NCBI RefSeq assembly: GCF_900120295.1
Contig: NZ_LT635468.1
Span: 357,242-421,241, forward strand
Reading direction: 5' to 3'
Source: Blautia sp. Marseille-P3201T
Lineage (GTDB): Bacteria > Bacillota > Clostridia > Lachnospirales > Lachnospiraceae
Length of the DNA: 64,000 nt
The position numbers and the translations under genes are program-made. The notes under the pieces were generated by a model that was not told where the DNA came from, searched no databases, and saw only the letters and a program-made list of their open reading frames with translations. Positions 1 to 64,000 of the stretch are shown piece after piece (within the stretch, counting starts at the first letter, position 1; the number at the start of each line of letters is the position of its first letter).

Positions 1-1112
1 GCCGGAAGGCTGTAATCATACTCTTTCCCTTTCGGTATGGCATCTGTGAAATAACGTCTCACATGTGCCCAGCAAGAGCAGCGTTTGATATCCGGCAGAT
101 CGTTATAACCCTGGTATCCATCGGTCTCCAGATATCCACGGAACCCCTGCAGGAAAGATGCTGCATGGAACTTTGCCCTTGTCTCTGTGTAATGATAGAG
201 CAGGATCGGCGGAAGTCCATCTTCTCCACTGCGGAAGAGCCACATCCAGGAATCTGTTTCAGGATTGCGCTCCGGCTCATTCAGTACCTGAACCCGGGTT
301 TCATCTGCCATCAGATATTTACGCATCCGTAACTGACGGTGAAAATAATCATAAACATGACAGAGGTAATTCTCGGCACAGTAAATGATCCAGTTAGCAA
401 GCGTAGCCCGGCTTAATGGGACACCCAGCTGCGTCCATTCCGATTCCTGCCGGTTTAATGGCAGACCATTCTGGTACTTCTGGTGCATTGCCCATCCGAC
501 AACGGATTCCGATGCATAACTTTCCGGGATCAATGGTTCCTGGACAGGGGCTTTGACAAATGTCTGATCATCCGGATGTTCCTCTGATATGGCACACTCC
601 GGGCATTTATAGGTTTCACGATAGATATTTACTACTTTTCCTTTGGCAGGGGTAAACCGGAATTCATGGCGGACGAATTCTTTCCCAATACATTCCATCT
701 GCGTTCCGCAGGTTGGACAGTTTCGCTCCTCCTCCGGAAGAGAAATGATCTCGTCGCAGGAAGGAACGTTTTTAAAGAGATCTACATGTGTCCGTCTTGC
801 TTTTCTCTTATGTTCCGGAACAGTGATGTCATCAGGAAGTTCCTGTTTCCATGTCGGATCTGCTTCCTGCTCGGCTTCATCAAAAAGATTCAGCTGGCCA
901 TCGATATCTTTCCGTTTTTCACTGGAAGTACCAAAGAGCTTCTTCGTGAGATATTCAATCTGCTGACGAAGATTTTCTTTTTCCAGACGGTCTGCTTCCA
1001 ATGTTTTTTGTAAAGACTGGATCAGTTCTGTCTGTGCGGAAATCGTTTTATTCAGTTGGTTGATCATGTCCTTGTACGCAAGGATTTTTGAATCTTTTGA
1101 ATTACCAGCCAT
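1..1112 (-). CDS. tnpC: IS66 transposase TnpC, 3' end beyond window
   Basis: The reading frame is open from an ATG at 1112 to the left edge, giving about 370 residues of an IS66 transposase. An N-terminal coiled-coil or leucine-zipper-like stretch (about residues 12-65) is followed by a basic region, then a zinc-finger-like Cys-x-x-Cys pair (CPTC) and another (CPEC), then the start of the DDE core (LMADET, with the catalytic Asp). The C-terminal catalytic Glu would lie outside the window. The gene is last in the tnpA-tnpB-tnpC operon and lies about 150 bases after tnpB. No frameshift is seen in the visible part. The family assignment is secure from the motifs and neighbours. Confidence 0.9.
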   Translation of the reverse strand, partial: MAGNSKDSKILAYKDMINQLNKTISAQTELIQSLQKTLEADRLEKENLRQQIEYLTKKLFGTSSEKRKDIDGQLNLFDEAEQEADPTWKQELPDDITVPEHKRKARRTHVDLFKNVPSCDEIISLPEEERNCPTCGTQMECIGKEFVRHEFRFTPAKGKVVNIYRETYKCPECAISEEHPDDQTFVKAPVQEPLIPESYASESVVGWAMHQKYQNGLPLNRQESEWTQLGVPLSRATLANWIIYCAENYLCHVYDYFHRQLRMRKYLMADETRVQVLNEPERNPETDSWMWLFRSGEDGLPPILLYHYTETRAKFHAASFLQGFRGYLETDGYQGYNDLPDIKRCSCWAHVRRYFTDAIPKGKEYDYSLP

Positions 1113-1263
1113 ATGTTTTCTGCTCCTTTTTTACTGCTCTTATTATACCATAAAAAGCAATGAAAAAGAAGCAGAAAACCCAGTATTTACAAGGGATTGC
1201 AGACATGATACAGGGTGTGGAAAGCTCTCCATTTTTGTTGGCTGGCATAGGGGTTTTACACGA

Positions 1264-1608
1264 TCATTCCGTAGGTTTGAATGCTTTTGGTTGTTCGATT
1301 TCAAGACCGGACATGAGCCAGTCGAATTGCTGCCAGGTCAGTTGCTTTACTTCCAGCTGATTTCTGGGCCAGCGGAACCTGCCCTGGACTTCCATGCGTT
1401 TATACAGCAGCACAAATCCGTCAGATTCCCAGAGCAAAGCTTTGATCCTGTCACAACGTTTTCCACAGAAAAGATACAGGGCGCTTCGCCTTGGATCCAT
1501 ATGGAGTTGATCCTCTACAATAGCACACAGCCCGTCAATGGATTTCCGCATATCCGTTCTGCCTGTTACGATATAGATTTCATCGGCGGCTGTGATATCC
1601 CCTAACAT
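1264..1608 (-). CDS. tnpB: IS66 accessory protein TnpB
   Basis: A 114-residue protein of the IS66 Orf2 (TnpB) family, recognised by the N-terminal phrase IYIVTGRTDMRKSIDGLCAI and the central LYLFCGKRCDRIKALLWE. This is normal length for the family. TnpB is needed for IS66 transposition, but its biochemical role is not established. Its start overlaps the end of tnpA by 7 bases, which fits translational coupling. Confidence 0.93.
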   Translation of the reverse strand: MLGDITAADEIYIVTGRTDMRKSIDGLCAIVEDQLHMDPRRSALYLFCGKRCDRIKALLWESDGFVLLYKRMEVQGRFRWPRNQLEVKQLTWQQFDWLMSGLEIEQPKAFKPTE

Positions 1609-2015
1609 TCCAACTCCTTCACAATGCGGAGCATTTGAGCCAGAAGCTGAGGATCTGTTCCATTTGGTATTGTTAGATGGAAACTTCCTACAGACAGCTT
1701 CATTGGCCCTGCTACGGAAAGGTTATTTCTTTCCGTAGCTACCGGAATCACATTGAATGGCTGTTCATATGGGGGCGGGTCAGTATCATGAAAATCCACT
1801 CTGACAACTTCCTGGCTTTCCGGTGCACGATAGCTGCGTCCGGTTGACGCTGGCAAATCCACACAACCTTTCTGACGCAGCCTTTTTACCCAGTTGTAAA
1901 AAGTCCCCGGTTTGATGTCGTGTTCCACACACCATTGATGATCTGTCAATCCACTTTGACGGCATTCCATGATGAGACGGTATTGTTTTTCGGCAGGTAT
2001 TCTTTTGCTTCTCAT
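1602..2015 (-). CDS. tnpA: IS66 protein TnpA
   Basis: A 137-residue protein with an N-terminal helix-turn-helix (residues about 6-50; RLIMECRQSGLTDHQWCVEH, then GTFYNWVKRLR), typical of IS66 TnpA. I chose the ATG at 2015 because a GGAGGTG ribosome site lies 7 bases upstream; a longer frame reaching 2072 has no such site. It probably binds DNA at the element ends. It is the first gene of the IS66 operon. Confidence 0.88.
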   Translation of the reverse strand: MRSKRIPAEKQYRLIMECRQSGLTDHQWCVEHDIKPGTFYNWVKRLRQKGCVDLPASTGRSYRAPESQEVVRVDFHDTDPPPYEQPFNVIPVATERNNLSVAGPMKLSVGSFHLTIPNGTDPQLLAQMLRIVKELEC

Positions 2016-2264
2016 GAGCACACCTCCATAAATCGGATAGAGTAAAATGCTCGCATCTATCATTTCTAGCAAGAGAAGATGAAGTGAAATGCTTGCATTT
2101 TCTAATGATTATTATGGATTCATTTTTAGGGTAACACAATCCGTCGAATTATTTTGCACTTACAATAGGAGAATTTTATTTGTAAATATTCACCATTTTC
2201 TTTATTACTTTTTTGTAACTATTGATATATATATTATCTCCTTCAAATTCTTTCTAAAAGTAAA

Positions 2265-2302
2265 AAGCCGTCCCCTCTCAATTTCTTGAAAACGAACGGC
2301 TT
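2265..2302 (-). terminator. Rho-independent terminator after the wall-anchored glycosidase
   Basis: AAGCCGT and ACGGCTT arms are separated by a loop of about 24 bases. On the minus strand the hairpin is followed by TTTTT. It lies just after the stop codon of the 1621-residue gene and ends the sulfatase-GH2-GH-A transcript. Confidence 0.7.
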
Positions 2303-2335
2303 ATACCTATTTCTCATATTAAGTTAAAAACTTCA

Positions 2336-5300
2336 CTATTGGATTCCTTGCTTCTTTCTTTTCGTAATTATTAATGCTCCCCCTACAATAGATAATGCAA
2401 AAATAAAAATCATCTTATTATCTAAATAATTGTCTCCAGTTGAAGGACTAGAAATATCATTTGATTCTTTGCTAGAAACTGAAGCAGTATTTTCAATTGT
2501 TGCGGTAACATTTTTGCTTGTTATTTGATTTGTTAGTTCTACTGGGTTTGTTGGTTTTGTTGATTCTGTTGGTTTTACTAAATCCGTTGGTTTTACTGAA
2601 TCAGTTGGTTTTACTGAATCCGTTGGTTTATCGGTTAATGTAATTTCAAGCATCATAACACCTTCAGATTCTATTGTGAAATTAGTTGTTCTTGCCTGCT
2701 GAGTAAACATATCCGTTACTGAAGAAATATTCTTATCGTAAGCCGAAATATTTATTGTCGCAGTATTTTTTCCAATATTCAAAATAGACATTGTGTATTT
2801 TCCATTATCACTTGGTATAACTCTCCACATACATCCTTTCTGTTCAAGACCATTGCTTTCAGAAAGTTTGATAGGAGAGAAATTACTCATATCTACACAC
2901 CCAATTGCCTGAGAAGCAATTTCATCAACTGTCTTATCAACAGAAATAAGTTTACCTTTTCCTTCTTTCAATACAGCTGATCGATTTTTATGATTTTCAT
3001 CATATTTAAGGCTTATGCTGTCAAGAATAACCGTACCACCTTTATTCAAGTATGTCTGAAGAGCATTGAATTCAGTATCCGTTACGTTAGGCGTATTGTA
3101 AACGACAATTACATCCCATAGTTTGTTATCTTGTTTATCAATAATGTTTTGTGTAGCAAACCCAATTGGAAAACCATTGAAGAACAAATTCTGATACATA
3201 TCGTATTGATTTTCCATATAATCTTCATTGATTATTGCTGAAGTTTCTGAATAGAAAATTCTGATTGGTTTTTTCTGTTCCTGAATTTCTGTAACTTCAG
3301 AAGCAAATGTGTTAATATCTGTCATTGTTTGATAAACTTGATTTGCAACTCTTGGCTGTTGAGCAACTGAGGCTGCATATGCCTCTCCAAGGGCATTCAT
3401 TCCACTATCACCAATTAAACGTGATTCCACTGAACCATCAGGTTCTCTTCCCCAGAACCATGTAAGGTTAGCATCCATACCAAGAAGTGTAGCTAACCAA
3501 TATGTTGAATTCACATATTCAGGTGTCATATAAAGATCTCTAAACTGCGTTGTTGAAAGGAAATGTGATTCTGTGTTTATATTTGACTTATTTGGAGAAA
3601 CAGATGACATAAAGTCATATGACATCATTTCCTTCCAATAATAAGCATAGCTATCACTCCAGCTTTCATCAGATCCTGCTTTAAAATTTTTTCCTCTAAT
3701 TTTGGCATCATTACCAATCATACCTGTCATATCAGTCATAGCTTCAAGATCAATGCCATGCGTTCTATTTGATTCAACCCAAAGATCAGGCATAACTTTA
3801 AGGTGGGTAAGCGCAGATGCGTCATTGCTTATAACTTGGTCATTAAGGAATGTAAGCCAATTCGAAGCTCTTTGCATGTTCCAGTTACATACGTCATACC
3901 AAAGAACAGAGTTTCTATATGATGTTGAAATCGGAATAACCTTAGAAGTTGCATCTTCAAATGAAGTAAACGATGTACCCCAGGCTTCGTTTGCAGCATC
4001 TATTGTTGAATACTTATTCTCAGCATACTCTGTAAAAAGTGCTAATGAATCTGTTCCCAGCCCTTGTGAACCATCAAACTTTTTAGCTGTAGCCCAATGA
4101 CCTTGCTGTAAGAACCAATGAGGTTCATTTGCCAGACAGTAGCCAAGATTTGTGTAATTTTTATCAGCCTGTGCCGGAACATATGCTGATAAAACTTTTT
4201 CCCACGACTCTCTTACATCAGGGTCTGTTATATCATACTGCGTAAATGTTGTAATACCATTGCCATCAATATTCGTTGGTAATGTGCCAAGGTTGTTATG
4301 CCACAACATCTGATAACCTACATTCCGATTAAATATATATGGTTTATTTACAGTTGAGCTTTCAGGTAAACCATCAGATGTAACCGAGGATTTAATACTA
4401 AGACTCTTAGGGTTATTCATATTACCTAAATAATCATTATAAAGAGTTTCATTGCCTGCATCTTGATCCTGTGGCTTTGAGAAGTAATCATAAAGAAAAA
4501 CTGGATGTCCGTTAGAATAAATGTTACCATCTTTAACCGTAGCATTTTCCCAGTCAATATCAACAACAGGTCTTCTTACTATTTCACCCGAAATAACATT
4601 TGTGATTTCTTCAATTGAATCTTCAAGCATTTTTATAATTTCCGTTCTTTCAAATCCCGCTAATTCTTTAGCTAATTCTTCTGAACTTTTTCCATAAGGA
4701 GCATAATCCGGGATTGTTGCAAATAGATTACTATTTATTGTAACGTTATTTTCATCCCAATTTGCATATTTAACAAATTCATTAGCAAACCAGATAACGC
4801 CTTCTTCTCTTTTTGCATCAAGATTTTTATCTTTTGCTTTAGTAATAAGCTCATTAAGTGTATTTATTTTCTTTTCTATTTCGTCAGAAAGCTCAGCTTG
4901 GGTTTTTCCACCCACCTTATAAATTTCTTTACTTACGATTGCACCATGCTCAATGTTTACAATAATTTTAGCAACATCCGTAGCATCCGAAATCTGAACT
5001 TCTACTTCTTTTTTTTCTTTCGAAAGAACTGTAAGATAGATTAAATCATCCCTAATTTCAGCATTAAGAGAAGCATTGTCATTCGTATTTACAGAGCTTC
5101 CTACAAGTCCTAATTTAATTTCTGAATTCTGAATACTGTTATCAATATATTGAGAATCATCAAACATATTAACTGTAATTGTTGTTGGAATAGAACCAGT
5201 AACTAAAAGTTTTGAACTGTTAAATCCATAAATTCCATTTGTAAGAGCCGTGTTTACAGATTCAGGAATTTCAACCGTTCCATTTATGACAGAAAGTTTG

Positions 5301-7201
5301 TTTTGTATACTAATAGTCATCATTGAGCTCTCATCAATTTTGACACCTCCAGTATCGCCAATAACCTCACCCAAACCTGCAATATACATATATGAGCCAG
5401 GTGTAAATGCAACATCTCCGACACCATCTTTACCTGTAAGACCATATATATTTTTATATTTATCCTGTAAAGTTCCTTTAATATTGAGTCTTCCATTAAT
5501 GGTAACATCAGCGCTAAGTTGAAGTTTTACCATTGATGGAACCGTAATAACAGTGTCAATTGTAACAGGTTTTGTGATTTCTACAACTTCATAATGAAAT
5601 TGATTATAATCTTCAGCTCCATTATATTTTGCACAACCTGCTTCGAGTGCATTTAAAGCATTAACCAATTCTTCGTATGTAGAAATTTCAGCAACATAAT
5701 TTTTCCCTGTCTGTTTCGAAGAATTGAATCTAAGTGAAGCAATTTTTAATTCTGAAATTGCATCAAGAGATTGCTGAGTAGATGAACTTTCGTTGTTTAA
5801 AACTGCTTTTGCAACATCTATTGCTTTATTATATGTGTCTTTAGCAACAGATGTTGACCAAAATTTATTACTATCTATTTCTGTTCCGTCTATGCTTTCA
5901 AGAGCAGAGTTAATATTTTTTTCAGCAAACATGATTTCATTTTTCAAATCCTGTTTTGATGTATTTGGTTTTTCTAGTATTATTGAGTTTTCAAGTAAAC
6001 CGCCATCAATAAACGTCGCACCATCAAGAACATTTACAGTAGAAACTGTATGTGTATCCTTTTTAAGTGATTTTATCAGTGAAACTGTTCCTGATGTAAT
6101 TTCAAGAACATTTGATGGCTTAAACGTAACGGATGAATCAGAATTAAGTTTCATAATACCCGTTGTAGTATCAATAAAAGCAATACCCTGCTGATAATAT
6201 TTGGCAGAATCAGTAAATATTACTGAACCAGATCCTTTTCCAACAATACCTTCCGTTCTGTTCGCAGCAGGACGACTGTCCTGAATGTTACCATTGATAG
6301 TAAATTTTCCATTGATAGCATAATCCGTACATTGAGCACCTATTTGTATTTTTACATTTGAAGGAATAACTAAATCCTTTTTTAATTCGAATTTCTTTGT
6401 ACCAATAAATACAACTTCATAAGCACCCTGAGTGCCACTTCTTTTAATGTTATCAGTCGAATCATCTGTTCCTATATCACAGTTTGTACTATCTCTTAAG
6501 AAAGCAACAACAGCATCTGCATTTTCAGCAGCTGTTGGTGTATCATCAACAGGTGGTGTTACATCAGATGAATCATCCTTATTTGGGATTGTGTAACTAC
6601 CTTTATTAAGTATTGCATCATTTTTTACAACAACATTTTTAAATTCGTTAGCAGCAATATTACCTCCAAGTGTAACTGTACCAGTTTCAATATTAAGTGT
6701 TGAATCAGCGCTAATGGAAATTGATGCATCATCGCTGGTTAATTGTACACGACCACTTATAATTGGTGCTCCATTATAGAAAAATATACCACCTTTATTG
6801 ATTAGTATTTTACCTGTCCCCTCAGATCCGACTGTTCCGCCAAGTGCATTTCGATCAGTGATCGTTTTTCCGTCTTGCATAACGCCATTAACTGTAATTG
6901 TACTGTTAACGGTTACAGAGGTTACTGTTGCCGGAATTTGTAATTTAACCCCTTGGGGTACAGTAAAATCCTGTGAAAAAATAATAGTTTCCTGCGTATT
7001 ATTAATAAAAACTAGCTGTTTGAATTGTTGGGAAGATTGTGCCGAAGCACTACTTTCAATACCTTGTGAGTGAAGAATTTCAACTAACTCTGCTGCAGCT
7101 GCAGCACTAGTATCTACTTCTGCATTTACTGAAACAGCATTGGCAAATATTGATGTAAACAATAAGAATGCAGCAATAACAAAACTAAATATTTTTTTCA
7201 T
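2336..7201 (-). CDS. Secreted, wall-anchored multi-domain clan GH-A glycosidase (GH42/GH167-like), candidate endo- or exo-carrageenase
   Basis: A 1621-residue surface enzyme. Visible layout: signal peptide (about 1-27, cut near VNA); three diverged copies of a module of about 150 residues (each with V/IPxxVKLQ, an NG..NIxGxxQD turn, a GSG/GVG segment and a final TGTV/NGTV strand) within about 60-660, probably beta-helix-like; a helical FIVAR-like segment (about 420-495) between copies two and three; a (beta/alpha)8 core with candidate acid/base Glu1026 in LANEPHWF and nucleophile Glu1211 in NTESHF, 185 residues apart as in clan GH-A; a GATase-like domain (about 1370-1470) like the GH42 trimerisation domain; a Pro-Thr spacer of KPTDSV units; and a sorting signal, SPSTGD, membrane helix and KRKK tail. 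The ribosome site AGGAGGGG precedes the ATG. It is last in the sulfatase-GH2 transcript. By context it should cut a sulfated galactan outside the cell; exact family and linkage are inferred. Confidence 0.75.
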   Translation of the reverse strand: MKKIFSFVIAAFLLFTSIFANAVSVNAEVDTSAAAAAELVEILHSQGIESSASAQSSQQFKQLVFINNTQETIIFSQDFTVPQGVKLQIPATVTSVTVNSTITVNGVMQDGKTITDRNALGGTVGSEGTGKILINKGGIFFYNGAPIISGRVQLTSDDASISISADSTLNIETGTVTLGGNIAANEFKNVVVKNDAILNKGSYTIPNKDDSSDVTPPVDDTPTAAENADAVVAFLRDSTNCDIGTDDSTDNIKRSGTQGAYEVVFIGTKKFELKKDLVIPSNVKIQIGAQCTDYAINGKFTINGNIQDSRPAANRTEGIVGKGSGSVIFTDSAKYYQQGIAFIDTTTGIMKLNSDSSVTFKPSNVLEITSGTVSLIKSLKKDTHTVSTVNVLDGATFIDGGLLENSIILEKPNTSKQDLKNEIMFAEKNINSALESIDGTEIDSNKFWSTSVAKDTYNKAIDVAKAVLNNESSSTQQSLDAISELKIASLRFNSSKQTGKNYVAEISTYEELVNALNALEAGCAKYNGAEDYNQFHYEVVEITKPVTIDTVITVPSMVKLQLSADVTINGRLNIKGTLQDKYKNIYGLTGKDGVGDVAFTPGSYMYIAGLGEVIGDTGGVKIDESSMMTISIQNKLSVINGTVEIPESVNTALTNGIYGFNSSKLLVTGSIPTTITVNMFDDSQYIDNSIQNSEIKLGLVGSSVNTNDNASLNAEIRDDLIYLTVLSKEKKEVEVQISDATDVAKIIVNIEHGAIVSKEIYKVGGKTQAELSDEIEKKINTLNELITKAKDKNLDAKREEGVIWFANEFVKYANWDENNVTINSNLFATIPDYAPYGKSSEELAKELAGFERTEIIKMLEDSIEEITNVISGEIVRRPVVDIDWENATVKDGNIYSNGHPVFLYDYFSKPQDQDAGNETLYNDYLGNMNNPKSLSIKSSVTSDGLPESSTVNKPYIFNRNVGYQMLWHNNLGTLPTNIDGNGITTFTQYDITDPDVRESWEKVLSAYVPAQADKNYTNLGYCLANEPHWFLQQGHWATAKKFDGSQGLGTDSLALFTEYAENKYSTIDAANEAWGTSFTSFEDATSKVIPISTSYRNSVLWYDVCNWNMQRASNWLTFLNDQVISNDASALTHLKVMPDLWVESNRTHGIDLEAMTDMTGMIGNDAKIRGKNFKAGSDESWSDSYAYYWKEMMSYDFMSSVSPNKSNINTESHFLSTTQFRDLYMTPEYVNSTYWLATLLGMDANLTWFWGREPDGSVESRLIGDSGMNALGEAYAASVAQQPRVANQVYQTMTDINTFASEVTEIQEQKKPIRIFYSETSAIINEDYMENQYDMYQNLFFNGFPIGFATQNIIDKQDNKLWDVIVVYNTPNVTDTEFNALQTYLNKGGTVILDSISLKYDENHKNRSAVLKEGKGKLISVDKTVDEIASQAIGCVDMSNFSPIKLSESNGLEQKGCMWRVIPSDNGKYTMSILNIGKNTATINISAYDKNISSVTDMFTQQARTTNFTIESEGVMMLEITLTDKPTDSVKPTDSVKPTDLVKPTESTKPTNPVELTNQITSKNVTATIENTASVSSKESNDISSPSTGDNYLDNKMIFIFALSIVGGALIITKRKKQGIQ

Positions 7202-7227
7202 GTTCCCCTCCTATAGATTGTAAATTC

Positions 7228-10200
7228 CTAAAGTTTAAACTTTATAATAAAGTCCCCGATAATTTTATTTTCCCTAAGCTGATAATCTGAAATCAGATGC
7301 GGACCACAGCTTCCTGAACCAATTCCCGACATTTTAGTATCAATGCAAAGAACTACAGAATCACTCTCTTTTAATTCAAAATTGTGTTCCGCCTTTTCTA
7401 GCATTTCTTCCGTATAATGTGATACATTAAATGAAAAATCTTTAGCATAAACAAAAATTTTGTTTTGATTTTCATCCCCTACAATCAGTTCTCTGCATTT
7501 ATAATGACTTCCATTTTCCTGAGGTTTTAAATAATCTTCATGCATATTTCTGACTGTATCCTTAAATGTTCCAAAATAAGACAAATGACGCTTATCTTGA
7601 TAGCTTTCATAAGGTCCATAAGCCATATACTGAACTTGTTCCATGGAATAAGGCAGATAAAAACGAATTCCAAAACGTGGTAGATATGGAAATACCGGAT
7701 CTTTATCGGCATCCAAATGTATTTTCAAACTTCCATCCGCATAAATCTTATATTCTGTCTTTATTCTCATACTATTCTGCAGGAATAATGCCCCCACACC
7801 AAGAGAAAACTTCACACATATTGCATTCTCGTCCTGTACTATACTACAATCATAAACACGGATTATACTTCTATCATATCCAGCCTTTCTCCATTCACCA
7901 AGTATCTTTCGGTCGTTGTCTGTAGGAGCTCTCCAAATATTATACGTCATAGGATGAACCAAATACTCATTTCCATGAACCGATATTTTCTCCAGCACTC
8001 CCTTCCATTTATTAAAAACATACTGATAAGCAGAAGATTCTACATAGATTTTTTCATCAGTTTCCTTAATCACAGCATTTTGGTCTTTTGGAAGTTTTAT
8101 CATAGACAGCTCATTTTTTTCATACAACTCGTCTCTGTCCTTAATAATCATCTGTTCAAAGCCAACTTCATAATCAGCTTCTATCAATTGTGTTTTTTCT
8201 TTCTGCTTATAGGAAATTCGAACCTCAGCTAGGCTGCAGCCTGCAGATACTTTCCTACAAAAATCAACAGAAACTTTTTTATGAGGTGGAAGAACAATAT
8301 TTTCAAATTCTCCCTGTTCTTTTACTTTACCATCTTCTAGATATGACCAGATAATTCTATACTTTTCATCAGCATTTATAAAATCTAATGTATTATAAAA
8401 ATTGATTTTTCCATCTTCAAAACTTGCTCGAACTGGTCTCGCTACACTTTTAAATTCCAATAAGCCTGTATGAGGACGACGATCAGGATAAATCATTCCA
8501 TCAAGGCAGAAATTTCTCTCATTCGGAAACTCTCCAAAATCACCGCCATATAAAAATTTTTCTTTTCCAGATTCATCTTTTCCTGCATAAACGGCATGGT
8601 CACACCATTCCCAAACAAATGCCCCCGAAAAATTATCATACTGATAAATCAATTTGAAATAATCTTCCAAATCGCCATTGCTGTTTCCCATTGCATGAGA
8701 AAATTCGCAAAGAACCAACGGACGATTTACTTTTTTCTGACAATATTCTTCTGATTCCTTTACCGGCATATACATTCTGCTGTAAAAATCAATATTACTC
8801 AAGTCATTAACATGCCCAGGCATTTCATAGATACTACTTTCGTAATGAATCAGATAATCTGGATTCTGCGACTTAATCCATGATGCTGCCTTTTCCATAT
8901 TGATTCCATATCCTGATTCGTTTCCTAGAGACCACATAACAATACAAGCTTGATTTTTTTCACGTATCACGCACTTCTTGATACGATCCATAATCTCATC
9001 TTCATATTTTGGATTACTGCACAGAAGACCAAACGAACTACTTTCTATTTTTTCATCCGAATAATTGTAATTTGATCTTCCCCCCGCATAAAGAAGTTCT
9101 GTATTATGTGTTTCTATATCAGCTTCTCCAATTACATAAAAGCCATATTCTGAATATAACTCATATGCCCAAGGCGAATTCGGATAATGACTAGTGCGAA
9201 TCGCATTTATATTGTGTTCTTTCATCAGTTTCAAATCTGCAATCAGCTGTTCTTTACTAATCGTATACCCCGTATAGGCATTACTGTCATGACGATTCAC
9301 TCCTTTAAATTTCACATTCTGTCCATTTAAGTAAAAAACACCATTTCGTATTTCTTCCTTCTTTAAACCAATTTTCTGTTCTATTACTTCTCCATTGTAT
9401 TCCAGTTTCATTGTATACAGATATGGAGCTTCCGCATTCCACAAAATAGGATTACTTACATCAATTTCACTAGTCAAAATAGAACTTTCAGCATTCATTT
9501 CAATCTTTTTCAAAAATCTTCCATCCGGACAATAAAAAGTGCAGTAAACTTTACCATTTTCATTGCTATTCATTTCGGATAGAGTTACAGATAAATTGAT
9601 TTGAGAAATTTTACCTGGTTCTGTATTCTGTTTTACCGTAAAATCTTTCACATGACTTGCTGGGCGCATTAAAAGATAAACATCTCTAAATATCCCACTC
9701 ATTCGTAGTTTATCCTGATCCTCAAAATATGTACCATCACACCATTTCATTACTAAAACAGATAATACATTCGTTCCTGTTTTTATTAAGTCTGTTACAT
9801 CAAATTCACTTGTACAATGCGATACCTGGCTGTATCCACAGAATTTTCCATTTACCCATACATAATAGCAAGAATCAACTCCCTCAAAATCCAAGTATAT
9901 TTTTTCTGAAAGCGTATCAATTTTAAATTCTTTTACATAAATTCCGCATGGATTTTCTCTTGGAACGAAAGGGGGATCGAATGGAATTGGCATTCGAACA
10001 TTTGCATATTGATGATTTTCATACCCCAACATATTTACACAACTAGGTACATCTATCACATCATATTGATCAAGGATTCCATCTTTTGCAGATTCTGGAA
10101 TTTTCAGATAATCAGAATACCATTGAAATTTCCAATCGTTTCCACTTAAAAGTATCATTCTGTCATTTTTTTCTTTAGCATATGGAATAAAATATGCTCT

Positions 10201-10260
10201 GTCATCTTCTGTATTGATATGTAGTGCACTCGGATTTTCATAATATTTTTCTATTTTCAT
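7228..10260 (-). CDS. GH2 beta-galactosidase (LacZ-type), cytoplasmic
   Basis: A 1010-residue GH2 enzyme with the full LacZ-type layout: sugar-binding jelly-roll domain (about 45-200), immunoglobulin-like domain, TIM-barrel catalytic domain (about 310-600), and the C-terminal Bgal_small_N domain (about 740-1005). Candidate acid/base is Glu448 in WSLGNESGYG and nucleophile Glu519 in LCEFSHAMGNS. There is no signal peptide, so it acts inside the cell. The start overlaps the end of the upstream sulfatase by 4 bases (ATGA type), and the stop lies 27 bases before the wall-anchored glycosidase. In this setting it probably releases non-reducing-end galactose from neocarrabiose-series or desulfated galactan oligosaccharides. 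Lactose is also possible, but no lactose-specific gene is nearby. Confidence 0.88.
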   Translation of the reverse strand: MKIEKYYENPSALHINTEDDRAYFIPYAKEKNDRMILLSGNDWKFQWYSDYLKIPESAKDGILDQYDVIDVPSCVNMLGYENHQYANVRMPIPFDPPFVPRENPCGIYVKEFKIDTLSEKIYLDFEGVDSCYYVWVNGKFCGYSQVSHCTSEFDVTDLIKTGTNVLSVLVMKWCDGTYFEDQDKLRMSGIFRDVYLLMRPASHVKDFTVKQNTEPGKISQINLSVTLSEMNSNENGKVYCTFYCPDGRFLKKIEMNAESSILTSEIDVSNPILWNAEAPYLYTMKLEYNGEVIEQKIGLKKEEIRNGVFYLNGQNVKFKGVNRHDSNAYTGYTISKEQLIADLKLMKEHNINAIRTSHYPNSPWAYELYSEYGFYVIGEADIETHNTELLYAGGRSNYNYSDEKIESSSFGLLCSNPKYEDEIMDRIKKCVIREKNQACIVMWSLGNESGYGINMEKAASWIKSQNPDYLIHYESSIYEMPGHVNDLSNIDFYSRMYMPVKESEEYCQKKVNRPLVLCEFSHAMGNSNGDLEDYFKLIYQYDNFSGAFVWEWCDHAVYAGKDESGKEKFLYGGDFGEFPNERNFCLDGMIYPDRRPHTGLLEFKSVARPVRASFEDGKINFYNTLDFINADEKYRIIWSYLEDGKVKEQGEFENIVLPPHKKVSVDFCRKVSAGCSLAEVRISYKQKEKTQLIEADYEVGFEQMIIKDRDELYEKNELSMIKLPKDQNAVIKETDEKIYVESSAYQYVFNKWKGVLEKISVHGNEYLVHPMTYNIWRAPTDNDRKILGEWRKAGYDRSIIRVYDCSIVQDENAICVKFSLGVGALFLQNSMRIKTEYKIYADGSLKIHLDADKDPVFPYLPRFGIRFYLPYSMEQVQYMAYGPYESYQDKRHLSYFGTFKDTVRNMHEDYLKPQENGSHYKCRELIVGDENQNKIFVYAKDFSFNVSHYTEEMLEKAEHNFELKESDSVVLCIDTKMSGIGSGSCGPHLISDYQLRENKIIGDFIIKFKL

Positions 10261-11726
10261 TTCTGCTCCTTTTTCATGTATGCGCTTTGTCTAAAATACA
10301 CATCCCCTCCATCAGAATAAATTCCAGATTTCTGCATCTGTCCATATCCTGTTACAGCTTCTCGACTTGCATCCATTTTATCATCCGCATATTTGAAAAA
10401 CCAAAGATTCAAGCGTTTTCTTAGTGACTTCAATATAGCCAAGCAGGAGGGATCATCAATCAAGTTATTATTTTCATCTGGATCTTCTATCAAATAATAC
10501 AATTCATGAGGACCATATGGATATCTGTGAATATATTTCCACTCTTTTGTACGAATCATTCGGTTTGCACCATATTCATCACAAATGACGAGATCCCCAT
10601 CTTCTTCATCCTTTTCAAAAAGTGCTGGAATTAGACTGTTTCCAGGCAACTTCTCGTCCTTCTCATAATTAATACCAGCTATTTCAAGAATTGTCTGGAA
10701 CAGATCATAATGACTATGCATGGTATGAATTATTCTTCCATGATCTTCCTTAGCTGGTATACGAATAATCATCGGAACTTTCACTGCAGTATCATAAAGA
10801 TTCAGCGGAAATGTTCCATTTCCCTTGCCCCAGATACCATGATGTCCCATATTCATTCCATTATCACCGCTGAATATTACCACTGTATTATCCCATTCAT
10901 CTATTTCTTTTAAATGTGCTATCAACCTTCCGATTTGAGCATCCATTGCTGTAATTGCCGCATAATATCCTCTCAATAATTCCTTTCTTCTTTCTCCCGT
11001 ACCATAAGGTGCAGATGGAATCTGATTCGGATTGATTGGAAGATTTGGAGTTGCATTGAACTCGCAATTTCGATACATATCTAGATATTCCTTTGGATGA
11101 TCACTTTCTTCCCAAGGAGAATGAGGTGCTGTAAAGTTTACAGCAAGATAAAATGGTTTTTTTTCACTTGAAAGTTCATCCAGATAATTCATTGCCTTAT
11201 CTGTAATAATATCGGTAATATATCGATCATCAAAATAAACATGTCCTTCATCAACAATATCTGGATGATAATAAGGACAACCGCCTCGTCCGATTGTAAA
11301 CCACTTTGAAAATCCATGCTGTGGATGAACACTGTCTCCTAAATGCCATTTTCCTGCAAGAGCACACTGATACCCATTCTGTGCTAAAATATCCGTATAT
11401 GTTATTTGTCCTTCCAAATAAGGAATTGCCTTTTTCTCATCATGAAAACAAGGACTATCCTTTATTTCACCCAAGTCCTCTTTATTCAAACTTCCAGAAC
11501 GAAGCCAATCATGTACACCATGACAAGAAGGAATTTTCCCAGTCAGAATCGATGCTCGTGCCGGAGAACATACTGGAGATACACAGAAAAAGTTTTCAAA
11601 GCGATTACCTTCTCTTGCCAATTCGTCTAGATTTGGTGTTATTACATCTGCATTTCCTGCCGAATGCAGAGCCCAAGCGCCTTGGTCATCTGAAAGGATA
11701 AAAAGAAAATTCATTTTTTTATTCAT
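10257..11726 (-). CDS. Type I sulfatase (S1 family), cytoplasmic
   Basis: A 489-residue alkaline-phosphatase-fold sulfatase. The formylglycine signature is C53-S-P-A-R57, followed by ASILTG. Asp14 and Asp15 (LSDDQ) and the later FSGDNGMNMGHHG stretch are the expected calcium ligands. There is no signal peptide, so the enzyme is cytoplasmic and needs a cytoplasmic maturase such as a radical-SAM anSME; none is visible here. It is distinct in sequence from the two pairs of sulfatases further right. An AAGGAG site precedes the ATG. It heads the sulfatase-GH2-glycosidase transcript, only about 20 bases after a terminator hairpin that follows the binding-protein gene. The position of the sulfate it removes cannot be told from sequence alone. 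Confidence 0.9.
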   Translation of the reverse strand: MNKKMNFLFILSDDQGAWALHSAGNADVITPNLDELAREGNRFENFFCVSPVCSPARASILTGKIPSCHGVHDWLRSGSLNKEDLGEIKDSPCFHDEKKAIPYLEGQITYTDILAQNGYQCALAGKWHLGDSVHPQHGFSKWFTIGRGGCPYYHPDIVDEGHVYFDDRYITDIITDKAMNYLDELSSEKKPFYLAVNFTAPHSPWEESDHPKEYLDMYRNCEFNATPNLPINPNQIPSAPYGTGERRKELLRGYYAAITAMDAQIGRLIAHLKEIDEWDNTVVIFSGDNGMNMGHHGIWGKGNGTFPLNLYDTAVKVPMIIRIPAKEDHGRIIHTMHSHYDLFQTILEIAGINYEKDEKLPGNSLIPALFEKDEEDGDLVICDEYGANRMIRTKEWKYIHRYPYGPHELYYLIEDPDENNNLIDDPSCLAILKSLRKRLNLWFFKYADDKMDASREAVTGYGQMQKSGIYSDGGDVYFRQSAYMKKEQK

Positions 11727-11746
11727 ATGATTCTCCTTCTTTATTT

Positions 11747-11780
11747 AAAAAAAGGATGCCAATATACTAGACATCCTTTT
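11747..11780 (-). terminator. Terminator between binding-protein gene and sulfatase
   Basis: A strong hairpin (AAAAGGATG and CATCCTTTT arms) is followed by a T7 tract on the minus strand. It lies between the solute-binding-protein gene and the sulfatase gene, so it may let the binding protein be made in excess of the enzymes downstream. Confidence 0.75.
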
Positions 11781-11833
11781 CTAATTTTTTATTTCATTTA
11801 ATTTATGAATGCTTTTTCTAACCGCTCATTCAT

Positions 11834-13396
11834 TTATTTTGCAAGCTTTGAATACTGTTCTGTCCAATCATCTGCATGAGACTGTCCACCGCCGTTTAAC
11901 CATTCTTTTACTGCTGCCGAAACATCCTCTGCACTTGCTTCACCCATCACATAATTCGTAGCAGCTTGCTTTACTACTGTATCAACTGCAGCATCATCGC
12001 TATTTGCTGCAAACCAAGAATTAACTGGCATATAATCTACTACACCTTCCTTTGTTTGGAAATCATAATAGGTACTTGCATTATAGAATCCGTTAAGACT
12101 CATTGTTAATTCAATTAAAGGTGCCACATTAAAGCTAGAGATTCCCTTTGACTCTGCATCAAATTTTGACTTATCAATCCACTCAAACTCATTCTTGTCA
12201 TTATATTTATAATGAACACCCTCAACACCCTTCATTTCAATATCTACACACTCATCACTGCATAAACCATCAAAGAATGATAAGATACCTCTCAATTCTT
12301 CTTCTGTCTCAACAGAACTCTTTGGAATTACATACATACCGTAGAAACCAACACTTGTTTCACATGCGTGTGTACCATCTGGCTGAATCACGTCTGTTAT
12401 ACATGTAATTTTTGCATCTGGATTAGTATCATATAAAGCTTGATAAGCATCACCACCGGAAATATTACCATAATTTGCGGTGTAAGCCCCAGCCTTCTGT
12501 GTATTAAACACTTCACGACCCTGTACAGCGTTCATTGCTGCGAAATCCTGTGATACAAGTCCTTCATCATAAAGTTTCTTCATGAAATCTAAGTATGTCT
12601 GGAAGTTCTCATCTGTGCAAAAATTACGTACCTCTCCGGTCTCCTCGTCAACATACCAATCATAGTGAATACCTGCTGCAATCATAAGTGGTCTCACATA
12701 AGCTCCACCAAATAATGCCAGTCCAGTTGTGTCATCTACACCGTTTCCATCTGGATCATCATATGTAAATGCATGAAAAACATTGTAAAAATCATCTAAT
12801 GTTTTTGGTTCTTCCAAATTAAGATTTTCAAGCCAGTCTTCTCTTAAAAGCATCCCACCTGCACGAGCCAAAGTTCTACGCGGAATTCCAATTATTTGTC
12901 CACCATATGTCATGGAATTTTTTAAAGGCTCGATGTTTTCTTTCAGATTTGGATAATCATCTAAATAATCGGTCAAATCCCAAAACATACCAGCTTCTCC
13001 AGCATCCTGTACAATCTGGCTTCTCATGATATCATTAATGATGCATAAAACATCAGGCATATTATCTCCACCAGAAATAGTTGTTGTTGTCTTCTCTGCT
13101 GCATTAGCTGCTAGTACATAATTAAATGTAAGATTTACATTCAGCTTACTCTCAAGTTCCTTTATGAGTTCTGCCTTTTCCGTTGGAGCTTCAGCCCCCC
13201 AGAAAACAAGCTGCATGCTAATATCCTGTGGTGCAGCATTTGAATCACCTTCTACTGCTGTTGCCCCAGTCTCAGTCCCGTTAGTTACCGTCTGATTGCC
13301 TGTTCCAGAAGAGAAACTGCTTGAGCAGCCAGCCAAACCTGCTGTAAGTGCTGCTGCCAAACATAATGAAACCACTTTGCTTAGTCTTTTTTTCAT
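11834..13396 (-). CDS. ABC transporter solute-binding lipoprotein (CUT1, LplA-type)
   Basis: A 520-residue lipoprotein: Lys-Arg-rich start, hydrophobic stretch and lipobox LAGC with the lipidated Cys at about residue 24, then a Ser/Gly/Thr-rich linker. The body is a family 1 extracellular solute-binding protein of the large LplA type that partners LplB/YtcP permeases. It sits downstream of the two permease genes but is separated from them by a terminator (13579-13618) and has its own operator-like motif (13475-13503), so it is a separate transcription unit. Its expected ligand, from context, is an oligosaccharide made by the wall-anchored glycosidase. AAAGGAG precedes the ATG. Confidence 0.88.
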   Translation of the reverse strand: MKKRLSKVVSLCLAAALTAGLAGCSSSFSSGTGNQTVTNGTETGATAVEGDSNAAPQDISMQLVFWGAEAPTEKAELIKELESKLNVNLTFNYVLAANAAEKTTTTISGGDNMPDVLCIINDIMRSQIVQDAGEAGMFWDLTDYLDDYPNLKENIEPLKNSMTYGGQIIGIPRRTLARAGGMLLREDWLENLNLEEPKTLDDFYNVFHAFTYDDPDGNGVDDTTGLALFGGAYVRPLMIAAGIHYDWYVDEETGEVRNFCTDENFQTYLDFMKKLYDEGLVSQDFAAMNAVQGREVFNTQKAGAYTANYGNISGGDAYQALYDTNPDAKITCITDVIQPDGTHACETSVGFYGMYVIPKSSVETEEELRGILSFFDGLCSDECVDIEMKGVEGVHYKYNDKNEFEWIDKSKFDAESKGISSFNVAPLIELTMSLNGFYNASTYYDFQTKEGVVDYMPVNSWFAANSDDAAVDTVVKQAATNYVMGEASAEDVSAAVKEWLNGGGQSHADDWTEQYSKLAK

Positions 13397-13474
13397 ACTC
13401 TGTTCTCCTTTTCACCTCGTGCTATGCACCTATTTGTATGTTCCTTACTCCATACATTCACTTTGTACTGTTAT

Positions 13475-13503
13475 GTTATCATATATGTTATATGTTAGCA
13501 ATT
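13475..13503 (-). promoter_or_regulatory. Candidate island operator, site A
   Basis: The plus strand reads GTTATCATATATGTTATATG followed by TTAGCAATT. It shares the core ATATGTTATATGTTAGCAAT with site B and resembles sites C-F. It lies about 80 bases upstream of the binding-protein start and overlaps TATGAT-like minus-10 sequence on the minus strand. Confidence 0.55.
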
Positions 13504-13578
13504 GTTATTTTTTTATATATTTTTTAACATGTTTTTGTGCATATTGTCGCCGAATAACTGTTCTTGTAATTTCTGTCA

Positions 13579-13618
13579 CAAAAAAAAGCAGCCATGATAC
13601 TTGTCATAGCTACTTTTT
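13579..13618 (-). terminator. Terminator after the permease pair
   Basis: An 11-base-pair stem (AGTAGCTATGA with TCATGGCTGCT, two G-U pairs) has a six-base loop and is followed by T8 on the minus strand. It ends the operon that contains GH127 and the two permeases. Confidence 0.8.
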
Positions 13619-13639
13619 AGGGAGTTTATGAAATAATAA

Positions 13640-14560
13640 CTATCCTTTTACAGAACCTAGCATAATACCTTTTACAAAATGCTTCTGAACAAATGGATAT
13701 ACACAGAGAATCGGTAAAATAGAAATAAAAATTGTTGCAGAACGAAGAGACTGAAGGTCAATCGCCATTTCAAATACAGAACCAGCTTCTGAGCCTAAAT
13801 CCGTCTGAGCCATTAATACGATATTTCTAAGAAGTACCTGGATTGGCCACTTGTTGCTGTCATCGATAAACAAAATGGCATTTAAATAGCTATTCCAGTA
13901 ACCAACTGCATAGAACAGGCCTACCGTTGCATAAATCGGTTTAGAAAGCGGAACAATCATTTTTATAAGAATTCTCCAATCATCTGCTCCATCAATCCTC
14001 GCAGATTCAAGAAGCGATTCTGGAAGTGACTGATAATAATTTTTTATCAATATCAGATTATACGGACCAATCAGACCTGGTATAATCAAAGACCAGATGC
14101 TATTATAAAGTCCCATATCCTTAACATTTAAGAAATTTGGAATCATTCCAGGATGGAAAACCATCGTTAAAACGATAAGAAACATAATCTGATTACGAAA
14201 TCTCAAATGTGGCTTAGACAAAGGATATGCCATTAATGCTGTCATGATTAATGAAGAAAGCGTACCAACTACGGTAATAAAAACAGAATTCAAAAGAGCC
14301 TGTGTTATACTTTTAGATGCAAATACATATTTAATCGTGCTTAATGTAAAATGTTTTGGAAAAAGAAGAAATGCACTCTCACGCACATCGCTTGCTGAAG
14401 CAAATGTACATGCTAAAATATGCCAAAATGGAAGAAACGATATAAGTGTAATTAATCCCAAAATTATATAAATAACTATATCTCCAATGGTTTTCTTCTT
14501 AACACCATGGCCACTATTATTTTCATTCTTTACTGTTTTAATATTTTTATTTTTAGTCAT
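13640..14560 (-). CDS. ABC sugar transporter permease (CUT1, LplC/YtcP-type)
   Basis: A 306-residue permease with six predicted membrane helices, the first at about 25-45. The EAA loop that contacts the ATPase reads ESARIDGADDWRILIKMIVPLSKP. It ends with the family-typical FVKGIMLGSVKG. I chose the ATG at 14560 because AAGGAGG lies directly upstream and this start falls 10 bases after the previous stop; an upstream in-frame Met would overlap that gene. It pairs with the LplB-type permease just before it and the binding protein just after it. No ATPase is encoded nearby, so a shared MsmK/UgpC-type ATPase elsewhere is expected. Confidence 0.9.
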   Translation of the reverse strand: MTKNKNIKTVKNENNSGHGVKKKTIGDIVIYIILGLITLISFLPFWHILACTFASASDVRESAFLLFPKHFTLSTIKYVFASKSITQALLNSVFITVVGTLSSLIMTALMAYPLSKPHLRFRNQIMFLIVLTMVFHPGMIPNFLNVKDMGLYNSIWSLIIPGLIGPYNLILIKNYYQSLPESLLESARIDGADDWRILIKMIVPLSKPIYATVGLFYAVGYWNSYLNAILFIDDSNKWPIQVLLRNIVLMAQTDLGSEAGSVFEMAIDLQSLRSATIFISILPILCVYPFVQKHFVKGIMLGSVKG

Positions 14561-14570
14561 AGCATCCTCC

Positions 14571-15524
14571 TTACATAATTCCTTCATTACCAAGTTTCTT
14601 TGCTACCCAGTTACAAGAAACAACCATGATCATAGAAACAAGTGACTTAAATATACCAACCGCTGTTGTATAAGAAAACTTTCCATTTGAAATACCCTGA
14701 GTATAAATAAAAGTATCAAAAACCTCACCAACGGAACGGTTTACGTCATTTACCATCAGGAATAATTGGTCAAAGCTTGTATCCATAAAGCTTCCCATAC
14801 GAAGAATTAAAAGTGTAGCAATCGTTGGTGCAATTGATGGAAGTGTAATATAAAAGATTTTCGAAAATCTTCCAGCACCATCCATCGATGCTGCCTCATA
14901 TAAAGACGGATCAATTGATGTCATCGCTGCAAGATAAACGATTGTTCCCCATCCAACATCCTTCCAAACCTGCTGAATGATAACGATAGGCCGAAACCAA
15001 GATGCACTAGTTAAAAAAGCCACTCTTGTTCCTCCTAAAAACTCAAGCAAATTGTTAACACTTCCGCCGTCTTTTGCTAGTAATGTAAAGGAAATACCAG
15101 CAATTACAACCCATGAGAAGAAATGTGGAATATATGTAATCGTTTGAACTGCTTTTTTGTAAATCATGTTGTCTACTTCATTTAATAAAAGAGCAAATAC
15201 AATTGGAAGTGGGAAGAAAAACACTATGCTGTAAACAGATAAAAGCAATGTGTTTTTAAACAACATCCAGAAATTGCTACTTTTAAATAGCATGCTGAAA
15301 TATTTCATTCCAACAAATTCTCCTGCAAAAGGATTTTTAATAAATGGATTATATTCAAAAAATGCAATTCCAAACCATTCAAATGGTCTAAACTTAAAGA
15401 AAACAAAGAACAATACACCTGGCAATAGCATAAGATACAGCATTTTATCCCTTTTTAGTTCACTCCACAAACTTTTTTTTCTCATTACATTCATTTTTGT
15501 TTCTTTTGTTTTTACATTTGCCAT
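14571..15524 (-). CDS. ABC sugar transporter permease (CUT1, LplB-type)
   Basis: A 317-residue permease with a basic cytoplasmic N-terminus and six predicted helices, the first at about 30-50 (MLYLMLLPGVLFFVFF). The EAA loop reads YEAASMDGAGRFSKIFYITLP. It is the length usual for LplB partners. An AGGAGG site lies upstream of the ATG, and the gene follows GH127 by 22 bases, so both belong to one operon. It should import the same oligosaccharide as the neighbouring LplA-type binding protein. Confidence 0.9.
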   Translation of the reverse strand: MANVKTKETKMNVMRKKSLWSELKRDKMLYLMLLPGVLFFVFFKFRPFEWFGIAFFEYNPFIKNPFAGEFVGMKYFSMLFKSSNFWMLFKNTLLLSVYSIVFFFPLPIVFALLLNEVDNMIYKKAVQTITYIPHFFSWVVIAGISFTLLAKDGGSVNNLLEFLGGTRVAFLTSASWFRPIVIIQQVWKDVGWGTIVYLAAMTSIDPSLYEAASMDGAGRFSKIFYITLPSIAPTIATLLILRMGSFMDTSFDQLFLMVNDVNRSVGEVFDTFIYTQGISNGKFSYTTAVGIFKSLVSMIMVVSCNWVAKKLGNEGIM

Positions 15525-15546
15525 AATAATAACCTCCTAACCTTTC

Positions 15547-17412
15547 TCAAGCTTTTGGAAACCAAACGCTCATATCCGCCTCATCTCTATTTGCCCACGC
15601 ATAATATGGTATCATTTTCAAGATTGTATCCTCACCATCTAATGCAACCTTGTAATACAAATCATTTTTCTGAACAACTTTCTTAGCTGGAACATCCAAA
15701 ACAACAACTCCATTTAAGAAATCCTTTTCATAATGTTCCTGAATAGTGCCTCTAACCTCAAGACAGATATTATCTAACTCGGTATCGCAGTCAATCCCTT
15801 CCGCACAATACACCACAGGACCTCTCTTGACACAAATCATTCCACGATCCGCTTCAACATTTGGATTTGCCTGCATGAAAACGGCCTTCATAGGAAATTC
15901 AACCTGTATCTCATCGCCGCTTTTCACATTGATTTCATAATACCCATGTTCAACCTTTTCCCCATTAACTTTTGGATTTTCACACCATGACGGAATTCTA
16001 ATTTTCAGTTTCTTATTTTCTGCATGTACGACATTAATTTGTACAGAAGCATCCCAAGGATATTCTGTTCTCATACAAATCTCAATCTCATCATCCTTAT
16101 AATCACAACTTGTAAACAAATTCACATAAAGTGTATCTGCATTCTTTCCATATACCCATCTTCCCATACCTGCTATTGTACGGAATAACTGAGGAGGACA
16201 GCACCAACAGTCAAATGTTTTCCATCTTCTAGTTGCCTTATGTGCATACGCAGAATTGAAGTGCATATCTCCTTCTGAAACGAATGGAATCTGACTATTA
16301 ACTCTATAGGTAAGAGGATTTGAATAAAAATATCTTGTCAATTCTAGATTCGTTCCTGAAATCCCAGCATTATACATAATCTGCTCTGCCACATCTCCAT
16401 ACTTTGCATCTCCTGTCAAAGTCAACATTCGCATACAGAACATCGCTGCTGCGATATTAGCACATGATTCATTGTATGCAATTTTATTTGGAAGTTCATA
16501 TGCTGCACCATGTGCTTCTGATATTGGATCTCCATTGACTGAATAGCCATAAAACTCTGGACATACCCCTCCAGTAATATACATTTTCTTTGAAGTAAGA
16601 TCTTCCCATATTCTGGATATAGCATCGAACAATTCCTTTTCGCCTGTTATAGAATAAACATCTGCTGCTCCTGCATATAAATAATTGGATGTAACTGCAT
16701 GTCCAACCGCCTGTGTCTCTTTTCGAAGTGGAGTTCTTGTTTGATTCTGATCCGTTCCGTTTGGCTGACTTCCACGCATATTCACAAAAATTTCTGCTAA
16801 TTGGAATGCTTTTTCATACCCAGTTACACTATAAAATTCGCAAAGTCCCATAATCTGACTCGGATTGAATCCAAAATGTCCAAGTTCTGGTGGATAATCT
16901 TTAAAAACCACGTATAGATAATCTGTCAATTTTTTTGCAAGCGGAACTAAAGTTTGTTCTCCAGTAATATCAATATGTGCTGCTGCAAATGTATAAAAAT
17001 GCCCAATATTATACAATTCATGAAAATTATAATTTCCCCATCTTTTCTTTGAGGTTAAAGTAATCTGTGTATTGATATAACCATCTGGTTCTGCTGAATT
17101 AATAATTAATGGAATATATTTATCTACGATTTCTTTTACCTTTTCATCTTTCGTTCTCTGATAAACATAAAGACAGCCTTCTAAGAACTTATAACAATCA
17201 CCATCTGACCAATTTGCTCCATAAAAGGATTCTTTTCTTTCTCCTGCTGCAATTTCAAAATTAATTAATCTTGCTGAATTAGTAGGGCACAAAAGTGCTT
17301 CTAACATACACTGAATAATTTCCATATAATTATCTGTTCGTTTGCCCCAAAATCCGTCTGTCAGTTTACTATTTCTCAGACTTGCAAATTCAAACTTTCT
17401 ATATTTATCCAT
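15547..17412 (-). CDS. GH127 glycosidase, copy 1 (candidate 3,6-anhydro-D-galactosidase)
   Basis: A 621-residue GH127 (former DUF1680) enzyme with the (alpha/alpha)6-barrel features of the family. The zinc-site residues described for GH127 are retained: Glu315 and Cys317 in YNESCA, and Cys404-Cys405 in CWCCPPQ. I chose the ATG at 17412 because it aligns with the start of the paralogue at 36937; a Met four codons earlier touches the Shine-Dalgarno. There is no signal peptide. Characterised GH127 members include beta-L-arabinofuranosidases and, in marine carrageenan pathways, alpha-1,3-(3,6-anhydro)-D-galactosidases. The surrounding anhydrogalactose genes favour the second activity. This copy is intact although its upstream neighbours in the operon are broken. 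Confidence 0.8.
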   Translation of the reverse strand: MDKYRKFEFASLRNSKLTDGFWGKRTDNYMEIIQCMLEALLCPTNSARLINFEIAAGERKESFYGANWSDGDCYKFLEGCLYVYQRTKDEKVKEIVDKYIPLIINSAEPDGYINTQITLTSKKRWGNYNFHELYNIGHFYTFAAAHIDITGEQTLVPLAKKLTDYLYVVFKDYPPELGHFGFNPSQIMGLCEFYSVTGYEKAFQLAEIFVNMRGSQPNGTDQNQTRTPLRKETQAVGHAVTSNYLYAGAADVYSITGEKELFDAISRIWEDLTSKKMYITGGVCPEFYGYSVNGDPISEAHGAAYELPNKIAYNESCANIAAAMFCMRMLTLTGDAKYGDVAEQIMYNAGISGTNLELTRYFYSNPLTYRVNSQIPFVSEGDMHFNSAYAHKATRRWKTFDCWCCPPQLFRTIAGMGRWVYGKNADTLYVNLFTSCDYKDDEIEICMRTEYPWDASVQINVVHAENKKLKIRIPSWCENPKVNGEKVEHGYYEINVKSGDEIQVEFPMKAVFMQANPNVEADRGMICVKRGPVVYCAEGIDCDTELDNICLEVRGTIQEHYEKDFLNGVVVLDVPAKKVVQKNDLYYKVALDGEDTILKMIPYYAWANRDEADMSVWFPKA

Positions 17413-17427
17413 TTTTGCTTGCATCTC

Positions 17428-18073
17428 CTATTTTCTATTTGTGTATTCCTGTGCAATCTTTGTGATTTTCTCATACTCACCATTATAAATAGCTTTCTTA
17501 TCAATCAACTTACCACCAACTCCAAATCCACAAACACCGGCATTTGCAAATTCTTTGATATTATCCGGGCTCACACCCCCTACTGCAAGAAATGGAATAT
17601 GATTTAATGGAGCACATAATGATTTAATATAATTACTTCCTAAGTCACCTGCTGGAAAGAGTTTTACAAAATCAGCTCCCTCCTCATATGCATATGCAGC
17701 TTCCGTTGGAGATAATGCGCCAGGAATAAATACTACCTCTAATTCATTTGCCTTTCTAATTACGTCTACATTCACATTTGGTGTAATAAAATATTTTGCT
17801 CCAGCTTGAAAAGCCGCATCGCACTGAGCAATATTCATAACAGTTCCTGCTCCTACACAAATCTTTCCCTGCATCTGTTCTGAAACCACTTTAATCAATT
17901 TAGAGGTCTCAACAAGATGATTTGGATTACTTTGATCAAAAGTAATCTCCATCATATGAATCCCCCCCCTCATACAGTGCCTGAGCAGTAGGGATAATAT
18001 GTTCTTCATCCACACCTCTTACAATTGCAATTATTTTTTCCTTCTTAATCAGTTCAATTATTTTCTGTTTCAT
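17428..18073 (-). pseudogene. KDPG/KDPGal-type aldolase, copy 1, frameshifted
   Basis: The sequence corresponds end to end with the intact aldolase at 33017-33676, starting at the ATG at 18073. The frame breaks at a run of eight C (G on the coding strand) at 17962-17969, where seven would keep the frame through the residues Tyr-Glu-Gly-Gly-Ile-His. The downstream frame is open to a stop at 17428 and keeps the Schiff-base Lys in DFVKLFPAGD and the PGALSPTEAA stretch. The break may be a real mutation, slippage at a homopolymer, or a sequencing error. If functional, it would cleave 2-keto-3-deoxy-6-phosphogalactonate to pyruvate and glyceraldehyde 3-phosphate. Confidence 0.8.
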
Positions 18074-18085
18074 CTGCAATCACCT

Positions 18086-18482
18086 TTATTCCACCTTATA
18101 TTTTTCTAATATATCTCTATTAATCTCTACTCCAATACCAGGTTTATCAGGAACATAAATGTATCCTTCTTCATAACGAATTCAGTGCAATTCCCTGTTG
18201 ACCAAATGGACGACTTTTGTTATACAGTTTTTCCCATATTACTTCTACATCCAAGCTTTCTTTTCCAATCACTTCCTGCTTATAACAATGTTCAATAAAA
18301 CTTGCTGCAAGAAAAGGTGACTATTGTCCATGGCACATACATTCACCAAATCCACTTGTTCCATCTTCACCAATGACCTCTACAATAACAGAACTTCTTC
18401 GTTCAACCCATCCTTGTGAAAAGCGGAAAGGTTTATCCAACGGAGCACTAATTACATGTATTTGTATATCTTTTATTATCAT
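18086..18482 (-). pseudogene. Remnant of enolase-superfamily cycloisomerase, copy 1
   Basis: The first about 95 codons and the last about 30 codons of a gene matching 33709-34857 are joined at about 18183. The middle, including the metal ligands and catalytic barrel, is deleted. An in-frame TAG at about 18320 (within GGACAATAGTCACC on the coding strand) also interrupts the 5' part where the intact copy has a sense codon. The junction falls at a short GAATTC-like similarity, consistent with deletion between short repeats. It lies 12 bases upstream of the broken aldolase, in the same order as the intact set. No function is possible. Confidence 0.88.
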
Positions 18483-18523
18483 AACTTCGGTTCTCCTTGT
18501 CTTATACCTTTTAACACTCTTAT

Positions 18524-18551
18524 CTTATCACATATGTTATATGTTAGCAAT
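18524..18551 (-). promoter_or_regulatory. Candidate island operator, site B
   Basis: The core CATATGTTATATGTTAGCAA is almost identical to site A and lies about 45 bases upstream of the cycloisomerase remnant. It would control the transcript leading into the intact GH127 and the permeases. Confidence 0.55.
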
Positions 18552-18624
18552 CAGCAATATTTCTATTTTTTTATTATCTATTTTATGCATTATCACTATT
18601 TACTGCTTTTCATCAAGTATTCTT

Positions 18625-19899
18625 CTAATTATTGTCATAGTTTTTCTTGAGTGATGGATACTCCGGTTTTCCAATCGTACCTGCTTCTGGAAGAAAATCT
18701 AAAATATCACATAGATAATCATCTGACAGATTGATCATTTCATTAGGATCCGTCGAAAGATCATATAGCTCATCAATATCCTGTGGAATAAAACTATATT
18801 TTATGTTTCCTTCCTTGATTGCACGAATCTCAAAGCTGTGACCATTATATTTATAGTAGTTACAATAAATATCTTCTTTTTTTTCTTTTTTATCCTCTGA
18901 TATTTTAAAAAGACTTCTTCCATTTTTACATTTACATCCAGCTAACTCAAAAAATGTCTGCGCAATATCTAATGTATTACAATTATTTGCACATACATTT
19001 TTTTCCTGCTCACCCTTTAAGTCCGGACATACTAAAAGAGGTGTGCGGATTACATCCTCATAACAGTATGCATGCTTATCAAATTTTCCATGATTTCCAA
19101 GCATTTCCCCATGATCAGATGTAAAAATAACAATTGTTTTTCTTCCGCCAGAACATTCCTTTGCTTTCTCAAGAATCTGTCCTATGAAATAGTCCATTAA
19201 ACTGATTGAGCCATAATAAGCGCGAATAGTTTTTTCCCATTCATGCTCATCAAAATATTCTGTATCAATGCTTGGCCACCATTTTCTGCTCTGATACCAT
19301 GGTTTATTCTGAAAAGTATCATACATACTCTTTGGCATGGGTATATCCACCTGATCATACATGATATAAAATGGCTCAGGGTTTGAATTTGGAAAATGGG
19401 GTCCAACAAGCGATGCTGTAACGCACCAAGGCTTGTCTCTATTTTTTTCCAGAAATTCCATTGTTTTTTTTGTAACCTTATATTCAAAACGTTTTTCGAT
19501 CGAATCCAGTTTCTTATAAAACGGAACATAATCATCATCTGACTTTTTTGCACTTCTTGGATCTTGCATATTCTTCAGCTGACCTCGTTCTGTAACAGTT
19601 GCTTCTGGAATTCTCGTTTCATGCTTGAGGCGATCACTTTCTATTCTGCAGATATCAAACTCTACGCCCGTCTCTTTCGACTGCCAATCAAGACCTAGAT
19701 GCCATTTTCCAAAATACCCAGTTTTTCTTCCACTTTCCTGCCTTCGATCAAGCCATGTAATTGATGATTTTGGCAAATATTCCTGTGTGCTGGCACCCAC
19801 ATCACAATTATCAATTATACCGCTTTGATGAGGATATAGTCCTGTCATAATACTTCCTCGAGCAGGCGTACAAAGCGGACATACGGAATAACTATTTAT
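18625..19899 (-). pseudogene. Type I sulfatase, copy 1, 5'-truncated with internal deletion
   Basis: Closely matches the intact 490-residue sulfatase at 36973-38445, but the first about 43 residues (with the first calcium ligands, Thr-Asp-Gln) are missing. Homology begins at NSYSVCPLCTPAR, preceded in frame by a TAA. A second, in-frame deletion removes about 23 residues near the C-terminus between two SDD/TDD-Tyr segments. The formylglycine motif C-T-P-A-R is still present. An ATG just after the motif (19848) leaves a 407-codon open frame, but a product starting there would lack the active-site Cys. I regard it as non-functional. Confidence 0.85.
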
Positions 19900-19933
19900 A
19901 TAATATTATCCATATCTCTGTCCTTCTCTGCCA

Positions 19934-21328
19934 TTATATTTCTGGTGTACCTATATTCCATGGTGTATCAAATCCCGGTGTGGCCTTATACATGCTGTCA
20001 AACATACAACGATATCCATGAAGTTTTGCATCCTCATAATCTTTATCATTCCAAAGATTCTTTCTTTCAAGTGGATCTTTATTCAAATCATATAATTCAC
20101 CATAGTCCCGATTCACATAATGTATCGTCTTTATACCATTACAGAGAACCCCTCTTATAGCACCTGCTTCCATATAGATATATGGACGGATACGAAGTTC
20201 TTTTGACTTATCCCAATAAGGCACAAAAGAATAATCAGACATTGGAGCCTCAAGAGGTGTTTCAGAAAGTTCCATACATGTAGAAGCAATATCAATATTT
20301 ACAACCGGCTCTTTCACGCGAATACCAGAAAATCCAGCAATCGGAGGCTTTACAAATAATGGAACTCGCATCAAACTATCTTCTAAACATTGTAGTTTTT
20401 CAACTAATCCATAATCACCCATGAAATCACCATGATCAGAGCTGTAAATAATAACCGTATCGTCATAAGCATTGTGCTTTTTCAAAATATCAATTACTTC
20501 TCCAACTTTTTCATCAATCAATGTAATATTGGCATAATAGGAACGTTTTGTGCGGAGAAACTGTTCTTTTGTATAATCTTTTAAATAAATATCAGAATAC
20601 ATGCCCATGTTTTTGAACTGAGGCCCCTTCTGTTCAAGATCTTCATATGTGCTTTCAGATTCTTCCATATCTTCCAGATTATACATATCAGCATACTTAG
20701 TTCCTTCCAAATCATATGGATGGTGCGGTCCTGGAAATGATAAAGTAAAGAAAAATGGCTTATCTTGATTCTCTTCAACCGACAAACGGTTTTCCAACCA
20801 TTCTTTTCCTTTTTCTCCTATAAAATTATCGACATGATGTTTTATATCTGCTTTCCATACACCACCACTAATCAAAGTTTTCTGATACATTTCCTTAGGA
20901 TTTAATCCCTGTTCTTTAAGATAATCCTCGTATACTCCAAGCTGTTCTGATGGTGAAAAAGGCATATGCGCATCAACAATCATTTCAAAATCATAACCTT
21001 TATCAATCTTTGACCCTGCGAAGTGCTGCTTTCCAACAACAGCTGTATAATATCCATTTTCCTTCATACGTTTCATAAATGTTTTTTCTGTTTCCGGAAG
21101 ACAACTGATGTAAGCTGGAACTTCACACTGACTTGGATATTTGCCAGTCATGATAGCTGCACGAGATGGCACACAGGATGGATTTGAACAGTAACCATGT
21201 TCAAAAAACACACTGTCTGCTGCAAGCTTATCTAAATTCGGTGTAATTATTTTAGAATTGACGCATCCCATCGTGTCATATCTTTGCTGATCTGTCATAA
21301 TAAATATAATATTTGGTCTTTTTTTCAT
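19934..21328 (-). CDS. Type I sulfatase (S1 family), intact copy of the left block
   Basis: A 464-residue sulfatase with formylglycine signature C52-V-P-S-R56, metal ligands in MTDQQ (Asp12, Gln13) and in IIYSSDHGDFMGDYG, and no signal peptide, so cytoplasmic. It is the same length as its paralogue at 38467-39858 and collinear with it. The gene lies 14 bases after the aldehyde dehydrogenase gene, so both share a transcript. The truncated sulfatase follows. The substrate is presumably a galactose or anhydrogalactose sulfate in an imported oligosaccharide. The S1 subfamily cannot be assigned by eye. Confidence 0.9.
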   Translation of the reverse strand: MKKRPNIIFIMTDQQRYDTMGCVNSKIITPNLDKLAADSVFFEHGYCSNPSCVPSRAAIMTGKYPSQCEVPAYISCLPETEKTFMKRMKENGYYTAVVGKQHFAGSKIDKGYDFEMIVDAHMPFSPSEQLGVYEDYLKEQGLNPKEMYQKTLISGGVWKADIKHHVDNFIGEKGKEWLENRLSVEENQDKPFFFTLSFPGPHHPYDLEGTKYADMYNLEDMEESESTYEDLEQKGPQFKNMGMYSDIYLKDYTKEQFLRTKRSYYANITLIDEKVGEVIDILKKHNAYDDTVIIYSSDHGDFMGDYGLVEKLQCLEDSLMRVPLFVKPPIAGFSGIRVKEPVVNIDIASTCMELSETPLEAPMSDYSFVPYWDKSKELRIRPYIYMEAGAIRGVLCNGIKTIHYVNRDYGELYDLNKDPLERKNLWNDKDYEDAKLHGYRCMFDSMYKATPGFDTPWNIGTPEI

Positions 21329-21342
21329 ATCTTTCCTTCTCC

Positions 21343-22773
21343 CTAGTTTTCCTTTAGTGCAATGGAAATTCTCTGAATATAATAGTATTCATCCAAACTG
21401 AATGTCGAACAATCTTTTCCTATACCGCTCTGCTTGCAACCACCATGAGGAAGATTATAACAAAAACATGGCTCATTTACACAAACATCGCCTGCATCAA
21501 TTTTTCTAGAAAGGCTTAACCCCATATCAAGGGAAGATGTATAAAGATAAGCTGCAAGACCATATTCTGTATCATTTGCCAGCACAGCTAAATCATCAGA
21601 ATCATCCATATCTGAAATTGCAATGATAGGTCCAAATATTTCTTCCTTATATACTCTCATATCTTTCGTAATGCCAGTAAGAATTGTTGGTTCAAAGAAA
21701 TAACCTTCTCTGTCAAGACGCTTTCCACCACAAACAAGAACCGCTCCTTTTTCCACTGCATCCTTTACTAAAGATTCCATATTTTCAACTGCCTTCATTG
21801 AAGACATAGGCTGCATATGAATACCTGGTGCTTCATATTTTCCACTTCCATATGCTATATCTGAAAGCATATCTGTTGCTTTTTCAAGAAATCTTTCCTT
21901 TATATCTTTATGTACAAAAATTCTATTTGGCGCTACGCATACCTGTCCGGCATTTCCTGTTTTTCCATTTACTACACACGTAGCGGCTTTCTCCACATCT
22001 GCATCTTTCGCAATAATAACCGGAGCACTTCCACCAAGTTCCAATGAATAATGCTTAATTGAAGTTGCTGCCTGCTGCATTATTTTTCTACCGGTAAAGC
22101 TAGAACCGATCAATGTAATCATCTGTGGAATCTTACTTTCATTCAAAATAGTTCCAACTACATTGTCATCTCCCGTAACGATATTAATAACACCAGCAGG
22201 AATGCCAGCTTCTATTGCAAGCTCGCCTATATATAATGTAGACAAAGGAGTTTGACTACTTGGCTTTATTATACAAGTACAACCAGAAGCTAGAATTGGT
22301 CCAAGCTTATATCCCACATTCAGAAGTGGAAAATTCCATGCCAGATAACCAACAACTACACCCAAAGGTTTTTTGATAATCATATTGATATGTTTATTAT
22401 CATAATCCGGAATAATCTCATCTTTTGCTGCTCTTGCTTCTGCAATGTAATAACGTAGACAGTCAGGAAGCATATGATAATCTTCGCAAGCATTGCCATA
22501 AGTCTTTCCGCTTTCTTCGATCAGAAGTTCCACAATCTTATCCTTGTGTGACTCTATAACATCCGCAAATTTTAAAATATATTTTTCTCTCTCGTTTAAA
22601 GAAAGTTGCGACCATGTCTTAAATGCATCATTCGCTGCGTTTAAGACTTCCTCTGTCTGTTCCTGATTTAATCCGTTTAATGAAGCAATTGCTTTGCCAT
22701 TTTCAGGATTATAAACGGTAAACTCTTTTCCTTTTCCTTCTACCAGCCGTCCATTTATCAAGTTCTTATACAT
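21343..22773 (-). CDS. Aldehyde dehydrogenase, copy 1 (candidate 3,6-anhydro-D-galactose dehydrogenase)
   Basis: A 476-residue NAD(P)-dependent aldehyde dehydrogenase. The catalytic Cys279 is in NAGQVCVAPNR, the general-base Glu in LELGGSAP, the cofactor loop is SFTGRK, and the C-terminal motif is EEIFGP. The GGAGG site lies 7 bases before the ATG. It heads the left-block transcript with the two sulfatases. By general sequence it is close to succinate-semialdehyde or glycolaldehyde dehydrogenases, but being paired with a cycloisomerase, kinase and aldolase suggests oxidation of 3,6-anhydro-D-galactose to the anhydrogalactonate. Both copies (here and 41065-42483) have the same catalytic residue number. 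Confidence 0.85.
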   Translation of the reverse strand: MYKNLINGRLVEGKGKEFTVYNPENGKAIASLNGLNQEQTEEVLNAANDAFKTWSQLSLNEREKYILKFADVIESHKDKIVELLIEESGKTYGNACEDYHMLPDCLRYYIAEARAAKDEIIPDYDNKHINMIIKKPLGVVVGYLAWNFPLLNVGYKLGPILASGCTCIIKPSSQTPLSTLYIGELAIEAGIPAGVINIVTGDDNVVGTILNESKIPQMITLIGSSFTGRKIMQQAATSIKHYSLELGGSAPVIIAKDADVEKAATCVVNGKTGNAGQVCVAPNRIFVHKDIKERFLEKATDMLSDIAYGSGKYEAPGIHMQPMSSMKAVENMESLVKDAVEKGAVLVCGGKRLDREGYFFEPTILTGITKDMRVYKEEIFGPIIAISDMDDSDDLAVLANDTEYGLAAYLYTSSLDMGLSLSRKIDAGDVCVNEPCFCYNLPHGGCKQSGIGKDCSTFSLDEYYYIQRISIALKEN

Positions 22774-22846
22774 ATTTTTCCTCCATTTATAATAGATTAT
22801 TTATATCATTTTTCCTTACTATGAACTGACCTTTATCTCAGTCCTC

Positions 22847-22888
22847 ATTTCACTTGTATGTTATCATATAAGTGAAATGAAAACAATA
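22847..22888 (-). promoter_or_regulatory. Candidate operator/promoter, site G
   Basis: ATTTCACTT and AAGTGAAAT form a 9-base inverted repeat around GTATGTTATCATAT. The inner TATGTTATCATA resembles the left half of sites A and C. It lies about 75 bases upstream of the aldehyde dehydrogenase start. It may be a variant of the island operator or a site for another regulator. Confidence 0.5.
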
Positions 22889-22942
22889 GAAACAAGCACC
22901 ATTTTTTCATTTTTTTTTGTACCTTTTTACCAATAAAAATTT

Positions 22943-23629
22943 CTATTTATCTGCATTATAAGTTTGAACATTTAGTCTTGTAGCACTCAGATGCATAGAC
23001 ATTTTTTCTGCTGCTTTTTCAGAATCTCCCTTTTCAATTTCATTTAAAATATTTCTATGATAATGAAATTCCTGCTCGATTGGATCTTTGCTTTGTGGTG
23101 TAGAAACAATTAATTTTCTCATATACGAGGTATACGCCTCAATAAGCGAAGATAACAACGTATTTCCTGTTGCTCTTGCAATTCCTAAGTGAAAATCTAA
23201 ATCTGCATCATAATATTTGTTATCCATAGCCTGACAACTTTCCATTATTTCAAGTTTTTCTCTTAATACTAATAAGTCTTCCTCTGTTCTACGTATTGCA
23301 GCAATCTCAGCACACTTAGGTTCTACAATATCTCGAACCTCCAACATTTCATCTAATGATGTTTCTTCTGTTGCAATCAAATCTTTAATGGATCTTATCA
23401 GTACATTTGCTGTATTATCAACAACCAAAATTCCTTTCCCATGTATTCTTTTAACAAGTCCACGAACTTCAAGTGTTTTTACCGCTTCTCTAACGGTTAC
23501 TCTAGAAACCTCAAATTTTTCTAATAGTTTTTGTTCACTTGGTAAAAATCCCTCACTATCATATTCTTTATTTTTAATCATTACTAATATTTCTTCTGCT
23601 ACAGAATCTGAAAGTTTTTTTCGTTTCAC
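22943..23629 (-). CDS. GntR-family transcriptional regulator, FadR subfamily (FCD domain)
   Basis: A 228-residue regulator. The N-terminal winged helix (about 1-75) carries LPSEQKLLEKFEVSRVTVREAVKTLE in two adjacent helices, and the C-terminal all-helical FCD ligand-binding domain (about 80-220) has the Asp/His positions expected for a metal site (DLDFH, HYHRN, MHL). The start is a GTG at 23629 with GGAGG 11 bases upstream; nearby ATGs are out of frame or stop at once. FadR-type proteins usually bind sugar acids or other carboxylates, so a pathway acid such as an anhydrogalactonate or keto-deoxygalactonate is a plausible effector. It is the only regulator in the island and the likely reader of the shared motif (sites A-G). 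Confidence 0.88.
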   Translation of the reverse strand: MKRKKLSDSVAEEILVMIKNKEYDSEGFLPSEQKLLEKFEVSRVTVREAVKTLEVRGLVKRIHGKGILVVDNTANVLIRSIKDLIATEETSLDEMLEVRDIVEPKCAEIAAIRRTEEDLLVLREKLEIMESCQAMDNKYYDADLDFHLGIARATGNTLLSSLIEAYTSYMRKLIVSTPQSKDPIEQEFHYHRNILNEIEKGDSEKAAEKMSMHLSATRLNVQTYNADK

Positions 23630-23777
23630 TTTTTACTCATCCTCCATATATATCAATTAAATAATTAATGATTATTTTCTATTCTGTCACATTGCTATCA
23701 GACAGTTATATCATATCATATTTTCTTACAAATCAAAAGAACAATATCTCTATTATTAACTATTTTATATATATAAT

Positions 23778-23819
23778 AAGAGGATTTTTAACTTACAACT
23801 GTAAGATAAAGATCCTCTT
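23778..23819 (-). terminator. Hairpin between binding-protein gene and regulator
   Basis: AAGAGGAT and ATCCTCTT arms with additional inner pairing (TCTTAC with GTAAGT) form a long hairpin. The following T run is poor (ATTATATATA), so termination strength is uncertain. Confidence 0.45.
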
Positions 23820-23868
23820 GTTACTAAATCACATTAGACGGTATTTCGTTCTAAATGATATAAACATA

Positions 23869-25224
23869 TTAATTGCTTGCTTTTTTAATAGCTTCATCTG
23901 CACGTTCTTTAATATTCTTTATGGTTGTCTCTAAATCTTGAGCTTCAACAAGATATTTTTCTACTTCTTCCATGTAAACTTTTTCATATTCAACGTTTGC
24001 AGGTCCCATGATTTTTTCTGTTACACGAATTTCATCTGGATTAGCAAGAACATATTTAATCTGGTCTGTTGTAATACCATCATCTACTAATGAATCACCA
24101 AATCCAACATATAAATCGTTTTGTTCCACTGTACGATTTGCTTCTTCAGAAGAACGTGCATATTTAGCACATAATCTAGTTAAATCCATACAAATCTCAA
24201 AAGCAAGTTTTGGATCTGCAGATGTTGGTGTAACAGCGAGTCCATTAACAATACCCCATGTTGTATGTTCTTTACTATCACAAGGCAATGGTGCAATACC
24301 AATCTTCCAATCTCTTGGATTTCCTTCTTTATCAGCAGCCCATGGAAGAACCCAGCCTCCCTGACATGTCATACCATAATTACCATTCATGAATTCTGTT
24401 GCTTCTACTGTTGAAAGGGTATCTGCCTGTTTCTTCATGCTTTCATCTTCAAACATCATATCATGAACCAATTCAATATTTTTAGCAAACTCTGGATCCT
24501 CAATATTAGATAATCCATCTTCTGTATAGAACTTTTCGCCACCTCCTAAATTTTCAATTGCTTCACCATAAGTAGATGATGACCAAGGTAGATAAAATGC
24601 ACCATAAATTTTATTTGCACCTTCTCCCTGAGTAATCTTTTTAGCAGTTTCACGATATTCTTCCCAAGTCATAGGAACTGTATCATCTGGATAAGGTACT
24701 CCTGCAGCATCAAATACATCTTTATTGTAATATAATGCCCAAGAAGTAATATTATGAGGAACCATATAAGTCTGTCCATCATTCTTTGCAGATTCTGCGT
24801 ATTTTCCAAATTCTTCTTCAAAGTCTACACCAGTTTCAGCAATCAAATCATCTAGTGGAATAATTGTTCCATTATCAGCATACTGCTGTTGAAGCATTGG
24901 ATTTGCTACAACAATAATATCAATCTGATTTCCAGCAGCAATCTGTGTTGGAACAGTTGTATTAAAGTCTGCTTCTCTTCCAACAAAATTGAATTCAACA
25001 TTCTGATACTCTGACATTGTCTGAATTTCTTCTATTGCTTTCTGCATCTTATAATCTTCATCAATTCCATTAAGATGAATATTCATTGTTTCTTTCTCTC
25101 CTGATGCAGCCTGATTTCCAGTTTCAGTTCCCCCACCAACATTTTGTGTTTGTTCTCCACAACCAGCAAACAAAGATGCTGCCATGGTTGCGATTGTCAT
25201 TAATGCTACCACTTTTTTCTTCAT
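23869..25224 (-). CDS. ABC transporter solute-binding lipoprotein (CUT1, family 1)
   Basis: A 451-residue lipoprotein with lipobox FAGC (lipidated Cys at about residue 22) and a family 1 solute-binding body (MalE/UgpB type), unrelated at first glance to the 520-residue LplA-type protein. The signature region ALYYNKDVFDAAG is clear. AAAGGAG precedes the ATG. It belongs with the UgpA/UgpE-type permeases at 26757-28425 but is now separated from them by a transposase gene, so its expression may depend on a new promoter. The ligand is presumably another oligosaccharide from the same polymer. Confidence 0.88.
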   Translation of the reverse strand: MKKKVVALMTIATMAASLFAGCGEQTQNVGGGTETGNQAASGEKETMNIHLNGIDEDYKMQKAIEEIQTMSEYQNVEFNFVGREADFNTTVPTQIAAGNQIDIIVVANPMLQQQYADNGTIIPLDDLIAETGVDFEEEFGKYAESAKNDGQTYMVPHNITSWALYYNKDVFDAAGVPYPDDTVPMTWEEYRETAKKITQGEGANKIYGAFYLPWSSSTYGEAIENLGGGEKFYTEDGLSNIEDPEFAKNIELVHDMMFEDESMKKQADTLSTVEATEFMNGNYGMTCQGGWVLPWAADKEGNPRDWKIGIAPLPCDSKEHTTWGIVNGLAVTPTSADPKLAFEICMDLTRLCAKYARSSEEANRTVEQNDLYVGFGDSLVDDGITTDQIKYVLANPDEIRVTEKIMGPANVEYEKVYMEEVEKYLVEAQDLETTIKNIKERADEAIKKASN

Positions 25225-25256
25225 ATTTTTTCTCCTTTAACTTATATTTTTAGGCG

Positions 25257-26700
25257 TTTGATAAACGCCGTAACCCATTGATTTTACTGGGTTTTATTGC
25301 TTTATTTATATAAATTTTCTCTCCAAAAGTGGTAAAATATAGGTAACAACACCAACATGTTTGCCAACTTAAGGAGGAGAAAATTTATGACTACTAAATA
25401 CCACCAGATTTCTTTAAAAGAATCTTTTTCAGACTGTCAGGATCAATTTATTGACGATGCACCATCATTCTTTTTACTTCTGTCTGAACACTGTGATATT
25501 AATGAATTTATTCCAATTCAATTTTCCAATGCTTTTTATCAGACTTTAGGACGCAATCGCATTTACCCTCTTCATGGTTTTCTTTCTGCTTTCATTTTGC
25601 AGAAAATCTTCTCTATTCCTACAGATTCGCTACTGCTTTTACTACTAAATATTTGCAAGGAATTGCGCGATTTCTGTGGTTTTTCAAAGGTTCCTGATGC
25701 ATCCTTGATGTCTCGTTTTAAACATGACTTCGAGCCTTATATTGAACTTTATGTCAAGGAAAACAATCCGAAAACACTAAATGCTCTCATCAAAAAGCTG
25801 AAAGTTTTCTACAAGGACAAGCCTGAGATTGATCCTTATAAGATGGCCTATGGACTTATGCCTTCGCAAGCTGCCGCCTGCTCGGATGCCAAACAGATGT
25901 ACATTAATGGGTACTTCTGTTATGCCGTTAAATTCGCTATTCTTACAAATGGATTAGGTATTGTCCGCCACATTTCTTTCGTTGATGATGCTGAATTCAA
26001 AGCTGCTCACCCGGATCTCATTGTCGAAAAGAAATCGGATTCACCTGACGAAGATAAGTCTGTTGGTGATGCATCCGCTTTAGCCCCTGTTTTGCAGGAT
26101 TTCTTTTCACTTCATACAGATTTTCACCCTGATACCTTTCTTGGCGATTCTGCTTTTGACTCTGCTGATCTCTATGGTACTTTGTTCAATGACTTTCACT
26201 TTTCAAAAGCTTTGATTCCTTATAATCCAAGAAACGAAAGTTCTTTGAAGAAAGTCGGTTACAACGAATATGGCTATCCTACCTGTCCGAATGATCCATC
26301 ACTTGCAATGAAATACTGTGGTGTTACCAAAGAGAAAGGTCGTACAGACCGTATCAAATGGATTTGTCCCAAAATGCATTATCAAAAAGGATGGATTTGT
26401 GGCTGCGACACCCCATGCAGTACTGCTTCACGTGGCAGAACAACCTACACTTATGAAAACATGGATTTACGTATGCTCCCAGGTATTCAGTGTGACACAA
26501 AAGAATGGAATGACACTTATAAAATACGAACAATCGTAGAACGTGCCATCAATCATTTCAAAATCAACATGTGCATTGCTGGAAGAAAAACAAGAAACCA
26601 TACCACCACAAAATCTGATAATCTATGTCAATTCAGAAACAATTCTGAATACTGACCTATTTTCTCCCCTTATATACGGGAGAGTTATCCACAGTAACCA
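25257..26700 (+). mobile_element. Insertion of a DDE transposase element in the second importer operon
   Basis: A rightward transposase gene lies between the leftward permease and binding-protein genes. Weak inverted similarity (GATTTTACTGG near 25281 and GATTTTATTGG, reverse strand, near 26703) may mark the ends. Boundaries and target duplication were not resolved. A small hairpin GGCGTTTGATAAACGCC lies at the left side. Confidence 0.6.
25387..26655 (+). CDS. IS4/IS5-superfamily transposase (DUF772-type), probably C-terminally shortened
   Basis: A 422-residue transposase with an N-terminal DUF772-like part (about 40-130) and a DDE core (NGYFCYAVKFAIL, FLGDSAFDSADLY, and the Glu region RTIVERAINHFK). 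The ATG at 25387 is preceded by AAGGAGG; an upstream in-frame ATG is not. The usual C-terminal stretch after NHTTTK seems replaced by a short unrelated tail, so the protein may be inactive. It is transcribed against the surrounding genes. Confidence 0.75.
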   Translation: MTTKYHQISLKESFSDCQDQFIDDAPSFFLLLSEHCDINEFIPIQFSNAFYQTLGRNRIYPLHGFLSAFILQKIFSIPTDSLLLLLLNICKELRDFCGFSKVPDASLMSRFKHDFEPYIELYVKENNPKTLNALIKKLKVFYKDKPEIDPYKMAYGLMPSQAAACSDAKQMYINGYFCYAVKFAILTNGLGIVRHISFVDDAEFKAAHPDLIVEKKSDSPDEDKSVGDASALAPVLQDFFSLHTDFHPDTFLGDSAFDSADLYGTLFNDFHFSKALIPYNPRNESSLKKVGYNEYGYPTCPNDPSLAMKYCGVTKEKGRTDRIKWICPKMHYQKGWICGCDTPCSTASRGRTTYTYENMDLRMLPGIQCDTKEWNDTYKIRTIVERAINHFKINMCIAGRKTRNHTTTKSDNLCQFRNNSEY

Positions 26701-26756
26701 ATAAAATCATTTATCAATTACCTACTTATATTTTTTTAGAATATTTCTATTCTTTG

Positions 26757-27605
26757 TTACCCTTTTACTCCGGAAAGTGCAATACCTTCAATAAAGTTTT
26801 TCTGTGCACATAAATAAACTATTACGATTGGAATTAAAGCTAATGTTGCACCTGCCATCTGCACAGCGAAATTACTTGAATACTGTCCTTTAAATGATGC
26901 AATACCTACAGATAACACCTGTTTATTAATATCACTGATATATACTAATGGTCCAAAATAGTCATTCCATCCCCAGGTAAATGCTAAGATTAAAAGTGCT
27001 GAAAGCTGTGATTTTGCAAGTGGAATTACAACCTTAAAAAATGTTTTAAATTCCCCACTTCCATCAATTCGAGCGGCTTCAATTAACTCATTTGGGATTG
27101 ACATAAAAAATTGTCTCATCATAAAAATTGAAAATGCGTTAAACATCCATGGCATATACACACTAGCTAAAGTATTAATTAAATGAAGATGCTTAAAAAT
27201 TACAAACTGAGGTATAATACGCACCTGAACAGGAATCATCATAGTTGAAATAAATAACATAAAAATTATATTTTTTCCAGAAAACTCTAATTTTGCAAAT
27301 GCATATCCAGCCAAAGAACTAACAGTAAGTACTAATATCACGACCATTATAGTTACCATAATAGTATTCATATACCAATGAATATACGGGAAATCCGTAA
27401 ATGCTGTTATAAAATTACTCAATGTTGGTTGTTTTGGAATCCATTCGATTGGAATATTAAATACAACATTTTCATGTTTAAACGAAGCTGACAACATCCA
27501 TGCAATCGGAAATACCATCATAATTGCAATCAAGAGTAAAGCTGCTGTTAATAAAATTTTCCAGAACAATTCTTTTTTCGTGTAACTAATTTTGTTTTTT
27601 TTCAT
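26757..27605 (-). CDS. ABC sugar transporter permease (CUT1, UgpE/MalG-type)
   Basis: A 282-residue permease with six predicted helices (the first at about 15-38) and the EAA loop IEAARIDGSGEFKTFFKVVIPLAKSQ. The end is FIEGIALSGVKG. It is intact, 18 bases after the disrupted UgpA-type permease, and would be the second transmembrane subunit of the importer. With the first permease split by transposons the importer is unlikely to work unless another permease substitutes. Confidence 0.9.
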   Translation of the reverse strand: MKKNKISYTKKELFWKILLTAALLLIAIMMVFPIAWMLSASFKHENVVFNIPIEWIPKQPTLSNFITAFTDFPYIHWYMNTIMVTIMVVILVLTVSSLAGYAFAKLEFSGKNIIFMLFISTMMIPVQVRIIPQFVIFKHLHLINTLASVYMPWMFNAFSIFMMRQFFMSIPNELIEAARIDGSGEFKTFFKVVIPLAKSQLSALLILAFTWGWNDYFGPLVYISDINKQVLSVGIASFKGQYSSNFAVQMAGATLALIPIVIVYLCAQKNFIEGIALSGVKG

Positions 27606-27622
27606 TTTTCATTTCCCCCATG

Positions 27623-28425
27623 CTATACATACTCAACCCAATTTTTCTGAACTACCCACTGAATAATTGTAACAATAAGAATCAGCAAGAAGAAAATCCA
27701 AGATACAGCTGATGCATATCCCATATGGAACTGCTTAAATGCCTGATCATACATATGATATACAATTGTTGTTGATGCATTTCCTGGTCCACCTTCTGTC
27801 AACACCTGAACTTCTGCAAATATTTGGAATGACTGAATTATTGAAGTAATAAGTAAGAAGAATGTTGTAGGTGAAACCAATGGTAAAGTAATATAAAAGA
27901 ACTGTTTTAATTTTGTAGCTCCATCTACAGAAGCAGCTTCATAATAGGATGGAGAAATTCCTTGAAGTCCAGCTAAATAAATAACTACACAATATCCGAT
28001 ATTTTTCCAAATCCAAAAAATACCAATTGAAGGAAGTGCCCATTTTATATCTCCAGTCCAACCTGGAACATTCTGTATTCCAAGTGTTCTAAGCAATTCA
28101 TTAATAGGTCCAAAACTTGGTTGAAATAATGCGGAGAATACTAAAGCTGCAGCAGTTATCGTTGTTACATATGGCATAAAAAACGCAGCTCTCAAAGCAC
28201 CTCTTGCAAAAATTTTTTGATTTAATAACGTAGCAATTATAATTGATAAAATCAATAATATTGGAACTGCAACTAACATCAGAAGTATATTATTTTTCAA
28301 GCCAACCTGAAAATATTCATTATGAAAGGCATCTATATAATTTTGTAAGCCACAAAATGTCGAACCGGAAAAGCCTTTAAACATGTTATAATCCATCATA
28401 CTAATTACTAATGAATATATTAATG
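27623..28425 (-). pseudogene. ABC sugar permease (UgpA-type), main 3' piece of a split gene
   Basis: This piece encodes five of six membrane helices and the EAA loop YEAASVDGATKLKQFFYITLP. The missing beginning is found beyond two insertion sequences, at 30997-31077 (first helix) and 32865-32926 (start codon and basic N-terminus). Removing the IS21-type element and one copy of its 8-base duplication TATTAATG gives an in-frame join: ...AYPLI then YSLVISMMDYN. A 258-codon open frame from an internal Met exists but lacks helix 1. Confidence 0.85.
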
Positions 28426-28576
28426 TGCAAATTCTGCTCGAACGGTACGCCTATTCTGAAATCGGCGGTACATTCATTCTGATTTAGCGGTACGCGTTTT
28501 CTGCTCAAAACGGTACGTTTTTCCTTTATTATTGTGATGTAACTATTATTCATCACAGTGCAAAGGAGGAACTATT

Positions 28577-30148
28577 ATGCACGACTACAATACTATTCTT
28601 GGAGTCATAGAACTTCGGCTCAGTAAAGTCAGTTATGACTCTGTACAAAAACGTTACCGGATCGGACGGAGCGGGATTGCATTGATCATGAACCGCTACA
28701 AGGATTCAGGCTTATCATTGGATGATCTTCGACAAATGCCAGCCTCAAAGGTGGTTGATCTCATCTATCCAAAAGAAAACCTTCGACATAAGGATATTCC
28801 ACTGCCTGATTTTGAAAAAATACATGAGCAGATGATCCAAATGGGAAAACATGCTGACTTGAGTTTTCTATGGATTGATTATAAAAAAGAGCATCCTAAC
28901 GGTTACCAGCTTGCTCAGTTTTATAAGCTGTATCGTGATTTTATGGTAGATACTTATGGTACTTCAAAAACATCTATGCCTGTGGAACGGATCCCTGGTG
29001 AAAAGATGTATATTGACTGGGTAGGTGACCAGCCGGAACTGCTATTGGATACAACAACTGGCGAACTTCGGAAAGTTCACATTTTTACAACTACACTTGG
29101 TTTTAGCAGCCTTGTTTATGCAGAGATCTTTCCGGATGAAAAACTTCCACATTTTATTACCGGCACAGTACATGCACTGTCTTATTATGGGGCAGTTCCT
29201 AAATATCTTGTCCCGGACAATCTGAGAACAGCTGTTACCAGGCATAGTAAAGATGAACTTGTGCTGCAGTCAGCTTTTTCAGATCTGGAAACTTTTTATG
29301 ATACGATTATTCTGCCGTCACCACCAAGGAAACCGAAAGGTAAACCAACAGTTGAAAATCATGTGCGTTTCTTGGAGACGCATCTGGTAGAAGAATTAAA
29401 GAAAGATACTTATACTTCTCTGGAAGCTCTGAATGCTGCGGTCAAAAAGATCGTAGCAGACATCAACCAGCGTCCTTTCCAGAAAAAATCTGACATTCGG
29501 AAATCCCGCATGAATGGATTCGAAAAGTACGACAAACCGCGTATGAACCAGCTTCCAGGCGAAAGTTATACACTTTGTGATTATAAATACTTTCTTAAAG
29601 TTCCAGATAATTACCATCTTGAGTATGATGCCCACTACTATTCTGTATTGTATACCTATAAAGGGAAGCCTGCAATTCTTAAGGCTACAATGACGGAGAT
29701 ACGGATCTGTGATGAGTATAACCGGCTGATCTGCCGCCATCCAAGATCTTACCGTGATTTTCCTCTTTACATTACAGATGACAGTCATATGCCTCCAGAA
29801 CACCTATATTACAAAGAAGTGAATGCACATGACGGAGCTTATTACAGACGATGGGCATCTGTTTATGGAGAATCTATGGTAACTCTTATTGACAGGATAC
29901 TCCGCAGTTCCAAGCATGAGGAACAGGCATACAACAGCTGTGCCGGTGTACTCCATTCCTGTAAAGATGTTCCTCACAGGCTGGTTCAGGAGGCTGCTGA
30001 GAAATGCGTAGAAGCCAATGCCTGCAAGTATTCTTATTTCAAGAAAGTACTTAGCATGGTTCAGAATAATCATTCCAGCAGCGCTATAAACGGAACCGGA
30101 AAACTTCCTTCCCATACAAACATCCGTGGAAAGGAGGCATACAAATGA
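28577..30148 (+). CDS. istA: IS21 transposase IstA
   Basis: A 523-residue integrase-fold transposase with an N-terminal helix-turn-helix (about 10-45) and a DDE catalytic core: the Asp in MYIDWVGDQP, the second Asp in YLVPDNLRTAV, and the Glu in GKPTVENHVR. The GGAGG site is 9 bases before the ATG. The stop overlaps istB by 4 bases, as usual in IS21. No disruption is seen, so the element may be active. Confidence 0.93.
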   Translation: MHDYNTILGVIELRLSKVSYDSVQKRYRIGRSGIALIMNRYKDSGLSLDDLRQMPASKVVDLIYPKENLRHKDIPLPDFEKIHEQMIQMGKHADLSFLWIDYKKEHPNGYQLAQFYKLYRDFMVDTYGTSKTSMPVERIPGEKMYIDWVGDQPELLLDTTTGELRKVHIFTTTLGFSSLVYAEIFPDEKLPHFITGTVHALSYYGAVPKYLVPDNLRTAVTRHSKDELVLQSAFSDLETFYDTIILPSPPRKPKGKPTVENHVRFLETHLVEELKKDTYTSLEALNAAVKKIVADINQRPFQKKSDIRKSRMNGFEKYDKPRMNQLPGESYTLCDYKYFLKVPDNYHLEYDAHYYSVLYTYKGKPAILKATMTEIRICDEYNRLICRHPRSYRDFPLYITDDSHMPPEHLYYKEVNAHDGAYYRRWASVYGESMVTLIDRILRSSKHEEQAYNSCAGVLHSCKDVPHRLVQEAAEKCVEANACKYSYFKKVLSMVQNNHSSSAINGTGKLPSHTNIRGKEAYK

Positions 30149-30909
30149 GTTCATCCCATGACATTACATTAACACCTCAGGAGCAGGCTCTGATCATGCG
30201 TCTGAAGAGTTTCCGTGTTCCAGAAATGGCACATATCCTGGAAGAACAGTTGAAAGATCCCAATGCAGATCTGAACACTTTTATGGAACGCATGACAGCA
30301 ATGGTTGATGCAGAGTGGCAGGCGCGAGCAGATAAACGTTTTAATCGTCTGATGAAAGAAGCGCATCTGCGATACCCAGCGGCGGATCTTGACGAAACTA
30401 TTTACCGTCCAGAACGTCAGCTTGATACCCAGACAATAGAGCGACTGAGTACCTGCCATTGGATAGAGGAAGGAAAGAATCTCATTGTAACAGGATCTTC
30501 CGCCAGTGGAAAAACTTATCTAATCAATGCTTTTTGTGTAACTGCAATGAAGCAGTCTAAGAGTGTAAAGTATATAAAAGCGAACACTCTTATGAGCGAA
30601 ATGGAACAGACACGTATCAAATCCACAAATCTGGATTACCTGAATAAGCTGACCAAGCTGGATCTTCTTGTAATCGATGATTTTGGCCTTATGGATCTCG
30701 ATCTTGATAAATGCCGGGATCTTTTTGAAGTCCTTGACACCAGGGATGGAAGAAAATCAACTGTAGTCATCTCACAGTTTCCAGTCAGTACATGGTTTGA
30801 TATGTTTGCTGATAATACCTACGCTGATGCGTGCCTTACACGAATCACAGATAAACATCATACATATCGTCTGGAAATGAACGGTATAAATATGCGTGAA
30901 ACAGAATGA
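30145..30909 (+). CDS. istB: IS21 helper ATPase IstB
   Basis: A 254-residue AAA+ ATPase of the DnaC-like IstB family. Walker A is GSSASGKT, Walker B LLVIDDFGLMD, and the sensor region VVISQFP. IstB loads onto target DNA and activates IstA. It is translationally coupled to istA, has normal length, and no defects. Confidence 0.93.
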   Translation: MSSSHDITLTPQEQALIMRLKSFRVPEMAHILEEQLKDPNADLNTFMERMTAMVDAEWQARADKRFNRLMKEAHLRYPAADLDETIYRPERQLDTQTIERLSTCHWIEEGKNLIVTGSSASGKTYLINAFCVTAMKQSKSVKYIKANTLMSEMEQTRIKSTNLDYLNKLTKLDLLVIDDFGLMDLDLDKCRDLFEVLDTRDGRKSTVVISQFPVSTWFDMFADNTYADACLTRITDKHHTYRLEMNGINMRETE

Positions 30910-30996
30910 TATCATCTAGCGGTACTTCGTACCGTAAAAAATGGAATAGCAGTTCCGCAGTAGCGGAACTGGCATTCCGTTTGAGCGTAATTTGCA

Positions 30997-31077
30997 TATT
31001 AATGGATACGCCATAAAAAGAATAAATCCTATTAGTGATGGTAAAATAAATGTAAAACCGATAATATTCTTTTTGAT
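30997..31077 (-). pseudogene. Middle piece of the split UgpA-type permease (first membrane helix)
   Basis: About 80 bases trapped between the IS21 and IS3 elements read, on the minus strand, as KKNIIGFTFILPSLIGFILF followed by MAYPLI, a typical first helix of a CUT1 permease. The left border joins the main piece in frame. The right border reaches the IS3 end. Confidence 0.85.
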
Positions 31078-31137
31078 ATGATACCTCTAAAGTAGACAGA
31101 TTAAATATAAAAATCTGTTGCTTTGGAGGTATTTTTC

Positions 31138-31818
31138 ATGCCAAAATCAAAACATTCACCTGAATTTAGAGCTAAAGTATCGCAGGAATATCTGGATGGT
31201 ATGGGTTCTGTTCAGTTCCTTGCTGATAAATACAGTATAGGGTATTCAACACTAAAAGGATGGATTAATGAATATCGAATTCATGGGATATCTGCATTCT
31301 GTCATCCAACGAATAGAAATAGAACTTATTCAAAGGAATTTAAACTCCAATGCGTAGAAGCAGTTCTAAATGGAGAAGGAACCGTTGATGATATCATCGC
31401 TAAATATGCAATATCTAGTCGTTCTGTTTTAAGAAGTTGGATTAAGGTGTATAATGCCAATAGAGAATTCAAGGATTATAATCCAAAACAGGAGGTCTAT
31501 ATGGCAGAGGCACGAAGAAAAACAACACTTGAGGAACGCAAAGAAATCGTTGACTATTGCATCAACCATAATCGTGACTATAAGAATACAGCTGCAAAAT
31601 TCGATGTTTCTTACAGTCAGGTCTATTATTGGGTAAAGAAATATGATGTTGATGGAGAAACCGGATTAACAGACAGACGCGGTCAACGTAAAACAGATGA
31701 TGAAGTAGATGAATTAGAACGTTTAAGACGTGAAAACTTACGACTAAAGCGTCAGTTGGAAGAAAAGGATATGGTTGTTGAATTGTTAAAAAAAGTGAAA
31801 GAATTCGAAAGGATGTGA
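31138..31818 (+). CDS. IS3-family OrfA (helix-turn-helix protein)
   Basis: A 226-residue protein with three helix-turn-helix units in series (about 10-45, 60-100, 130-165), each with a YSxxTLKGWI/SVLRSWI/QVYYWVKKY type recognition helix, and a C-terminal leucine zipper (LERLRRENLRLKRQLEEKDM). I chose ATG 31138 because of GGAGG 8 bases upstream. The stop (ATGTGA) overlaps the GTG start of orfB, so OrfB is made by coupling or by frameshifting to a fusion. Confidence 0.88.
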   Translation: MPKSKHSPEFRAKVSQEYLDGMGSVQFLADKYSIGYSTLKGWINEYRIHGISAFCHPTNRNRTYSKEFKLQCVEAVLNGEGTVDDIIAKYAISSRSVLRSWIKVYNANREFKDYNPKQEVYMAEARRKTTLEERKEIVDYCINHNRDYKNTAAKFDVSYSQVYYWVKKYDVDGETGLTDRRGQRKTDDEVDELERLRRENLRLKRQLEEKDMVVELLKKVKEFERM

Positions 31819-32780
31819 GACTGGGCAAGGTGCGTCATGAATCAAAATATCTTGCGATAAAATATTTTCATACAGAGAAAAACTGGAGTATTGAATGGAT
31901 GTGTAAACATTTGGAGATCGCAAGAGCTGCTTATTATAAATGGCTACACCGTGAAACACCTGAAGGTGAAATGGAAAATATCAAACTTGCAGAGCTCATT
32001 AAGGAGTATGATGAACGCTTTAACCATATCTTAGGATATCGGAGAATGACTTCCTGGATCAATCATTTTAATCAAACAAAGTACAGCAAAAATAGAGTTC
32101 ACAGGATTATGAAAAAACTGGAAATTCATTCCGTTATACGAAAAAAGAAGAAAAAATATAGGAATACCAATGCAGATGAAACAGCAGAAAATATACTACA
32201 AAGAGATTTTTACGCAACTGCCCCCAATCAAAAATGGGCTACTGATGTGACCGAATTTAAAGTGCCGGGGGAAAAAAAGAAGCTGTATTTAAGTGCCATT
32301 ATAGATCTGTATGACAGATTTCCTGTCTCATATATTGTCAGTGCCAGAAATGATAATAAATTAGTATTTAAAACCTTTGATAAGGCAATTGCGTTGAATC
32401 CCTGTGCAAAACCGATTTTTCATTCAGATCGCGGATTCCAGTATACCAGTCAAATGTTTAAAAAGAAACTTGAAAAACAAGAAATGAGGCAATCCATGTC
32501 ACGGGTTGGACATTGTATTGATAATGGACCAACAGAAGGTTTCTGGGGAATTATCAAAGCGGAAATGTATCAGATGTATGAAATAACAGATGAATCCTCA
32601 TTAAGATTTGCGATAAAGGATTATATAAGATTTTATAGTGAAGAACGTCCACAGGATAGGTATTGTTGTAAAACACCCTTAGAAGTACGTCAAGAGGCGC
32701 TGAAATCAGACATACCAGTAGAATATCCTATTCCAGAAAACAAACGAATTGAAAAATATAAAAAGAAATGGTGTGCATAA
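31815..32780 (+). CDS. IS3-family transposase OrfB
   Basis: A 321-residue DDE transposase: HTH_21-like N-terminal part (about 40-110), then an rve integrase core with Asp in KWATDVTEFK, Asp in HSDRGFQYTS and Glu in GPTEGFWGIIKAEMY. The start is GTG at 31815, overlapping the end of orfA. It is complete and without visible defects. Confidence 0.9.
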   Translation: MRLGKVRHESKYLAIKYFHTEKNWSIEWMCKHLEIARAAYYKWLHRETPEGEMENIKLAELIKEYDERFNHILGYRRMTSWINHFNQTKYSKNRVHRIMKKLEIHSVIRKKKKKYRNTNADETAENILQRDFYATAPNQKWATDVTEFKVPGEKKKLYLSAIIDLYDRFPVSYIVSARNDNKLVFKTFDKAIALNPCAKPIFHSDRGFQYTSQMFKKKLEKQEMRQSMSRVGHCIDNGPTEGFWGIIKAEMYQMYEITDESSLRFAIKDYIRFYSEERPQDRYCCKTPLEVRQEALKSDIPVEYPIPENKRIEKYKKKWCA

Positions 32781-32864
32781 AAAATACCTACACTCCAAAG
32801 TGAAATGTAGGTATTTTTGCCGCTTAACTTTAGATATTTCACCTGTCTACTTGACAAGGGGCAT

Positions 32865-32926
32865 ATCATTTTTCTTCTTCTTTTCTTCATTTGTGGCGTT
32901 AGTTCTCTTCTTTCTCCTTTCATCAT
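32865..32926 (-). pseudogene. 5' piece of the split UgpA-type permease
   Basis: From ATG 32926 (GAGAGGG just upstream) the minus strand reads MMKGERRELTPQMKKRRRKM and then enters the IS3 element. A basic N-terminus of this kind precedes helix 1 in CUT1 permeases, and helix 1 itself is at 30997-31077. The operon promoter, with site C, lies just upstream. Confidence 0.75.
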
Positions 32927-32980
32927 TACCCTCTCTTTTCTAAACCGTATTTACTTTCTTGTTTATATGTATGTTATCGC

Positions 32981-33002
32981 ATATCATACGTGTTATCAAT
33001 TG
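32981..33002 (-). promoter_or_regulatory. Candidate island operator, site C
   Basis: ATATCATACGTGTTATCAAT followed by TG matches site D at most positions. It is about 55 bases upstream of the split permease start and just downstream of the aldolase stop, so it belongs to the importer operon. Confidence 0.55.
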
Positions 33003-33016
33003 CCATTATTACCATG

Positions 33017-33676
33017 TTATATAGTCACTTTTTGTATATTTTTCACAAACTCTTTGGCTGTTTTGGTAATTATATCGTAATCACCACTGTAAATAGCTTT
33101 ACGATCAACTAAACTTCCACCTACTCCAACACCACAAACTCCTATCTTCATAAAATCTCCCACATTTGAAGCAGAAACTCCTCCAACCGCAAGAAATGGA
33201 ATATGATTTAATGGTGCAGATAAAGATTTAATATAGTTAATACCCAAATCCCCTGCTGGAAACAACTTTACAAAATCTGCCCCGCAATTATACGCATCTG
33301 CAGCTTCAGAAGGTGTTAATGCACCTGGGATAGAAACAATACCCAATTCGTTAGCTTTTTTAATTACATCAAAATTTACATTAGGTGAAATAAAATACTT
33401 TGCTCCAGCTTTATATGCTGCTTCACATTGCTCAATTGTCATAACAGTACCAGCTCCAGCACATATTTTATCTTCCATGTTTTCTGCAACCAGTTGAATT
33501 AATTCAGCATTCTTTGTAACACCCTTTGGATCCCTTTGATCAAAAGCAATTTCCATTAAATGAATTCCACCTTTATAAAGAGCTTCTGCTGTTGGCAAAA
33601 TATGTTCTGCATCAACCCCTCTTACAATTGCAATAATCTTTTCTTTTTGAATTAACTCAATTACTTCTTTTTTCAT
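33017..33676 (-). CDS. 2-keto-3-deoxy-6-phosphogalactonate/gluconate-type aldolase, intact copy
   Basis: A 219-residue class I aldolase of the KDPG/KHG family. The Schiff-base Lys137 lies in DFVKLFPAGD, with IVRGVD near residue 20 and the phosphate-binding AVGGVS near residue 160. AAGGAG precedes the ATG. It cleaves keto-deoxy-phosphosugar acids to pyruvate and D-glyceraldehyde 3-phosphate, which would be the last step of 3,6-anhydro-D-galactose breakdown. It is 32 bases downstream of the cycloisomerase in the same transcript. KDPG and KDPGal cannot be told apart by sequence alone; the pathway context favours KDPGal. Confidence 0.88.
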   Translation of the reverse strand: MKKEVIELIQKEKIIAIVRGVDAEHILPTAEALYKGGIHLMEIAFDQRDPKGVTKNAELIQLVAENMEDKICAGAGTVMTIEQCEAAYKAGAKYFISPNVNFDVIKKANELGIVSIPGALTPSEAADAYNCGADFVKLFPAGDLGINYIKSLSAPLNHIPFLAVGGVSASNVGDFMKIGVCGVGVGGSLVDRKAIYSGDYDIITKTAKEFVKNIQKVTI

Positions 33677-33708
33677 ACCAATACACTCCTTCTTTATCTT
33701 TTCCGAAT

Positions 33709-34857
33709 TTATTTGACAACCTTATATTTTTCTAAAATATCGCGATCTACTTCAATTCCAAGACCTGGGGCATCTGGAACATAAATATATCCGTTCTCAT
33801 ATCGAATCCCATCATTAATCAATTCCTTACGGAAAGGATGACTTGATCTATCAAATTCAAGGAATAATTCTGAAGGACAAAAACTCATTGGAGTATATGG
33901 TAAAGAAGATATAAACTGTAATGAAGCGGCAAGTGACACGCCTGATCCCCATGCATGTGGCATAATAGCAGTATTATATGCCTGTGCAATTGCAGCCATT
34001 TTTTTACATTCCGTTATACCACCTGCGGATGAAACATCTGGCTGATAAATATCTAAAGCTCCATTTTTTAACCAATTATTAATTTCTATTTTTCCGAAAA
34101 TTTCTTCTCCTGCTGCCATATAGGATGCAGTTAAATTTCTTAATGCCTTGTATCCTTCCATATCCTCTGGAGTTAATATTTCTTCATAAAAGTAAATGTT
34201 TTCTGGAACAAGTTCTAAAATTATTCTTCTTGCAACTGCTTGTGAATAGCATGCATTAAAATCAACCATCAAGCGAACATCAGGTCCGACTGCTTTACGT
34301 ATAGACCGAATATATTCAATATCCTTTTCTGGTGTAAAACCAACCTTTAGCTTCATTGCTGTAAAGCCTTCTTCTTTAAATTTAAGCGCATCTTCTACAG
34401 ATGTTTCTGGATATTTTTTCCCATCTAAACGATAAAAGCCAGTTGCATATGCAGCTAATTTTTCTCTGAATCGACCACCAATCAATCTGCTAATCGGTTG
34501 TTTTAGCTGTTTTCCATTTAAATCCCATAGAGCAATATCTATTCCACTTAAAGCATTCATTGCAATTCCCTGTTGTCCAAAAGGTCTTGCTTTATTGTAT
34601 AGTGTTTCCCATATTACCTCTACATCTAAACTATCTTTTCCTATTACCTCCTCTTTATAACAATTTTCTACAAAGCTAGAAGCTAAAAATGGACTTTGCT
34701 GTCCATGGCACATGCATTCACCAAAACCACTTGTTCCATCTTCTCCAATAACCTCTACAATTACAGAGCTTCTACGATATACATACCCCTGCGAAAAGTA
34801 AAATGGCTGTTCTAATGGTGCGCTAATGACATGTGTAATCAAATTTTTAATAATCAT
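33709..34857 (-). CDS. Enolase-superfamily (MR/MLE) enzyme, candidate 3,6-anhydro-D-galactonate cycloisomerase
   Basis: A 382-residue mandelate racemase/muconate lactonizing enzyme family member. The catalytic Lys pair is K169-x-K171 (MKLKVG), the metal ligands are Asp199 (MVDFN), Glu225 (YEE) and Glu251 (GEE), and a possible catalytic or substrate His301 lies in MPHAWGSG. Known pathways for 3,6-anhydrogalactose use an enzyme of this superfamily to convert anhydrogalactonate to 2-keto-3-deoxygalactonate. Galactonate or glucarate dehydratase activity is the main alternative, but the presence of an aldehyde dehydrogenase and GH127 in the same island favours the cycloisomerase. It heads its own transcript behind site D and is the only complete copy in the window. 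Confidence 0.82.
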   Translation of the reverse strand: MIIKNLITHVISAPLEQPFYFSQGYVYRRSSVIVEVIGEDGTSGFGECMCHGQQSPFLASSFVENCYKEEVIGKDSLDVEVIWETLYNKARPFGQQGIAMNALSGIDIALWDLNGKQLKQPISRLIGGRFREKLAAYATGFYRLDGKKYPETSVEDALKFKEEGFTAMKLKVGFTPEKDIEYIRSIRKAVGPDVRLMVDFNACYSQAVARRIILELVPENIYFYEEILTPEDMEGYKALRNLTASYMAAGEEIFGKIEINNWLKNGALDIYQPDVSSAGGITECKKMAAIAQAYNTAIMPHAWGSGVSLAASLQFISSLPYTPMSFCPSELFLEFDRSSHPFRKELINDGIRYENGYIYVPDAPGLGIEVDRDILEKYKVVK

Positions 34858-34936
34858 TTACACTACCTCTTTTCAATTAATTTTTTCTTTATAACATTTA
34901 TTCTTGATACATGTTATGAATATTTTTTATTTATAT

Positions 34937-34966
34937 GATATCATACATGTTACATGTTATCAATTG
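34937..34966 (-). promoter_or_regulatory. Candidate island operator, site D
   Basis: The plus strand reads GATATCATACATGTTACATG followed by TTATCAATTG, with a perfect 11-base inverted repeat CATGTTACATG at its centre and outer TGATA/TATCA arms. It lies about 80 bases upstream of the cycloisomerase start. This is the most symmetrical site and the best guide to the operator. Confidence 0.6.
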
Positions 34967-35016
34967 TCTTTTTTTATATATTAACGCACTCTTTTTTGTA
35001 ACAAATGCTATAACAT

Positions 35017-35053
35017 AAAAAAGATATGCTACATAAACTGCAACATATCTTTT
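35017..35053 (-). terminator. Terminator after GH127 copy 2
   Basis: AAAAGATATG and CATATCTTTT arms with a 15-base loop, followed by T residues on the minus strand. It ends the kinase-sulfatase-sulfatase-GH127 transcript. Confidence 0.75.
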
Positions 35054-35071
35054 CATAATTATATATTTTCA

Positions 35072-36937
35072 TTAAACCATAGGAAACCAAATACTCATAT
35101 CTGATTCTTCACGATTAGCCCACGCATAGTATGGAATCATTTTTATTGTTGTATCACTCTCTGCAAATTGATATTCGTAATATAACTGCTCTTGCTGTTT
35201 ACGATATTTTCCTGGAACTTCTAACAATACCACTCCATCAAGTAATTTTTCATCATATTTTTCTTTTACTTCGCCTGATGGATTTATATACAATTCATCC
35301 AACTTATATTCGTTGTCAATTCCCTCTGCGCAAAAAATTACAGGTCCCCTTTTTACTGCGAGCATTCCTCTATCTTGCTCGACATTTGGATTTGCTTGCA
35401 TAAACACAGCTTTCATTGGCAATTTTACGATAATACTATCACCTGTAGAAACAATGGTTTCATAATATCCCGGCTCAACACTTTCGCCATTTACACTTGG
35501 ATTTTTACACCATGCAGGAATACGAATCTTTACTTTCTGTTGCTGTGCCTTACAAATATCTAAAACTATTGTATCTTCCCAAGGATATTTTGTTGTCATT
35601 ACAATTTCAGTATCTTCTGTAACATAATTACATTTGGTAAATAAATTCACATAAATTGTATCTTCATTTTGTCCATATACCCATCTTCCGATTCCCGCCA
35701 TCGTTCGGAATAATTGTGGTGGGCAACACCAACAATCAAATGTATGCCATCTTCTAGAAGACTTATGCTTATATTGTATATTCAATTCTTTTTCATCATT
35801 AACTACAAATGGTATTTGTTTCTCTTTTCTATATGACAATGGATTCGAATAAAAATATCTTGTTAAGGATAGGTTAGATCCCGAAATTCCGGCATTATAC
35901 ATAATCTGTTCTGCCCAATCACCATACTGTGTATCTTCTGTTGTTTCAAGCATTCGCATTGCCCACATAGCTGCACCTATATTAGCACAGGATTCATTAT
36001 ATGCAATTTTATTTGGAAGTTCATATTCTGTACCATGAGCCTCATATGTACGGTCTCCATTTTCAGAAAAACCAATAAATGTTGGGCAAACCCCACCCGT
36101 AATATAAATTCGTTTTGATATTAAATCATTCCAAATTCGCTTATTTGCTTCTAATAAAGCTTTTTCACCTGTTTCAGAATAAACATCAATTGATCCGCTA
36201 TACAAATAGGTAGATGTAACTGCATGACCAACTGCCTTTGTTTCTTCTCTAAGTAATGTTCTTGTCTGGTTTTGATCTGTACCGTTCCCACTACTGCCTC
36301 TCATATTTACAAATATTTCAGCCAATTCAATATCCTTTGGATTTTCTGTCACACGATACAAATCATATAATCCCATTATCTGACTTGGATTAAATCCAAA
36401 ATTTGCAAGCTCCTTTGGATATGTATGGAATACGCCATATAGATAATCCGAAAATTTTCTCGCTGTTTTTATTAAATAATCCTGTCCCGTAATATCATAA
36501 TGAGCAGCAGCAAGTGTAAAGAAATGACCCGCATTATATAACTCATGATGCTCCATATCAGTCCATCGACCAATATCTGTAAGTGTTACCTGTGTATTTA
36601 AATATCCATCCTTCTCCTGATTTAAAGGAATTAATTTTGTATATTTTTCAACAATTTCCAGTACCTTAGGATCATTTGTATTCTGATATACATATAAACA
36701 GCCTTCTAAGAACTTATAGCAATCTCCATCCGACCAAAATGCTCCCTTCCACTGTCCTTCTCTTACGCCTGCCCCGATTTCAAAATTCAAAAGTCGCGCA
36801 GAATTTTCTTCATCTAATAAAGCCTCTAACATACTGTTTATTATTTCCATGTAGTTTTCTGTTCGATGACCCCAAAAACCATTTTGCAATCTACTATTAC
36901 GAAGGCTAGCAAAATCAAATTTTCTATAGTTTCTCAT
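35072..36937 (-). CDS. GH127 glycosidase, copy 2 (candidate 3,6-anhydro-D-galactosidase)
   Basis: A 621-residue GH127 enzyme collinear with the copy at 15547-17412 but clearly diverged, roughly two thirds identical by eye. It retains Glu315 and Cys317 (YNESCA) and Cys404-Cys405 (CWCCPPQ), the family's zinc and catalytic site. The ATG at 36937 has AAGGAG 7 bases upstream; a longer frame to 36976 does not. There is no signal peptide. It is the last gene of the transcript with kinase and sulfatases, and by context should remove terminal 3,6-anhydro-D-galactose from desulfated oligosaccharides. Arabinofuranosidase activity is the alternative. Confidence 0.82.
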   Translation of the reverse strand: MRNYRKFDFASLRNSRLQNGFWGHRTENYMEIINSMLEALLDEENSARLLNFEIGAGVREGQWKGAFWSDGDCYKFLEGCLYVYQNTNDPKVLEIVEKYTKLIPLNQEKDGYLNTQVTLTDIGRWTDMEHHELYNAGHFFTLAAAHYDITGQDYLIKTARKFSDYLYGVFHTYPKELANFGFNPSQIMGLYDLYRVTENPKDIELAEIFVNMRGSSGNGTDQNQTRTLLREETKAVGHAVTSTYLYSGSIDVYSETGEKALLEANKRIWNDLISKRIYITGGVCPTFIGFSENGDRTYEAHGTEYELPNKIAYNESCANIGAAMWAMRMLETTEDTQYGDWAEQIMYNAGISGSNLSLTRYFYSNPLSYRKEKQIPFVVNDEKELNIQYKHKSSRRWHTFDCWCCPPQLFRTMAGIGRWVYGQNEDTIYVNLFTKCNYVTEDTEIVMTTKYPWEDTIVLDICKAQQQKVKIRIPAWCKNPSVNGESVEPGYYETIVSTGDSIIVKLPMKAVFMQANPNVEQDRGMLAVKRGPVIFCAEGIDNEYKLDELYINPSGEVKEKYDEKLLDGVVLLEVPGKYRKQQEQLYYEYQFAESDTTIKMIPYYAWANREESDMSIWFPMV

Positions 36938-36972
36938 TTCATTCTCCTTATATTCCTTATGTGCTATTTTAT

Positions 36973-38445
36973 TCATTTACTATAATCTAATTTTAATTTT
37001 GGATATTCTGGTTTTCCAACCGTTCCTGCTTCTGGAAGCTTTTCTAGTATTTCTAGTAAATAATCATCTGTTTCTTCCATATGTTTAAATACTTTTTTTC
37101 TTAATTCCTCTTTAATCCCCTGATAATAAAAATCATCAGAAAGATTTTTCATTTCATATGGATCGTTTTGCAAATCGTATAATTCATCAATATCCTGTGG
37201 AATAAAACTATATTTATAACGTCCTTTTTTTATCATTCGAATTTCAAAACTATGACCATTATATTTATAATAGTTGCTGTAGATTTCCTGTTCTTCCGAT
37301 TCACTTATTTGTTTTTTACATATTTTATCTAAGCTTGTTCCATTCTCACAGGAAGTTCCTGCGAAATCAAAAAAAGTCTGTGCAATATCAAGTGTATTAC
37401 AATAAGTATCACATTTAGTTCCATTCTCGCAGTTATTCAAATCTTTGCAAAATAATAAAGGCGTACGAATAACATCTTCGTAGCAATACGCATGCTTATC
37501 AAATTTTCCATGATTTCCCAACATTTCTCCATGATCTGATGTAAAAATCACTCTTGTTGGTCTTCCCCCTGAACATTCCTTTGCTTTTTCTAATATCTGT
37601 CCTATAAAATAGTCCATCATCGTAATAGAACCATAATATGCACGAATTGTTTTTTTCCACTCTTTTTCATCAAAATATTCTGTATCAATACTTGGCCACC
37701 ATTTTCTCGTCTGATACCATGGTTTATTTAAGAAATTATCATTTATACTTTCTGGCAACGGAATATCTACATCGTCATACATACTATAAAATGGCTCTGG
37801 ATTAGAATTTGGAAAATGTGGACCTACTAATGAGGCTGTCAGACACCACGGCTCATTTTTATTTTTTTCAAGATAATCTAAAGCTTTTTGTATAACTTTA
37901 TATTCATATCTTTCTTCAATAGAATCTAATTTTTTATAAAATGGTAAATATTCATCATCTGAAACTTTTGATTTTCTTAAATCCTCATCTGCTTTTAATT
38001 GTCCTCTCTCTGTAACTGGTGGCTGTGGAATTCTTGTTTCATGTTTTACTCTGTCACTTTCAATCCTGCAAATATCAAACTCAACTCCCTTGTCTGTTGA
38101 CTGCCAATCTAACCCAAGATGCCACTTTCCAAAATATCCAACTCTTCTCCCAGTATCCTTCATTGCATCTAACCAAGTAAATGCTGAATTTGGAAGATAT
38201 TCCTGTCTTGAACCTCCCACATCACAATTATCTATAACACCACTTTGATGTGGATACAATCCCGTCATAATACTTCCTCTTGCTGGTGTACATAATGGAC
38301 AAACCGTATAGCTATTTGTAAAATCAACGCTATACTGTGCAAGGTTGTCCAAATTAGGAGTTTTCACTATCTTATTTCCATGGAATCCAACACAATCAGC
38401 TCTCCACTGATCTGTAAATATAAATAAAATATTGTCTTTTTGCAT
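36973..38445 (-). CDS. Type I sulfatase (S1 family), full-length counterpart of the truncated copy
   Basis: A 490-residue sulfatase with formylglycine signature C52-T-P-A-R56, metal ligands in FTDQW (Asp12, Gln13) and VIFTSDHGEMLGNHG, and no signal peptide. It lies 35 bases before GH127 and 21 bases after the 464-residue sulfatase. Its counterpart at 18625-19899 is truncated, so this is the only working member of its type. It probably removes sulfate from galactose or anhydrogalactose in imported oligosaccharides before GH127 and GH2 act. Confidence 0.9.
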   Translation of the reverse strand: MQKDNILFIFTDQWRADCVGFHGNKIVKTPNLDNLAQYSVDFTNSYTVCPLCTPARGSIMTGLYPHQSGVIDNCDVGGSRQEYLPNSAFTWLDAMKDTGRRVGYFGKWHLGLDWQSTDKGVEFDICRIESDRVKHETRIPQPPVTERGQLKADEDLRKSKVSDDEYLPFYKKLDSIEERYEYKVIQKALDYLEKNKNEPWCLTASLVGPHFPNSNPEPFYSMYDDVDIPLPESINDNFLNKPWYQTRKWWPSIDTEYFDEKEWKKTIRAYYGSITMMDYFIGQILEKAKECSGGRPTRVIFTSDHGEMLGNHGKFDKHAYCYEDVIRTPLLFCKDLNNCENGTKCDTYCNTLDIAQTFFDFAGTSCENGTSLDKICKKQISESEEQEIYSNYYKYNGHSFEIRMIKKGRYKYSFIPQDIDELYDLQNDPYEMKNLSDDFYYQGIKEELRKKVFKHMEETDDYLLEILEKLPEAGTVGKPEYPKLKLDYSK

Positions 38446-38466
38446 AATAATTCCATCCTTCCTCTT

Positions 38467-39858
38467 TTATATTTCTGGAGTTCCAATATTCCATGGGGTA
38501 TCATATCCTGGTGTTGCTTCATAAATACTATCTACCAAATATCTGTAATGTTGTAATTTAATACTTTCATACTCTTTATCATTCCACAAATTATTTCGTT
38601 CTAAAGGATCCTTATTCAAATCATACATTTCACCATATGGCCGATTCACATAATGAATTGTCTTTATACCATCTGAAATAATTCCACGAATTTCCCCTGC
38701 TTCCATATAAATATATGGTCTCTTTTTAATTTCTTTTGTTTTATCCCAATAACCTACATACGAATAATTTGACATATGTGAATCTAATTTTGTCTCAGAA
38801 ATCTCCATACAGGTTGCAGCAACATCGATATTTAAAACATCATCCTTTATATGAACTCCTTCAAAATCTTTTATAGGTGGTTTCACAAATAAAGGTACCC
38901 TCATTAATGATTCTTCTAGACATTGTAGCTTTTCAACAAGCCCATAATCTCCCATAAAATCGCCATGATCCGATGTATAAATAATTACCGTATCATCATA
39001 AGCATTATACTTTTTCAAAACTTCTAAAACTTCTCCAATTTTTTCATCTATGAGTGTAATATTGGCATAATAAGACCGCTTTGTTTTTAAAAATTGTTCT
39101 TTTGTATAATCTTTTAAATAAATCTGAGAATACATTCCCATATTTCTAAATTGAGGGCCCTTTTGTTCTAAATCTTCATATGTACTCTCCGAAAATTCCA
39201 TATCATTTAGTTCATACATATCTGCATATTTTGTACCTTCTAAATCATAAGGATGATGTGGTCCCGGAAAAGATAACGTAAAAAACCATGGTTGCTTATT
39301 TTCTGTATCTGACAAGCGATTTTCCATCCACTCCTTACCTTTGTCTCCAATAAAATTATCAATATGATATTTTATATCTCCCTTCCAAGTTCCCCCGCTA
39401 ATTAGATTTTTTTCATATAAACTATCTGGTTCAATTCCATTTTCTTTTAAATAATCAAGATAAACGCCTAACTGTTCTTTAGGTGCCGTTGGAAAATGAC
39501 CATCCACTATCATTTCATAGTCATAGCCTTTATCTATTGTTGATTCTGCAAAATGTTGTTTACCTACAACAGCTGTATAATATCCATTTTCTTTTAATCG
39601 TTTCATAAATGTTTTTTCTGTGTCAGGTAAATAACTAATATATGCAGGTACCTGACACTGACTAGGAAACTTCCCCGTCATTATACCTGCTCTAGATGGT
39701 ACACATGATGGATTTGAACATCTTCCATTCTCAAAAAATACACTGTTTTCTATTAATTTATCCAAATTTGGTGTAATTACTTTTGGATTTACACACCCCA
39801 TAGTGTCATATCGTTGCTGGTCTGTCATTATAAAAATAATATTAGGTCTTTTTTTCAT
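38467..39858 (-). CDS. Type I sulfatase (S1 family), second of the right block
   Basis: A 464-residue sulfatase very like the one at 19934-21328, with C52-V-P-S-R56, MTDQQ and IIYTSDHGDFMGDYG. I chose ATG 39858 because AAGGAAAG lies upstream and the protein then matches its paralogue residue for residue in length; an in-frame Met seven codons earlier is less likely. There is no signal peptide. The retention of both paralogues suggests different sulfate positions or linkages, or simple redundancy. Confidence 0.9.
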   Translation of the reverse strand: MKKRPNIIFIMTDQQRYDTMGCVNPKVITPNLDKLIENSVFFENGRCSNPSCVPSRAGIMTGKFPSQCQVPAYISYLPDTEKTFMKRLKENGYYTAVVGKQHFAESTIDKGYDYEMIVDGHFPTAPKEQLGVYLDYLKENGIEPDSLYEKNLISGGTWKGDIKYHIDNFIGDKGKEWMENRLSDTENKQPWFFTLSFPGPHHPYDLEGTKYADMYELNDMEFSESTYEDLEQKGPQFRNMGMYSQIYLKDYTKEQFLKTKRSYYANITLIDEKIGEVLEVLKKYNAYDDTVIIYTSDHGDFMGDYGLVEKLQCLEESLMRVPLFVKPPIKDFEGVHIKDDVLNIDVAATCMEISETKLDSHMSNYSYVGYWDKTKEIKKRPYIYMEAGEIRGIISDGIKTIHYVNRPYGEMYDLNKDPLERNNLWNDKEYESIKLQHYRYLVDSIYEATPGYDTPWNIGTPEI

Positions 39859-39906
39859 ATTCTCTTTCCTTTCCGACAAATAGATATATGCAACTAATCA
39901 TCATTT

Positions 39907-40854
39907 CTATCTAAAAACTTCCTTTTTCTCCTTAAGACAATTTTCCATCTTTTCAATATCCGGTTGATTTTCAACATCACCTACTACTTCTGTGACCATT
40001 GCTCCTGCAATTCCTCCCATTTTGCCACAGATTTCTAAATTACAATTTGATAATATTCCACTTAGAAAACCCGCATTAAATGCATCACCTGCTCCAATGC
40101 TTTCTACGCATTTACAAGGATATGGTGGAATAAAATAATATTCTTTTTTGTGATATATATAGGCACCATTTCCACCATCTTTTATTGCAACAATAACATT
40201 GGGATTATTTTGTTGTAATATAGAAATCATATCCTCTTTTCTAGAAACACCTAAAAGACACTGTCCTTCCTCTACCCCCATTTCAACAATATCCGATTCA
40301 AATAATATCTGTTTAAAAAAAGGCGCATAATCCTGGTTCTTCCAAAGTTTTTTTCGAATATTTGGATCAAAGCTAACTAGAACATTCTTTTTTCGAGCAA
40401 ATTCTATTGACTTAATAATGGTATCTTTACAACTTTGTGAAAGAACTGGTGTAATTCCTGTTATATGGAATATTTTACAATTTTCAAAATAAGATTCTTC
40501 TATATCATTTGGCTTCATATGACTTGCTGCAGACCCTTTTCGATAATAAAATACCTTCGTGGCATCTGTTTCCATTTGTTTAACCATAAGCCCTGTAGGA
40601 TGTTCTTCATCCCAAATAACCTTAGAACAGTCTACTCCCTCTGATTGAATTTCTCGCAAAATCAACTCTCCAAACTCATCTTTCCCAAGTCTACTAATCC
40701 ATCCCGCAGTATGTCCTAATTTTCTTACTCCCATAGCAACATTACTTTCTGCTCCAGCAATACGAATATTTAAATTACGCTTATAGCGTAACATTCCCAC
40801 ATCTTCTGGTACCATTGCTACCATTGTTTCACCTATTGTAATTAATTCTGGCAT
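39907..40854 (-). CDS. PfkB-family sugar-acid kinase, candidate 2-keto-3-deoxygalactonate kinase
   Basis: A 315-residue ribokinase-fold kinase. The N-terminal PELITIGETM and GGIAGA-type segments are family-typical, and the ATP/catalytic motif SIGAGDAFNAGF places the catalytic base at Asp257. The ATG at 40854 has GAAGG upstream; a TTG five codons earlier is the alternative. It resembles 2-keto-3-deoxygluconate kinases. Here it would phosphorylate 2-keto-3-deoxygalactonate for the aldolase. It begins a four-gene transcript (kinase, two sulfatases, GH127) behind site E. No copy exists in the left block. Confidence 0.85.
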   Translation of the reverse strand: MPELITIGETMVAMVPEDVGMLRYKRNLNIRIAGAESNVAMGVRKLGHTAGWISRLGKDEFGELILREIQSEGVDCSKVIWDEEHPTGLMVKQMETDATKVFYYRKGSAASHMKPNDIEESYFENCKIFHITGITPVLSQSCKDTIIKSIEFARKKNVLVSFDPNIRKKLWKNQDYAPFFKQILFESDIVEMGVEEGQCLLGVSRKEDMISILQQNNPNVIVAIKDGGNGAYIYHKKEYYFIPPYPCKCVESIGAGDAFNAGFLSGILSNCNLEICGKMGGIAGAMVTEVVGDVENQPDIEKMENCLKEKKEVFR

Positions 40855-40891
40855 TTTTACCTTCACCAACCTTCTATATTATTGCATATAT

Positions 40892-40920
40892 GATATCATA
40901 CATGTTATTTGTGTGCCAAT
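40892..40920 (-). promoter_or_regulatory. Candidate island operator, site E
   Basis: GATATCATACATGTTATTTG followed by TGTGCCAAT is identical to site D over its first 16 bases. It lies about 40 bases upstream of the kinase start. Confidence 0.55.
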
Positions 40921-41004
40921 ATCTAAAATTCATATATTTTATAATCTATTTTTAGTAATTATTTCTTCCATTCCTTTTCATGAAAACATTAATACTTAAA
41001 CTAT

Positions 41005-41042
41005 AAAAGGAGATTATTGCACCATATTCATAATCTCCTTTT
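41005..41042 (-). terminator. Terminator after aldehyde dehydrogenase copy 2
   Basis: A perfect 13-base-pair stem, AAAAGGAGATTAT with ATAATCTCCTTTT, and a 12-base loop. It ends the aldehyde dehydrogenase transcript. Confidence 0.85.
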
Positions 41043-41064
41043 CAAAATATCATTTTTATTTACT

Positions 41065-42483
41065 TTACAACTTAATAGAAATTCTCTGCACTGTATAATA
41101 CTCTTCTAAGCCAATTCTAGAGCAATCTTTTCCAATTCCACTTTGTTTACAACCACCATGTGGAAGCTGATATGCATAAAATGGTTCATTAACGCATACA
41201 CTACCAGCATCAATTTCCTGCGATAACTTCATTGCCATCGATAAATCTTTTGTATATACATAAGCAGCAAGACCATACTCCGTATCATTTGCCATAGCCA
41301 CAATATCTGCCTCATCATTAAATGAATATATTGGCATAATTGGACCAAAAATTTCTTCCTGATAAACACGCATTGTTTTGTCTACATTTACTAGAACTGT
41401 TGGCTCATAGAAGAAGCCTTCTCTTTCTGCTCTCTTGCCACCTCTATATATTTTAGCACCTTTACTTACAGCATCTTCTACTAAGCTTTCCATATTATGT
41501 AATGCTTTTTCATTTACAAGTGGACCAACAAGATGTTTTCCTTCATCATTTCCGGAACCAAGTTTAATCTCATCCATAAAACTGTTCACACCAGCCATAA
41601 ACTCATCTAAAACACTTTCGTGAACAAAAATTCTATTTGGTGCAACACATACCTGTCCTGTATTTCCAAACTTTCCATCTGCAGTACATACACCTGCATT
41701 AAAAGCATCTGCATCTTTCATTACAATAACAGGAGCATTACCTCCTAATTCCAAAGAATAATTCTTAATAGACGTTGAACTTTGTTCTACTAATTTTTTT
41801 CCAGTTCCAGTTGATCCTATCATTGTTACCATGCTAGGAATCGTACTCTCATTCATAACTTTTGAGACAACGGCACCGCTACCTACTACAATATTCACAA
41901 CTCCATCTGGAATTCCAGCTTTTTTAACTGCTTCACCGACAAGCATTGTTGCCAACGGCGTATCAGAAGAAGGTTTTATCACACATGTACAACCACTTGC
42001 TAAGATTGGTCCCAATTTGTATCCAACATTCAATAATGGGAAATTCCAAGCTAAATGGCATACTACAACTCCCAAAGGTTTTCTAATCAGCATATTTATA
42101 TGTTGATTATCATAATCAGGTACTATCTCACCATTTAATCTTTTAACCTCTTCGTTATAATACTTTAAGCAATCTGGTAACATATCAAAATCATACGACG
42201 CAACATCTGCAGCTTTACCGGTTTCACTAATTAAACAAGATACTATTTTTTCTTTTTCTTCATCTAAAACATTAACTAACTTTTGAATATAAACTTCTCT
42301 TTCAGCAATGCTTTTTTTAGACCAGCTTTCAAACGCCTTTTGAGCACTCTCTAAAGCTTTTTGTGTTTGTTCTTCTGTTGCAGTTGGAATAACCTCAAGA
42401 ACTTTTCCGGTAGTAGGATTAATTACCTCTAATGGCTTTCCATCTCCCTCTACAAGTTCTCCAGCAATTAATTGTTTAAACAT
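41065..42483 (-). CDS. Aldehyde dehydrogenase, copy 2 (candidate 3,6-anhydro-D-galactose dehydrogenase)
   Basis: A 472-residue NAD(P)-dependent aldehyde dehydrogenase with Cys279 in NTGQVCVAPNR, Glu in LELGGNAP and EEIFGP near the C-terminus. The ATG at 42483 has GGAGG 7 bases upstream, so the longer open frame to 42531 is not used. It is a diverged paralogue of 21343-22773. It is transcribed alone behind site F, with its own terminator. It would make anhydrogalactonate for the cycloisomerase; other hydroxy-aldehydes are possible substrates. Confidence 0.85.
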   Translation of the reverse strand: MFKQLIAGELVEGDGKPLEVINPTTGKVLEVIPTATEEQTQKALESAQKAFESWSKKSIAEREVYIQKLVNVLDEEKEKIVSCLISETGKAADVASYDFDMLPDCLKYYNEEVKRLNGEIVPDYDNQHINMLIRKPLGVVVCHLAWNFPLLNVGYKLGPILASGCTCVIKPSSDTPLATMLVGEAVKKAGIPDGVVNIVVGSGAVVSKVMNESTIPSMVTMIGSTGTGKKLVEQSSTSIKNYSLELGGNAPVIVMKDADAFNAGVCTADGKFGNTGQVCVAPNRIFVHESVLDEFMAGVNSFMDEIKLGSGNDEGKHLVGPLVNEKALHNMESLVEDAVSKGAKIYRGGKRAEREGFFYEPTVLVNVDKTMRVYQEEIFGPIMPIYSFNDEADIVAMANDTEYGLAAYVYTKDLSMAMKLSQEIDAGSVCVNEPFYAYQLPHGGCKQSGIGKDCSRIGLEEYYTVQRISIKL

Positions 42484-42523
42484 ATTTTTCCTCCCTATTA
42501 AAACCATCTTTTTGTGCTTGTAT

Positions 42524-42551
42524 GATATCATTCGTGTTATATGTTTGCAAT
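42524..42551 (-). promoter_or_regulatory. Candidate island operator, site F
   Basis: GATATCATTCGTGTTATATG followed by TTTGCAAT combines the left half of site D with the right half of site A. It lies about 45 bases upstream of the aldehyde dehydrogenase start. Confidence 0.55.
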
Positions 42552-42634
42552 GTAACTTATACCTAATAATATTTTATTTTATTGTGCAATTTTAACATTT
42601 TTTATCAATACTTCTTGCAATCTCCATTAACTGC

Positions 42635-42928
42635 TCATAATACAAATCCATTTTCCTTATAATGATCAATGACATTTTCCTTCGATAACTTATAATATTC
42701 TGATGAAGTAGTTGTTGACTGAACGCCGGTTACTGTTGCTCCTTCATATGGCATTCCTGCTTTTATTCCAATTTGTGTCCAAATATCCTTATTAATAAAA
42801 TCAGATCCTGACATTTCGACTAGCAGGTCCATCCCCACAACCTTTTCACATAAAACTGTTTTTCTTGAAATATAAGTACTATCTGGTAATGATCCTGGTA
42901 CAAAAATGTCCTGAGCTACTATATTCAC
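42635..42928 (-). pseudogene. 97-codon fragment of unknown protein, possibly a shortened P-loop ATPase
   Basis: An open frame starts at GTG 42928 with GGAGGTG 10 bases upstream. The beginning (QDIFVPGSLPDSTYISR) and the following KTVLCEKVVG resemble the two sides of a nucleotide-binding region, as if the glycine loop between them had been deleted. It stops after NGFVL. I do not recognise a complete family. It lies between the island's last aldehyde dehydrogenase and the IS1182-type element, and may be a remnant of a gene broken when the island or transposon arrived. Confidence 0.35.
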
Positions 42929-42966
42929 TAAATACGCACCTCCAAATTAATATCTTAGATATAATT

Positions 42967-44574
42967 AGTGTCTGCTGATTAAGCAGCTATCTGTAACTTC
43001 CAACTCTTACATCTGTTCCGGTCATGCCAGAATCGGAACAGATGCAAAAGAGCACAAAGTATTCGCCTCTGAATCCTGAACAGATTCGTCACGAATACAG
43101 ATAATGCGATAGATGTCAACTGCGTTTCTTCCAGTTTTGTGGTAATGCAGCTCATACCATAACAGCGTTTGCTCAGGCTGAAGGTGCGCTCCACTTCGAT
43201 TCTATCGGTATTATCCTGATACTCTTGTTTTTTATCAACTTTTGCTGTGGCGCTTGGTCTGCCCAGCTTTGGACCTGATAACCGGATCCCATGCTCTTTG
43301 CAATAACTCCTGTTTTCCCTGGTCCGGTATATCTGATCTGCCAGGACACGTTCTGGATAATAACCGGTACGCTCTTTGAAGCGTTCTATTGCTTCAATCA
43401 GGCAGGTGCTCTCGTTGTATGCCTCGAAAGATATTTTTTCGAGGCGCCCATAACCTTCGCTGTCAAGACTGAGATCAAATTTTGCGCCAAATTCAACAGG
43501 TGCTTTGACCTTCCCTCTGACAATCGGCCGAAGCCATGGCTGCGAAATGCTTACAATGCGATGCTCTACAGAATGGATTCTGTTATCATACATATACTGT
43601 TGCTGTTCATACAGCCTGATGATGGTAAGATATAGGCCGATATCCTTACCTGTCATGGCGTATCCATCACTCATGAACTGTTCCAGATAGCCAAGATCTC
43701 TTTTCACGTAGCCTAGCTGTCTGCGGAGTGCGCTGCGGATTTTCTTTGCCGTGTGCTTTCTGCTCTTGGCAAATGCAAGATACTCTTTTCTGGCACGTTT
43801 GCGGTATCTTCTTGGCAACTTAAGACCATAACATTTACAAAAACAGTAAATCATGTTTTCCAGCTTTTCTCTTGCTTCGTTCAAAAGCGAGATGTCCTGC
43901 GGATAACGTATGTTTGCAGGTGCGCAGGTTGCATCAAGTGTCAGAGTCCCTTTGTTTGTATCTTCTTTTGCAGTACCATCATCACCGGATTTTCCTACGG
44001 ATGGAGGAGTATGGTCATCTTTGTCATCCTCCTTGTGAGCAAGAAGATACTCATTTACTTCCATCAGCATATCTGCTGAAATGCGTTTACGGAAAAGAAC
44101 CAGTGTACTTGCATCAAACGGAGCTTCTTCCCGAAAACCGGGAAGCCCGATAAAGTATTGCAGATACGGATTCTCAGCGATCTGTTCCACAAGCTCACGG
44201 TCGGAAAATTGGAACTTGGTCTGGATGATCAGGGCTCCTAATGCCATGCGAAGAGGCTTGGCAACATTACCCGTATCACTTGGAAACAGCTTGGCATATT
44301 TTACTTCGAATTCATCCCATGGGATTCGGTCAGCCAGTCTGACCCAGCGGTTATCCGGATTCATGTGGAGTCCCATAGGTTGGTTGAAATCGAGGAATGA
44401 ATGTTGTAACTTGTCGATCGGTTTGTACATTGTTTTAGCCCCTTTATACTTAAAATCTGTAAGAAAACTGCAAGAAAAACGATTTGTTTTTGTCAAAATC
44501 CTTGCAATCATTATACCAGAAAATGTGGCAAAAGTCAGTAAAATCAAGTGTTTTCAGTTTGCTCAGCAGACACT
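42967..44574 (-). mobile_element. IS1182-type insertion sequence
   Basis: It is bounded by 12-base perfect inverted repeats AGTGTCTGCTGA (42967-42978) and TCAGCAGACACT (44563-44574) and encodes one transposase. No clear target duplication was found. The right repeat supplies the last codons of the small membrane protein gene. It separates the catabolic island from the plasmid-type replicon. Confidence 0.88.
42979..44430 (-). CDS. IS1182-family transposase
   Basis: A 483-residue DDE transposase with an N-terminal DUF772 domain (about 45-125; LRMALGALIIQTKFQFSDRE), a Lys/Arg-rich middle and a C-terminal catalytic part (ADQIYRTRENRSYC, then DRIEVERTFSLSKR with the catalytic Glu). I chose ATG 44430, behind AAAGGGG, rather than the longer frame to 44547. 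It appears intact. Confidence 0.88.
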   Translation of the reverse strand: MYKPIDKLQHSFLDFNQPMGLHMNPDNRWVRLADRIPWDEFEVKYAKLFPSDTGNVAKPLRMALGALIIQTKFQFSDRELVEQIAENPYLQYFIGLPGFREEAPFDASTLVLFRKRISADMLMEVNEYLLAHKEDDKDDHTPPSVGKSGDDGTAKEDTNKGTLTLDATCAPANIRYPQDISLLNEAREKLENMIYCFCKCYGLKLPRRYRKRARKEYLAFAKSRKHTAKKIRSALRRQLGYVKRDLGYLEQFMSDGYAMTGKDIGLYLTIIRLYEQQQYMYDNRIHSVEHRIVSISQPWLRPIVRGKVKAPVEFGAKFDLSLDSEGYGRLEKISFEAYNESTCLIEAIERFKERTGYYPERVLADQIYRTRENRSYCKEHGIRLSGPKLGRPSATAKVDKKQEYQDNTDRIEVERTFSLSKRCYGMSCITTKLEETQLTSIALSVFVTNLFRIQRRILCALLHLFRFWHDRNRCKSWKLQIAA

Positions 44575-44838
44575 AAGTAAGTCGATTACAGTATCTATAA
44601 ATTCTCCGGCAAATAAGATAAAGATCAGAACACCTCCCATACAAGCCAGAAAAGCTGCCTGTAGCCAGTCTTGATAACAGATTACTGTTCCAATGAACAA
44701 CGCCATAATTCCCAATCCCAATATCTTTTTTGCGATTGCCACCATATGTACCAGCAGCTTCACTCCGGCACCTATGATCGAAATGATAAACCACAATGGA
44801 ATCAATAACACTTTTCCTGCCACTTTTAAAATACCCAT
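44563..44838 (-). CDS. Small membrane protein of the plasmid-type replicon
   Basis: A 91-residue protein with three predicted membrane helices (about 8-30, 38-56, 62-85) and no recognised domain. The ATG at 44838 has AGGAGG upstream. It starts 10 bases after the RepA_N gene, so they are likely co-transcribed. Its last three codons and stop fall in the terminal repeat of the IS1182-type element, so the original C-terminus may have been altered. The function is unknown. Confidence 0.65.
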   Translation of the reverse strand: MGILKVAGKVLLIPLWFIISIIGAGVKLLVHMVAIAKKILGLGIMALFIGTVICYQDWLQAAFLACMGGVLIFILFAGEFIDTVIDLLSVC

Positions 44839-44848
44839 ATCTGTCCTC

Positions 44849-45847
44849 CTATCTTGCCAGCCACGGCATATCATGATTTACTTCTGCCCGGTAATATCCA
44901 CTTATCGTTGAAGGAGCATTGAACAATGCCGCAAGTAAATATTTCTTGATATTCTTGATTTTACTCGTATTTCCTTCCAGACAATGCAGCACATACTCCA
45001 CATGGGAATAATCCAGCTTCATGAATTTTCCCCTTACCAAAGCTCCTGAATACCAGTTGCTTGCAATCAACACTTTCTCACTCTTACACATAACAGTCTC
45101 TACAATCAGATCCACAATTTCATCAATTTGATCTTTGTCATGAGGATGACTCACTAACAGAGACTCATAATCCAGATTTTCTTTGATCAAAGATTGATAC
45201 GCCCGTAGCGTTTCCATCTCATCATCCTCGGATCCCATCACATCTGCAGATACGATATGATTCGATTTATTATTATTCTGATTAGTATTGTTAATATTAG
45301 TATTATTAGAGTTTGAATTGTAAACTTCTTGAAGTTTATTTTCGGGACTTCTTGAAGTTTGTTTTTGGGACTTCTTGAAGTTTGAATTGTAAACTTCTTC
45401 TGTCCCTTCTTTCTCTACAGAAGTTTGATTTGTAAACTTCACCATCTTTGATTTCTCTTTTTTCTCTTCCTCACATTCCTCCTGAACAAATGATTTTACA
45501 TAGATGATCGTAACCTTTCCAAAGCCCTGCCTGCGCTTTTCAATTAATCCTATCCCTTTTTCATCATCCAGCTCCTGAAGAGATTTCACTGCTTTATTTC
45601 TGCCACAATTCAATAATTCCATGATATCTTCAATGGAAAAATAGATATATGCCCGATTTTCTTCATCAAACCACTGATTCTTAATGGATAAAGACATTCT
45701 GTCCAACATCAAACCGTATAAGATTTTCGCATCACTGGAAAGATCCTTGAAGCACTCATTGGTAAATAAAGCTTTGGGTATTCTGTAAAAACTAAACTGG
45801 TCTGCTTCTGTTCCATAAAAATATTTAAAATTTATTTTTTTGTCCAT
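44849..45847 (-). CDS. RepA_N-family replication initiator
   Basis: A 332-residue protein. The N-terminal RepA_N domain (about 1-115) is clear: FYRIPKALFTNECFKDLSSDAKILYGLMLDR in two parts, then the winged-helix segment. A low-complexity Asn-rich linker (about 130-195) and a C-terminal helical domain follow. RepA_N proteins initiate replication of low-copy plasmids of Firmicutes, and their origin lies inside the rep gene; repeats fitting this are at 45311-45443. GGGAGG precedes the ATG at 45847. It is followed by a small membrane gene and preceded by ParB/ParA genes. Here it sits in a chromosomal setting near the chromosomal parAB. Confidence 0.85.
   Translation of the reverse strand: MDKKINFKYFYGTEADQFSFYRIPKALFTNECFKDLSSDAKILYGLMLDRMSLSIKNQWFDEENRAYIYFSIEDIMELLNCGRNKAVKSLQELDDEKGIGLIEKRRQGFGKVTIIYVKSFVQEECEEEKKEKSKMVKFTNQTSVEKEGTEEVYNSNFKKSQKQTSRSPENKLQEVYNSNSNNTNINNTNQNNNKSNHIVSADVMGSEDDEMETLRAYQSLIKENLDYESLLVSHPHDKDQIDEIVDLIVETVMCKSEKVLIASNWYSGALVRGKFMKLDYSHVEYVLHCLEGNTSKIKNIKKYLLAALFNAPSTISGYYRAEVNHDMPWLAR
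45311..45443. repeat. Iteron-like repeats inside the RepA_N gene, candidate plasmid origin
   Basis: GTTTGAATTGTAAACTTCTT occurs exactly at 45311-45330 and 45380-45399, with a variant GTTTGATTTGTAAACTTC at 45423-45440. GGGACTTCTTGAAGTTTG (last base varying) occurs at 45344 and 45367. Each unit contains GAAGTTT/AAACTTC arms. They encode the Asn-rich linker of the initiator. Origins of RepA_N plasmids are known to lie in such repeats in rep. Confidence 0.7.
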
Positions 45848-45937
45848 GTATCTTCCTCCCTTCCTTTCTCTCATAGAAGTCCTTTTTTTAAACTTCTGTA
45901 TCTCTTTTTTCTTTGGGGTATCTTATTTTGACACCCC

Positions 45938-46840
45938 TTATTCCTGTTCTCTTTTCCATTGTTCCAGCAATGCCTCAATTACCTTTTCCATCTCCGTTTC
46001 CGAATAATCTTCCGGAAAATATTTTATGAGCTTCTTTCCTGATAACACTACTTTTCGTTCCGGTGCTTTTACTGCTATGCAGCTATTGAAAATCGAGATC
46101 ATAAATCCCTGGTTCACAGGTCCTTCTTCCAACTGTTTTCTCAAAGCTGTAATCTGCTTTGGTTTGATAAATCCTGTATCTCGGATATACTCGTAGATCC
46201 ATTTCTGCATTTCCTTATCAATGTAGGAAATATCAACGGCAATGGTAAAATTCAACTTCTTTGCATCTACCATATCCAATAATTCTGGAATCAATTCTGT
46301 AAGACGAATGTAACGCTGAACATTACGAGCACTTTCTCCTACTTGATTTCCAATTTCTTGATCTGTACGTAAATGTGTGCCATTTTGGCACGGATTATTT
46401 TTTGATGGTCTACCTGCTTGCCGTTTCATTGCTTCCATTTTCATCCTATACGCAAATGCTTTTTCACTCGGAAGTAATTCTTCTCGTTGGATATTGGCAT
46501 CTACCATTGCAATTACGGCATCATCATCTGATAACTCTCTCACGATTGCAGGAATAGTCTCCAAACCTGCTAGAACTGTCGCGTGCATTCTTCGATGACC
46601 TGAGATCATCTCATATCCATCTTCCCCATCCGATCTCAACAAAACTGGTGTCAATACCCCGTTGACCTTTACACTCTCTACCAGATCAGCCATCTTTTCA
46701 TCATCCAATACTTTAAAAGGATGGTCTTTAAACGCGTGGATTCTGTTGATTTCTATTTCCATTGCAGACTCTTCATTGACTACTCCCAGCAATTCATCAA
46801 TGCTTGTCAATTTGATTTTTTGTCCACTTCTACTTTTCAT
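45938..46840 (-). CDS. ParB-family partition protein (plasmid-type), first
   Basis: A 300-residue ParB/Spo0J-like protein: N-terminal ParB/Srx CTP-binding domain (about 28-120) with the GHRRMHA motif, then a helix-turn-helix KorB-like domain (GNQVGESARNVQRYIRLTELIPE). The C-terminus has no match to the chromosomal ParB. It overlaps the end of the parA-like gene by 11 bases, so they form an operon. It probably binds a centromere site of this replicon. A second ParB-like gene lies on the other side of ParA. Confidence 0.88.
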   Translation of the reverse strand: MKSRSGQKIKLTSIDELLGVVNEESAMEIEINRIHAFKDHPFKVLDDEKMADLVESVKVNGVLTPVLLRSDGEDGYEMISGHRRMHATVLAGLETIPAIVRELSDDDAVIAMVDANIQREELLPSEKAFAYRMKMEAMKRQAGRPSKNNPCQNGTHLRTDQEIGNQVGESARNVQRYIRLTELIPELLDMVDAKKLNFTIAVDISYIDKEMQKWIYEYIRDTGFIKPKQITALRKQLEEGPVNQGFMISIFNSCIAVKAPERKVVLSGKKLIKYFPEDYSETEMEKVIEALLEQWKREQE

Positions 46841-47615
46841 TTTCCAAAACCTCCTGCGTCAGATTTTCATAAGCCATAGATACTTTTCCATTTGGACAAT
46901 GACAATAAATACTTTTTCCTTCCGCACTTGCTTCAGCTACCTTAACTGATAGTGGAATGACATTTTCAAAGATAGAAATCTTAGATCCATAAGTTTCTCT
47001 CACTCTGGAAGCAATATCTTTGGCGTAATTAGTACGAAAATCCACCATTGTCAAAAGAATTCCCTGTATCGTCAATTTCCGGTTCAATCTCTTCTTTACC
47101 ATAGAAATAGTCCTGATCAACTGTTGAAGTCCTTTAACCGGCAGATATGCAGCTTGTACAGGTATCAGAACCGTATCAGAAGCTACTAAAGCATTGATGG
47201 TCATCATGCCTAAACTCGGCATACAATCAATCAAAATATAATCGTATCGTGATCGCATCGTATCAATATATTCCTTCATGATCAGTTCTCTGCTCATTAC
47301 ATTACTCATGGTTACTTCCAAAGCAGATAACTCAATATTGGCCGGCAGGAGATCCACTTGTTCCTCATGATGTAAAATACCTTCTTCCTCAGCAATTTCC
47401 TCGTCATTGATAATATTCATCATAATAGTTGCAAGTGTAGTTCCAATATCATCCGGTTCTACATATCCAAGACTTGCAGTTAAACTTCCCTGTGGATCCG
47501 CATCGATCAATAACACTTTTTTTCCTTGTCTTGCCAATCCTACCCCAAGATTTAAAGTCGTTGTACTTTTTGCAACTCCGCCTTTCTGGTTTGCTACTGA
47601 AATTACTCTACACAT
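46830..47615 (-). CDS. ParA-family partition ATPase (plasmid-type)
   Basis: A 261-residue ParA/Soj-like ATPase with the deviant Walker A KGGVAKSTT (residues about 10-18), the Walker A' LLIDADPQGS and Walker B YILIDCMPSLG. The ATG at 47615 has GGAGG 7 bases upstream; an earlier in-frame Met overlaps that site. It lies between two ParB-like genes. It is distinct from the chromosomal ParA at 53016-53786 and would segregate the RepA_N replicon. Confidence 0.92.
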   Translation of the reverse strand: MCRVISVANQKGGVAKSTTTLNLGVGLARQGKKVLLIDADPQGSLTASLGYVEPDDIGTTLATIMMNIINDEEIAEEEGILHHEEQVDLLPANIELSALEVTMSNVMSRELIMKEYIDTMRSRYDYILIDCMPSLGMMTINALVASDTVLIPVQAAYLPVKGLQQLIRTISMVKKRLNRKLTIQGILLTMVDFRTNYAKDIASRVRETYGSKISIFENVIPLSVKVAEASAEGKSIYCHCPNGKVSMAYENLTQEVLENEK

Positions 47616-47630
47616 ACTGTTTTCCTCCAT

Positions 47631-48506
47631 TTATTTCTCCCAATTTTCATTCTGCCAGATTTTCAACAATGCTATAATTTCTCGTTTCATCATGGCGGGT
47701 GTATATCTGCTTGGAAAATATTTGTGAAGCTGCTCATTTGTAAAAGCAACTCTCGTAATCTCACCTTTTTTTATCTCACTCATAATTTCCTGCATCTTCT
47801 CTAATGTAAGTTGTTTTTCTTTACTTAACTTTTTAATCCGTTGTGCCTGTGATAAAGATGGAACAGCCTGAGCATAATCCATAGCTTCCAACAATTGTTT
47901 TTGCTCTTCTTCCTTCAACGCTGAAATTTCAACTGCCGGATTAAAAGATATCAATTCATCATCCAATTTCTGTAAAAACTCCGGTATTAGTTTCGTTAAT
48001 GAAATATACCGTTGTACCTGTTTCGGACTATCACCACATTCTTCGCTGATAATCTCCACTGTTCTCTTCTTTTTCGTTTTGTGGTCTATTTGGCCTTTTT
48101 TCCTGCCTGATTTTCTTTTCAGTACATCATTTTTCATTTTGTAAGCAAAAGCCTTTTCACTAAAACTGATTTTTTCTCTGTGCAGATTGGAATCTACCAT
48201 ATTCAAAATAGCTTCATCTTCATTCATTACACGAATTATTACCGGTACTTTTCGATACCCCAGTAACTCAGCAGCATGTCTTCTCCGGTGTCCCGCTATA
48301 ATCTCGTAAACTCCATCTGGTACAGGTCTGACAATCAATGGAGTGAGAATTCCGTACTTCTCAATACTTTCTTTTAATAAATGCATCTCATTATCATCTT
48401 TCACTTGAAAAGGATGATTTTTAAAAGAACGGAGTCTTTCAATCTCAATTTCAATGATCTTCTCATCTTCATTCTTCTGGATAAATTCTTTCGTTACTTC
48501 CGTCAT
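47631..48506 (-). CDS. ParB-family partition protein (plasmid-type), second
   Basis: A 291-residue ParB/Spo0J-like protein related to the one at 45938-46840: ParB/Srx domain with AGHRRRHAAELLG (about residues 70-82), then a helix-turn-helix region (ISEECGDSPKQVQRYISLTKLIPE). AAGGAGG lies before two adjacent ATGs; the second was chosen. It heads the ParB-ParA-ParB operon behind the AGCTAA palindromes, which may be its binding sites. Confidence 0.88.
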   Translation of the reverse strand: MTEVTKEFIQKNEDEKIIEIEIERLRSFKNHPFQVKDDNEMHLLKESIEKYGILTPLIVRPVPDGVYEIIAGHRRRHAAELLGYRKVPVIIRVMNEDEAILNMVDSNLHREKISFSEKAFAYKMKNDVLKRKSGRKKGQIDHKTKKKRTVEIISEECGDSPKQVQRYISLTKLIPEFLQKLDDELISFNPAVEISALKEEEQKQLLEAMDYAQAVPSLSQAQRIKKLSKEKQLTLEKMQEIMSEIKKGEITRVAFTNEQLHKYFPSRYTPAMMKREIIALLKIWQNENWEK

Positions 48507-48660
48507 CATTTCCTCCTTCTTCGGTCAGACTAAAAAATGCTCGTCTGGATCCGATTATTCTTGAAATCAGTTCCAAACGAGCATCTCGTTTTCTATTAGC
48601 TACAGCTAATATATTCTCTATTGTTTCAGCTAATATATGTTTGCAAATTATATTCTGCAA
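48469..48660 (-). CDS. Possible small protein of 63 residues, unrecognised
   Basis: An open frame starting at TTG 48660 with AAAGGA 7 bases upstream and overlapping the ParB start. Its 5' half runs through the AGCTAA repeats. A basic central stretch (NRKRDARLELISRIIGSRRA) could bind nucleic acid. It may equally be a chance frame in the leader of the partition operon. Confidence 0.25.
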   Translation of the reverse strand: MQNIICKHILAETIENILAVANRKRDARLELISRIIGSRRAFFSLTEEGGNDDGSNERIYPEE

Positions 48661-48818
48661 AGGATTTTTCCTTTTATTTACTGTATTTTACATTCCTAAA
48701 TCACTGGTGACAACAGATACTTCCCCAAATGTTAGCAATATCTCTGATACAGTCTGTTTGCAAAACGCTATTTTTTATTAGCTACCAGCTAACAATTATT
48801 TCATTGTATTAGCTGAAA
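48595..48818. repeat. AGCTAA palindromes upstream of the ParB-ParA-ParB operon
   Basis: ATTAGCTACAGCTAAT (48595-48610) and TTAGCTACCAGCTAA (48778-48792) are near-perfect palindromes; half-sites AGCTAAT (48628-48634) and ATTAGCTGAAA (48808-48818) lie between and beyond. Such clusters beside parAB genes are typical of plasmid centromeres or autoregulatory operators. Apart from these repeats and the possible small frame, this stretch up to the tRNA holds no gene. Confidence 0.6.
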
Positions 48819-48912
48819 ATCATCCTCAAAGCAATAAAATCATGCATTTTTCTTATCAAAAAAGCGCCCCATTATTTGCATTTCTGCTAATAATCGAACG
48901 CTTTTGACTGGC

Positions 48913-48984
48913 CGTCTCGTATAGGAATCGAACCTATAATTTAGTCTTAGGAGGACCATGTTATATCCATTTAACTAACGAGAC
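48913..48984 (-). tRNA. tRNA-Arg (anticodon CCU)
   Basis: The acceptor arms GTCTCGT and ACGAGAC pair perfectly. The anticodon stem TGGTC/GACTA encloses loop CTCCTAA with anticodon CCT, and the T arm is TATAG-GTTCGATTC-CTATA. The discriminator base is G, and CCA is not encoded. The total of 72 bases is normal. tRNA-Arg(CCU) is a common integration target. Confidence 0.92.
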
Positions 48985-49203
48985 AAAATGCCATTTTCCC
49001 TTGAAAACACGCGGTTTTCCGGCTTTTTGGTAATGGCAACCTTTATTTAATTATCAGCTTTTTTCAAGCTGTTAATTACTATTATTTTTCATGTTGGTGA
49101 CATCAAAGCACTCCCCTATTAGGGTAAAACCTTTATGTCAATTTTTACTCTTCTTAACTAGATTTGAACCCAAAAGTTTTTTCAGGAAGTGATAACCTTG
49201 GTT

Positions 49204-49246
49204 CCTCCTTAGGAGGACCCTGTTATATCCATTTAACTAACGAGAC
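49204..49246 (-). pseudogene. Decayed partial tandem copy of tRNA-Arg
   Basis: The 5' half of the tRNA (acceptor 5' strand, D arm, anticodon region) is repeated with one change, but the 3' half diverges, and no ACGAGAC acceptor strand follows. The repeated block is 50 bases (48948-48997 and 49210-49259, one mismatch), and a further GTGACATCAAAG is repeated at about 49095 and 49266, pointing to tandem duplication. Otherwise the stretch 48985-49359 is empty apart from the terminator. Confidence 0.75.
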
Positions 49247-49315
49247 AAAATGCCATTTTTCATATAGTGACATCAAAGTACATATTCTTTTAATCCGTAC
49301 CTAATCATACTATAA

Positions 49316-49347
49316 AAAGGCTTATCCGTCAAGACGGATAAGCCTTT
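49316..49347 (-). terminator. Terminator after the DUF3881 gene
   Basis: A perfect 15-base-pair stem AAAGGCTTATCCGTC with GACGGATAAGCCTTT around a two-base AA spacer, followed on the minus strand by T residues. Confidence 0.85.
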
Positions 49348-49358
49348 AAAACCAATCA

Positions 49359-50240
49359 TTAATATTGAAAATCAACATATCCCTGCAGCCACACAACGCC
49401 TTTAAAGCGTCTGCCCACCTGAGGTTCACCCATTAAATCCTGTTCATTAATACATATGTCAAATTCAATATCATTACATCCAATACGCATTTTATAGACC
49501 GCGTCCTTTGTCATAGTGTTATATACCTTTTCCAGTTCCAGAATTTCACCCATAACACTATACAAATCACACTCCATTCCATAGGGCATAAAATATGTAT
49601 CTACAATACTGTAAATATCTTCTTCCATCACTCTTTTGGAAATCATTGCATACATATCCATATCCTCTATAGTCAGGCTTTCCATGGCTTCCTCATCACC
49701 ATTTTTTGCAGCTGCAATCAGACGTCCTCTGTTAATGGTATTATCCCGGTGTTTCTCCTCCTGCCCTTCTTTTTTCAAAGTTGGAAATAAGATTTTTCCA
49801 CTCTTTGCCAGGCCCGATAAAATCACACCTCTTACATCTGTAACATAATTTCCCCTGCTTCGCTGTGTTAAATATTCACCTGCATTTTGCAGATAAAAGA
49901 TAATAGTCACTCCAATACGCATATCGTCACATGCTCCGGCAAAAGACTCCTGACCTGCATGTTTTTCAATAATTACCTCTTCCTGTAAGGTAATGCCTGT
50001 GCCAAAAAAATACGGAAAATAATATTCCATTTGGAACTCATTATTTTCATCATATTCTCCGCACACAACAATGCCAAAGTCATCTCCATATTTCTTCACC
50101 AGCTCCGTAAAGAAATGTCCTGCTCTATCAGCTGCTACGATTTTTTCATCGTATTCATTTATTACATTATTCAAAATCATATCCAGATCTTTTTTACCGG
50201 ATATCCCTGAAAAACCAACTGCTTTTAAATAACTGTGCAA
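49359..50240 (-). CDS. DUF3881 family protein
   Basis: A 293-residue cytoplasmic protein of unknown function typical of Lachnospiraceae, recognised from the start MHSYLKAVGFSG and the central GVTIIFYLQNAGEYL and end VVWLQGYVDFQY. It has no signal peptide or membrane helix. It lies 14 bases after serS and probably shares its transcript. The family name is recalled rather than searched. Confidence 0.75.
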   Translation of the reverse strand: MHSYLKAVGFSGISGKKDLDMILNNVINEYDEKIVAADRAGHFFTELVKKYGDDFGIVVCGEYDENNEFQMEYYFPYFFGTGITLQEEVIIEKHAGQESFAGACDDMRIGVTIIFYLQNAGEYLTQRSRGNYVTDVRGVILSGLAKSGKILFPTLKKEGQEEKHRDNTINRGRLIAAAKNGDEEAMESLTIEDMDMYAMISKRVMEEDIYSIVDTYFMPYGMECDLYSVMGEILELEKVYNTMTKDAVYKMRIGCNDIEFDICINEQDLMGEPQVGRRFKGVVWLQGYVDFQY

Positions 50241-50254
50241 GGAGTACCTCCTTC

Positions 50255-51541
50255 TTATTTATTCGGTTTGATTTCACTCATACCACCCATGTATGGTCTT
50301 AAAGCTTCCGGAATTCTTACAGAACCATCTGCCTGTAAATTATTTTCCAGAAATGCGATTAACATTCTTGGTGGTGCAACAACTGTATTATTTAATGTAT
50401 GAGCAAGATATTTTTCGCCCTTGCCGTTTACACGGATTTTTAATCTTCTTGCCTGTGCATCTCCTAAGTTAGAGCAGCTTCCCACTTCGAAGTACTTCTT
50501 CTGTCTTGGAGACCATGCTTCTACGTCCACGGATTTCACTTTCAAATCTGCCAAATCTCCGGAACAACATTCTAAAGTTCTTACCGGAATATCCATAGAA
50601 CGGAATAAATCTACGGTGTTCTGCCATAATTTATCAAACCACATCGGGCTTTCTTCCGGTTTACAAACAACAATCATTTCCTGCTTTTCGAACTGATGAA
50701 TTCTGTAAACACCTCTTTCTTCCAGACCGTGAGCTCCTTTTTCTTTACGGAAACATGGAGAATAACTTGTCAGTGTTTTTGGCAATTCTTCTTCCGGAAT
50801 AATTGTATCAATGAATTTACCAATCATAGAATGCTCACTTGTTCCGATCAGATATAAATCCTCTCCCTCGATTTTATACATCATAGCATCCATTTCCGCA
50901 AAACTCATAACACCTGTAACAACATCACTTCTAATCATGAAAGGTGGAATGCAATAAGTAAATCCACGATTAATCATAAAATCTCTTGCATAGGAAATAA
51001 CTGCTGAATGGAGTCTCGCAATATCTCCCATAAGGTAATAAAATCCGTTTCCGGCTACTTTTCTTGCACTGTCTAAATCAATACCATTAAAACTTTCCAT
51101 AATATCTGCATGGTATGGAATTTCATAATCAGGAACCACTGGTTCACCATATTTCTGCACTTCTACATTTTCGCTGTCATCTTTTCCAATTGGAACAGAC
51201 GGATCAATGATATTCGGAATTGTCATCATAATTGTTTTGATTTTTTCTTCTACTTCTTTTTCTTCTGCTGACAGTCTTTCCACAGTTTCAGCGTTTGCTG
51301 TAACCTGTTTTTTTGCCTCTTCAGCTTCTTCTCTTTTCCCTTCTTTCATTAATCCACCGATCATTTTGGAAATTTTATTTCTTTCCGCTCTCAGTGCTTC
51401 TACTTCCTGTTTAATTTCACGGTTTCTCTTATCCAGTTCAATTACTTCATCTACCATAGGAAGTTTATTATCCTGAAATTTATTTCTAATGTTCTGTTTT
51501 ACTACCTCTGGGTTTTCTCTTAAAAATCTAATGTCTAACAT
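50255..51541 (-). CDS. serS: Seryl-tRNA synthetase
   Basis: A 428-residue class II aminoacyl-tRNA synthetase that charges tRNA-Ser in the cytoplasm. The N-terminal coiled-coil arm (about 28-100) is clear, followed by the catalytic domain: the Ser-binding TSEHSMIGKF, motif 2 FRKEKGAHGLEERGVYRIHQ and motif 3 NGKGEKYLAHTLNNTVVAPPR in two parts. Length is standard. AAAAGGAG precedes the ATG. It follows the DUF4446 gene by 26 bases; no T-box leader fits in that space. Confidence 0.97.
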   Translation of the reverse strand: MLDIRFLRENPEVVKQNIRNKFQDNKLPMVDEVIELDKRNREIKQEVEALRAERNKISKMIGGLMKEGKREEAEEAKKQVTANAETVERLSAEEKEVEEKIKTIMMTIPNIIDPSVPIGKDDSENVEVQKYGEPVVPDYEIPYHADIMESFNGIDLDSARKVAGNGFYYLMGDIARLHSAVISYARDFMINRGFTYCIPPFMIRSDVVTGVMSFAEMDAMMYKIEGEDLYLIGTSEHSMIGKFIDTIIPEEELPKTLTSYSPCFRKEKGAHGLEERGVYRIHQFEKQEMIVVCKPEESPMWFDKLWQNTVDLFRSMDIPVRTLECCSGDLADLKVKSVDVEAWSPRQKKYFEVGSCSNLGDAQARRLKIRVNGKGEKYLAHTLNNTVVAPPRMLIAFLENNLQADGSVRIPEALRPYMGGMSEIKPNK

Positions 51542-51567
51542 ATTTTCTCTCCTTTTAGTTTACATAA

Positions 51568-52104
51568 CTATATATCAAATTCATTTTCTTCCGCTCCGAA
51601 GTTAATTGCGGTTTTCAGAGCTTCCATTTCTTCTTCACTAAGTCTTATATAGGATTCTCCATTTACGATTTCTTTAATATAAAGAAAACAATTTTCTCTG
51701 CTATGAATAGCATTTAATAAAAATCCTGTATTATTAGTATCTAACATTGCCAAAACAAAACTTAATTTGCCTCCCATATCCTCAAAAGCATCATATTTTA
51801 CAATTCCATACTTATTCAAGGACATCTTCTGCATTTTTTCCAGTTTAGCAACATTTTCTGCATTTAATTCTAATTCTACAGCCAGTTTTTCAATTAAATC
51901 AAACTTTCGCTTAAAAAGTTTTTCTAATGACTGTCCATCTTTACCTTTCATGAAAATTGCATACTTTTTACTAAGCCGATTAAGTCCTAAGGATAGATTA
52001 AATACACATACTAATAGTATAACCACAACCACTAAAAGCATGAGTAATAAAATACCGGAATAAGACTGAATACTACTTACAAATTTCTCCATAGTGTTCT
52101 GCAC
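51568..52104 (-). CDS. DUF4446 family membrane protein
   Basis: A 178-residue protein with one N-terminal membrane helix (about 17-38; GILLLMLLVVVVILLVCVF), then a cytoplasmic or external helical part that includes KLEKMQKMSLNKYGIVKYDAFEDMGGKLSF in several stretches, the hallmark of DUF4446. This family commonly sits directly downstream of parB in Clostridia, as it does here (6-base gap). The function is unknown, possibly linked to chromosome segregation. Confidence 0.85.
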   Translation of the reverse strand: MQNTMEKFVSSIQSYSGILLLMLLVVVVILLVCVFNLSLGLNRLSKKYAIFMKGKDGQSLEKLFKRKFDLIEKLAVELELNAENVAKLEKMQKMSLNKYGIVKYDAFEDMGGKLSFVLAMLDTNNTGFLLNAIHSRENCFLYIKEIVNGESYIRLSEEEMEALKTAINFGAEENEFDI

Positions 52105-52110
52105 AGCTCC

Positions 52111-53019
52111 TTATCTGACACTCTCTAAAAGTTCCACAATACGCTCTAATTCATCCTGAGAATAATATTCAATCTCAATTTTACCCTTTTCATTATTTCT
52201 ACGACGAATTGCAACTTTTGAGCCAATAATTCCTTTGATTTTTTCCTCTAACTGCTCATAGACTAAATCCTGAGCCGTATCTTTTGCTTTTTGTTCTTTC
52301 TTTGGTGTGGGATTTAAAAATTCCTTTACTAATTTTTCTGTTTCTCTTACGTTCAGCTTTTCATCAAATACTTTTACTGCAGCTGTATACTGGCTGTCCT
52401 TTTCTTCTATTGCCAGAAGCGCCCTTGCATGACCTGTAGAAATCATTTCATCAATAAGCATTTGCTGTACTCTTTCATCTAACTTTAAAAGTCGCATAGA
52501 ATTCGTAACTGCTGTTCGGCTCTTAGCAACTCTCTCCGCTATTACGTCTTGTTTTAAATGAAATTCATCAATGAGTCTTCTATAAGCTGCCGCCTCTTCT
52601 ATGGGATTTAAATTTTCCCTTTGAATATTTTCAATTAAAGAAATTTCTACTGTTTCCTGTTCTGTAAGCTCCTTAACAATCACAGGAACTTCTTTAATTC
52701 CAGCCAGTTTCGATGCTCTCCATCTTCTTTCACCGGCAATGATTTCAAAATAATCGCCTTTTTGTTTTACTAATAAAGGCTGCAAAACACCAAACTGTTT
52801 AATAGACTCCGCCAATTCCAATAAAGCATCTTCATCAAATTGCTTTCTCGGCTGTTTTCTGTTTGGTTCCACTTGTGTAAGTTTCACTTTAAGTACTGAA
52901 TTTTCTTTTTTTTCCTTAGGAGCAGTCGTTTTCTTTGCAGTTGTTGTTCTTGGCTTTGATGCCGTTTCACTAATCATTGCATCAAGTCCTCTACCTAATC
53001 CGCCTTTTCTTGCCGTCAT
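52111..53019 (-). CDS. parB: Chromosome partition protein ParB (Spo0J)
   Basis: A 302-residue ParB: typical start [15 protein letters not shown]-binding ParB/Srx domain with GERRWRA (about residues 95-101), helix-turn-helix [20 protein letters not shown], and a C-terminal dimerisation part. It binds the parS sites at 53875, 53920 and 55073 and loads SMC at the origin. It overlaps parA by 4 bases. Confidence 0.97.
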
Positions 53020-53786
53020 TCCTCTTCCTCCCTAGCTAATACTTCTTCCGCCAAAAGGCGATAACTCTCTGCACCTACAGATTTTGTATCATATAGATTG
53101 ATTGGAATGCCATAACTAGGCGCTTCTGCCAAGCGTACATTTCTAGGAATAATGGTTTTGTAAATTGATTGATGTAAATTTTCTTTTACGTTTTCCACCA
53201 CTTGTAAAGAAAGATTTGTTCTTGCATCATACATGGTAAATACAACGCCTTCAATAATTAATTCTGGATTTAATCTTTCCTGTACTAATTCAATTGTATG
53301 AATTAACTGTGTTAATCCTTCCAGCGCATAATATTCGCATTGAATTGGAACTAATACAGAATTTGCAGTTGTCATAGCATTGATTGTAAGTATGTTTAAA
53401 GAAGGAGGACAGTCCATGATAATAAAATCATATTTTTCTTTAACGGTATCAATATGATTTTTCAATAAATATTCTCTTCCCTCTACACCTACTAACTCAA
53501 TTTCGGCTCCTGCCAAATTCATGTTTGATGGAATTAAAGATAAATTTTCAATCACATTTTCAATAATACAATCCTTTAGTTCGCACTCTCCTACAAGAAG
53601 CTCATATAAAGTAGCTTCTGCATTATCTTTATCCACACCCACACCACTTGTTGTGTTTCCCTGTGGATCAATATCAATCAATAATACTTTTTGATTTAAT
53701 TCTGCAAGACATGCAGAAAGATTGATAGCAGTAGTAGATTTCCCTACACCGCCCTTTTGATTTGCGATTGCAATAATTCTTCCCAC
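53016..53786 (-). CDS. parA: Chromosome partition ATPase ParA (Soj)
   Basis: A 256-residue ParA with deviant Walker [10 protein letters not shown] (about 10-18), [10 protein letters not shown], and Walker [12 protein letters not shown]. It works with ParB in chromosome segregation and may regulate DnaA. Two parS sites lie within 150 bases upstream. Its presence with mnmEG-rsmG indicates that oriC is near. Confidence 0.97.
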
Positions 53787-53874
53787 TTGAATTTCCCCTT
53801 ATTGTGTTGAAATGTCTTATATCTAATAGTTCAAAACTCATTATAACACCTTTCCATTTTTAATGCTATACTAA

Positions 53875-53890
53875 TGTTTCACGTGAAACA
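53875..53890. promoter_or_regulatory. parS site 1
   Basis: TGTTTCACGTGAAACA, a perfect 16-base match to the ParB binding palindrome, about 90 bases upstream of parA. Confidence 0.97.
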
Positions 53891-53919
53891 TTATTTTATG
53901 TTTTTTTTAGATACATAAA

Positions 53920-53935
53920 TGTTTCACGTGAAACA
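53920..53935. promoter_or_regulatory. parS site 2
   Basis: TGTTTCACGTGAAACA, perfect consensus, 45 bases centre to centre from site 1, in the parA / hydrolase divergent intergenic region. Confidence 0.97.
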
Positions 53936-54024
53936 TTTTCCAGTTTAAGACTTTTTCTTGTATAATTTCTTTCAATGTTTTATAATATATGTATATATTT
54001 TTTCTTTCAGGAGGCTGATGAATT

Positions 54025-54978
54025 ATGAAAAAAAACAAACATAAACTTCTCACAGCCGGTATTCTCTTTACCGCTGCTACCGGAGTTATTCATATAGTTA
54101 ATCATGCTATATTTGCTACCGCTACATTAAAAGATTTATTGAAGTCTTCCGCAAGTAATTACTATGACTGGAGATTTGGAAAAGTATATTATAAGAAGAA
54201 AGGACATGGTACTCCTCTCTTACTAATCCATGATCTAACTGTTTACAGTTCTGCATATGAATGGAATAAAGTTATAGATAAGTTGGCAGAAAATCATACT
54301 GTATATGCTTTAGATTTACTAGGATGTGGACGTTCTGAAAAGCCTAAAATCACATATACCAATTATTTATATGTGCAACTCATATCAGACTTTATTAAGA
54401 ATGTTATACATGAAAAAACAGATATTATTGCCAGTGGTTTTTCAAGTTCATTTGCTCTGCTTGCTTGCCATAACGAGTCTGAATTATTTGGGAAATTAGC
54501 GTTAATCAATCCGCCTACTTTATCCATTCTTTCTAAAATACCAAGCAAACGAAGCAAATTCTATAAATTTGTATTAGAAATTCCTGTTTTTGGAACTTTA
54601 ATATATAATATGAGAACTTGCCAAAGTAATATCCAATTATTACTTACAGAGCAATATTTATTTAATCCGTTTTTAGCTTCTGCTGAACTTATAGACACTT
54701 ACTATGAGTCCTCTCACAAAGGATACGGAAACTCTAGATTTTTATTATCCAGCATCGTAGGTAATTATACTAACAATAATATTTCACATGCATTGAAAGA
54801 AATCAATAACAGTATTGTTATTATTAACGGAGAAGCTGAACCATTAAAAGAAGAAACAAAAGAAAACTACTTAAAATACAACCCTGCTATTGAGCATTTT
54901 AATATTTCCAAAACAAAACATCTTCCTCAACTGGAAAATCCAAACAGTCTTTTGGAAATACTTAATATATGTATCTAG
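54025..54978 (+). CDS. Alpha/beta hydrolase with N-terminal membrane anchor
   Basis: A 317-residue alpha/beta-hydrolase-fold protein. An N-terminal hydrophobic helix (about 9-32) probably anchors it. The nucleophile Ser140 lies in GFSSS, where the elbow is G-x-S-x-S, the oxyanion region is LLIHDLT, LLGCGRSEKP follows strand 4, and the candidate catalytic His299 is in TKHLPQLENP. The substrate is unknown. AGGAGG lies upstream. It is the only rightward housekeeping-region gene and is flanked by parS sites on both sides. Confidence 0.85.
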   Translation: MKKNKHKLLTAGILFTAATGVIHIVNHAIFATATLKDLLKSSASNYYDWRFGKVYYKKKGHGTPLLLIHDLTVYSSAYEWNKVIDKLAENHTVYALDLLGCGRSEKPKITYTNYLYVQLISDFIKNVIHEKTDIIASGFSSSFALLACHNESELFGKLALINPPTLSILSKIPSKRSKFYKFVLEIPVFGTLIYNMRTCQSNIQLLLTEQYLFNPFLASAELIDTYYESSHKGYGNSRFLLSSIVGNYTNNNISHALKEINNSIVIINGEAEPLKEETKENYLKYNPAIEHFNISKTKHLPQLENPNSLLEILNICI

Positions 54979-55015
54979 TACAGCGAAAAATAAATTTCTG
55001 CTATATTGATGCACT

Positions 55016-55062
55016 AAAAAGGGAGATTTACACGAAACACTCTAATGTAAATCTCCCTTTTT
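55016..55062. terminator. Bidirectional terminator
   Basis: AAAAAGGGAGATTTACA and TGTAAATCTCCCTTTTT form a perfect 17-base-pair stem with a 13-base loop. It serves both the hydrolase (plus strand) and the convergent DUF4340 gene (minus strand). Confidence 0.93.
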
Positions 55063-55072
55063 AAATTTCTAA

Positions 55073-55088
55073 TGTTTCACGTGAAACA
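55073..55088. promoter_or_regulatory. parS site 3
   Basis: TGTTTCACGTGAAACA, perfect consensus, directly before the 3' end of the DUF4340 gene. Confidence 0.97.
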
Positions 55089-55090
55089 TT

Positions 55091-56533
55091 TTACTTTTTC
55101 TGATTTTCAATCATTTCATCAAATGCTTCTACCATTTCTCTTACTTTCATTTTATTAACAAGCATTTGACTTCCATCTGTTTTTGTTACTAAATAGAAGT
55201 TTTCGTCATAAGGATAGTAAGTAACTGTATCCTGTACTCCGCCTTCTTTTTCAAAAGTAATAACAATTTCTGCGTTTTCTCCATTCTGGCCTTCTGTAAT
55301 TGTCTGCCATTCTAAACCACTTACTTTTGAATAAAAGTTTGAAATATCTTCATATTCAGTTTCTTCATCATTCAAATAATACTTTGTTTCTGTTGTAGTT
55401 TCTTCTGAGTCTTCTTTTTTCACTTCTGTTTCTTTTCTTGTAAGAACATAAGTTTCGTTATTTCTTTCTATGGTTATTTTGTCCATATCAGCCAAAGAAT
55501 AATCCGTTACTAAAGAACTCACTAACTCTTCTGCAGCCAAATTCATTATTTCCTCTACAGTAGAAGCCGTCATGGTATAAATATAGCTGCTATCTGCTGT
55601 TTTTACATAATAGTTTCCATTTTCATCAGTATTTCCTACAAGTAAAACCAATTCTTTCTGTTCCATAACAGGCTCTTCTTCTGTCTCTTCTCTTTCTTCT
55701 GTTTCTTCTGAAGTTTCTTCATTCTCCTGTTCTTCTTCATAGAAAACTGTCACTTTTCTAGGATTATCCAATCCATAAGCTGATAAATCACTTGTATCAT
55801 AGCTGACAAAGTCCACCCAGCTCAAACTTGAGAAATGACTCATGTAATCATTTACTTTAGAAGTGTCTACTGATACTTGACTTCCATCCTCTTTATATAA
55901 ATTCCATAAGCCTTCGGTTTCTTCCTCTTGTAAGGTCTTCAAACCTTTCTCACTGCTAATTTCAACCTTTTGAATATTACCTACAGCAATTTGCGGTAAT
56001 TCTTCCATTTCTGCTAAATCATTTTTAGCAAACTGTAAATCGGTTTTCAAAGAAGAATTTACCAGATATATTTTTTCGTTATTTCCTATACTCATATAAA
56101 CACCGGAAACCGCCTCATTATCATCACCAAAATTCAAAACTGTTTGTGCATTATCTTTATCTGTAATTGTGACCTTTAATTTAGGTTCTGATAATCCATA
56201 ATCTGCAACATTTTCCACATTCTCTAATTCTCTCTGAGCTTTTACAGAGGTTAATCCGGAAACAATATTAGAAACAACAGCCTGATTTAATGGAAGATTT
56301 TCATCTTCTGTATATTTCCATGTCTCCTCTTCCTGTACAAAAGTATATTGAACACCGTCATTTTCAATGGAAACCTGTGAAATATCCTCTGCCTTTACCT
56401 CGAAAGCCGTGATTTCTTTTTCTTCTGTCTGCTCTTCCTCATCTTGAGGTCCTGCTGCTCTAATACCTACATACACCCCTAGTAAAATCAGAAGTATGAT
56501 AACTCCTACGATTAATCCTTTTTTATTTTTCAT
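55091..56533 (-). CDS. DUF4340 domain protein, partner of the Gld-type ABC system
   Basis: A 480-residue protein with one N-terminal membrane helix (about 7-25) and an extracytoplasmic part containing two DUF4340-like repeats (about 60-260 and 290-470). A Glu-rich stretch (about 270-290) separates them. It begins 1 base after the Gld-type gene upstream. DUF4340 proteins commonly follow GldF/GldG-type ABC genes, but their job is not known. Confidence 0.82.
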   Translation of the reverse strand: MKNKKGLIVGVIILLILLGVYVGIRAAGPQDEEEQTEEKEITAFEVKAEDISQVSIENDGVQYTFVQEEETWKYTEDENLPLNQAVVSNIVSGLTSVKAQRELENVENVADYGLSEPKLKVTITDKDNAQTVLNFGDDNEAVSGVYMSIGNNEKIYLVNSSLKTDLQFAKNDLAEMEELPQIAVGNIQKVEISSEKGLKTLQEEETEGLWNLYKEDGSQVSVDTSKVNDYMSHFSSLSWVDFVSYDTSDLSAYGLDNPRKVTVFYEEEQENEETSEETEEREETEEEPVMEQKELVLLVGNTDENGNYYVKTADSSYIYTMTASTVEEIMNLAAEELVSSLVTDYSLADMDKITIERNNETYVLTRKETEVKKEDSEETTTETKYYLNDEETEYEDISNFYSKVSGLEWQTITEGQNGENAEIVITFEKEGGVQDTVTYYPYDENFYLVTKTDGSQMLVNKMKVREMVEAFDEMIENQKK

Positions 56534-56534
56534 A

Positions 56535-57995
56535 CTACTGCTTTCTCCTTCTCAGCCAAATTACAAAACCAATAAGTAAAATACTTACAGGTACAACAGC
56601 TGTTACGAAAATGCTCCAAAAGCTTACATCACTTGCAGGTACCATTAAAGTAGTCATATCATAAGCTTTACTTGGAATAGAAATACTATTATCTTCTTCT
56701 GTTCCACATAACCATGACAGAGACGCGGAAAGTAATTCGTAATTTGCACCTGAAACAGTTGCATTCATTTGATCATTGAATATAGCGCTTGATGCAAAAT
56801 ATACAATCTGAGTTTTTTTGTTTTCATCCAACTCCTCTGTAATGGATACACCTAAAGAAAACGGACCTTCTAAATCACCCTCTTCTTTTTCTGTGGTTTC
56901 CATTGCTTCCAAATCTGTCTTTTGATATGCACTGTCAGATGTAGTTAAGATACTGTCAATTTTAATTGTATCCCTTACATCTTCCAGACTCTTTATACTC
57001 TGAGATAAAGCTGTTAAAACGTATTTACTCTTTGAAGATAAGTTTGAAGTAATTTCGTGACTCTCAATATTAGGCAATAAATAATATTGATTTTGAGCAA
57101 TATAGTGATCTTTATCACCTTCTAAGACAATCCCCTTTTGTGTCTGAACACCGTAATTTTCCAGGACAGAATTAAAGTTAGGCATTTCTGCATCTGTATA
57201 ATCAGATAAAATAATTGCCTTTCCGCCGTTTTCTAAATAACTAATAATTTTCTCTGCTTCTTCTGCTGCAATATCAGTTTGTGGAGAGAAAATAAACAAA
57301 CATGCTGTATCTTCCGGTACTGTTTCTTCTGTAAGTAAATTCAAATCACGAATTTCAATATTTGATTTCTGAATACTTTCTTTCATTGTTTCGCTCATAG
57401 AAAGCTCTTCGTGTCCTTCTAAAGTGTACAATACCGGCATATCTTCAGAAACTACATAATTAATAGCGCTTGTCAGCTGTCCTTCACCATCAAAACCCGT
57501 AACTTCCTGTGAATAAGTTTGATAATTCACAGTAGTTTCATACATATCCTGATAGTCTACAACTTTGCTTTTTTCTCCGCACTCAACAATAATACTGTTA
57601 TTACTCAAATTTTCAGAAGTATATTGAGAAGCAAATTTCGGGTATACAGCAGGATCTTTCTGTTCTACTTTAATATGCTTACTTCCCTCTTCATATTTTT
57701 CCAGTAGTTTTTCAATATCACTGCTCTCTGTACCATCTTGAGCAATATAGTAAAGATTTACATCCTTTTTCAAATTTTTCAGGATTTTTTCCGTCTGCTC
57801 TCCAATGGTATATAATTTCTGACTGCTTAAGTCAAACTCTCTGTACTTTGATGGAAGTTCCTGTATTACTAAATTTAAAATTACAACAATGGCAATTACC
57901 ACAGCTGTCATAGCAATGCTGTAAGAGCCATGTTTTAACATTTTTTTATTTCCTTTATTTCTGTGAATATTCACCATCTTCTTTAATTTTTTCAT
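56535..57995 (-). CDS. GldG-family ABC-associated extracytoplasmic protein
   Basis: A 486-residue protein with a helix near the N-terminus (about 29-48), a large external domain with GldG/ABC-type-transport (PF09822-like) features (QKLYTIGEQTEKIL; GKAIILSDY), and a C-terminal helix (about 458-480) followed by RRRKQ. AGGAGG precedes the ATG. It is part of an ATPase-permease-GldG-DUF4340 operon. The transported molecule is unknown; gliding is not implied in this Gram-positive. Confidence 0.82.
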   Translation of the reverse strand: MKKLKKMVNIHRNKGNKKMLKHGSYSIAMTAVVIAIVVILNLVIQELPSKYREFDLSSQKLYTIGEQTEKILKNLKKDVNLYYIAQDGTESSDIEKLLEKYEEGSKHIKVEQKDPAVYPKFASQYTSENLSNNSIIVECGEKSKVVDYQDMYETTVNYQTYSQEVTGFDGEGQLTSAINYVVSEDMPVLYTLEGHEELSMSETMKESIQKSNIEIRDLNLLTEETVPEDTACLFIFSPQTDIAAEEAEKIISYLENGGKAIILSDYTDAEMPNFNSVLENYGVQTQKGIVLEGDKDHYIAQNQYYLLPNIESHEITSNLSSKSKYVLTALSQSIKSLEDVRDTIKIDSILTTSDSAYQKTDLEAMETTEKEEGDLEGPFSLGVSITEELDENKKTQIVYFASSAIFNDQMNATVSGANYELLSASLSWLCGTEEDNSISIPSKAYDMTTLMVPASDVSFWSIFVTAVVPVSILLIGFVIWLRRRKQ

Positions 57996-58004
57996 GTTAT
58001 CCTC

Positions 58005-58868
58005 CTAGCTCCAACGGCGTTTTTGTATGCACTGAACAGTCAGAAATACAAATATGCAAACAACAGAAAGCATATAAACAATTCCTGTCACATCAAAAAT
58101 TCCACCTACAAAATTATCAAAATGGTTTGCAATTGCAAATAAATTTAAAAACTTCTGAATAAGTCCTGTAAATATTGTAGGTTTTATAAAATATACAGCT
58201 GCTACGCCAATCACCAAAACACCGCCTACACAAGAAGAAAAAATAATATTTTTTGTGAGCTGGTAAACCACAATTCCTATTACTATTGCAATTACCAAAA
58301 ATGCTACCATAGAACTTACTGCGGTATCGGAAAAAAAGCTCTCAATTCCATCCATCATATAACTGCAGAATAAAATTCCAAAAGTCAATACAGCTGCAAT
58401 TACCTGACTTTCTGTAACAGAAGAAAGGAACAACCCCACAGCAATCTGCGCACATCCCAAAAAGAAAAATCCAATTACAGCCACATAAGCCATAGGGTAT
58501 GATATAACACCATATTTTCCCATAATCAGTGGGTAAAAAGCGCTTATAACAACAGGTATGGCATAAATTGTCACCATACTGAGATATTTACCTAAAACAA
58601 CCTTCCACACCGGAACAGGTGCCGTTAACAAGAGCTGGTCTGTGCGGTTCTTCTTTTCTTCTGCCAAAATTCTCATGGTTAATATGGGAGTAATAATTAA
58701 AAACAAAAATGTTACAGAGCTTAATGTAACTCCAAAATCAGGACTTGCATACTGCAGATTATAAGCAGTAAAATAAATGCCCAGTATCAGTAAAATAAAT
58801 GCAATAAATACATATCCCACCATTGAAGTCAAATAACTTCTCAATTCCTTCTTATAGACTGCCAGCAT
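58005..58868 (-). CDS. ABC-2 type permease (GldF-like)
   Basis: A 287-residue membrane protein with six predicted helices. The conserved segment LAEEKKNRTDQLLLTAPVPV after helix 2 marks the ABC-2 / GldF group. It lies 2 bases after the ATPase gene. With that ATPase and the GldG-type protein it should form an export or surface-assembly complex of unknown substrate. Confidence 0.87.
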   Translation of the reverse strand: MLAVYKKELRSYLTSMVGYVFIAFILLILGIYFTAYNLQYASPDFGVTLSSVTFLFLIITPILTMRILAEEKKNRTDQLLLTAPVPVWKVVLGKYLSMVTIYAIPVVISAFYPLIMGKYGVISYPMAYVAVIGFFFLGCAQIAVGLFLSSVTESQVIAAVLTFGILFCSYMMDGIESFFSDTAVSSMVAFLVIAIVIGIVVYQLTKNIIFSSCVGGVLVIGVAAVYFIKPTIFTGLIQKFLNLFAIANHFDNFVGGIFDVTGIVYMLSVVCIFVFLTVQCIQKRRWS

Positions 58869-58870
58869 GT

Positions 58871-59842
58871 TTATTTTTCTCCTTCCATTTCCTTATCTTC
58901 TAATCTTCCCTCATCATTTGTCAGTTTTAAGAATACTTCCTCCAAAGACATATTTGTAGGCTGCATTCTAAGAATTGGACATTTCACTTCTGAAAGTGCA
59001 AAAAAGATATTTTCTCTCATATCCATATCCCCTGAAATCTTTATAGTAAAGTCACATGCCCCTTCCGTCATCGAACTATGGTATGCAATATCTTCAATAT
59101 TTTCTACCATACCAAGGGCATCCCGGATAACAGCTTCTTCTCCCTTTACTGTAAGTTCCAAAGAGTTCATCCCTGTCATAACTTTACTCAGATTTTCCGG
59201 TGTATCACTGGCGACTAATTTTCCCCTGTCAATAATCAGTACATGGTCACAGACCGCACTAACCTCAGAAAGTATATGGGAACTTAAAATAACCGTATGC
59301 TTCTTACCAAGGCTTTTTATTAAATCTCGAATTTCAATAATCTGCTTTGGATCCAATCCTACTGTAGGTTCATCTAAAATAATGACCTCCGGATATCCCA
59401 AAAGAGCCTGCGCCAGACCAACACGCTGTTTATATCCTTTTGAAAGATTTTTAATCAATCTCTTCTTCATATCTTCCAGTTTAGTAGTTGACATAACTTC
59501 TTTGATATTCTTCTCTCTTTCCTCTTTTGGAATAGATTTTAATTCTGCAGCAAATTTTAAATATTCCATTACGGTCATATCCTGATACAAAGGTGGTATC
59601 TCCGGTAAATATCCAATTTTTTTCTTGGCCACTTCCGGTTCATCTAAAATATTATGACCATCAATAAGAATTTCTCCCTCTGTAGAAGCAATATAACCGG
59701 TAATCATATTCATTGTCGTAGACTTTCCGGCCCCATTCGGCCCCAGAAACCCGTAAATTTTTCCTTTTTCTACTGTAAAATCTAAGTGGTCTACTGCTAT
59801 ATGGTCACCATACTTTTTTACTAGATTTCTTACTTCAATCAA
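58871..59842 (-). CDS. ABC transporter ATPase (GldA-like)
   Basis: A 323-residue ABC ATPase: Walker A GPNGAGKST, Q-loop LPEIPPLY, signature LSKGYKQRVGLAQ, Walker B VIILDEPTVGLDP and switch His in LSSHILSE. I chose a TTG start at 59842 because AAAGGAGG lies 7 bases upstream and the protein then begins IEVRNLVKKYG like the family; the longer frame to 59962 adds unrelated sequence. It heads the Gld-type operon. Confidence 0.9.
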   Translation of the reverse strand: MIEVRNLVKKYGDHIAVDHLDFTVEKGKIYGFLGPNGAGKSTTMNMITGYIASTEGEILIDGHNILDEPEVAKKKIGYLPEIPPLYQDMTVMEYLKFAAELKSIPKEEREKNIKEVMSTTKLEDMKKRLIKNLSKGYKQRVGLAQALLGYPEVIILDEPTVGLDPKQIIEIRDLIKSLGKKHTVILSSHILSEVSAVCDHVLIIDRGKLVASDTPENLSKVMTGMNSLELTVKGEEAVIRDALGMVENIEDIAYHSSMTEGACDFTIKISGDMDMRENIFFALSEVKCPILRMQPTNMSLEEVFLKLTNDEGRLEDKEMEGEK

Positions 59843-59972
59843 AATGTTCCCTCCTTTATTTTGACAACACATTCTTCTTATAAAACTACTTCGTCCTTTC
59901 CATTCTATGGAAAAAATGTGATAAAAATTAGGTAAGACTGTGTTTTTTCTGTGAAAATACATGCATAATTAC

Positions 59973-60034
59973 AAAAAGAGAGCTGTTACCTTAAACATTA
60001 TTCAAAAATATTTATGTTTAAGCGTAACAGCTCT
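59973..60034 (-). terminator. Terminator after rsmG
   Basis: AGAGCTGTTAC and GTAACAGCTCT arms with additional inner pairing (TAAACAT with ATGTTTA) form a long hairpin, followed by TTTTT on the minus strand. Confidence 0.85.
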
Positions 60035-60043
60035 GTTTTTCTT

Positions 60044-60766
60044 CTATAAAATTGGTTCTTTTGTTGGAGTTCCTGCTTTTCTCGGATATTTCTTCGGTGT
60101 CCCTTTTACTTTTTTTATTACCACTAACGTTCTATCCATATCTGTCTGGTACAGCTTAAAATCCACTTCCTTTTCCAGCCTTCCTCCCAAAACAGAAATG
60201 GCTTTCTTAGCCTCTAAAACCTCTTCTGGAGCCTTTCCTGACTTGTAAGATACAAAGTATCCGCCTTCCTTTATATAAGGCATACAATACTCACTTAAAG
60301 ATGCCAGACGAGAGACCGCTCTTGATACACTTAAATCATATTGCTCTCTGTGATCCGGTTTTCTGGCTGCATCTTCTGCCCTTCCATGAACTGTTTGAAT
60401 ACCGGTAAGTCCCAGTTTTTCTATTACTTCATTTAAAAAATTCAGCCGCTTATTTAAAGAGTCAAGCAGTGTAATCTGAAGATGGGGAAATGCAATTTTA
60501 AGAGGAATTCCCGGAAATCCAGCCCCTGTCCCCACATCAATACACGTAGAAATCTTAGTCATATCCAGCCCTTTTACAATGGAAAGACTGTCTACAAAAT
60601 GCTTTAAAAGTACTTCCTCAAAATCTGTAATTCCGGTCAAATTCATTACCTTATTCCACTCAACTAAAAGCTCATAATACTGCACAAACTGCTTTTTTTG
60701 TTCTTCGTTTAACTGTATTCCATATTCTTTACAGCCTTCTTCCAGAATAGTTAAATCGTAATTCAT
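60044..60766 (-). CDS. rsmG: 16S rRNA (guanine-527-N7)-methyltransferase
   Basis: A 240-residue GidB/RsmG methyltransferase that modifies G527 of 16S rRNA. The S-adenosylmethionine loop is DVGTGAGFPGIPLKI (about 74-88), and SRAVSRL follows. Length is normal. It lies 14 bases after mnmG and shares its operon. Loss of the gene gives low-level streptomycin resistance in other bacteria. Confidence 0.96.
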   Translation of the reverse strand: MNYDLTILEEGCKEYGIQLNEEQKKQFVQYYELLVEWNKVMNLTGITDFEEVLLKHFVDSLSIVKGLDMTKISTCIDVGTGAGFPGIPLKIAFPHLQITLLDSLNKRLNFLNEVIEKLGLTGIQTVHGRAEDAARKPDHREQYDLSVSRAVSRLASLSEYCMPYIKEGGYFVSYKSGKAPEEVLEAKKAISVLGGRLEKEVDFKLYQTDMDRTLVVIKKVKGTPKKYPRKAGTPTKEPIL

Positions 60767-60780
60767 GCCTTTTTTCTCCT

Positions 60781-62664
60781 CTATTTTCCTCTGCGGTAAG
60801 ACTCCATATAGACCAGTAAAACAGAAATATCAGCCGGAGAAACTCCTGCAATTCTGGATGCCTGACCTATGGAAATCGGACGATATGCGTTTAATTTTTG
60901 TTTTGCTTCAATGCGAAGTCCGCTGATTGCATCATAATCAATGTCCTTTGGAAGTTTTTTATTTTCCAGCTTTTTAAAGCCTTCTACCTGCTTTAACTGG
61001 CGTCTGATATACCCGTCATACTTAATGTTAATGTTTATTTGTTCTCTTACATCATAAGGTAATTCAGGACGTTTTTTATCTAAAGGAGCTACAATATCAT
61101 AAGATAATTCCGGTCTTCTGATTAAATCTCCAAGAGAAATTCCATTCTTCAAAGGGGTGCTTCCATACTGTTCTAAAAGCTCCTGCACCTCTTTTACAGC
61201 CCCCACATGAACATGTTCCATACGCTGTGTTTCTTCTTCTATTTTCTCTTTTTTCCACTGAATATAATCGTACTGCTCCTGAGTTACAAGCCCTACGTGA
61301 TAGCCTTTTTCTCTCAGTCTGAGGTCTGCATTATCCTGTCTTAACAACAGACGGTACTCTGCACGGCTTGTCATCATGCGGTATGGTTCACGATTTTCTT
61401 TTGTAACTAAATCATCAATTAACACACCGATATAGGACTCTGAACGGTCTAAAATCAGCTGTTCACGACCTAAGACTTCCATTGCTGCATTGATACCGGC
61501 TACCAGTCCCTGTGCTGCTGCTTCCTCATATCCTGAGCTTCCGTTAAACTGACCGCCTGAGAATAATCCCTTAATATTTTTAAATTCTAAAGTAGGATAT
61601 AACTGTCTTGCATCAATACAATCATACTCAATTGCATAAGCATTTCTCACGATTTTCGCATTCTCTAACCCCGGTACAGAATGGTACATCTCATACTGTA
61701 CATCCTCCGGCAGAGAGCTTGACATTCCCCCTACATACATCTCATTTGTAGACAATCCTTCCGGTTCAATAAATACCTGATGACGATTTTTATCTGCAAA
61801 TTTTACTACCTTATCTTCAATAGAAGGACAGTAGCGAGGACCTGTTCCCTCAATCATTCCTGAATATAAAGGAGAGCGGTCTAAGTTATTTCTGATAATC
61901 TCGTGTGTCTTTTCATTTGTATAAGTCAACCAGCAGGATATCTGTTCAATCTGTACGTCTTCTGGGTTTGTAGAGAAAGAAAATGGCACAACCCTTTCAT
62001 CACCAAACTGTTCTTCCATTTTTGAAAAATCAATACTTCTCTTATCAATACGTGCCGGCGTTCCTGTTTTAAACCGGTACATCTCAATCCCAAGATTTTG
62101 CAAAGATTTTGTAAGGTAATTGGCTGCCTGCAGTCCATTTGGTCCTGTTGCATTGCTGATATCACCATAAATACATCTGGCTTTTAAATACGTTCCCGTA
62201 CACAAAACAACTGCTTTGGTACAATATTCTGCTCCAGAATAAGTTTTTACGCCTTTTACTACCCCATCTTCTGCCATAATTTCTGTAACTTCTGCCTGAC
62301 GAATGGTAAGATGCTCTGTATTTTCCAGTGTTTTTCGCATTTCTCTTGTATATTCCTGTTTATCTGCCTGCGCACGCAGAGAATGCACAGCCGGTCCTTT
62401 TGAAACATTGAGCATTTTAGATTGAATAAACGTCTTATCAATATTTTTTCCCATTTCTCCGCCCAATGCATCAATTTCTTTTACCAGATGACCTTTGGAA
62501 CTACCTCCGATATTAGGATTACAAGGCATCAGTGCAATACTGTCTACACTGACAGTAAACATAATTGTTTCCAAACCAAGTCTGGCACAGGCCAGAGCAG
62601 CTTCACAGCCTGCATGTCCTGCTCCTACAATCGCCACATCATAATTTTCTGTTAGTACACTCAT
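60781..62664 (-). CDS. mnmG: tRNA uridine-5-carboxymethylaminomethyl modification enzyme MnmG
   Basis: A 627-residue FAD-dependent enzyme that, with MnmE, modifies U34 of certain tRNAs. The FAD-binding [17 protein letters not shown] (about 14-30) and the conserved [15 protein letters not shown] are clear, as is the C-terminal GidA-associated domain ending [14 protein letters not shown]. Length is standard. It follows mnmE by about 65 bases. Confidence 0.97.
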
Positions 62665-62730
62665 TTTGGCTTTCCTTTCTACATTTTCTTCTCTTTTTTA
62701 AGAAGTTATCCACATTTTTTTCTTACTTTC

Positions 62731-64000
62731 CTATTTTCCGGTGCAAAACTTAGAGAAAATTTCATTTACTAAATCCTCTCCCACAGACTCACCAATAATA
62801 CTTCCCAGCGCCTCATAGGCATTCATTAAATCTATGGAGAAGAAATCCTCCGGCATCTGCATTTCAATACTGTTTTCTACCAGCTCCAGACTTCTTTTTG
62901 CATCCTCTAATGCTGCCTTATGACGCATATTGGTAATATAAATTTCATCATTAAAAGAGAGATTTCCTTCAAAAAACATCTCTTTAATCTGTGCTTCTAA
63001 AAGCTCAATTCCTTCTTCTTCTTTTGCAGAAACAGCGACTACCGGATGACTTGTTTTTTCCTTTAACTCACTTTCTGTAACCTGCTGCTCTAAATCCATT
63101 TTATTCAAAATAACAATCGCTTTTTTATCTTTTAAGAGCTCAATAATTTCTCTGTCATTCTCATCTAAAGGTACAGAAGAGTCTACTACATAGAGAATTA
63201 AATCTGCATCTTTTGCATTCTCTACAGCCTTTTTCACACCGATTTTTTCTACTACATCATCTGTATCACGAATACCTGCTGTATCAATCATTCTAAGAGA
63301 AATTCCATGAAGTACAATGGTTTCTTCCAGTATATCTCTGGTAGTTCCGGCAATGTCTGTTACAATGGCTCTTTCCTCTCCCACCAGTAAATTTAAAAGA
63401 GAAGATTTTCCTGCATTTGGCTTTCCTACAATGACTGTTTTGATACCTTCTTTCATGAGTTTTCCTTCTCTGACAGTATCTAAAAGTCCATTTAATTTTT
63501 CTTTTAAAAGGACTATTTCTCCTTTTAAAGTATCTCCATATCCATCAATGCTGATATGTTCAGGGTCATCTAGGGCTGACTCAATATAGGCAATCTGATA
63601 AATAATTCCCTGTCTTATTTCCTTAATTACCCTTTGTATATTTCCTCTCAACTGACTTATGGAACTCTTTAACGCATACTCATTTTTTGCATTTATTACA
63701 TCAATAACTGCCTCTGCCTGAGACAAATCAATCCTTCCATTTAAAAATGCCCGCTTTGTAAACTCTCCCGGTTCTGCCGGTCTTGCTCCATATTTTATTA
63801 CTGTTTCCAGCACTCTTTTCATGGCAAGAACACCGCCATGACAGTCAATTTCTACTGTATTTTCTCCTGTATAACTTCTGGGTGCATCCATAATCATTAC
63901 CAGAACTTCATCTATTACTTCATCCTCATCACAGATAAAACCATACTGAATAGTGTGTGAGGGAACATTCTCAATTCGCTTTTTTCCGCCTTTAGAACGA
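62731..64000 (-). CDS. mnmE: tRNA modification GTPase MnmE, 5' end beyond window
   Basis: About 422 residues of MnmE (family length about 455-460) read in from the right edge; the N-terminal part is missing. Visible are the tail of the tetrahydrofolate-binding domain, the helical domain, the G domain with GKPNAGKSSLL, DIAGTTRD, DTAGIRDTDD and NKMD, and the C-terminal FCTGK with its conserved Cys. The frame is open right to 64000, so an internal Met at 63897 is not the start. jag, yidC, rnpA, rpmH and dnaA would be expected next to the right in most Firmicutes. Confidence 0.96.
   Translation of the reverse strand, partial: RSKGGKKRIENVPSHTIQYGFICDEDEVIDEVLVMIMDAPRSYTGENTVEIDCHGGVLAMKRVLETVIKYGARPAEPGEFTKRAFLNGRIDLSQAEAVIDVINAKNEYALKSSISQLRGNIQRVIKEIRQGIIYQIAYIESALDDPEHISIDGYGDTLKGEIVLLKEKLNGLLDTVREGKLMKEGIKTVIVGKPNAGKSSLLNLLVGEERAIVTDIAGTTRDILEETIVLHGISLRMIDTAGIRDTDDVVEKIGVKKAVENAKDADLILYVVDSSVPLDENDREIIELLKDKKAIVILNKMDLEQQVTESELKEKTSHPVVAVSAKEEEGIELLEAQIKEMFFEGNLSFNDEIYITNMRHKAALEDAKRSLELVENSIEMQMPEDFFSIDLMNAYEALGSIIGESVGEDLVNEIFSKFCTGK

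Follow-up and report, generated by a model that had tools for sequence, protein, structure and literature searches.

A carrageenan-type locus of an apparent Gram-positive bacterium that very probably degrades 3,6-anhydro-D-galactose, with several enzymes unlike the marine ones

Carrageenan is a common food additive. The loci for its use described in the parts of the literature consulted here are mostly marine or from Bacteroides. In Zobellia galactanivorans, the dauABCD genes and dagA, as presented in the relevant sections of PMC5698469, comprise the same four reaction classes as the locus analysed here, together with a GH127 anhydrogalactosidase and adjoining sulfatases. The Pseudoalteromonas loci (PS47, PMC6923384; P. 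carrageenovora 9T, PMC6262041), in the portions of these accounts used, share with our locus GH167, an exo-2S-type sulfatase, DauA and a GntR regulator; according to the same portion of PMC6262041, P. carrageenovora has dauABCD but, unlike our locus, no GH127. It differs further in its DauB, which belongs to yet another lineage, its DgoK kinase and its TonB receptors. Carrageenan genes of a Clostridia gut symbiont, Epulopiscium sp. (Firmicutes), appear in the consulted part of PMC5698469, a likeness by description only; the loci compared here include no record from it.

The 64,000-nucleotide stretch of DNA analysed here (the window) contains, as we conclude with good confidence from sequence comparisons, a 3,6-anhydro-D-galactose (D-AnG) pathway within a carrageenan-utilisation locus of an apparent Gram-positive bacterium, whose parts would not be orthologues of the marine enzymes. 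The block in question comprises the following genes:

41065-42531, minus strand, aldehyde dehydrogenase, ALDH (PF00171, E 1.1e-145)
39907-40869, minus strand, PfkB kinase (PF00294, E 2.1e-50)
38467-39879, minus strand, S1-type sulfatase, motif CVPSR, without a signal-peptide-like stretch (PF00884)
36973-38445, minus strand, S1-type sulfatase, predicted from its best PDB matches to be a 2-sulfatase on anhydrogalactose-2-sulfate, motif CTPAR, without a signal-peptide-like stretch
35072-36976, minus strand, GH127, predicted alpha-1,3-(3,6-anhydro)-D-galactosidase (DagA role), without a signal-peptide-like stretch (PF07944/PF20736/PF20737 and tree)
33709-34857, minus strand, enolase-superfamily enzyme, the candidate cycloisomerase (PF02746 and PF13378, the latter with E 6.2e-57)
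33017-33676, minus strand, KDPG/KDPGal-type aldolase (DauD role; PF01081, E 1.1e-41)

All seven genes, running on the minus strand from 42531 to 33017, are open and free of internal stops, and the family matches of the ALDH, kinase, enolase-superfamily enzyme and aldolase lie well past chance level, which bears out the original prediction that these four genes are present and intact at these places. A single locus holds every enzyme class of the D-AnG pathway (ALDH, enolase-family cycloisomerase, KDGal kinase and KDPGal aldolase), with the two sulfatases and the GH127 gene interleaved among these four. Judging from the successive gaps between ALDH and aldolase (195, 27, 21, -4, 214 and 32 bases), the block may form one or two transcripts. 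Position 42483, taken previously as the end of the block, falls on a Met inside the ALDH reading frame that is plausibly its true start.

To the observed genes, families, intact frames and tree positions we add, by inference, the substrates, cell locations and order of reactions. GH167, anchored at the surface, would together with an ABC importer supply carrageenan oligosaccharides. Sulfatases in the cytoplasm, among them one of the exo-2S anhydrogalactose type, would remove sulfate from these. From neocarrabiose, GH127 and GH2 would then release D-AnG and D-galactose. D-AnG would be oxidised by the ALDH to 3,6-anhydro-D-galactonate, the enolase-family enzyme would open its ring to give 2-keto-3-deoxy-D-galactonate, and this would be phosphorylated by the PfkB kinase and cleaved by the aldolase to pyruvate and glyceraldehyde-3-phosphate. 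The genes for the initial stages of this scheme, and a regulator, lie elsewhere in the window:

2336-7201, minus strand, beta-carrageenase-like enzyme of family GH167, similar over about residues 766-1522 (6ptm 503 bits, 9whd 467 bits)
7228-10260, minus strand, GH2 beta-galactosidase-like enzyme, without a signal-peptide-like stretch (PF02836, PF02929)
10257-11726, minus strand, intact sulfatase of a third type with the motif CSPAR, without a signal-peptide-like stretch (PF00884)
11834-15524, minus strand, ABC importer, named by eye, with a binding protein (11834-13396; lipoprotein-like by N-terminal hydropathy) and two permeases (13640-14593 and 14571-15524)
22943-23629, minus strand, GntR/FCD-family regulator (PF00392, PF07729)

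In P. carrageenovora, two FadR/GntR regulators stand alongside dauABCD. The window differs from Z. galactanivorans, as covered by the consulted part of PMC5698469, in that its sulfatases and GH127 lack signal peptides and an ABC importer replaces SusCD.

For three proteins of the window, the ALDH, the 36973-38445 sulfatase and the GH167 enzyme, the best solved relatives are carrageenan enzymes. The ALDH matches DauA best (6pnu/6pop, entries listed in the consulted part of the PS47 carrageenan paper, PMC6923384) at 403.7 bits, the next structure scoring 362.6. The sulfatase, with its formylglycine motif present, finds its best PDB matches in the exo-2S-iota carrageenan sulfatases 6pt4/6ptk/6pt6 (192-197 bits; next 145), S1_NC of PS47 being its closest solved relative, and is 31% identical to a P. 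carrageenovora sulfatase (L159:6377-7900); a sulfatase-maturing enzyme is encoded in the genome. Because the best PDB matches of the 38467-39879 sulfatase are choline-sulfatases, its substrate is not indicated. The GH167 protein has a hydrophobic N-terminal signal and, at its C-terminus, SPSTG followed by a membrane stretch; its E1026 and E1211 align with E295 and E472 of BovGH167, the catalytic residues named in the part of PMC6923384 consulted, so that both catalytic Glu are kept. Among 72,556 plasmid records, GH167 has three matches, from Pseudoalteromonas carrageenovora (42% identical to the window enzyme), Flammeovirga and Persicobacter, and the latter two plasmids also carry dauABCD-like clusters with GH127 and sulfatases. 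Against the proposed scheme, a search for GH16 found none in the genome. Moreover, since GH167 as characterised is exo-acting on desulfated ends and the sulfatases lack signal peptides, extracellular attack on the sulfated polymer is unexplained.

These neighbours bear on the sugar as well as on the order of steps. That the route instead serves L-anhydrogalactose from agar, a route in which the same enzyme classes are present, is hardly credible: the candidate cycloisomerase is 27% identical to the agar-type enzyme 5xd7 (119 bits) and far in the tree from the agar-type clade (5xd7, L106-L108), an agar-type query matches only the window gene in the genome (31%), with no agar-type cycloisomerase found there, and GH167 and the exo-2S-type sulfatase are carrageenan enzymes. 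Together with the DauA-like ALDH, these observations uphold the earlier preference for carrageenan over agar, and the GH167, the sulfatase and DauA as best solved ALDH relative likewise support the proposed D-route order of the four steps.

The specificity of the second step is the weakest part of this reading. The candidate cycloisomerase is 38% identical to Z. galactanivorans DauB (5olc; 275 bits), with which it shares a lid motif (QPFYFSQ), and 39% identical to the galactaro-lactone cycloisomerase AtGCI (4ggb/4hpn; 287 bits), with which it shares the catalytic set, whereas the lid of AtGCI is PFESAS. It retains K171, D199, E225, E251, H301 and W303; checked against the residues named in the consulted part of PMC5698469, the catalytic Lys and His and the metal ligands are all present. 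Asp87 of the AtGCI pocket, also found in DauB, is replaced by Pro92, and Trp298 is kept as Trp303. An AtGCI-clade member (L017) lies beside kdgD, which points to another product. In the superfamily tree, proposed earlier as a check, the enzyme falls far from the L-type and apart from the galactonate dehydratases, but it stands outside the DauB clade of 5olc, and the AU test disfavours its joining DauB (p 0.023). Support for the pathway reading does not extend to orthology with the D-enzymes so far characterised.

This leaves a reading in which the enzyme converts galactonate or a sugar-lactone, and the four genes handle not D-AnG but the galactose units of the polymer, in a De Ley-Doudoroff-like route. 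Galactonate dehydratase (NF010624) is indeed the best NCBIfam model for the enzyme, yet at 212 bits it is under the cut-off of 311, as is a genuine DauB-clade enzyme (L015, 189 bits), whereas three Bacillota enzymes (L077, L080 and L086) score 589-606 and form a different clade; the clustering with sugar-acid dehydratases that had been named as grounds for rejecting the prediction was thus not observed. The D87-to-P92 change and the nearest relatives also speak for galactonate. Among the matches listed, identities above 45% are confined to two Photobacterium proteins, and these lie in a cluster of TRAP transporter, DgoK and aldolase, with no ALDH, GH127 or sulfatases in the compared stretch. 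Since the Photobacterium gene stands directly before DgoK and aldolase, the branch likely yields 2-keto-3-deoxygalactonate, although these relatives may act on another acid. The next neighbours are L020 and L021, the latter beside galactarate/altronate dehydratase domains. On the other side stand the DauB-type lid, absent from AtGCI, and the adjacent GH127 and exo-2S-type sulfatase, which would leave D-AnG for use while neither query finds another enolase-family gene in the genome. We consider the galactonate reading unlikely.

The same alternative draws on gene content. Four Bacillaceae loci (L077, L078, L081 and L094) combine a galactonate-dehydratase-type or closely related enolase-family gene with ALDH, PfkB and aldolase, without DgoK; L077, the one tested among them, is a galactonate dehydratase by the model, over its cut-off, unlike the window enzyme. 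Their ALDH is 31%, PfkB 39-41% and aldolase 41-44% identical to those of the window, whose PfkB and aldolase are closer to these loci than to the marine ones. The four classes therefore also occur in galactonate clusters, and the case for D-AnG rests on the carrageenan-type neighbours; in the Bacillaceae clusters, the compared stretch lacks GH127 and GH167 as well as any sulfatase. The aldolase itself is over the cut-off of TIGR01182 eda (166.5 against 156.05 bits), and the kinase is under that of its best NCBIfam model, the KDG/KDGal kinase NF040938 (207.9 against 400).

Unlike DauC of the DgoK type (PF05035), and in contrast to the Z. galactanivorans system, the kinase is a PfkB protein; P. 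carrageenovora DauC has no meaningful match to it, and PF05035 is the family of the kinases from both P. carrageenovora and Flammeovirga. Five loci that carry a DauB-clade enzyme (L026, L027, L030, L038 and L045) likewise have PfkB in place of DgoK, and none of them shows GH127 in the compared stretches; in Maribacter polysiphoniae (L038), dauB, dauA, aldolase and PfkB are contiguous.

GH127 forms its own deep branch on the D side, beside DagA and 5mqo but outside the marine DagA clade. The ALDH, too, is a deep branch of its own on the D side; the large group to which it belongs also takes in DauA and a same-family ALDH (L134) around which no carrageenan genes were seen by eye. The cycloisomerase likewise is a separate deep branch on the D side of its family. 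These branches, with the AU result, stand against the view that a carrageenan locus was transferred recently and directly from marine Bacteroidota or from Pseudoalteromonas and that its enzymes are plain orthologues, as do the identities to the carrageenan-type loci compared (ALDH 36-44%, cycloisomerase 36-39%, aldolase 28-40%, GH127 35-39%) and the G+C of the block, which is similar to that of the adjoining stretch. GH167 is missing from the other related genomes searched and insertion elements interrupt the region, two points that speak for transfer, but we judge it very improbable.

A second, diverged block, omitted from the original prediction, occupies 15547-22773 and holds the same genes minus the kinase:

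15547-17424, minus strand, another GH127, intact, sharing about 65% identity with that at 35072-36976
17440-18073, minus strand, second aldolase, split across two frames
18092-18482, minus strand, second cycloisomerase remnant with an in-frame stop, matching only residues 1-103 and 351-380
18625-19962, minus strand, second copy of the 36973 sulfatase, lacking the first 21 residues
19934-21328, minus strand, second copy of the 38467 sulfatase, intact, 79%
21343-22773, minus strand, second ALDH, intact, 58%

Its broken cycloisomerase, aldolase and sulfatase, the IS elements and a permease (27623-28399) that adjoins an IS21 element and seems to have lost its N-terminus would suit a decaying relic in which the pathway no longer runs. 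We regard this as quite improbable, as the reading frames are open in all seven right-block genes and in GH167, GH2, the third type of sulfatase and one ABC importer.

The pathway reading is thus supported by its neighbours, and the route very probably degrades the 3,6-anhydro-D-galactose of red-seaweed carrageenan with several enzymes unlike the marine ones. It is about an even prospect that a Gram-positive lineage assembled a complete D-AnG pathway from a separately recruited cycloisomerase, a PfkB kinase, and cytoplasmic desulfation and anhydrogalactosidase activity behind a wall-anchored GH167. With its sulfatases in the cytoplasm, such a Gram-positive system would use carrageenan in another manner. 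The PfkB kinase in place of the expected DgoK, here and in the five DauB-clade loci, bears on the question, left standing in the consulted part of PMC5698469, of why some loci lack dauC: if the reading is true, PfkB kinases can make up for a missing DgoK-type dauC. It would also bring the cycloisomerase lineages that serve this step to three or more, counting the DauB clade and the P. carrageenovora type. If the enzyme acts as predicted, one reaction would be carried out by several branches of one superclade, a useful case of repeated recruitment.

The minus-strand block at 42531-33017 (the right block) encodes, in transcription order, an aldehyde dehydrogenase (ALDH), a PfkB kinase, two sulfatases, a GH127 protein, an enolase-superfamily enzyme and a KDPG-type aldolase, with intergenic spacings of 195, 27, 21, -4, 214 and 32 bases. 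All seven reading frames are uninterrupted from start to stop, and the encoded proteins match their Pfam families far above chance, in agreement with the original prediction that the four enzyme classes of a 3,6-anhydro-D-galactose (D-AnG) pathway are present and intact in this block. The sulfatases and the neighboring genes on the same strand are:

38467-39879, minus strand, S1-type sulfatase, right block
36973-38445, minus strand, S1-type sulfatase, right block
between 2336 and 15524, minus strand as the right block, GH167-like surface protein, GH2 protein, a further sulfatase and an ABC importer

The window occupies 357-421 kb on a contig 440 kb long, in a 2.94-Mb genome of 10 contigs given as 99.7% complete, and on one side contains serS- and parA/B-like genes (by eye) and a tRNA-Arg gene. 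In this setting contamination is unlikely.

For three window proteins, the best solved relative is a carrageenan enzyme. The ALDH matches 6pnu at 403.7 bits (next-best PDB match, 362.6), the sulfatase at 36973 matches the exo-2S iota-carrageenan sulfatase 6pt4 at 197 bits (next match of another kind, 145), and the protein at 2336-7201 matches the GH167 structures 6ptm and 9whd at 503 and 467 bits, with E1026 and E1211 aligned to both catalytic Glu residues of BovGH167 (E295 and E472). The PS47 paper lists 6PNU, 6POP and 6PTM among its entries (PMC6923384), and 6PNU is identified as DauA by being labelled "aldehyde dehydrogenase" in this set. The top matches of the 38467 sulfatase are choline-sulfatases, giving no indication of substrate. 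Among 72,556 plasmid records, GH167 was found in three, from Pseudoalteromonas carrageenovora, Flammeovirga and Persicobacter.

The argument for the D- over the L-enantiomer was tested directly by searching the source genome with an agar-type cycloisomerase (locus L106, 640 bits to the agar-route enzyme 5xd7), which returned the window gene alone, at 31% identity; the window cycloisomerase as query returned solely its own gene, 33709-34857, and remnants in the left block. The agar route is rejected on tree distance and on the absence of an L-type cycloisomerase from this genome, and the earlier preference for carrageenan over agar is upheld, with DauA-, exo-2S-sulfatase- and GH167-type relatives encoded in the window. 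A search of the whole source genome for GH16 found none. We consider it probable, on sequence grounds, that this is a D-AnG pathway within a carrageenan-utilization locus, with predicted substrates.

The cycloisomerase yielded phmmer scores of 287 bits against the galactaro-lactone cycloisomerase AtGCI (39% identity), 275 against Zobellia DauB (5olc; 38%) and 119 against 5xd7 (27%). When mapped onto the residues named in section 7 of PMC5698469, the window enzyme retains the general base and acid as well as the metal ligands (K171, H301, D199, E225, E251) and also W303. Its lid reads QPFYFSQ, compared with TPFYFSQ in DauB and TPFESAS in AtGCI, and Asp87, common to AtGCI and DauB, is replaced by Pro92; among 41 other aligned rows (36 chosen loci, 3 PDB entries and 2 P. 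carrageenovora proteins), solely two Photobacterium proteins have Pro at this position. The same two are the only proteins with more than 45% identity to the window enzyme among the matches listed; the contig scan relied on two short peptide patterns and misses relatives that lack them, such as the P. carrageenovora type of DauB, and the plasmid search contributed 40 of 827 records to the matches listed.

In an 88-row tree, built after dropping 28 of the 112 locus rows (L004, L105, L109 and L110 together with own copies, duplicates and relatives that are almost identical), the window protein pairs with Photobacterium (100/100) and then with two Burkholderiales MAG proteins (100/96), outside both the 33-row DauB clade (100/100) and the AtGCI group. 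The suggested superfamily comparison with D- and L-specific enzymes thus places the window protein far from the agar-type clade but nonetheless outside the DauB clade. A 38-row tree including P. carrageenovora DauB recovered a third group, consisting of that protein, L041 and L058 (100/100), with support for the DauB group of 87/98 compared to 100/100 in the larger tree. Constraining the window and Photobacterium proteins with DauB was rejected in the 38-row tree, with a modest AU p of 0.023 that is optimistic because the rows were hand-chosen and the tested group was defined after the first tree. P. carrageenovora DauB (L159:37502-38665) has the lid GYSQQ and, with L041 and L058, belongs to a lineage other than that of Zobellia DauB. 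P. carrageenovora can use D-AnG for growth, an ability that the authors of its study credit to dauABCD (PMC6262041), so a position outside the 5olc clade alone does not deny the function.

The ALDH and GH127 trees each include, as one row, a partial duplicate of the window protein concerned. In the ALDH tree, both window copies make up a separate branch inside a 34-row group (100/100) that holds DauA and the tree's carrageenan-locus ALDHs, apart from those beside agar-type cycloisomerases; this group also includes an ALDH from a same-family genome (L134) with no carrageenan genes around it by eye. The two window GH127s form a deep branch in a 19-row group with the marine anhydrogalactosidase DagA and 5mqo (100/100), outside DagA proper (13 rows, 100/99). 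Among 11 GH127s of related genomes, nine group with 4qjy and two with 5mqo.

The nearest relatives bear on the reaction product. In Photobacterium locus L014, the cycloisomerase gene is flanked by a TRAP transporter (by eye) on one side and by genes for a DgoK-type kinase (PF05035) and an aldolase on the other, with no ALDH or GH127 in the locus stretch examined; this adjacency suggests that the window/Photobacterium branch yields 2-keto-3-deoxygalactonate, and speaks to the product rather than the substrate. In L014 (11195-17755) and L018, a PFYFSQ-type cycloisomerase is grouped with a regulator, a TRAP transporter, DgoK and an aldolase, a cluster that may serve the catabolism of an imported anhydro-sugar acid. 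In the next-nearest branch, the cycloisomerase gene of L021 has galactarate/altronate dehydratase domains and a dehydrogenase of the epimerase family as neighbors, a setting that resembles uronate/galactarate use.

That the enzyme acts on galactonate rather than 3,6-anhydro-D-galactonate gains a little weight, at the expense of D-AnG, from four Bacillaceae loci (L077, L078, L081 and L094) with the same four enzyme classes. The feared clustering with galactonate dehydratases did not materialize: on the galactonate dehydratase model the window enzyme scores 212 bits, below the cut-off of 311 and near Photobacterium L014 (229) and DauB-clade L015 (189), with L077, L080 and L086 at 589-606, and the 88-row tree places that clade far away. 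Membership of the dehydratase family is ruled out by score and tree, and we regard action on galactonate as improbable. The Bacillaceae loci share all four enzyme classes with the D-AnG route but start from a different substrate, as judged for L077, the one of the four tested, whose enolase-family gene is a galactonate dehydratase by its model.

We favor the D-AnG reading, with an unusual lower half. The top NCBIfam model of the window PfkB is a KDG/KDGal kinase, below cut-off. Across 97 tabulated loci, own copies included, cycloisomerase, ALDH, GH127, aldolase and DgoK occur together in 12, whereas nine have a cycloisomerase-family gene with ALDH, aldolase and PfkB but no DgoK: the four Bacillaceae loci and five with a DauB-clade enzyme (L026, L027, L030, L038 and L045). 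The latter are Bacteroidota loci with a DauA-like ALDH and PfkB near the aldolase, and no GH127 in the stretches examined. In L038, from Maribacter polysiphoniae, dauB, dauA, aldolase and PfkB are contiguous (10001-14294); its PfkB (PF00294) has its top score against an aldolase/kinase fusion model, followed by a KDG/KDGal-kinase model, both under cut-off. The window PfkB is 39-41% identical to the Bacillaceae proteins versus 24-27% to its counterparts in the five DauB loci, and the aldolase 41-44% versus 28-32%, so that the lower half resembles a Gram-positive KDG module to which an upper half of D-AnG type has been joined.

The left block (15547-22773) is a diverged paralogue with 67-79% DNA identity in aligned stretches and a different gene order. 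All that is left of its cycloisomerase corresponds to residues 1-103 and 351-380 and contains a stop. The aldolase of this block is divided over two frames, a sulfatase lacks 21 N-terminal residues, and no kinase was found there. Insertion elements lie in the window at:

25357-26655, insertion element
28577-30909, insertion element with IstB of IS21
31123-32780, insertion element
42979-44547, insertion element

GH167 was found in none of the 139 other genomes of the relatives sample and in none of the 396 others of the family sample; at E 1e-40, the cycloisomerase query matched none of 19 same-genus genomes and eight further relatives at only 30-35% identity (these samples overlap). Megablast of window positions 25200-49000 against plasmids gave no match. 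In G+C content the right block (0.32-0.37) nevertheless resembles the 50-58 kb stretch (0.33-0.34). Acquisition is thus likely, though not recently from any genome examined. A simple recent marine transfer finds no support in the trees or in any G+C anomaly.

The protein at 2336-7201 has a hydrophobic N-terminal signal and, at its C-terminus, SPSTG and a membrane stretch, which we take to be a wall anchor; GH167 would thus act at the surface. The source is itself judged to be Gram-positive from its gene content and the appearance of the window proteins. Residues 1-760 form a long N-terminal region that looks repetitive in places and matches no Pfam family, possibly binding or stalk domains. 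By hydropathy count, from which signal peptides were judged, the sulfatases, GH127 and GH2 have no comparable N-terminal stretch, which would place desulfation and oligosaccharide splitting by these enzymes in the cytoplasm, after ABC import. The genome encodes a maturase for Cys-type sulfatases (363.9 bits, cut-off 349.45) and yields 13 sulfatase matches. Characterized GH167 works in exo fashion and attacks desulfated ends (PMC6923384), which is in tension with cytoplasmic sulfatases: the cell might import sulfated oligosaccharides produced by others, natural beta-motifs might be used, or the window GH167 might differ from the characterized one. A second importer (23869-28399) may be dead; its ABC permease (27623-28399, PF00528), adjoining the IS21 element, has seemingly lost its first transmembrane part. 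Elsewhere in the genome, L155 (C5:86001-106000) is a second sulfatase cluster, considered as a possible site of a carrageenase; it carries ABC systems along with a GH88 gene, looks like a locus for glycosaminoglycan use and was rejected. The maturase gene (C5:26075-27127) lies on the same contig, away from that cluster.

Known carrageenan users found in the literature searched comprise marine systems and Bacteroides and ruminant loci (PMC13168452), with a further system in Colwellia echini (PMC6952198); a fish-gut survey assigned some carrageenan sulfatases to Clostridia (PMC11333855), and Epulopiscium is a Firmicute example in PMC5698469. In the open-access texts consulted, we came across no D-AnG pathway made up of these enzyme branches, although this does not prove absence. 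The kind of pathway is already known, and its make-up is new. A PfkB kinase may also be a simpler answer for loci said to lack dauC, and fits such loci.
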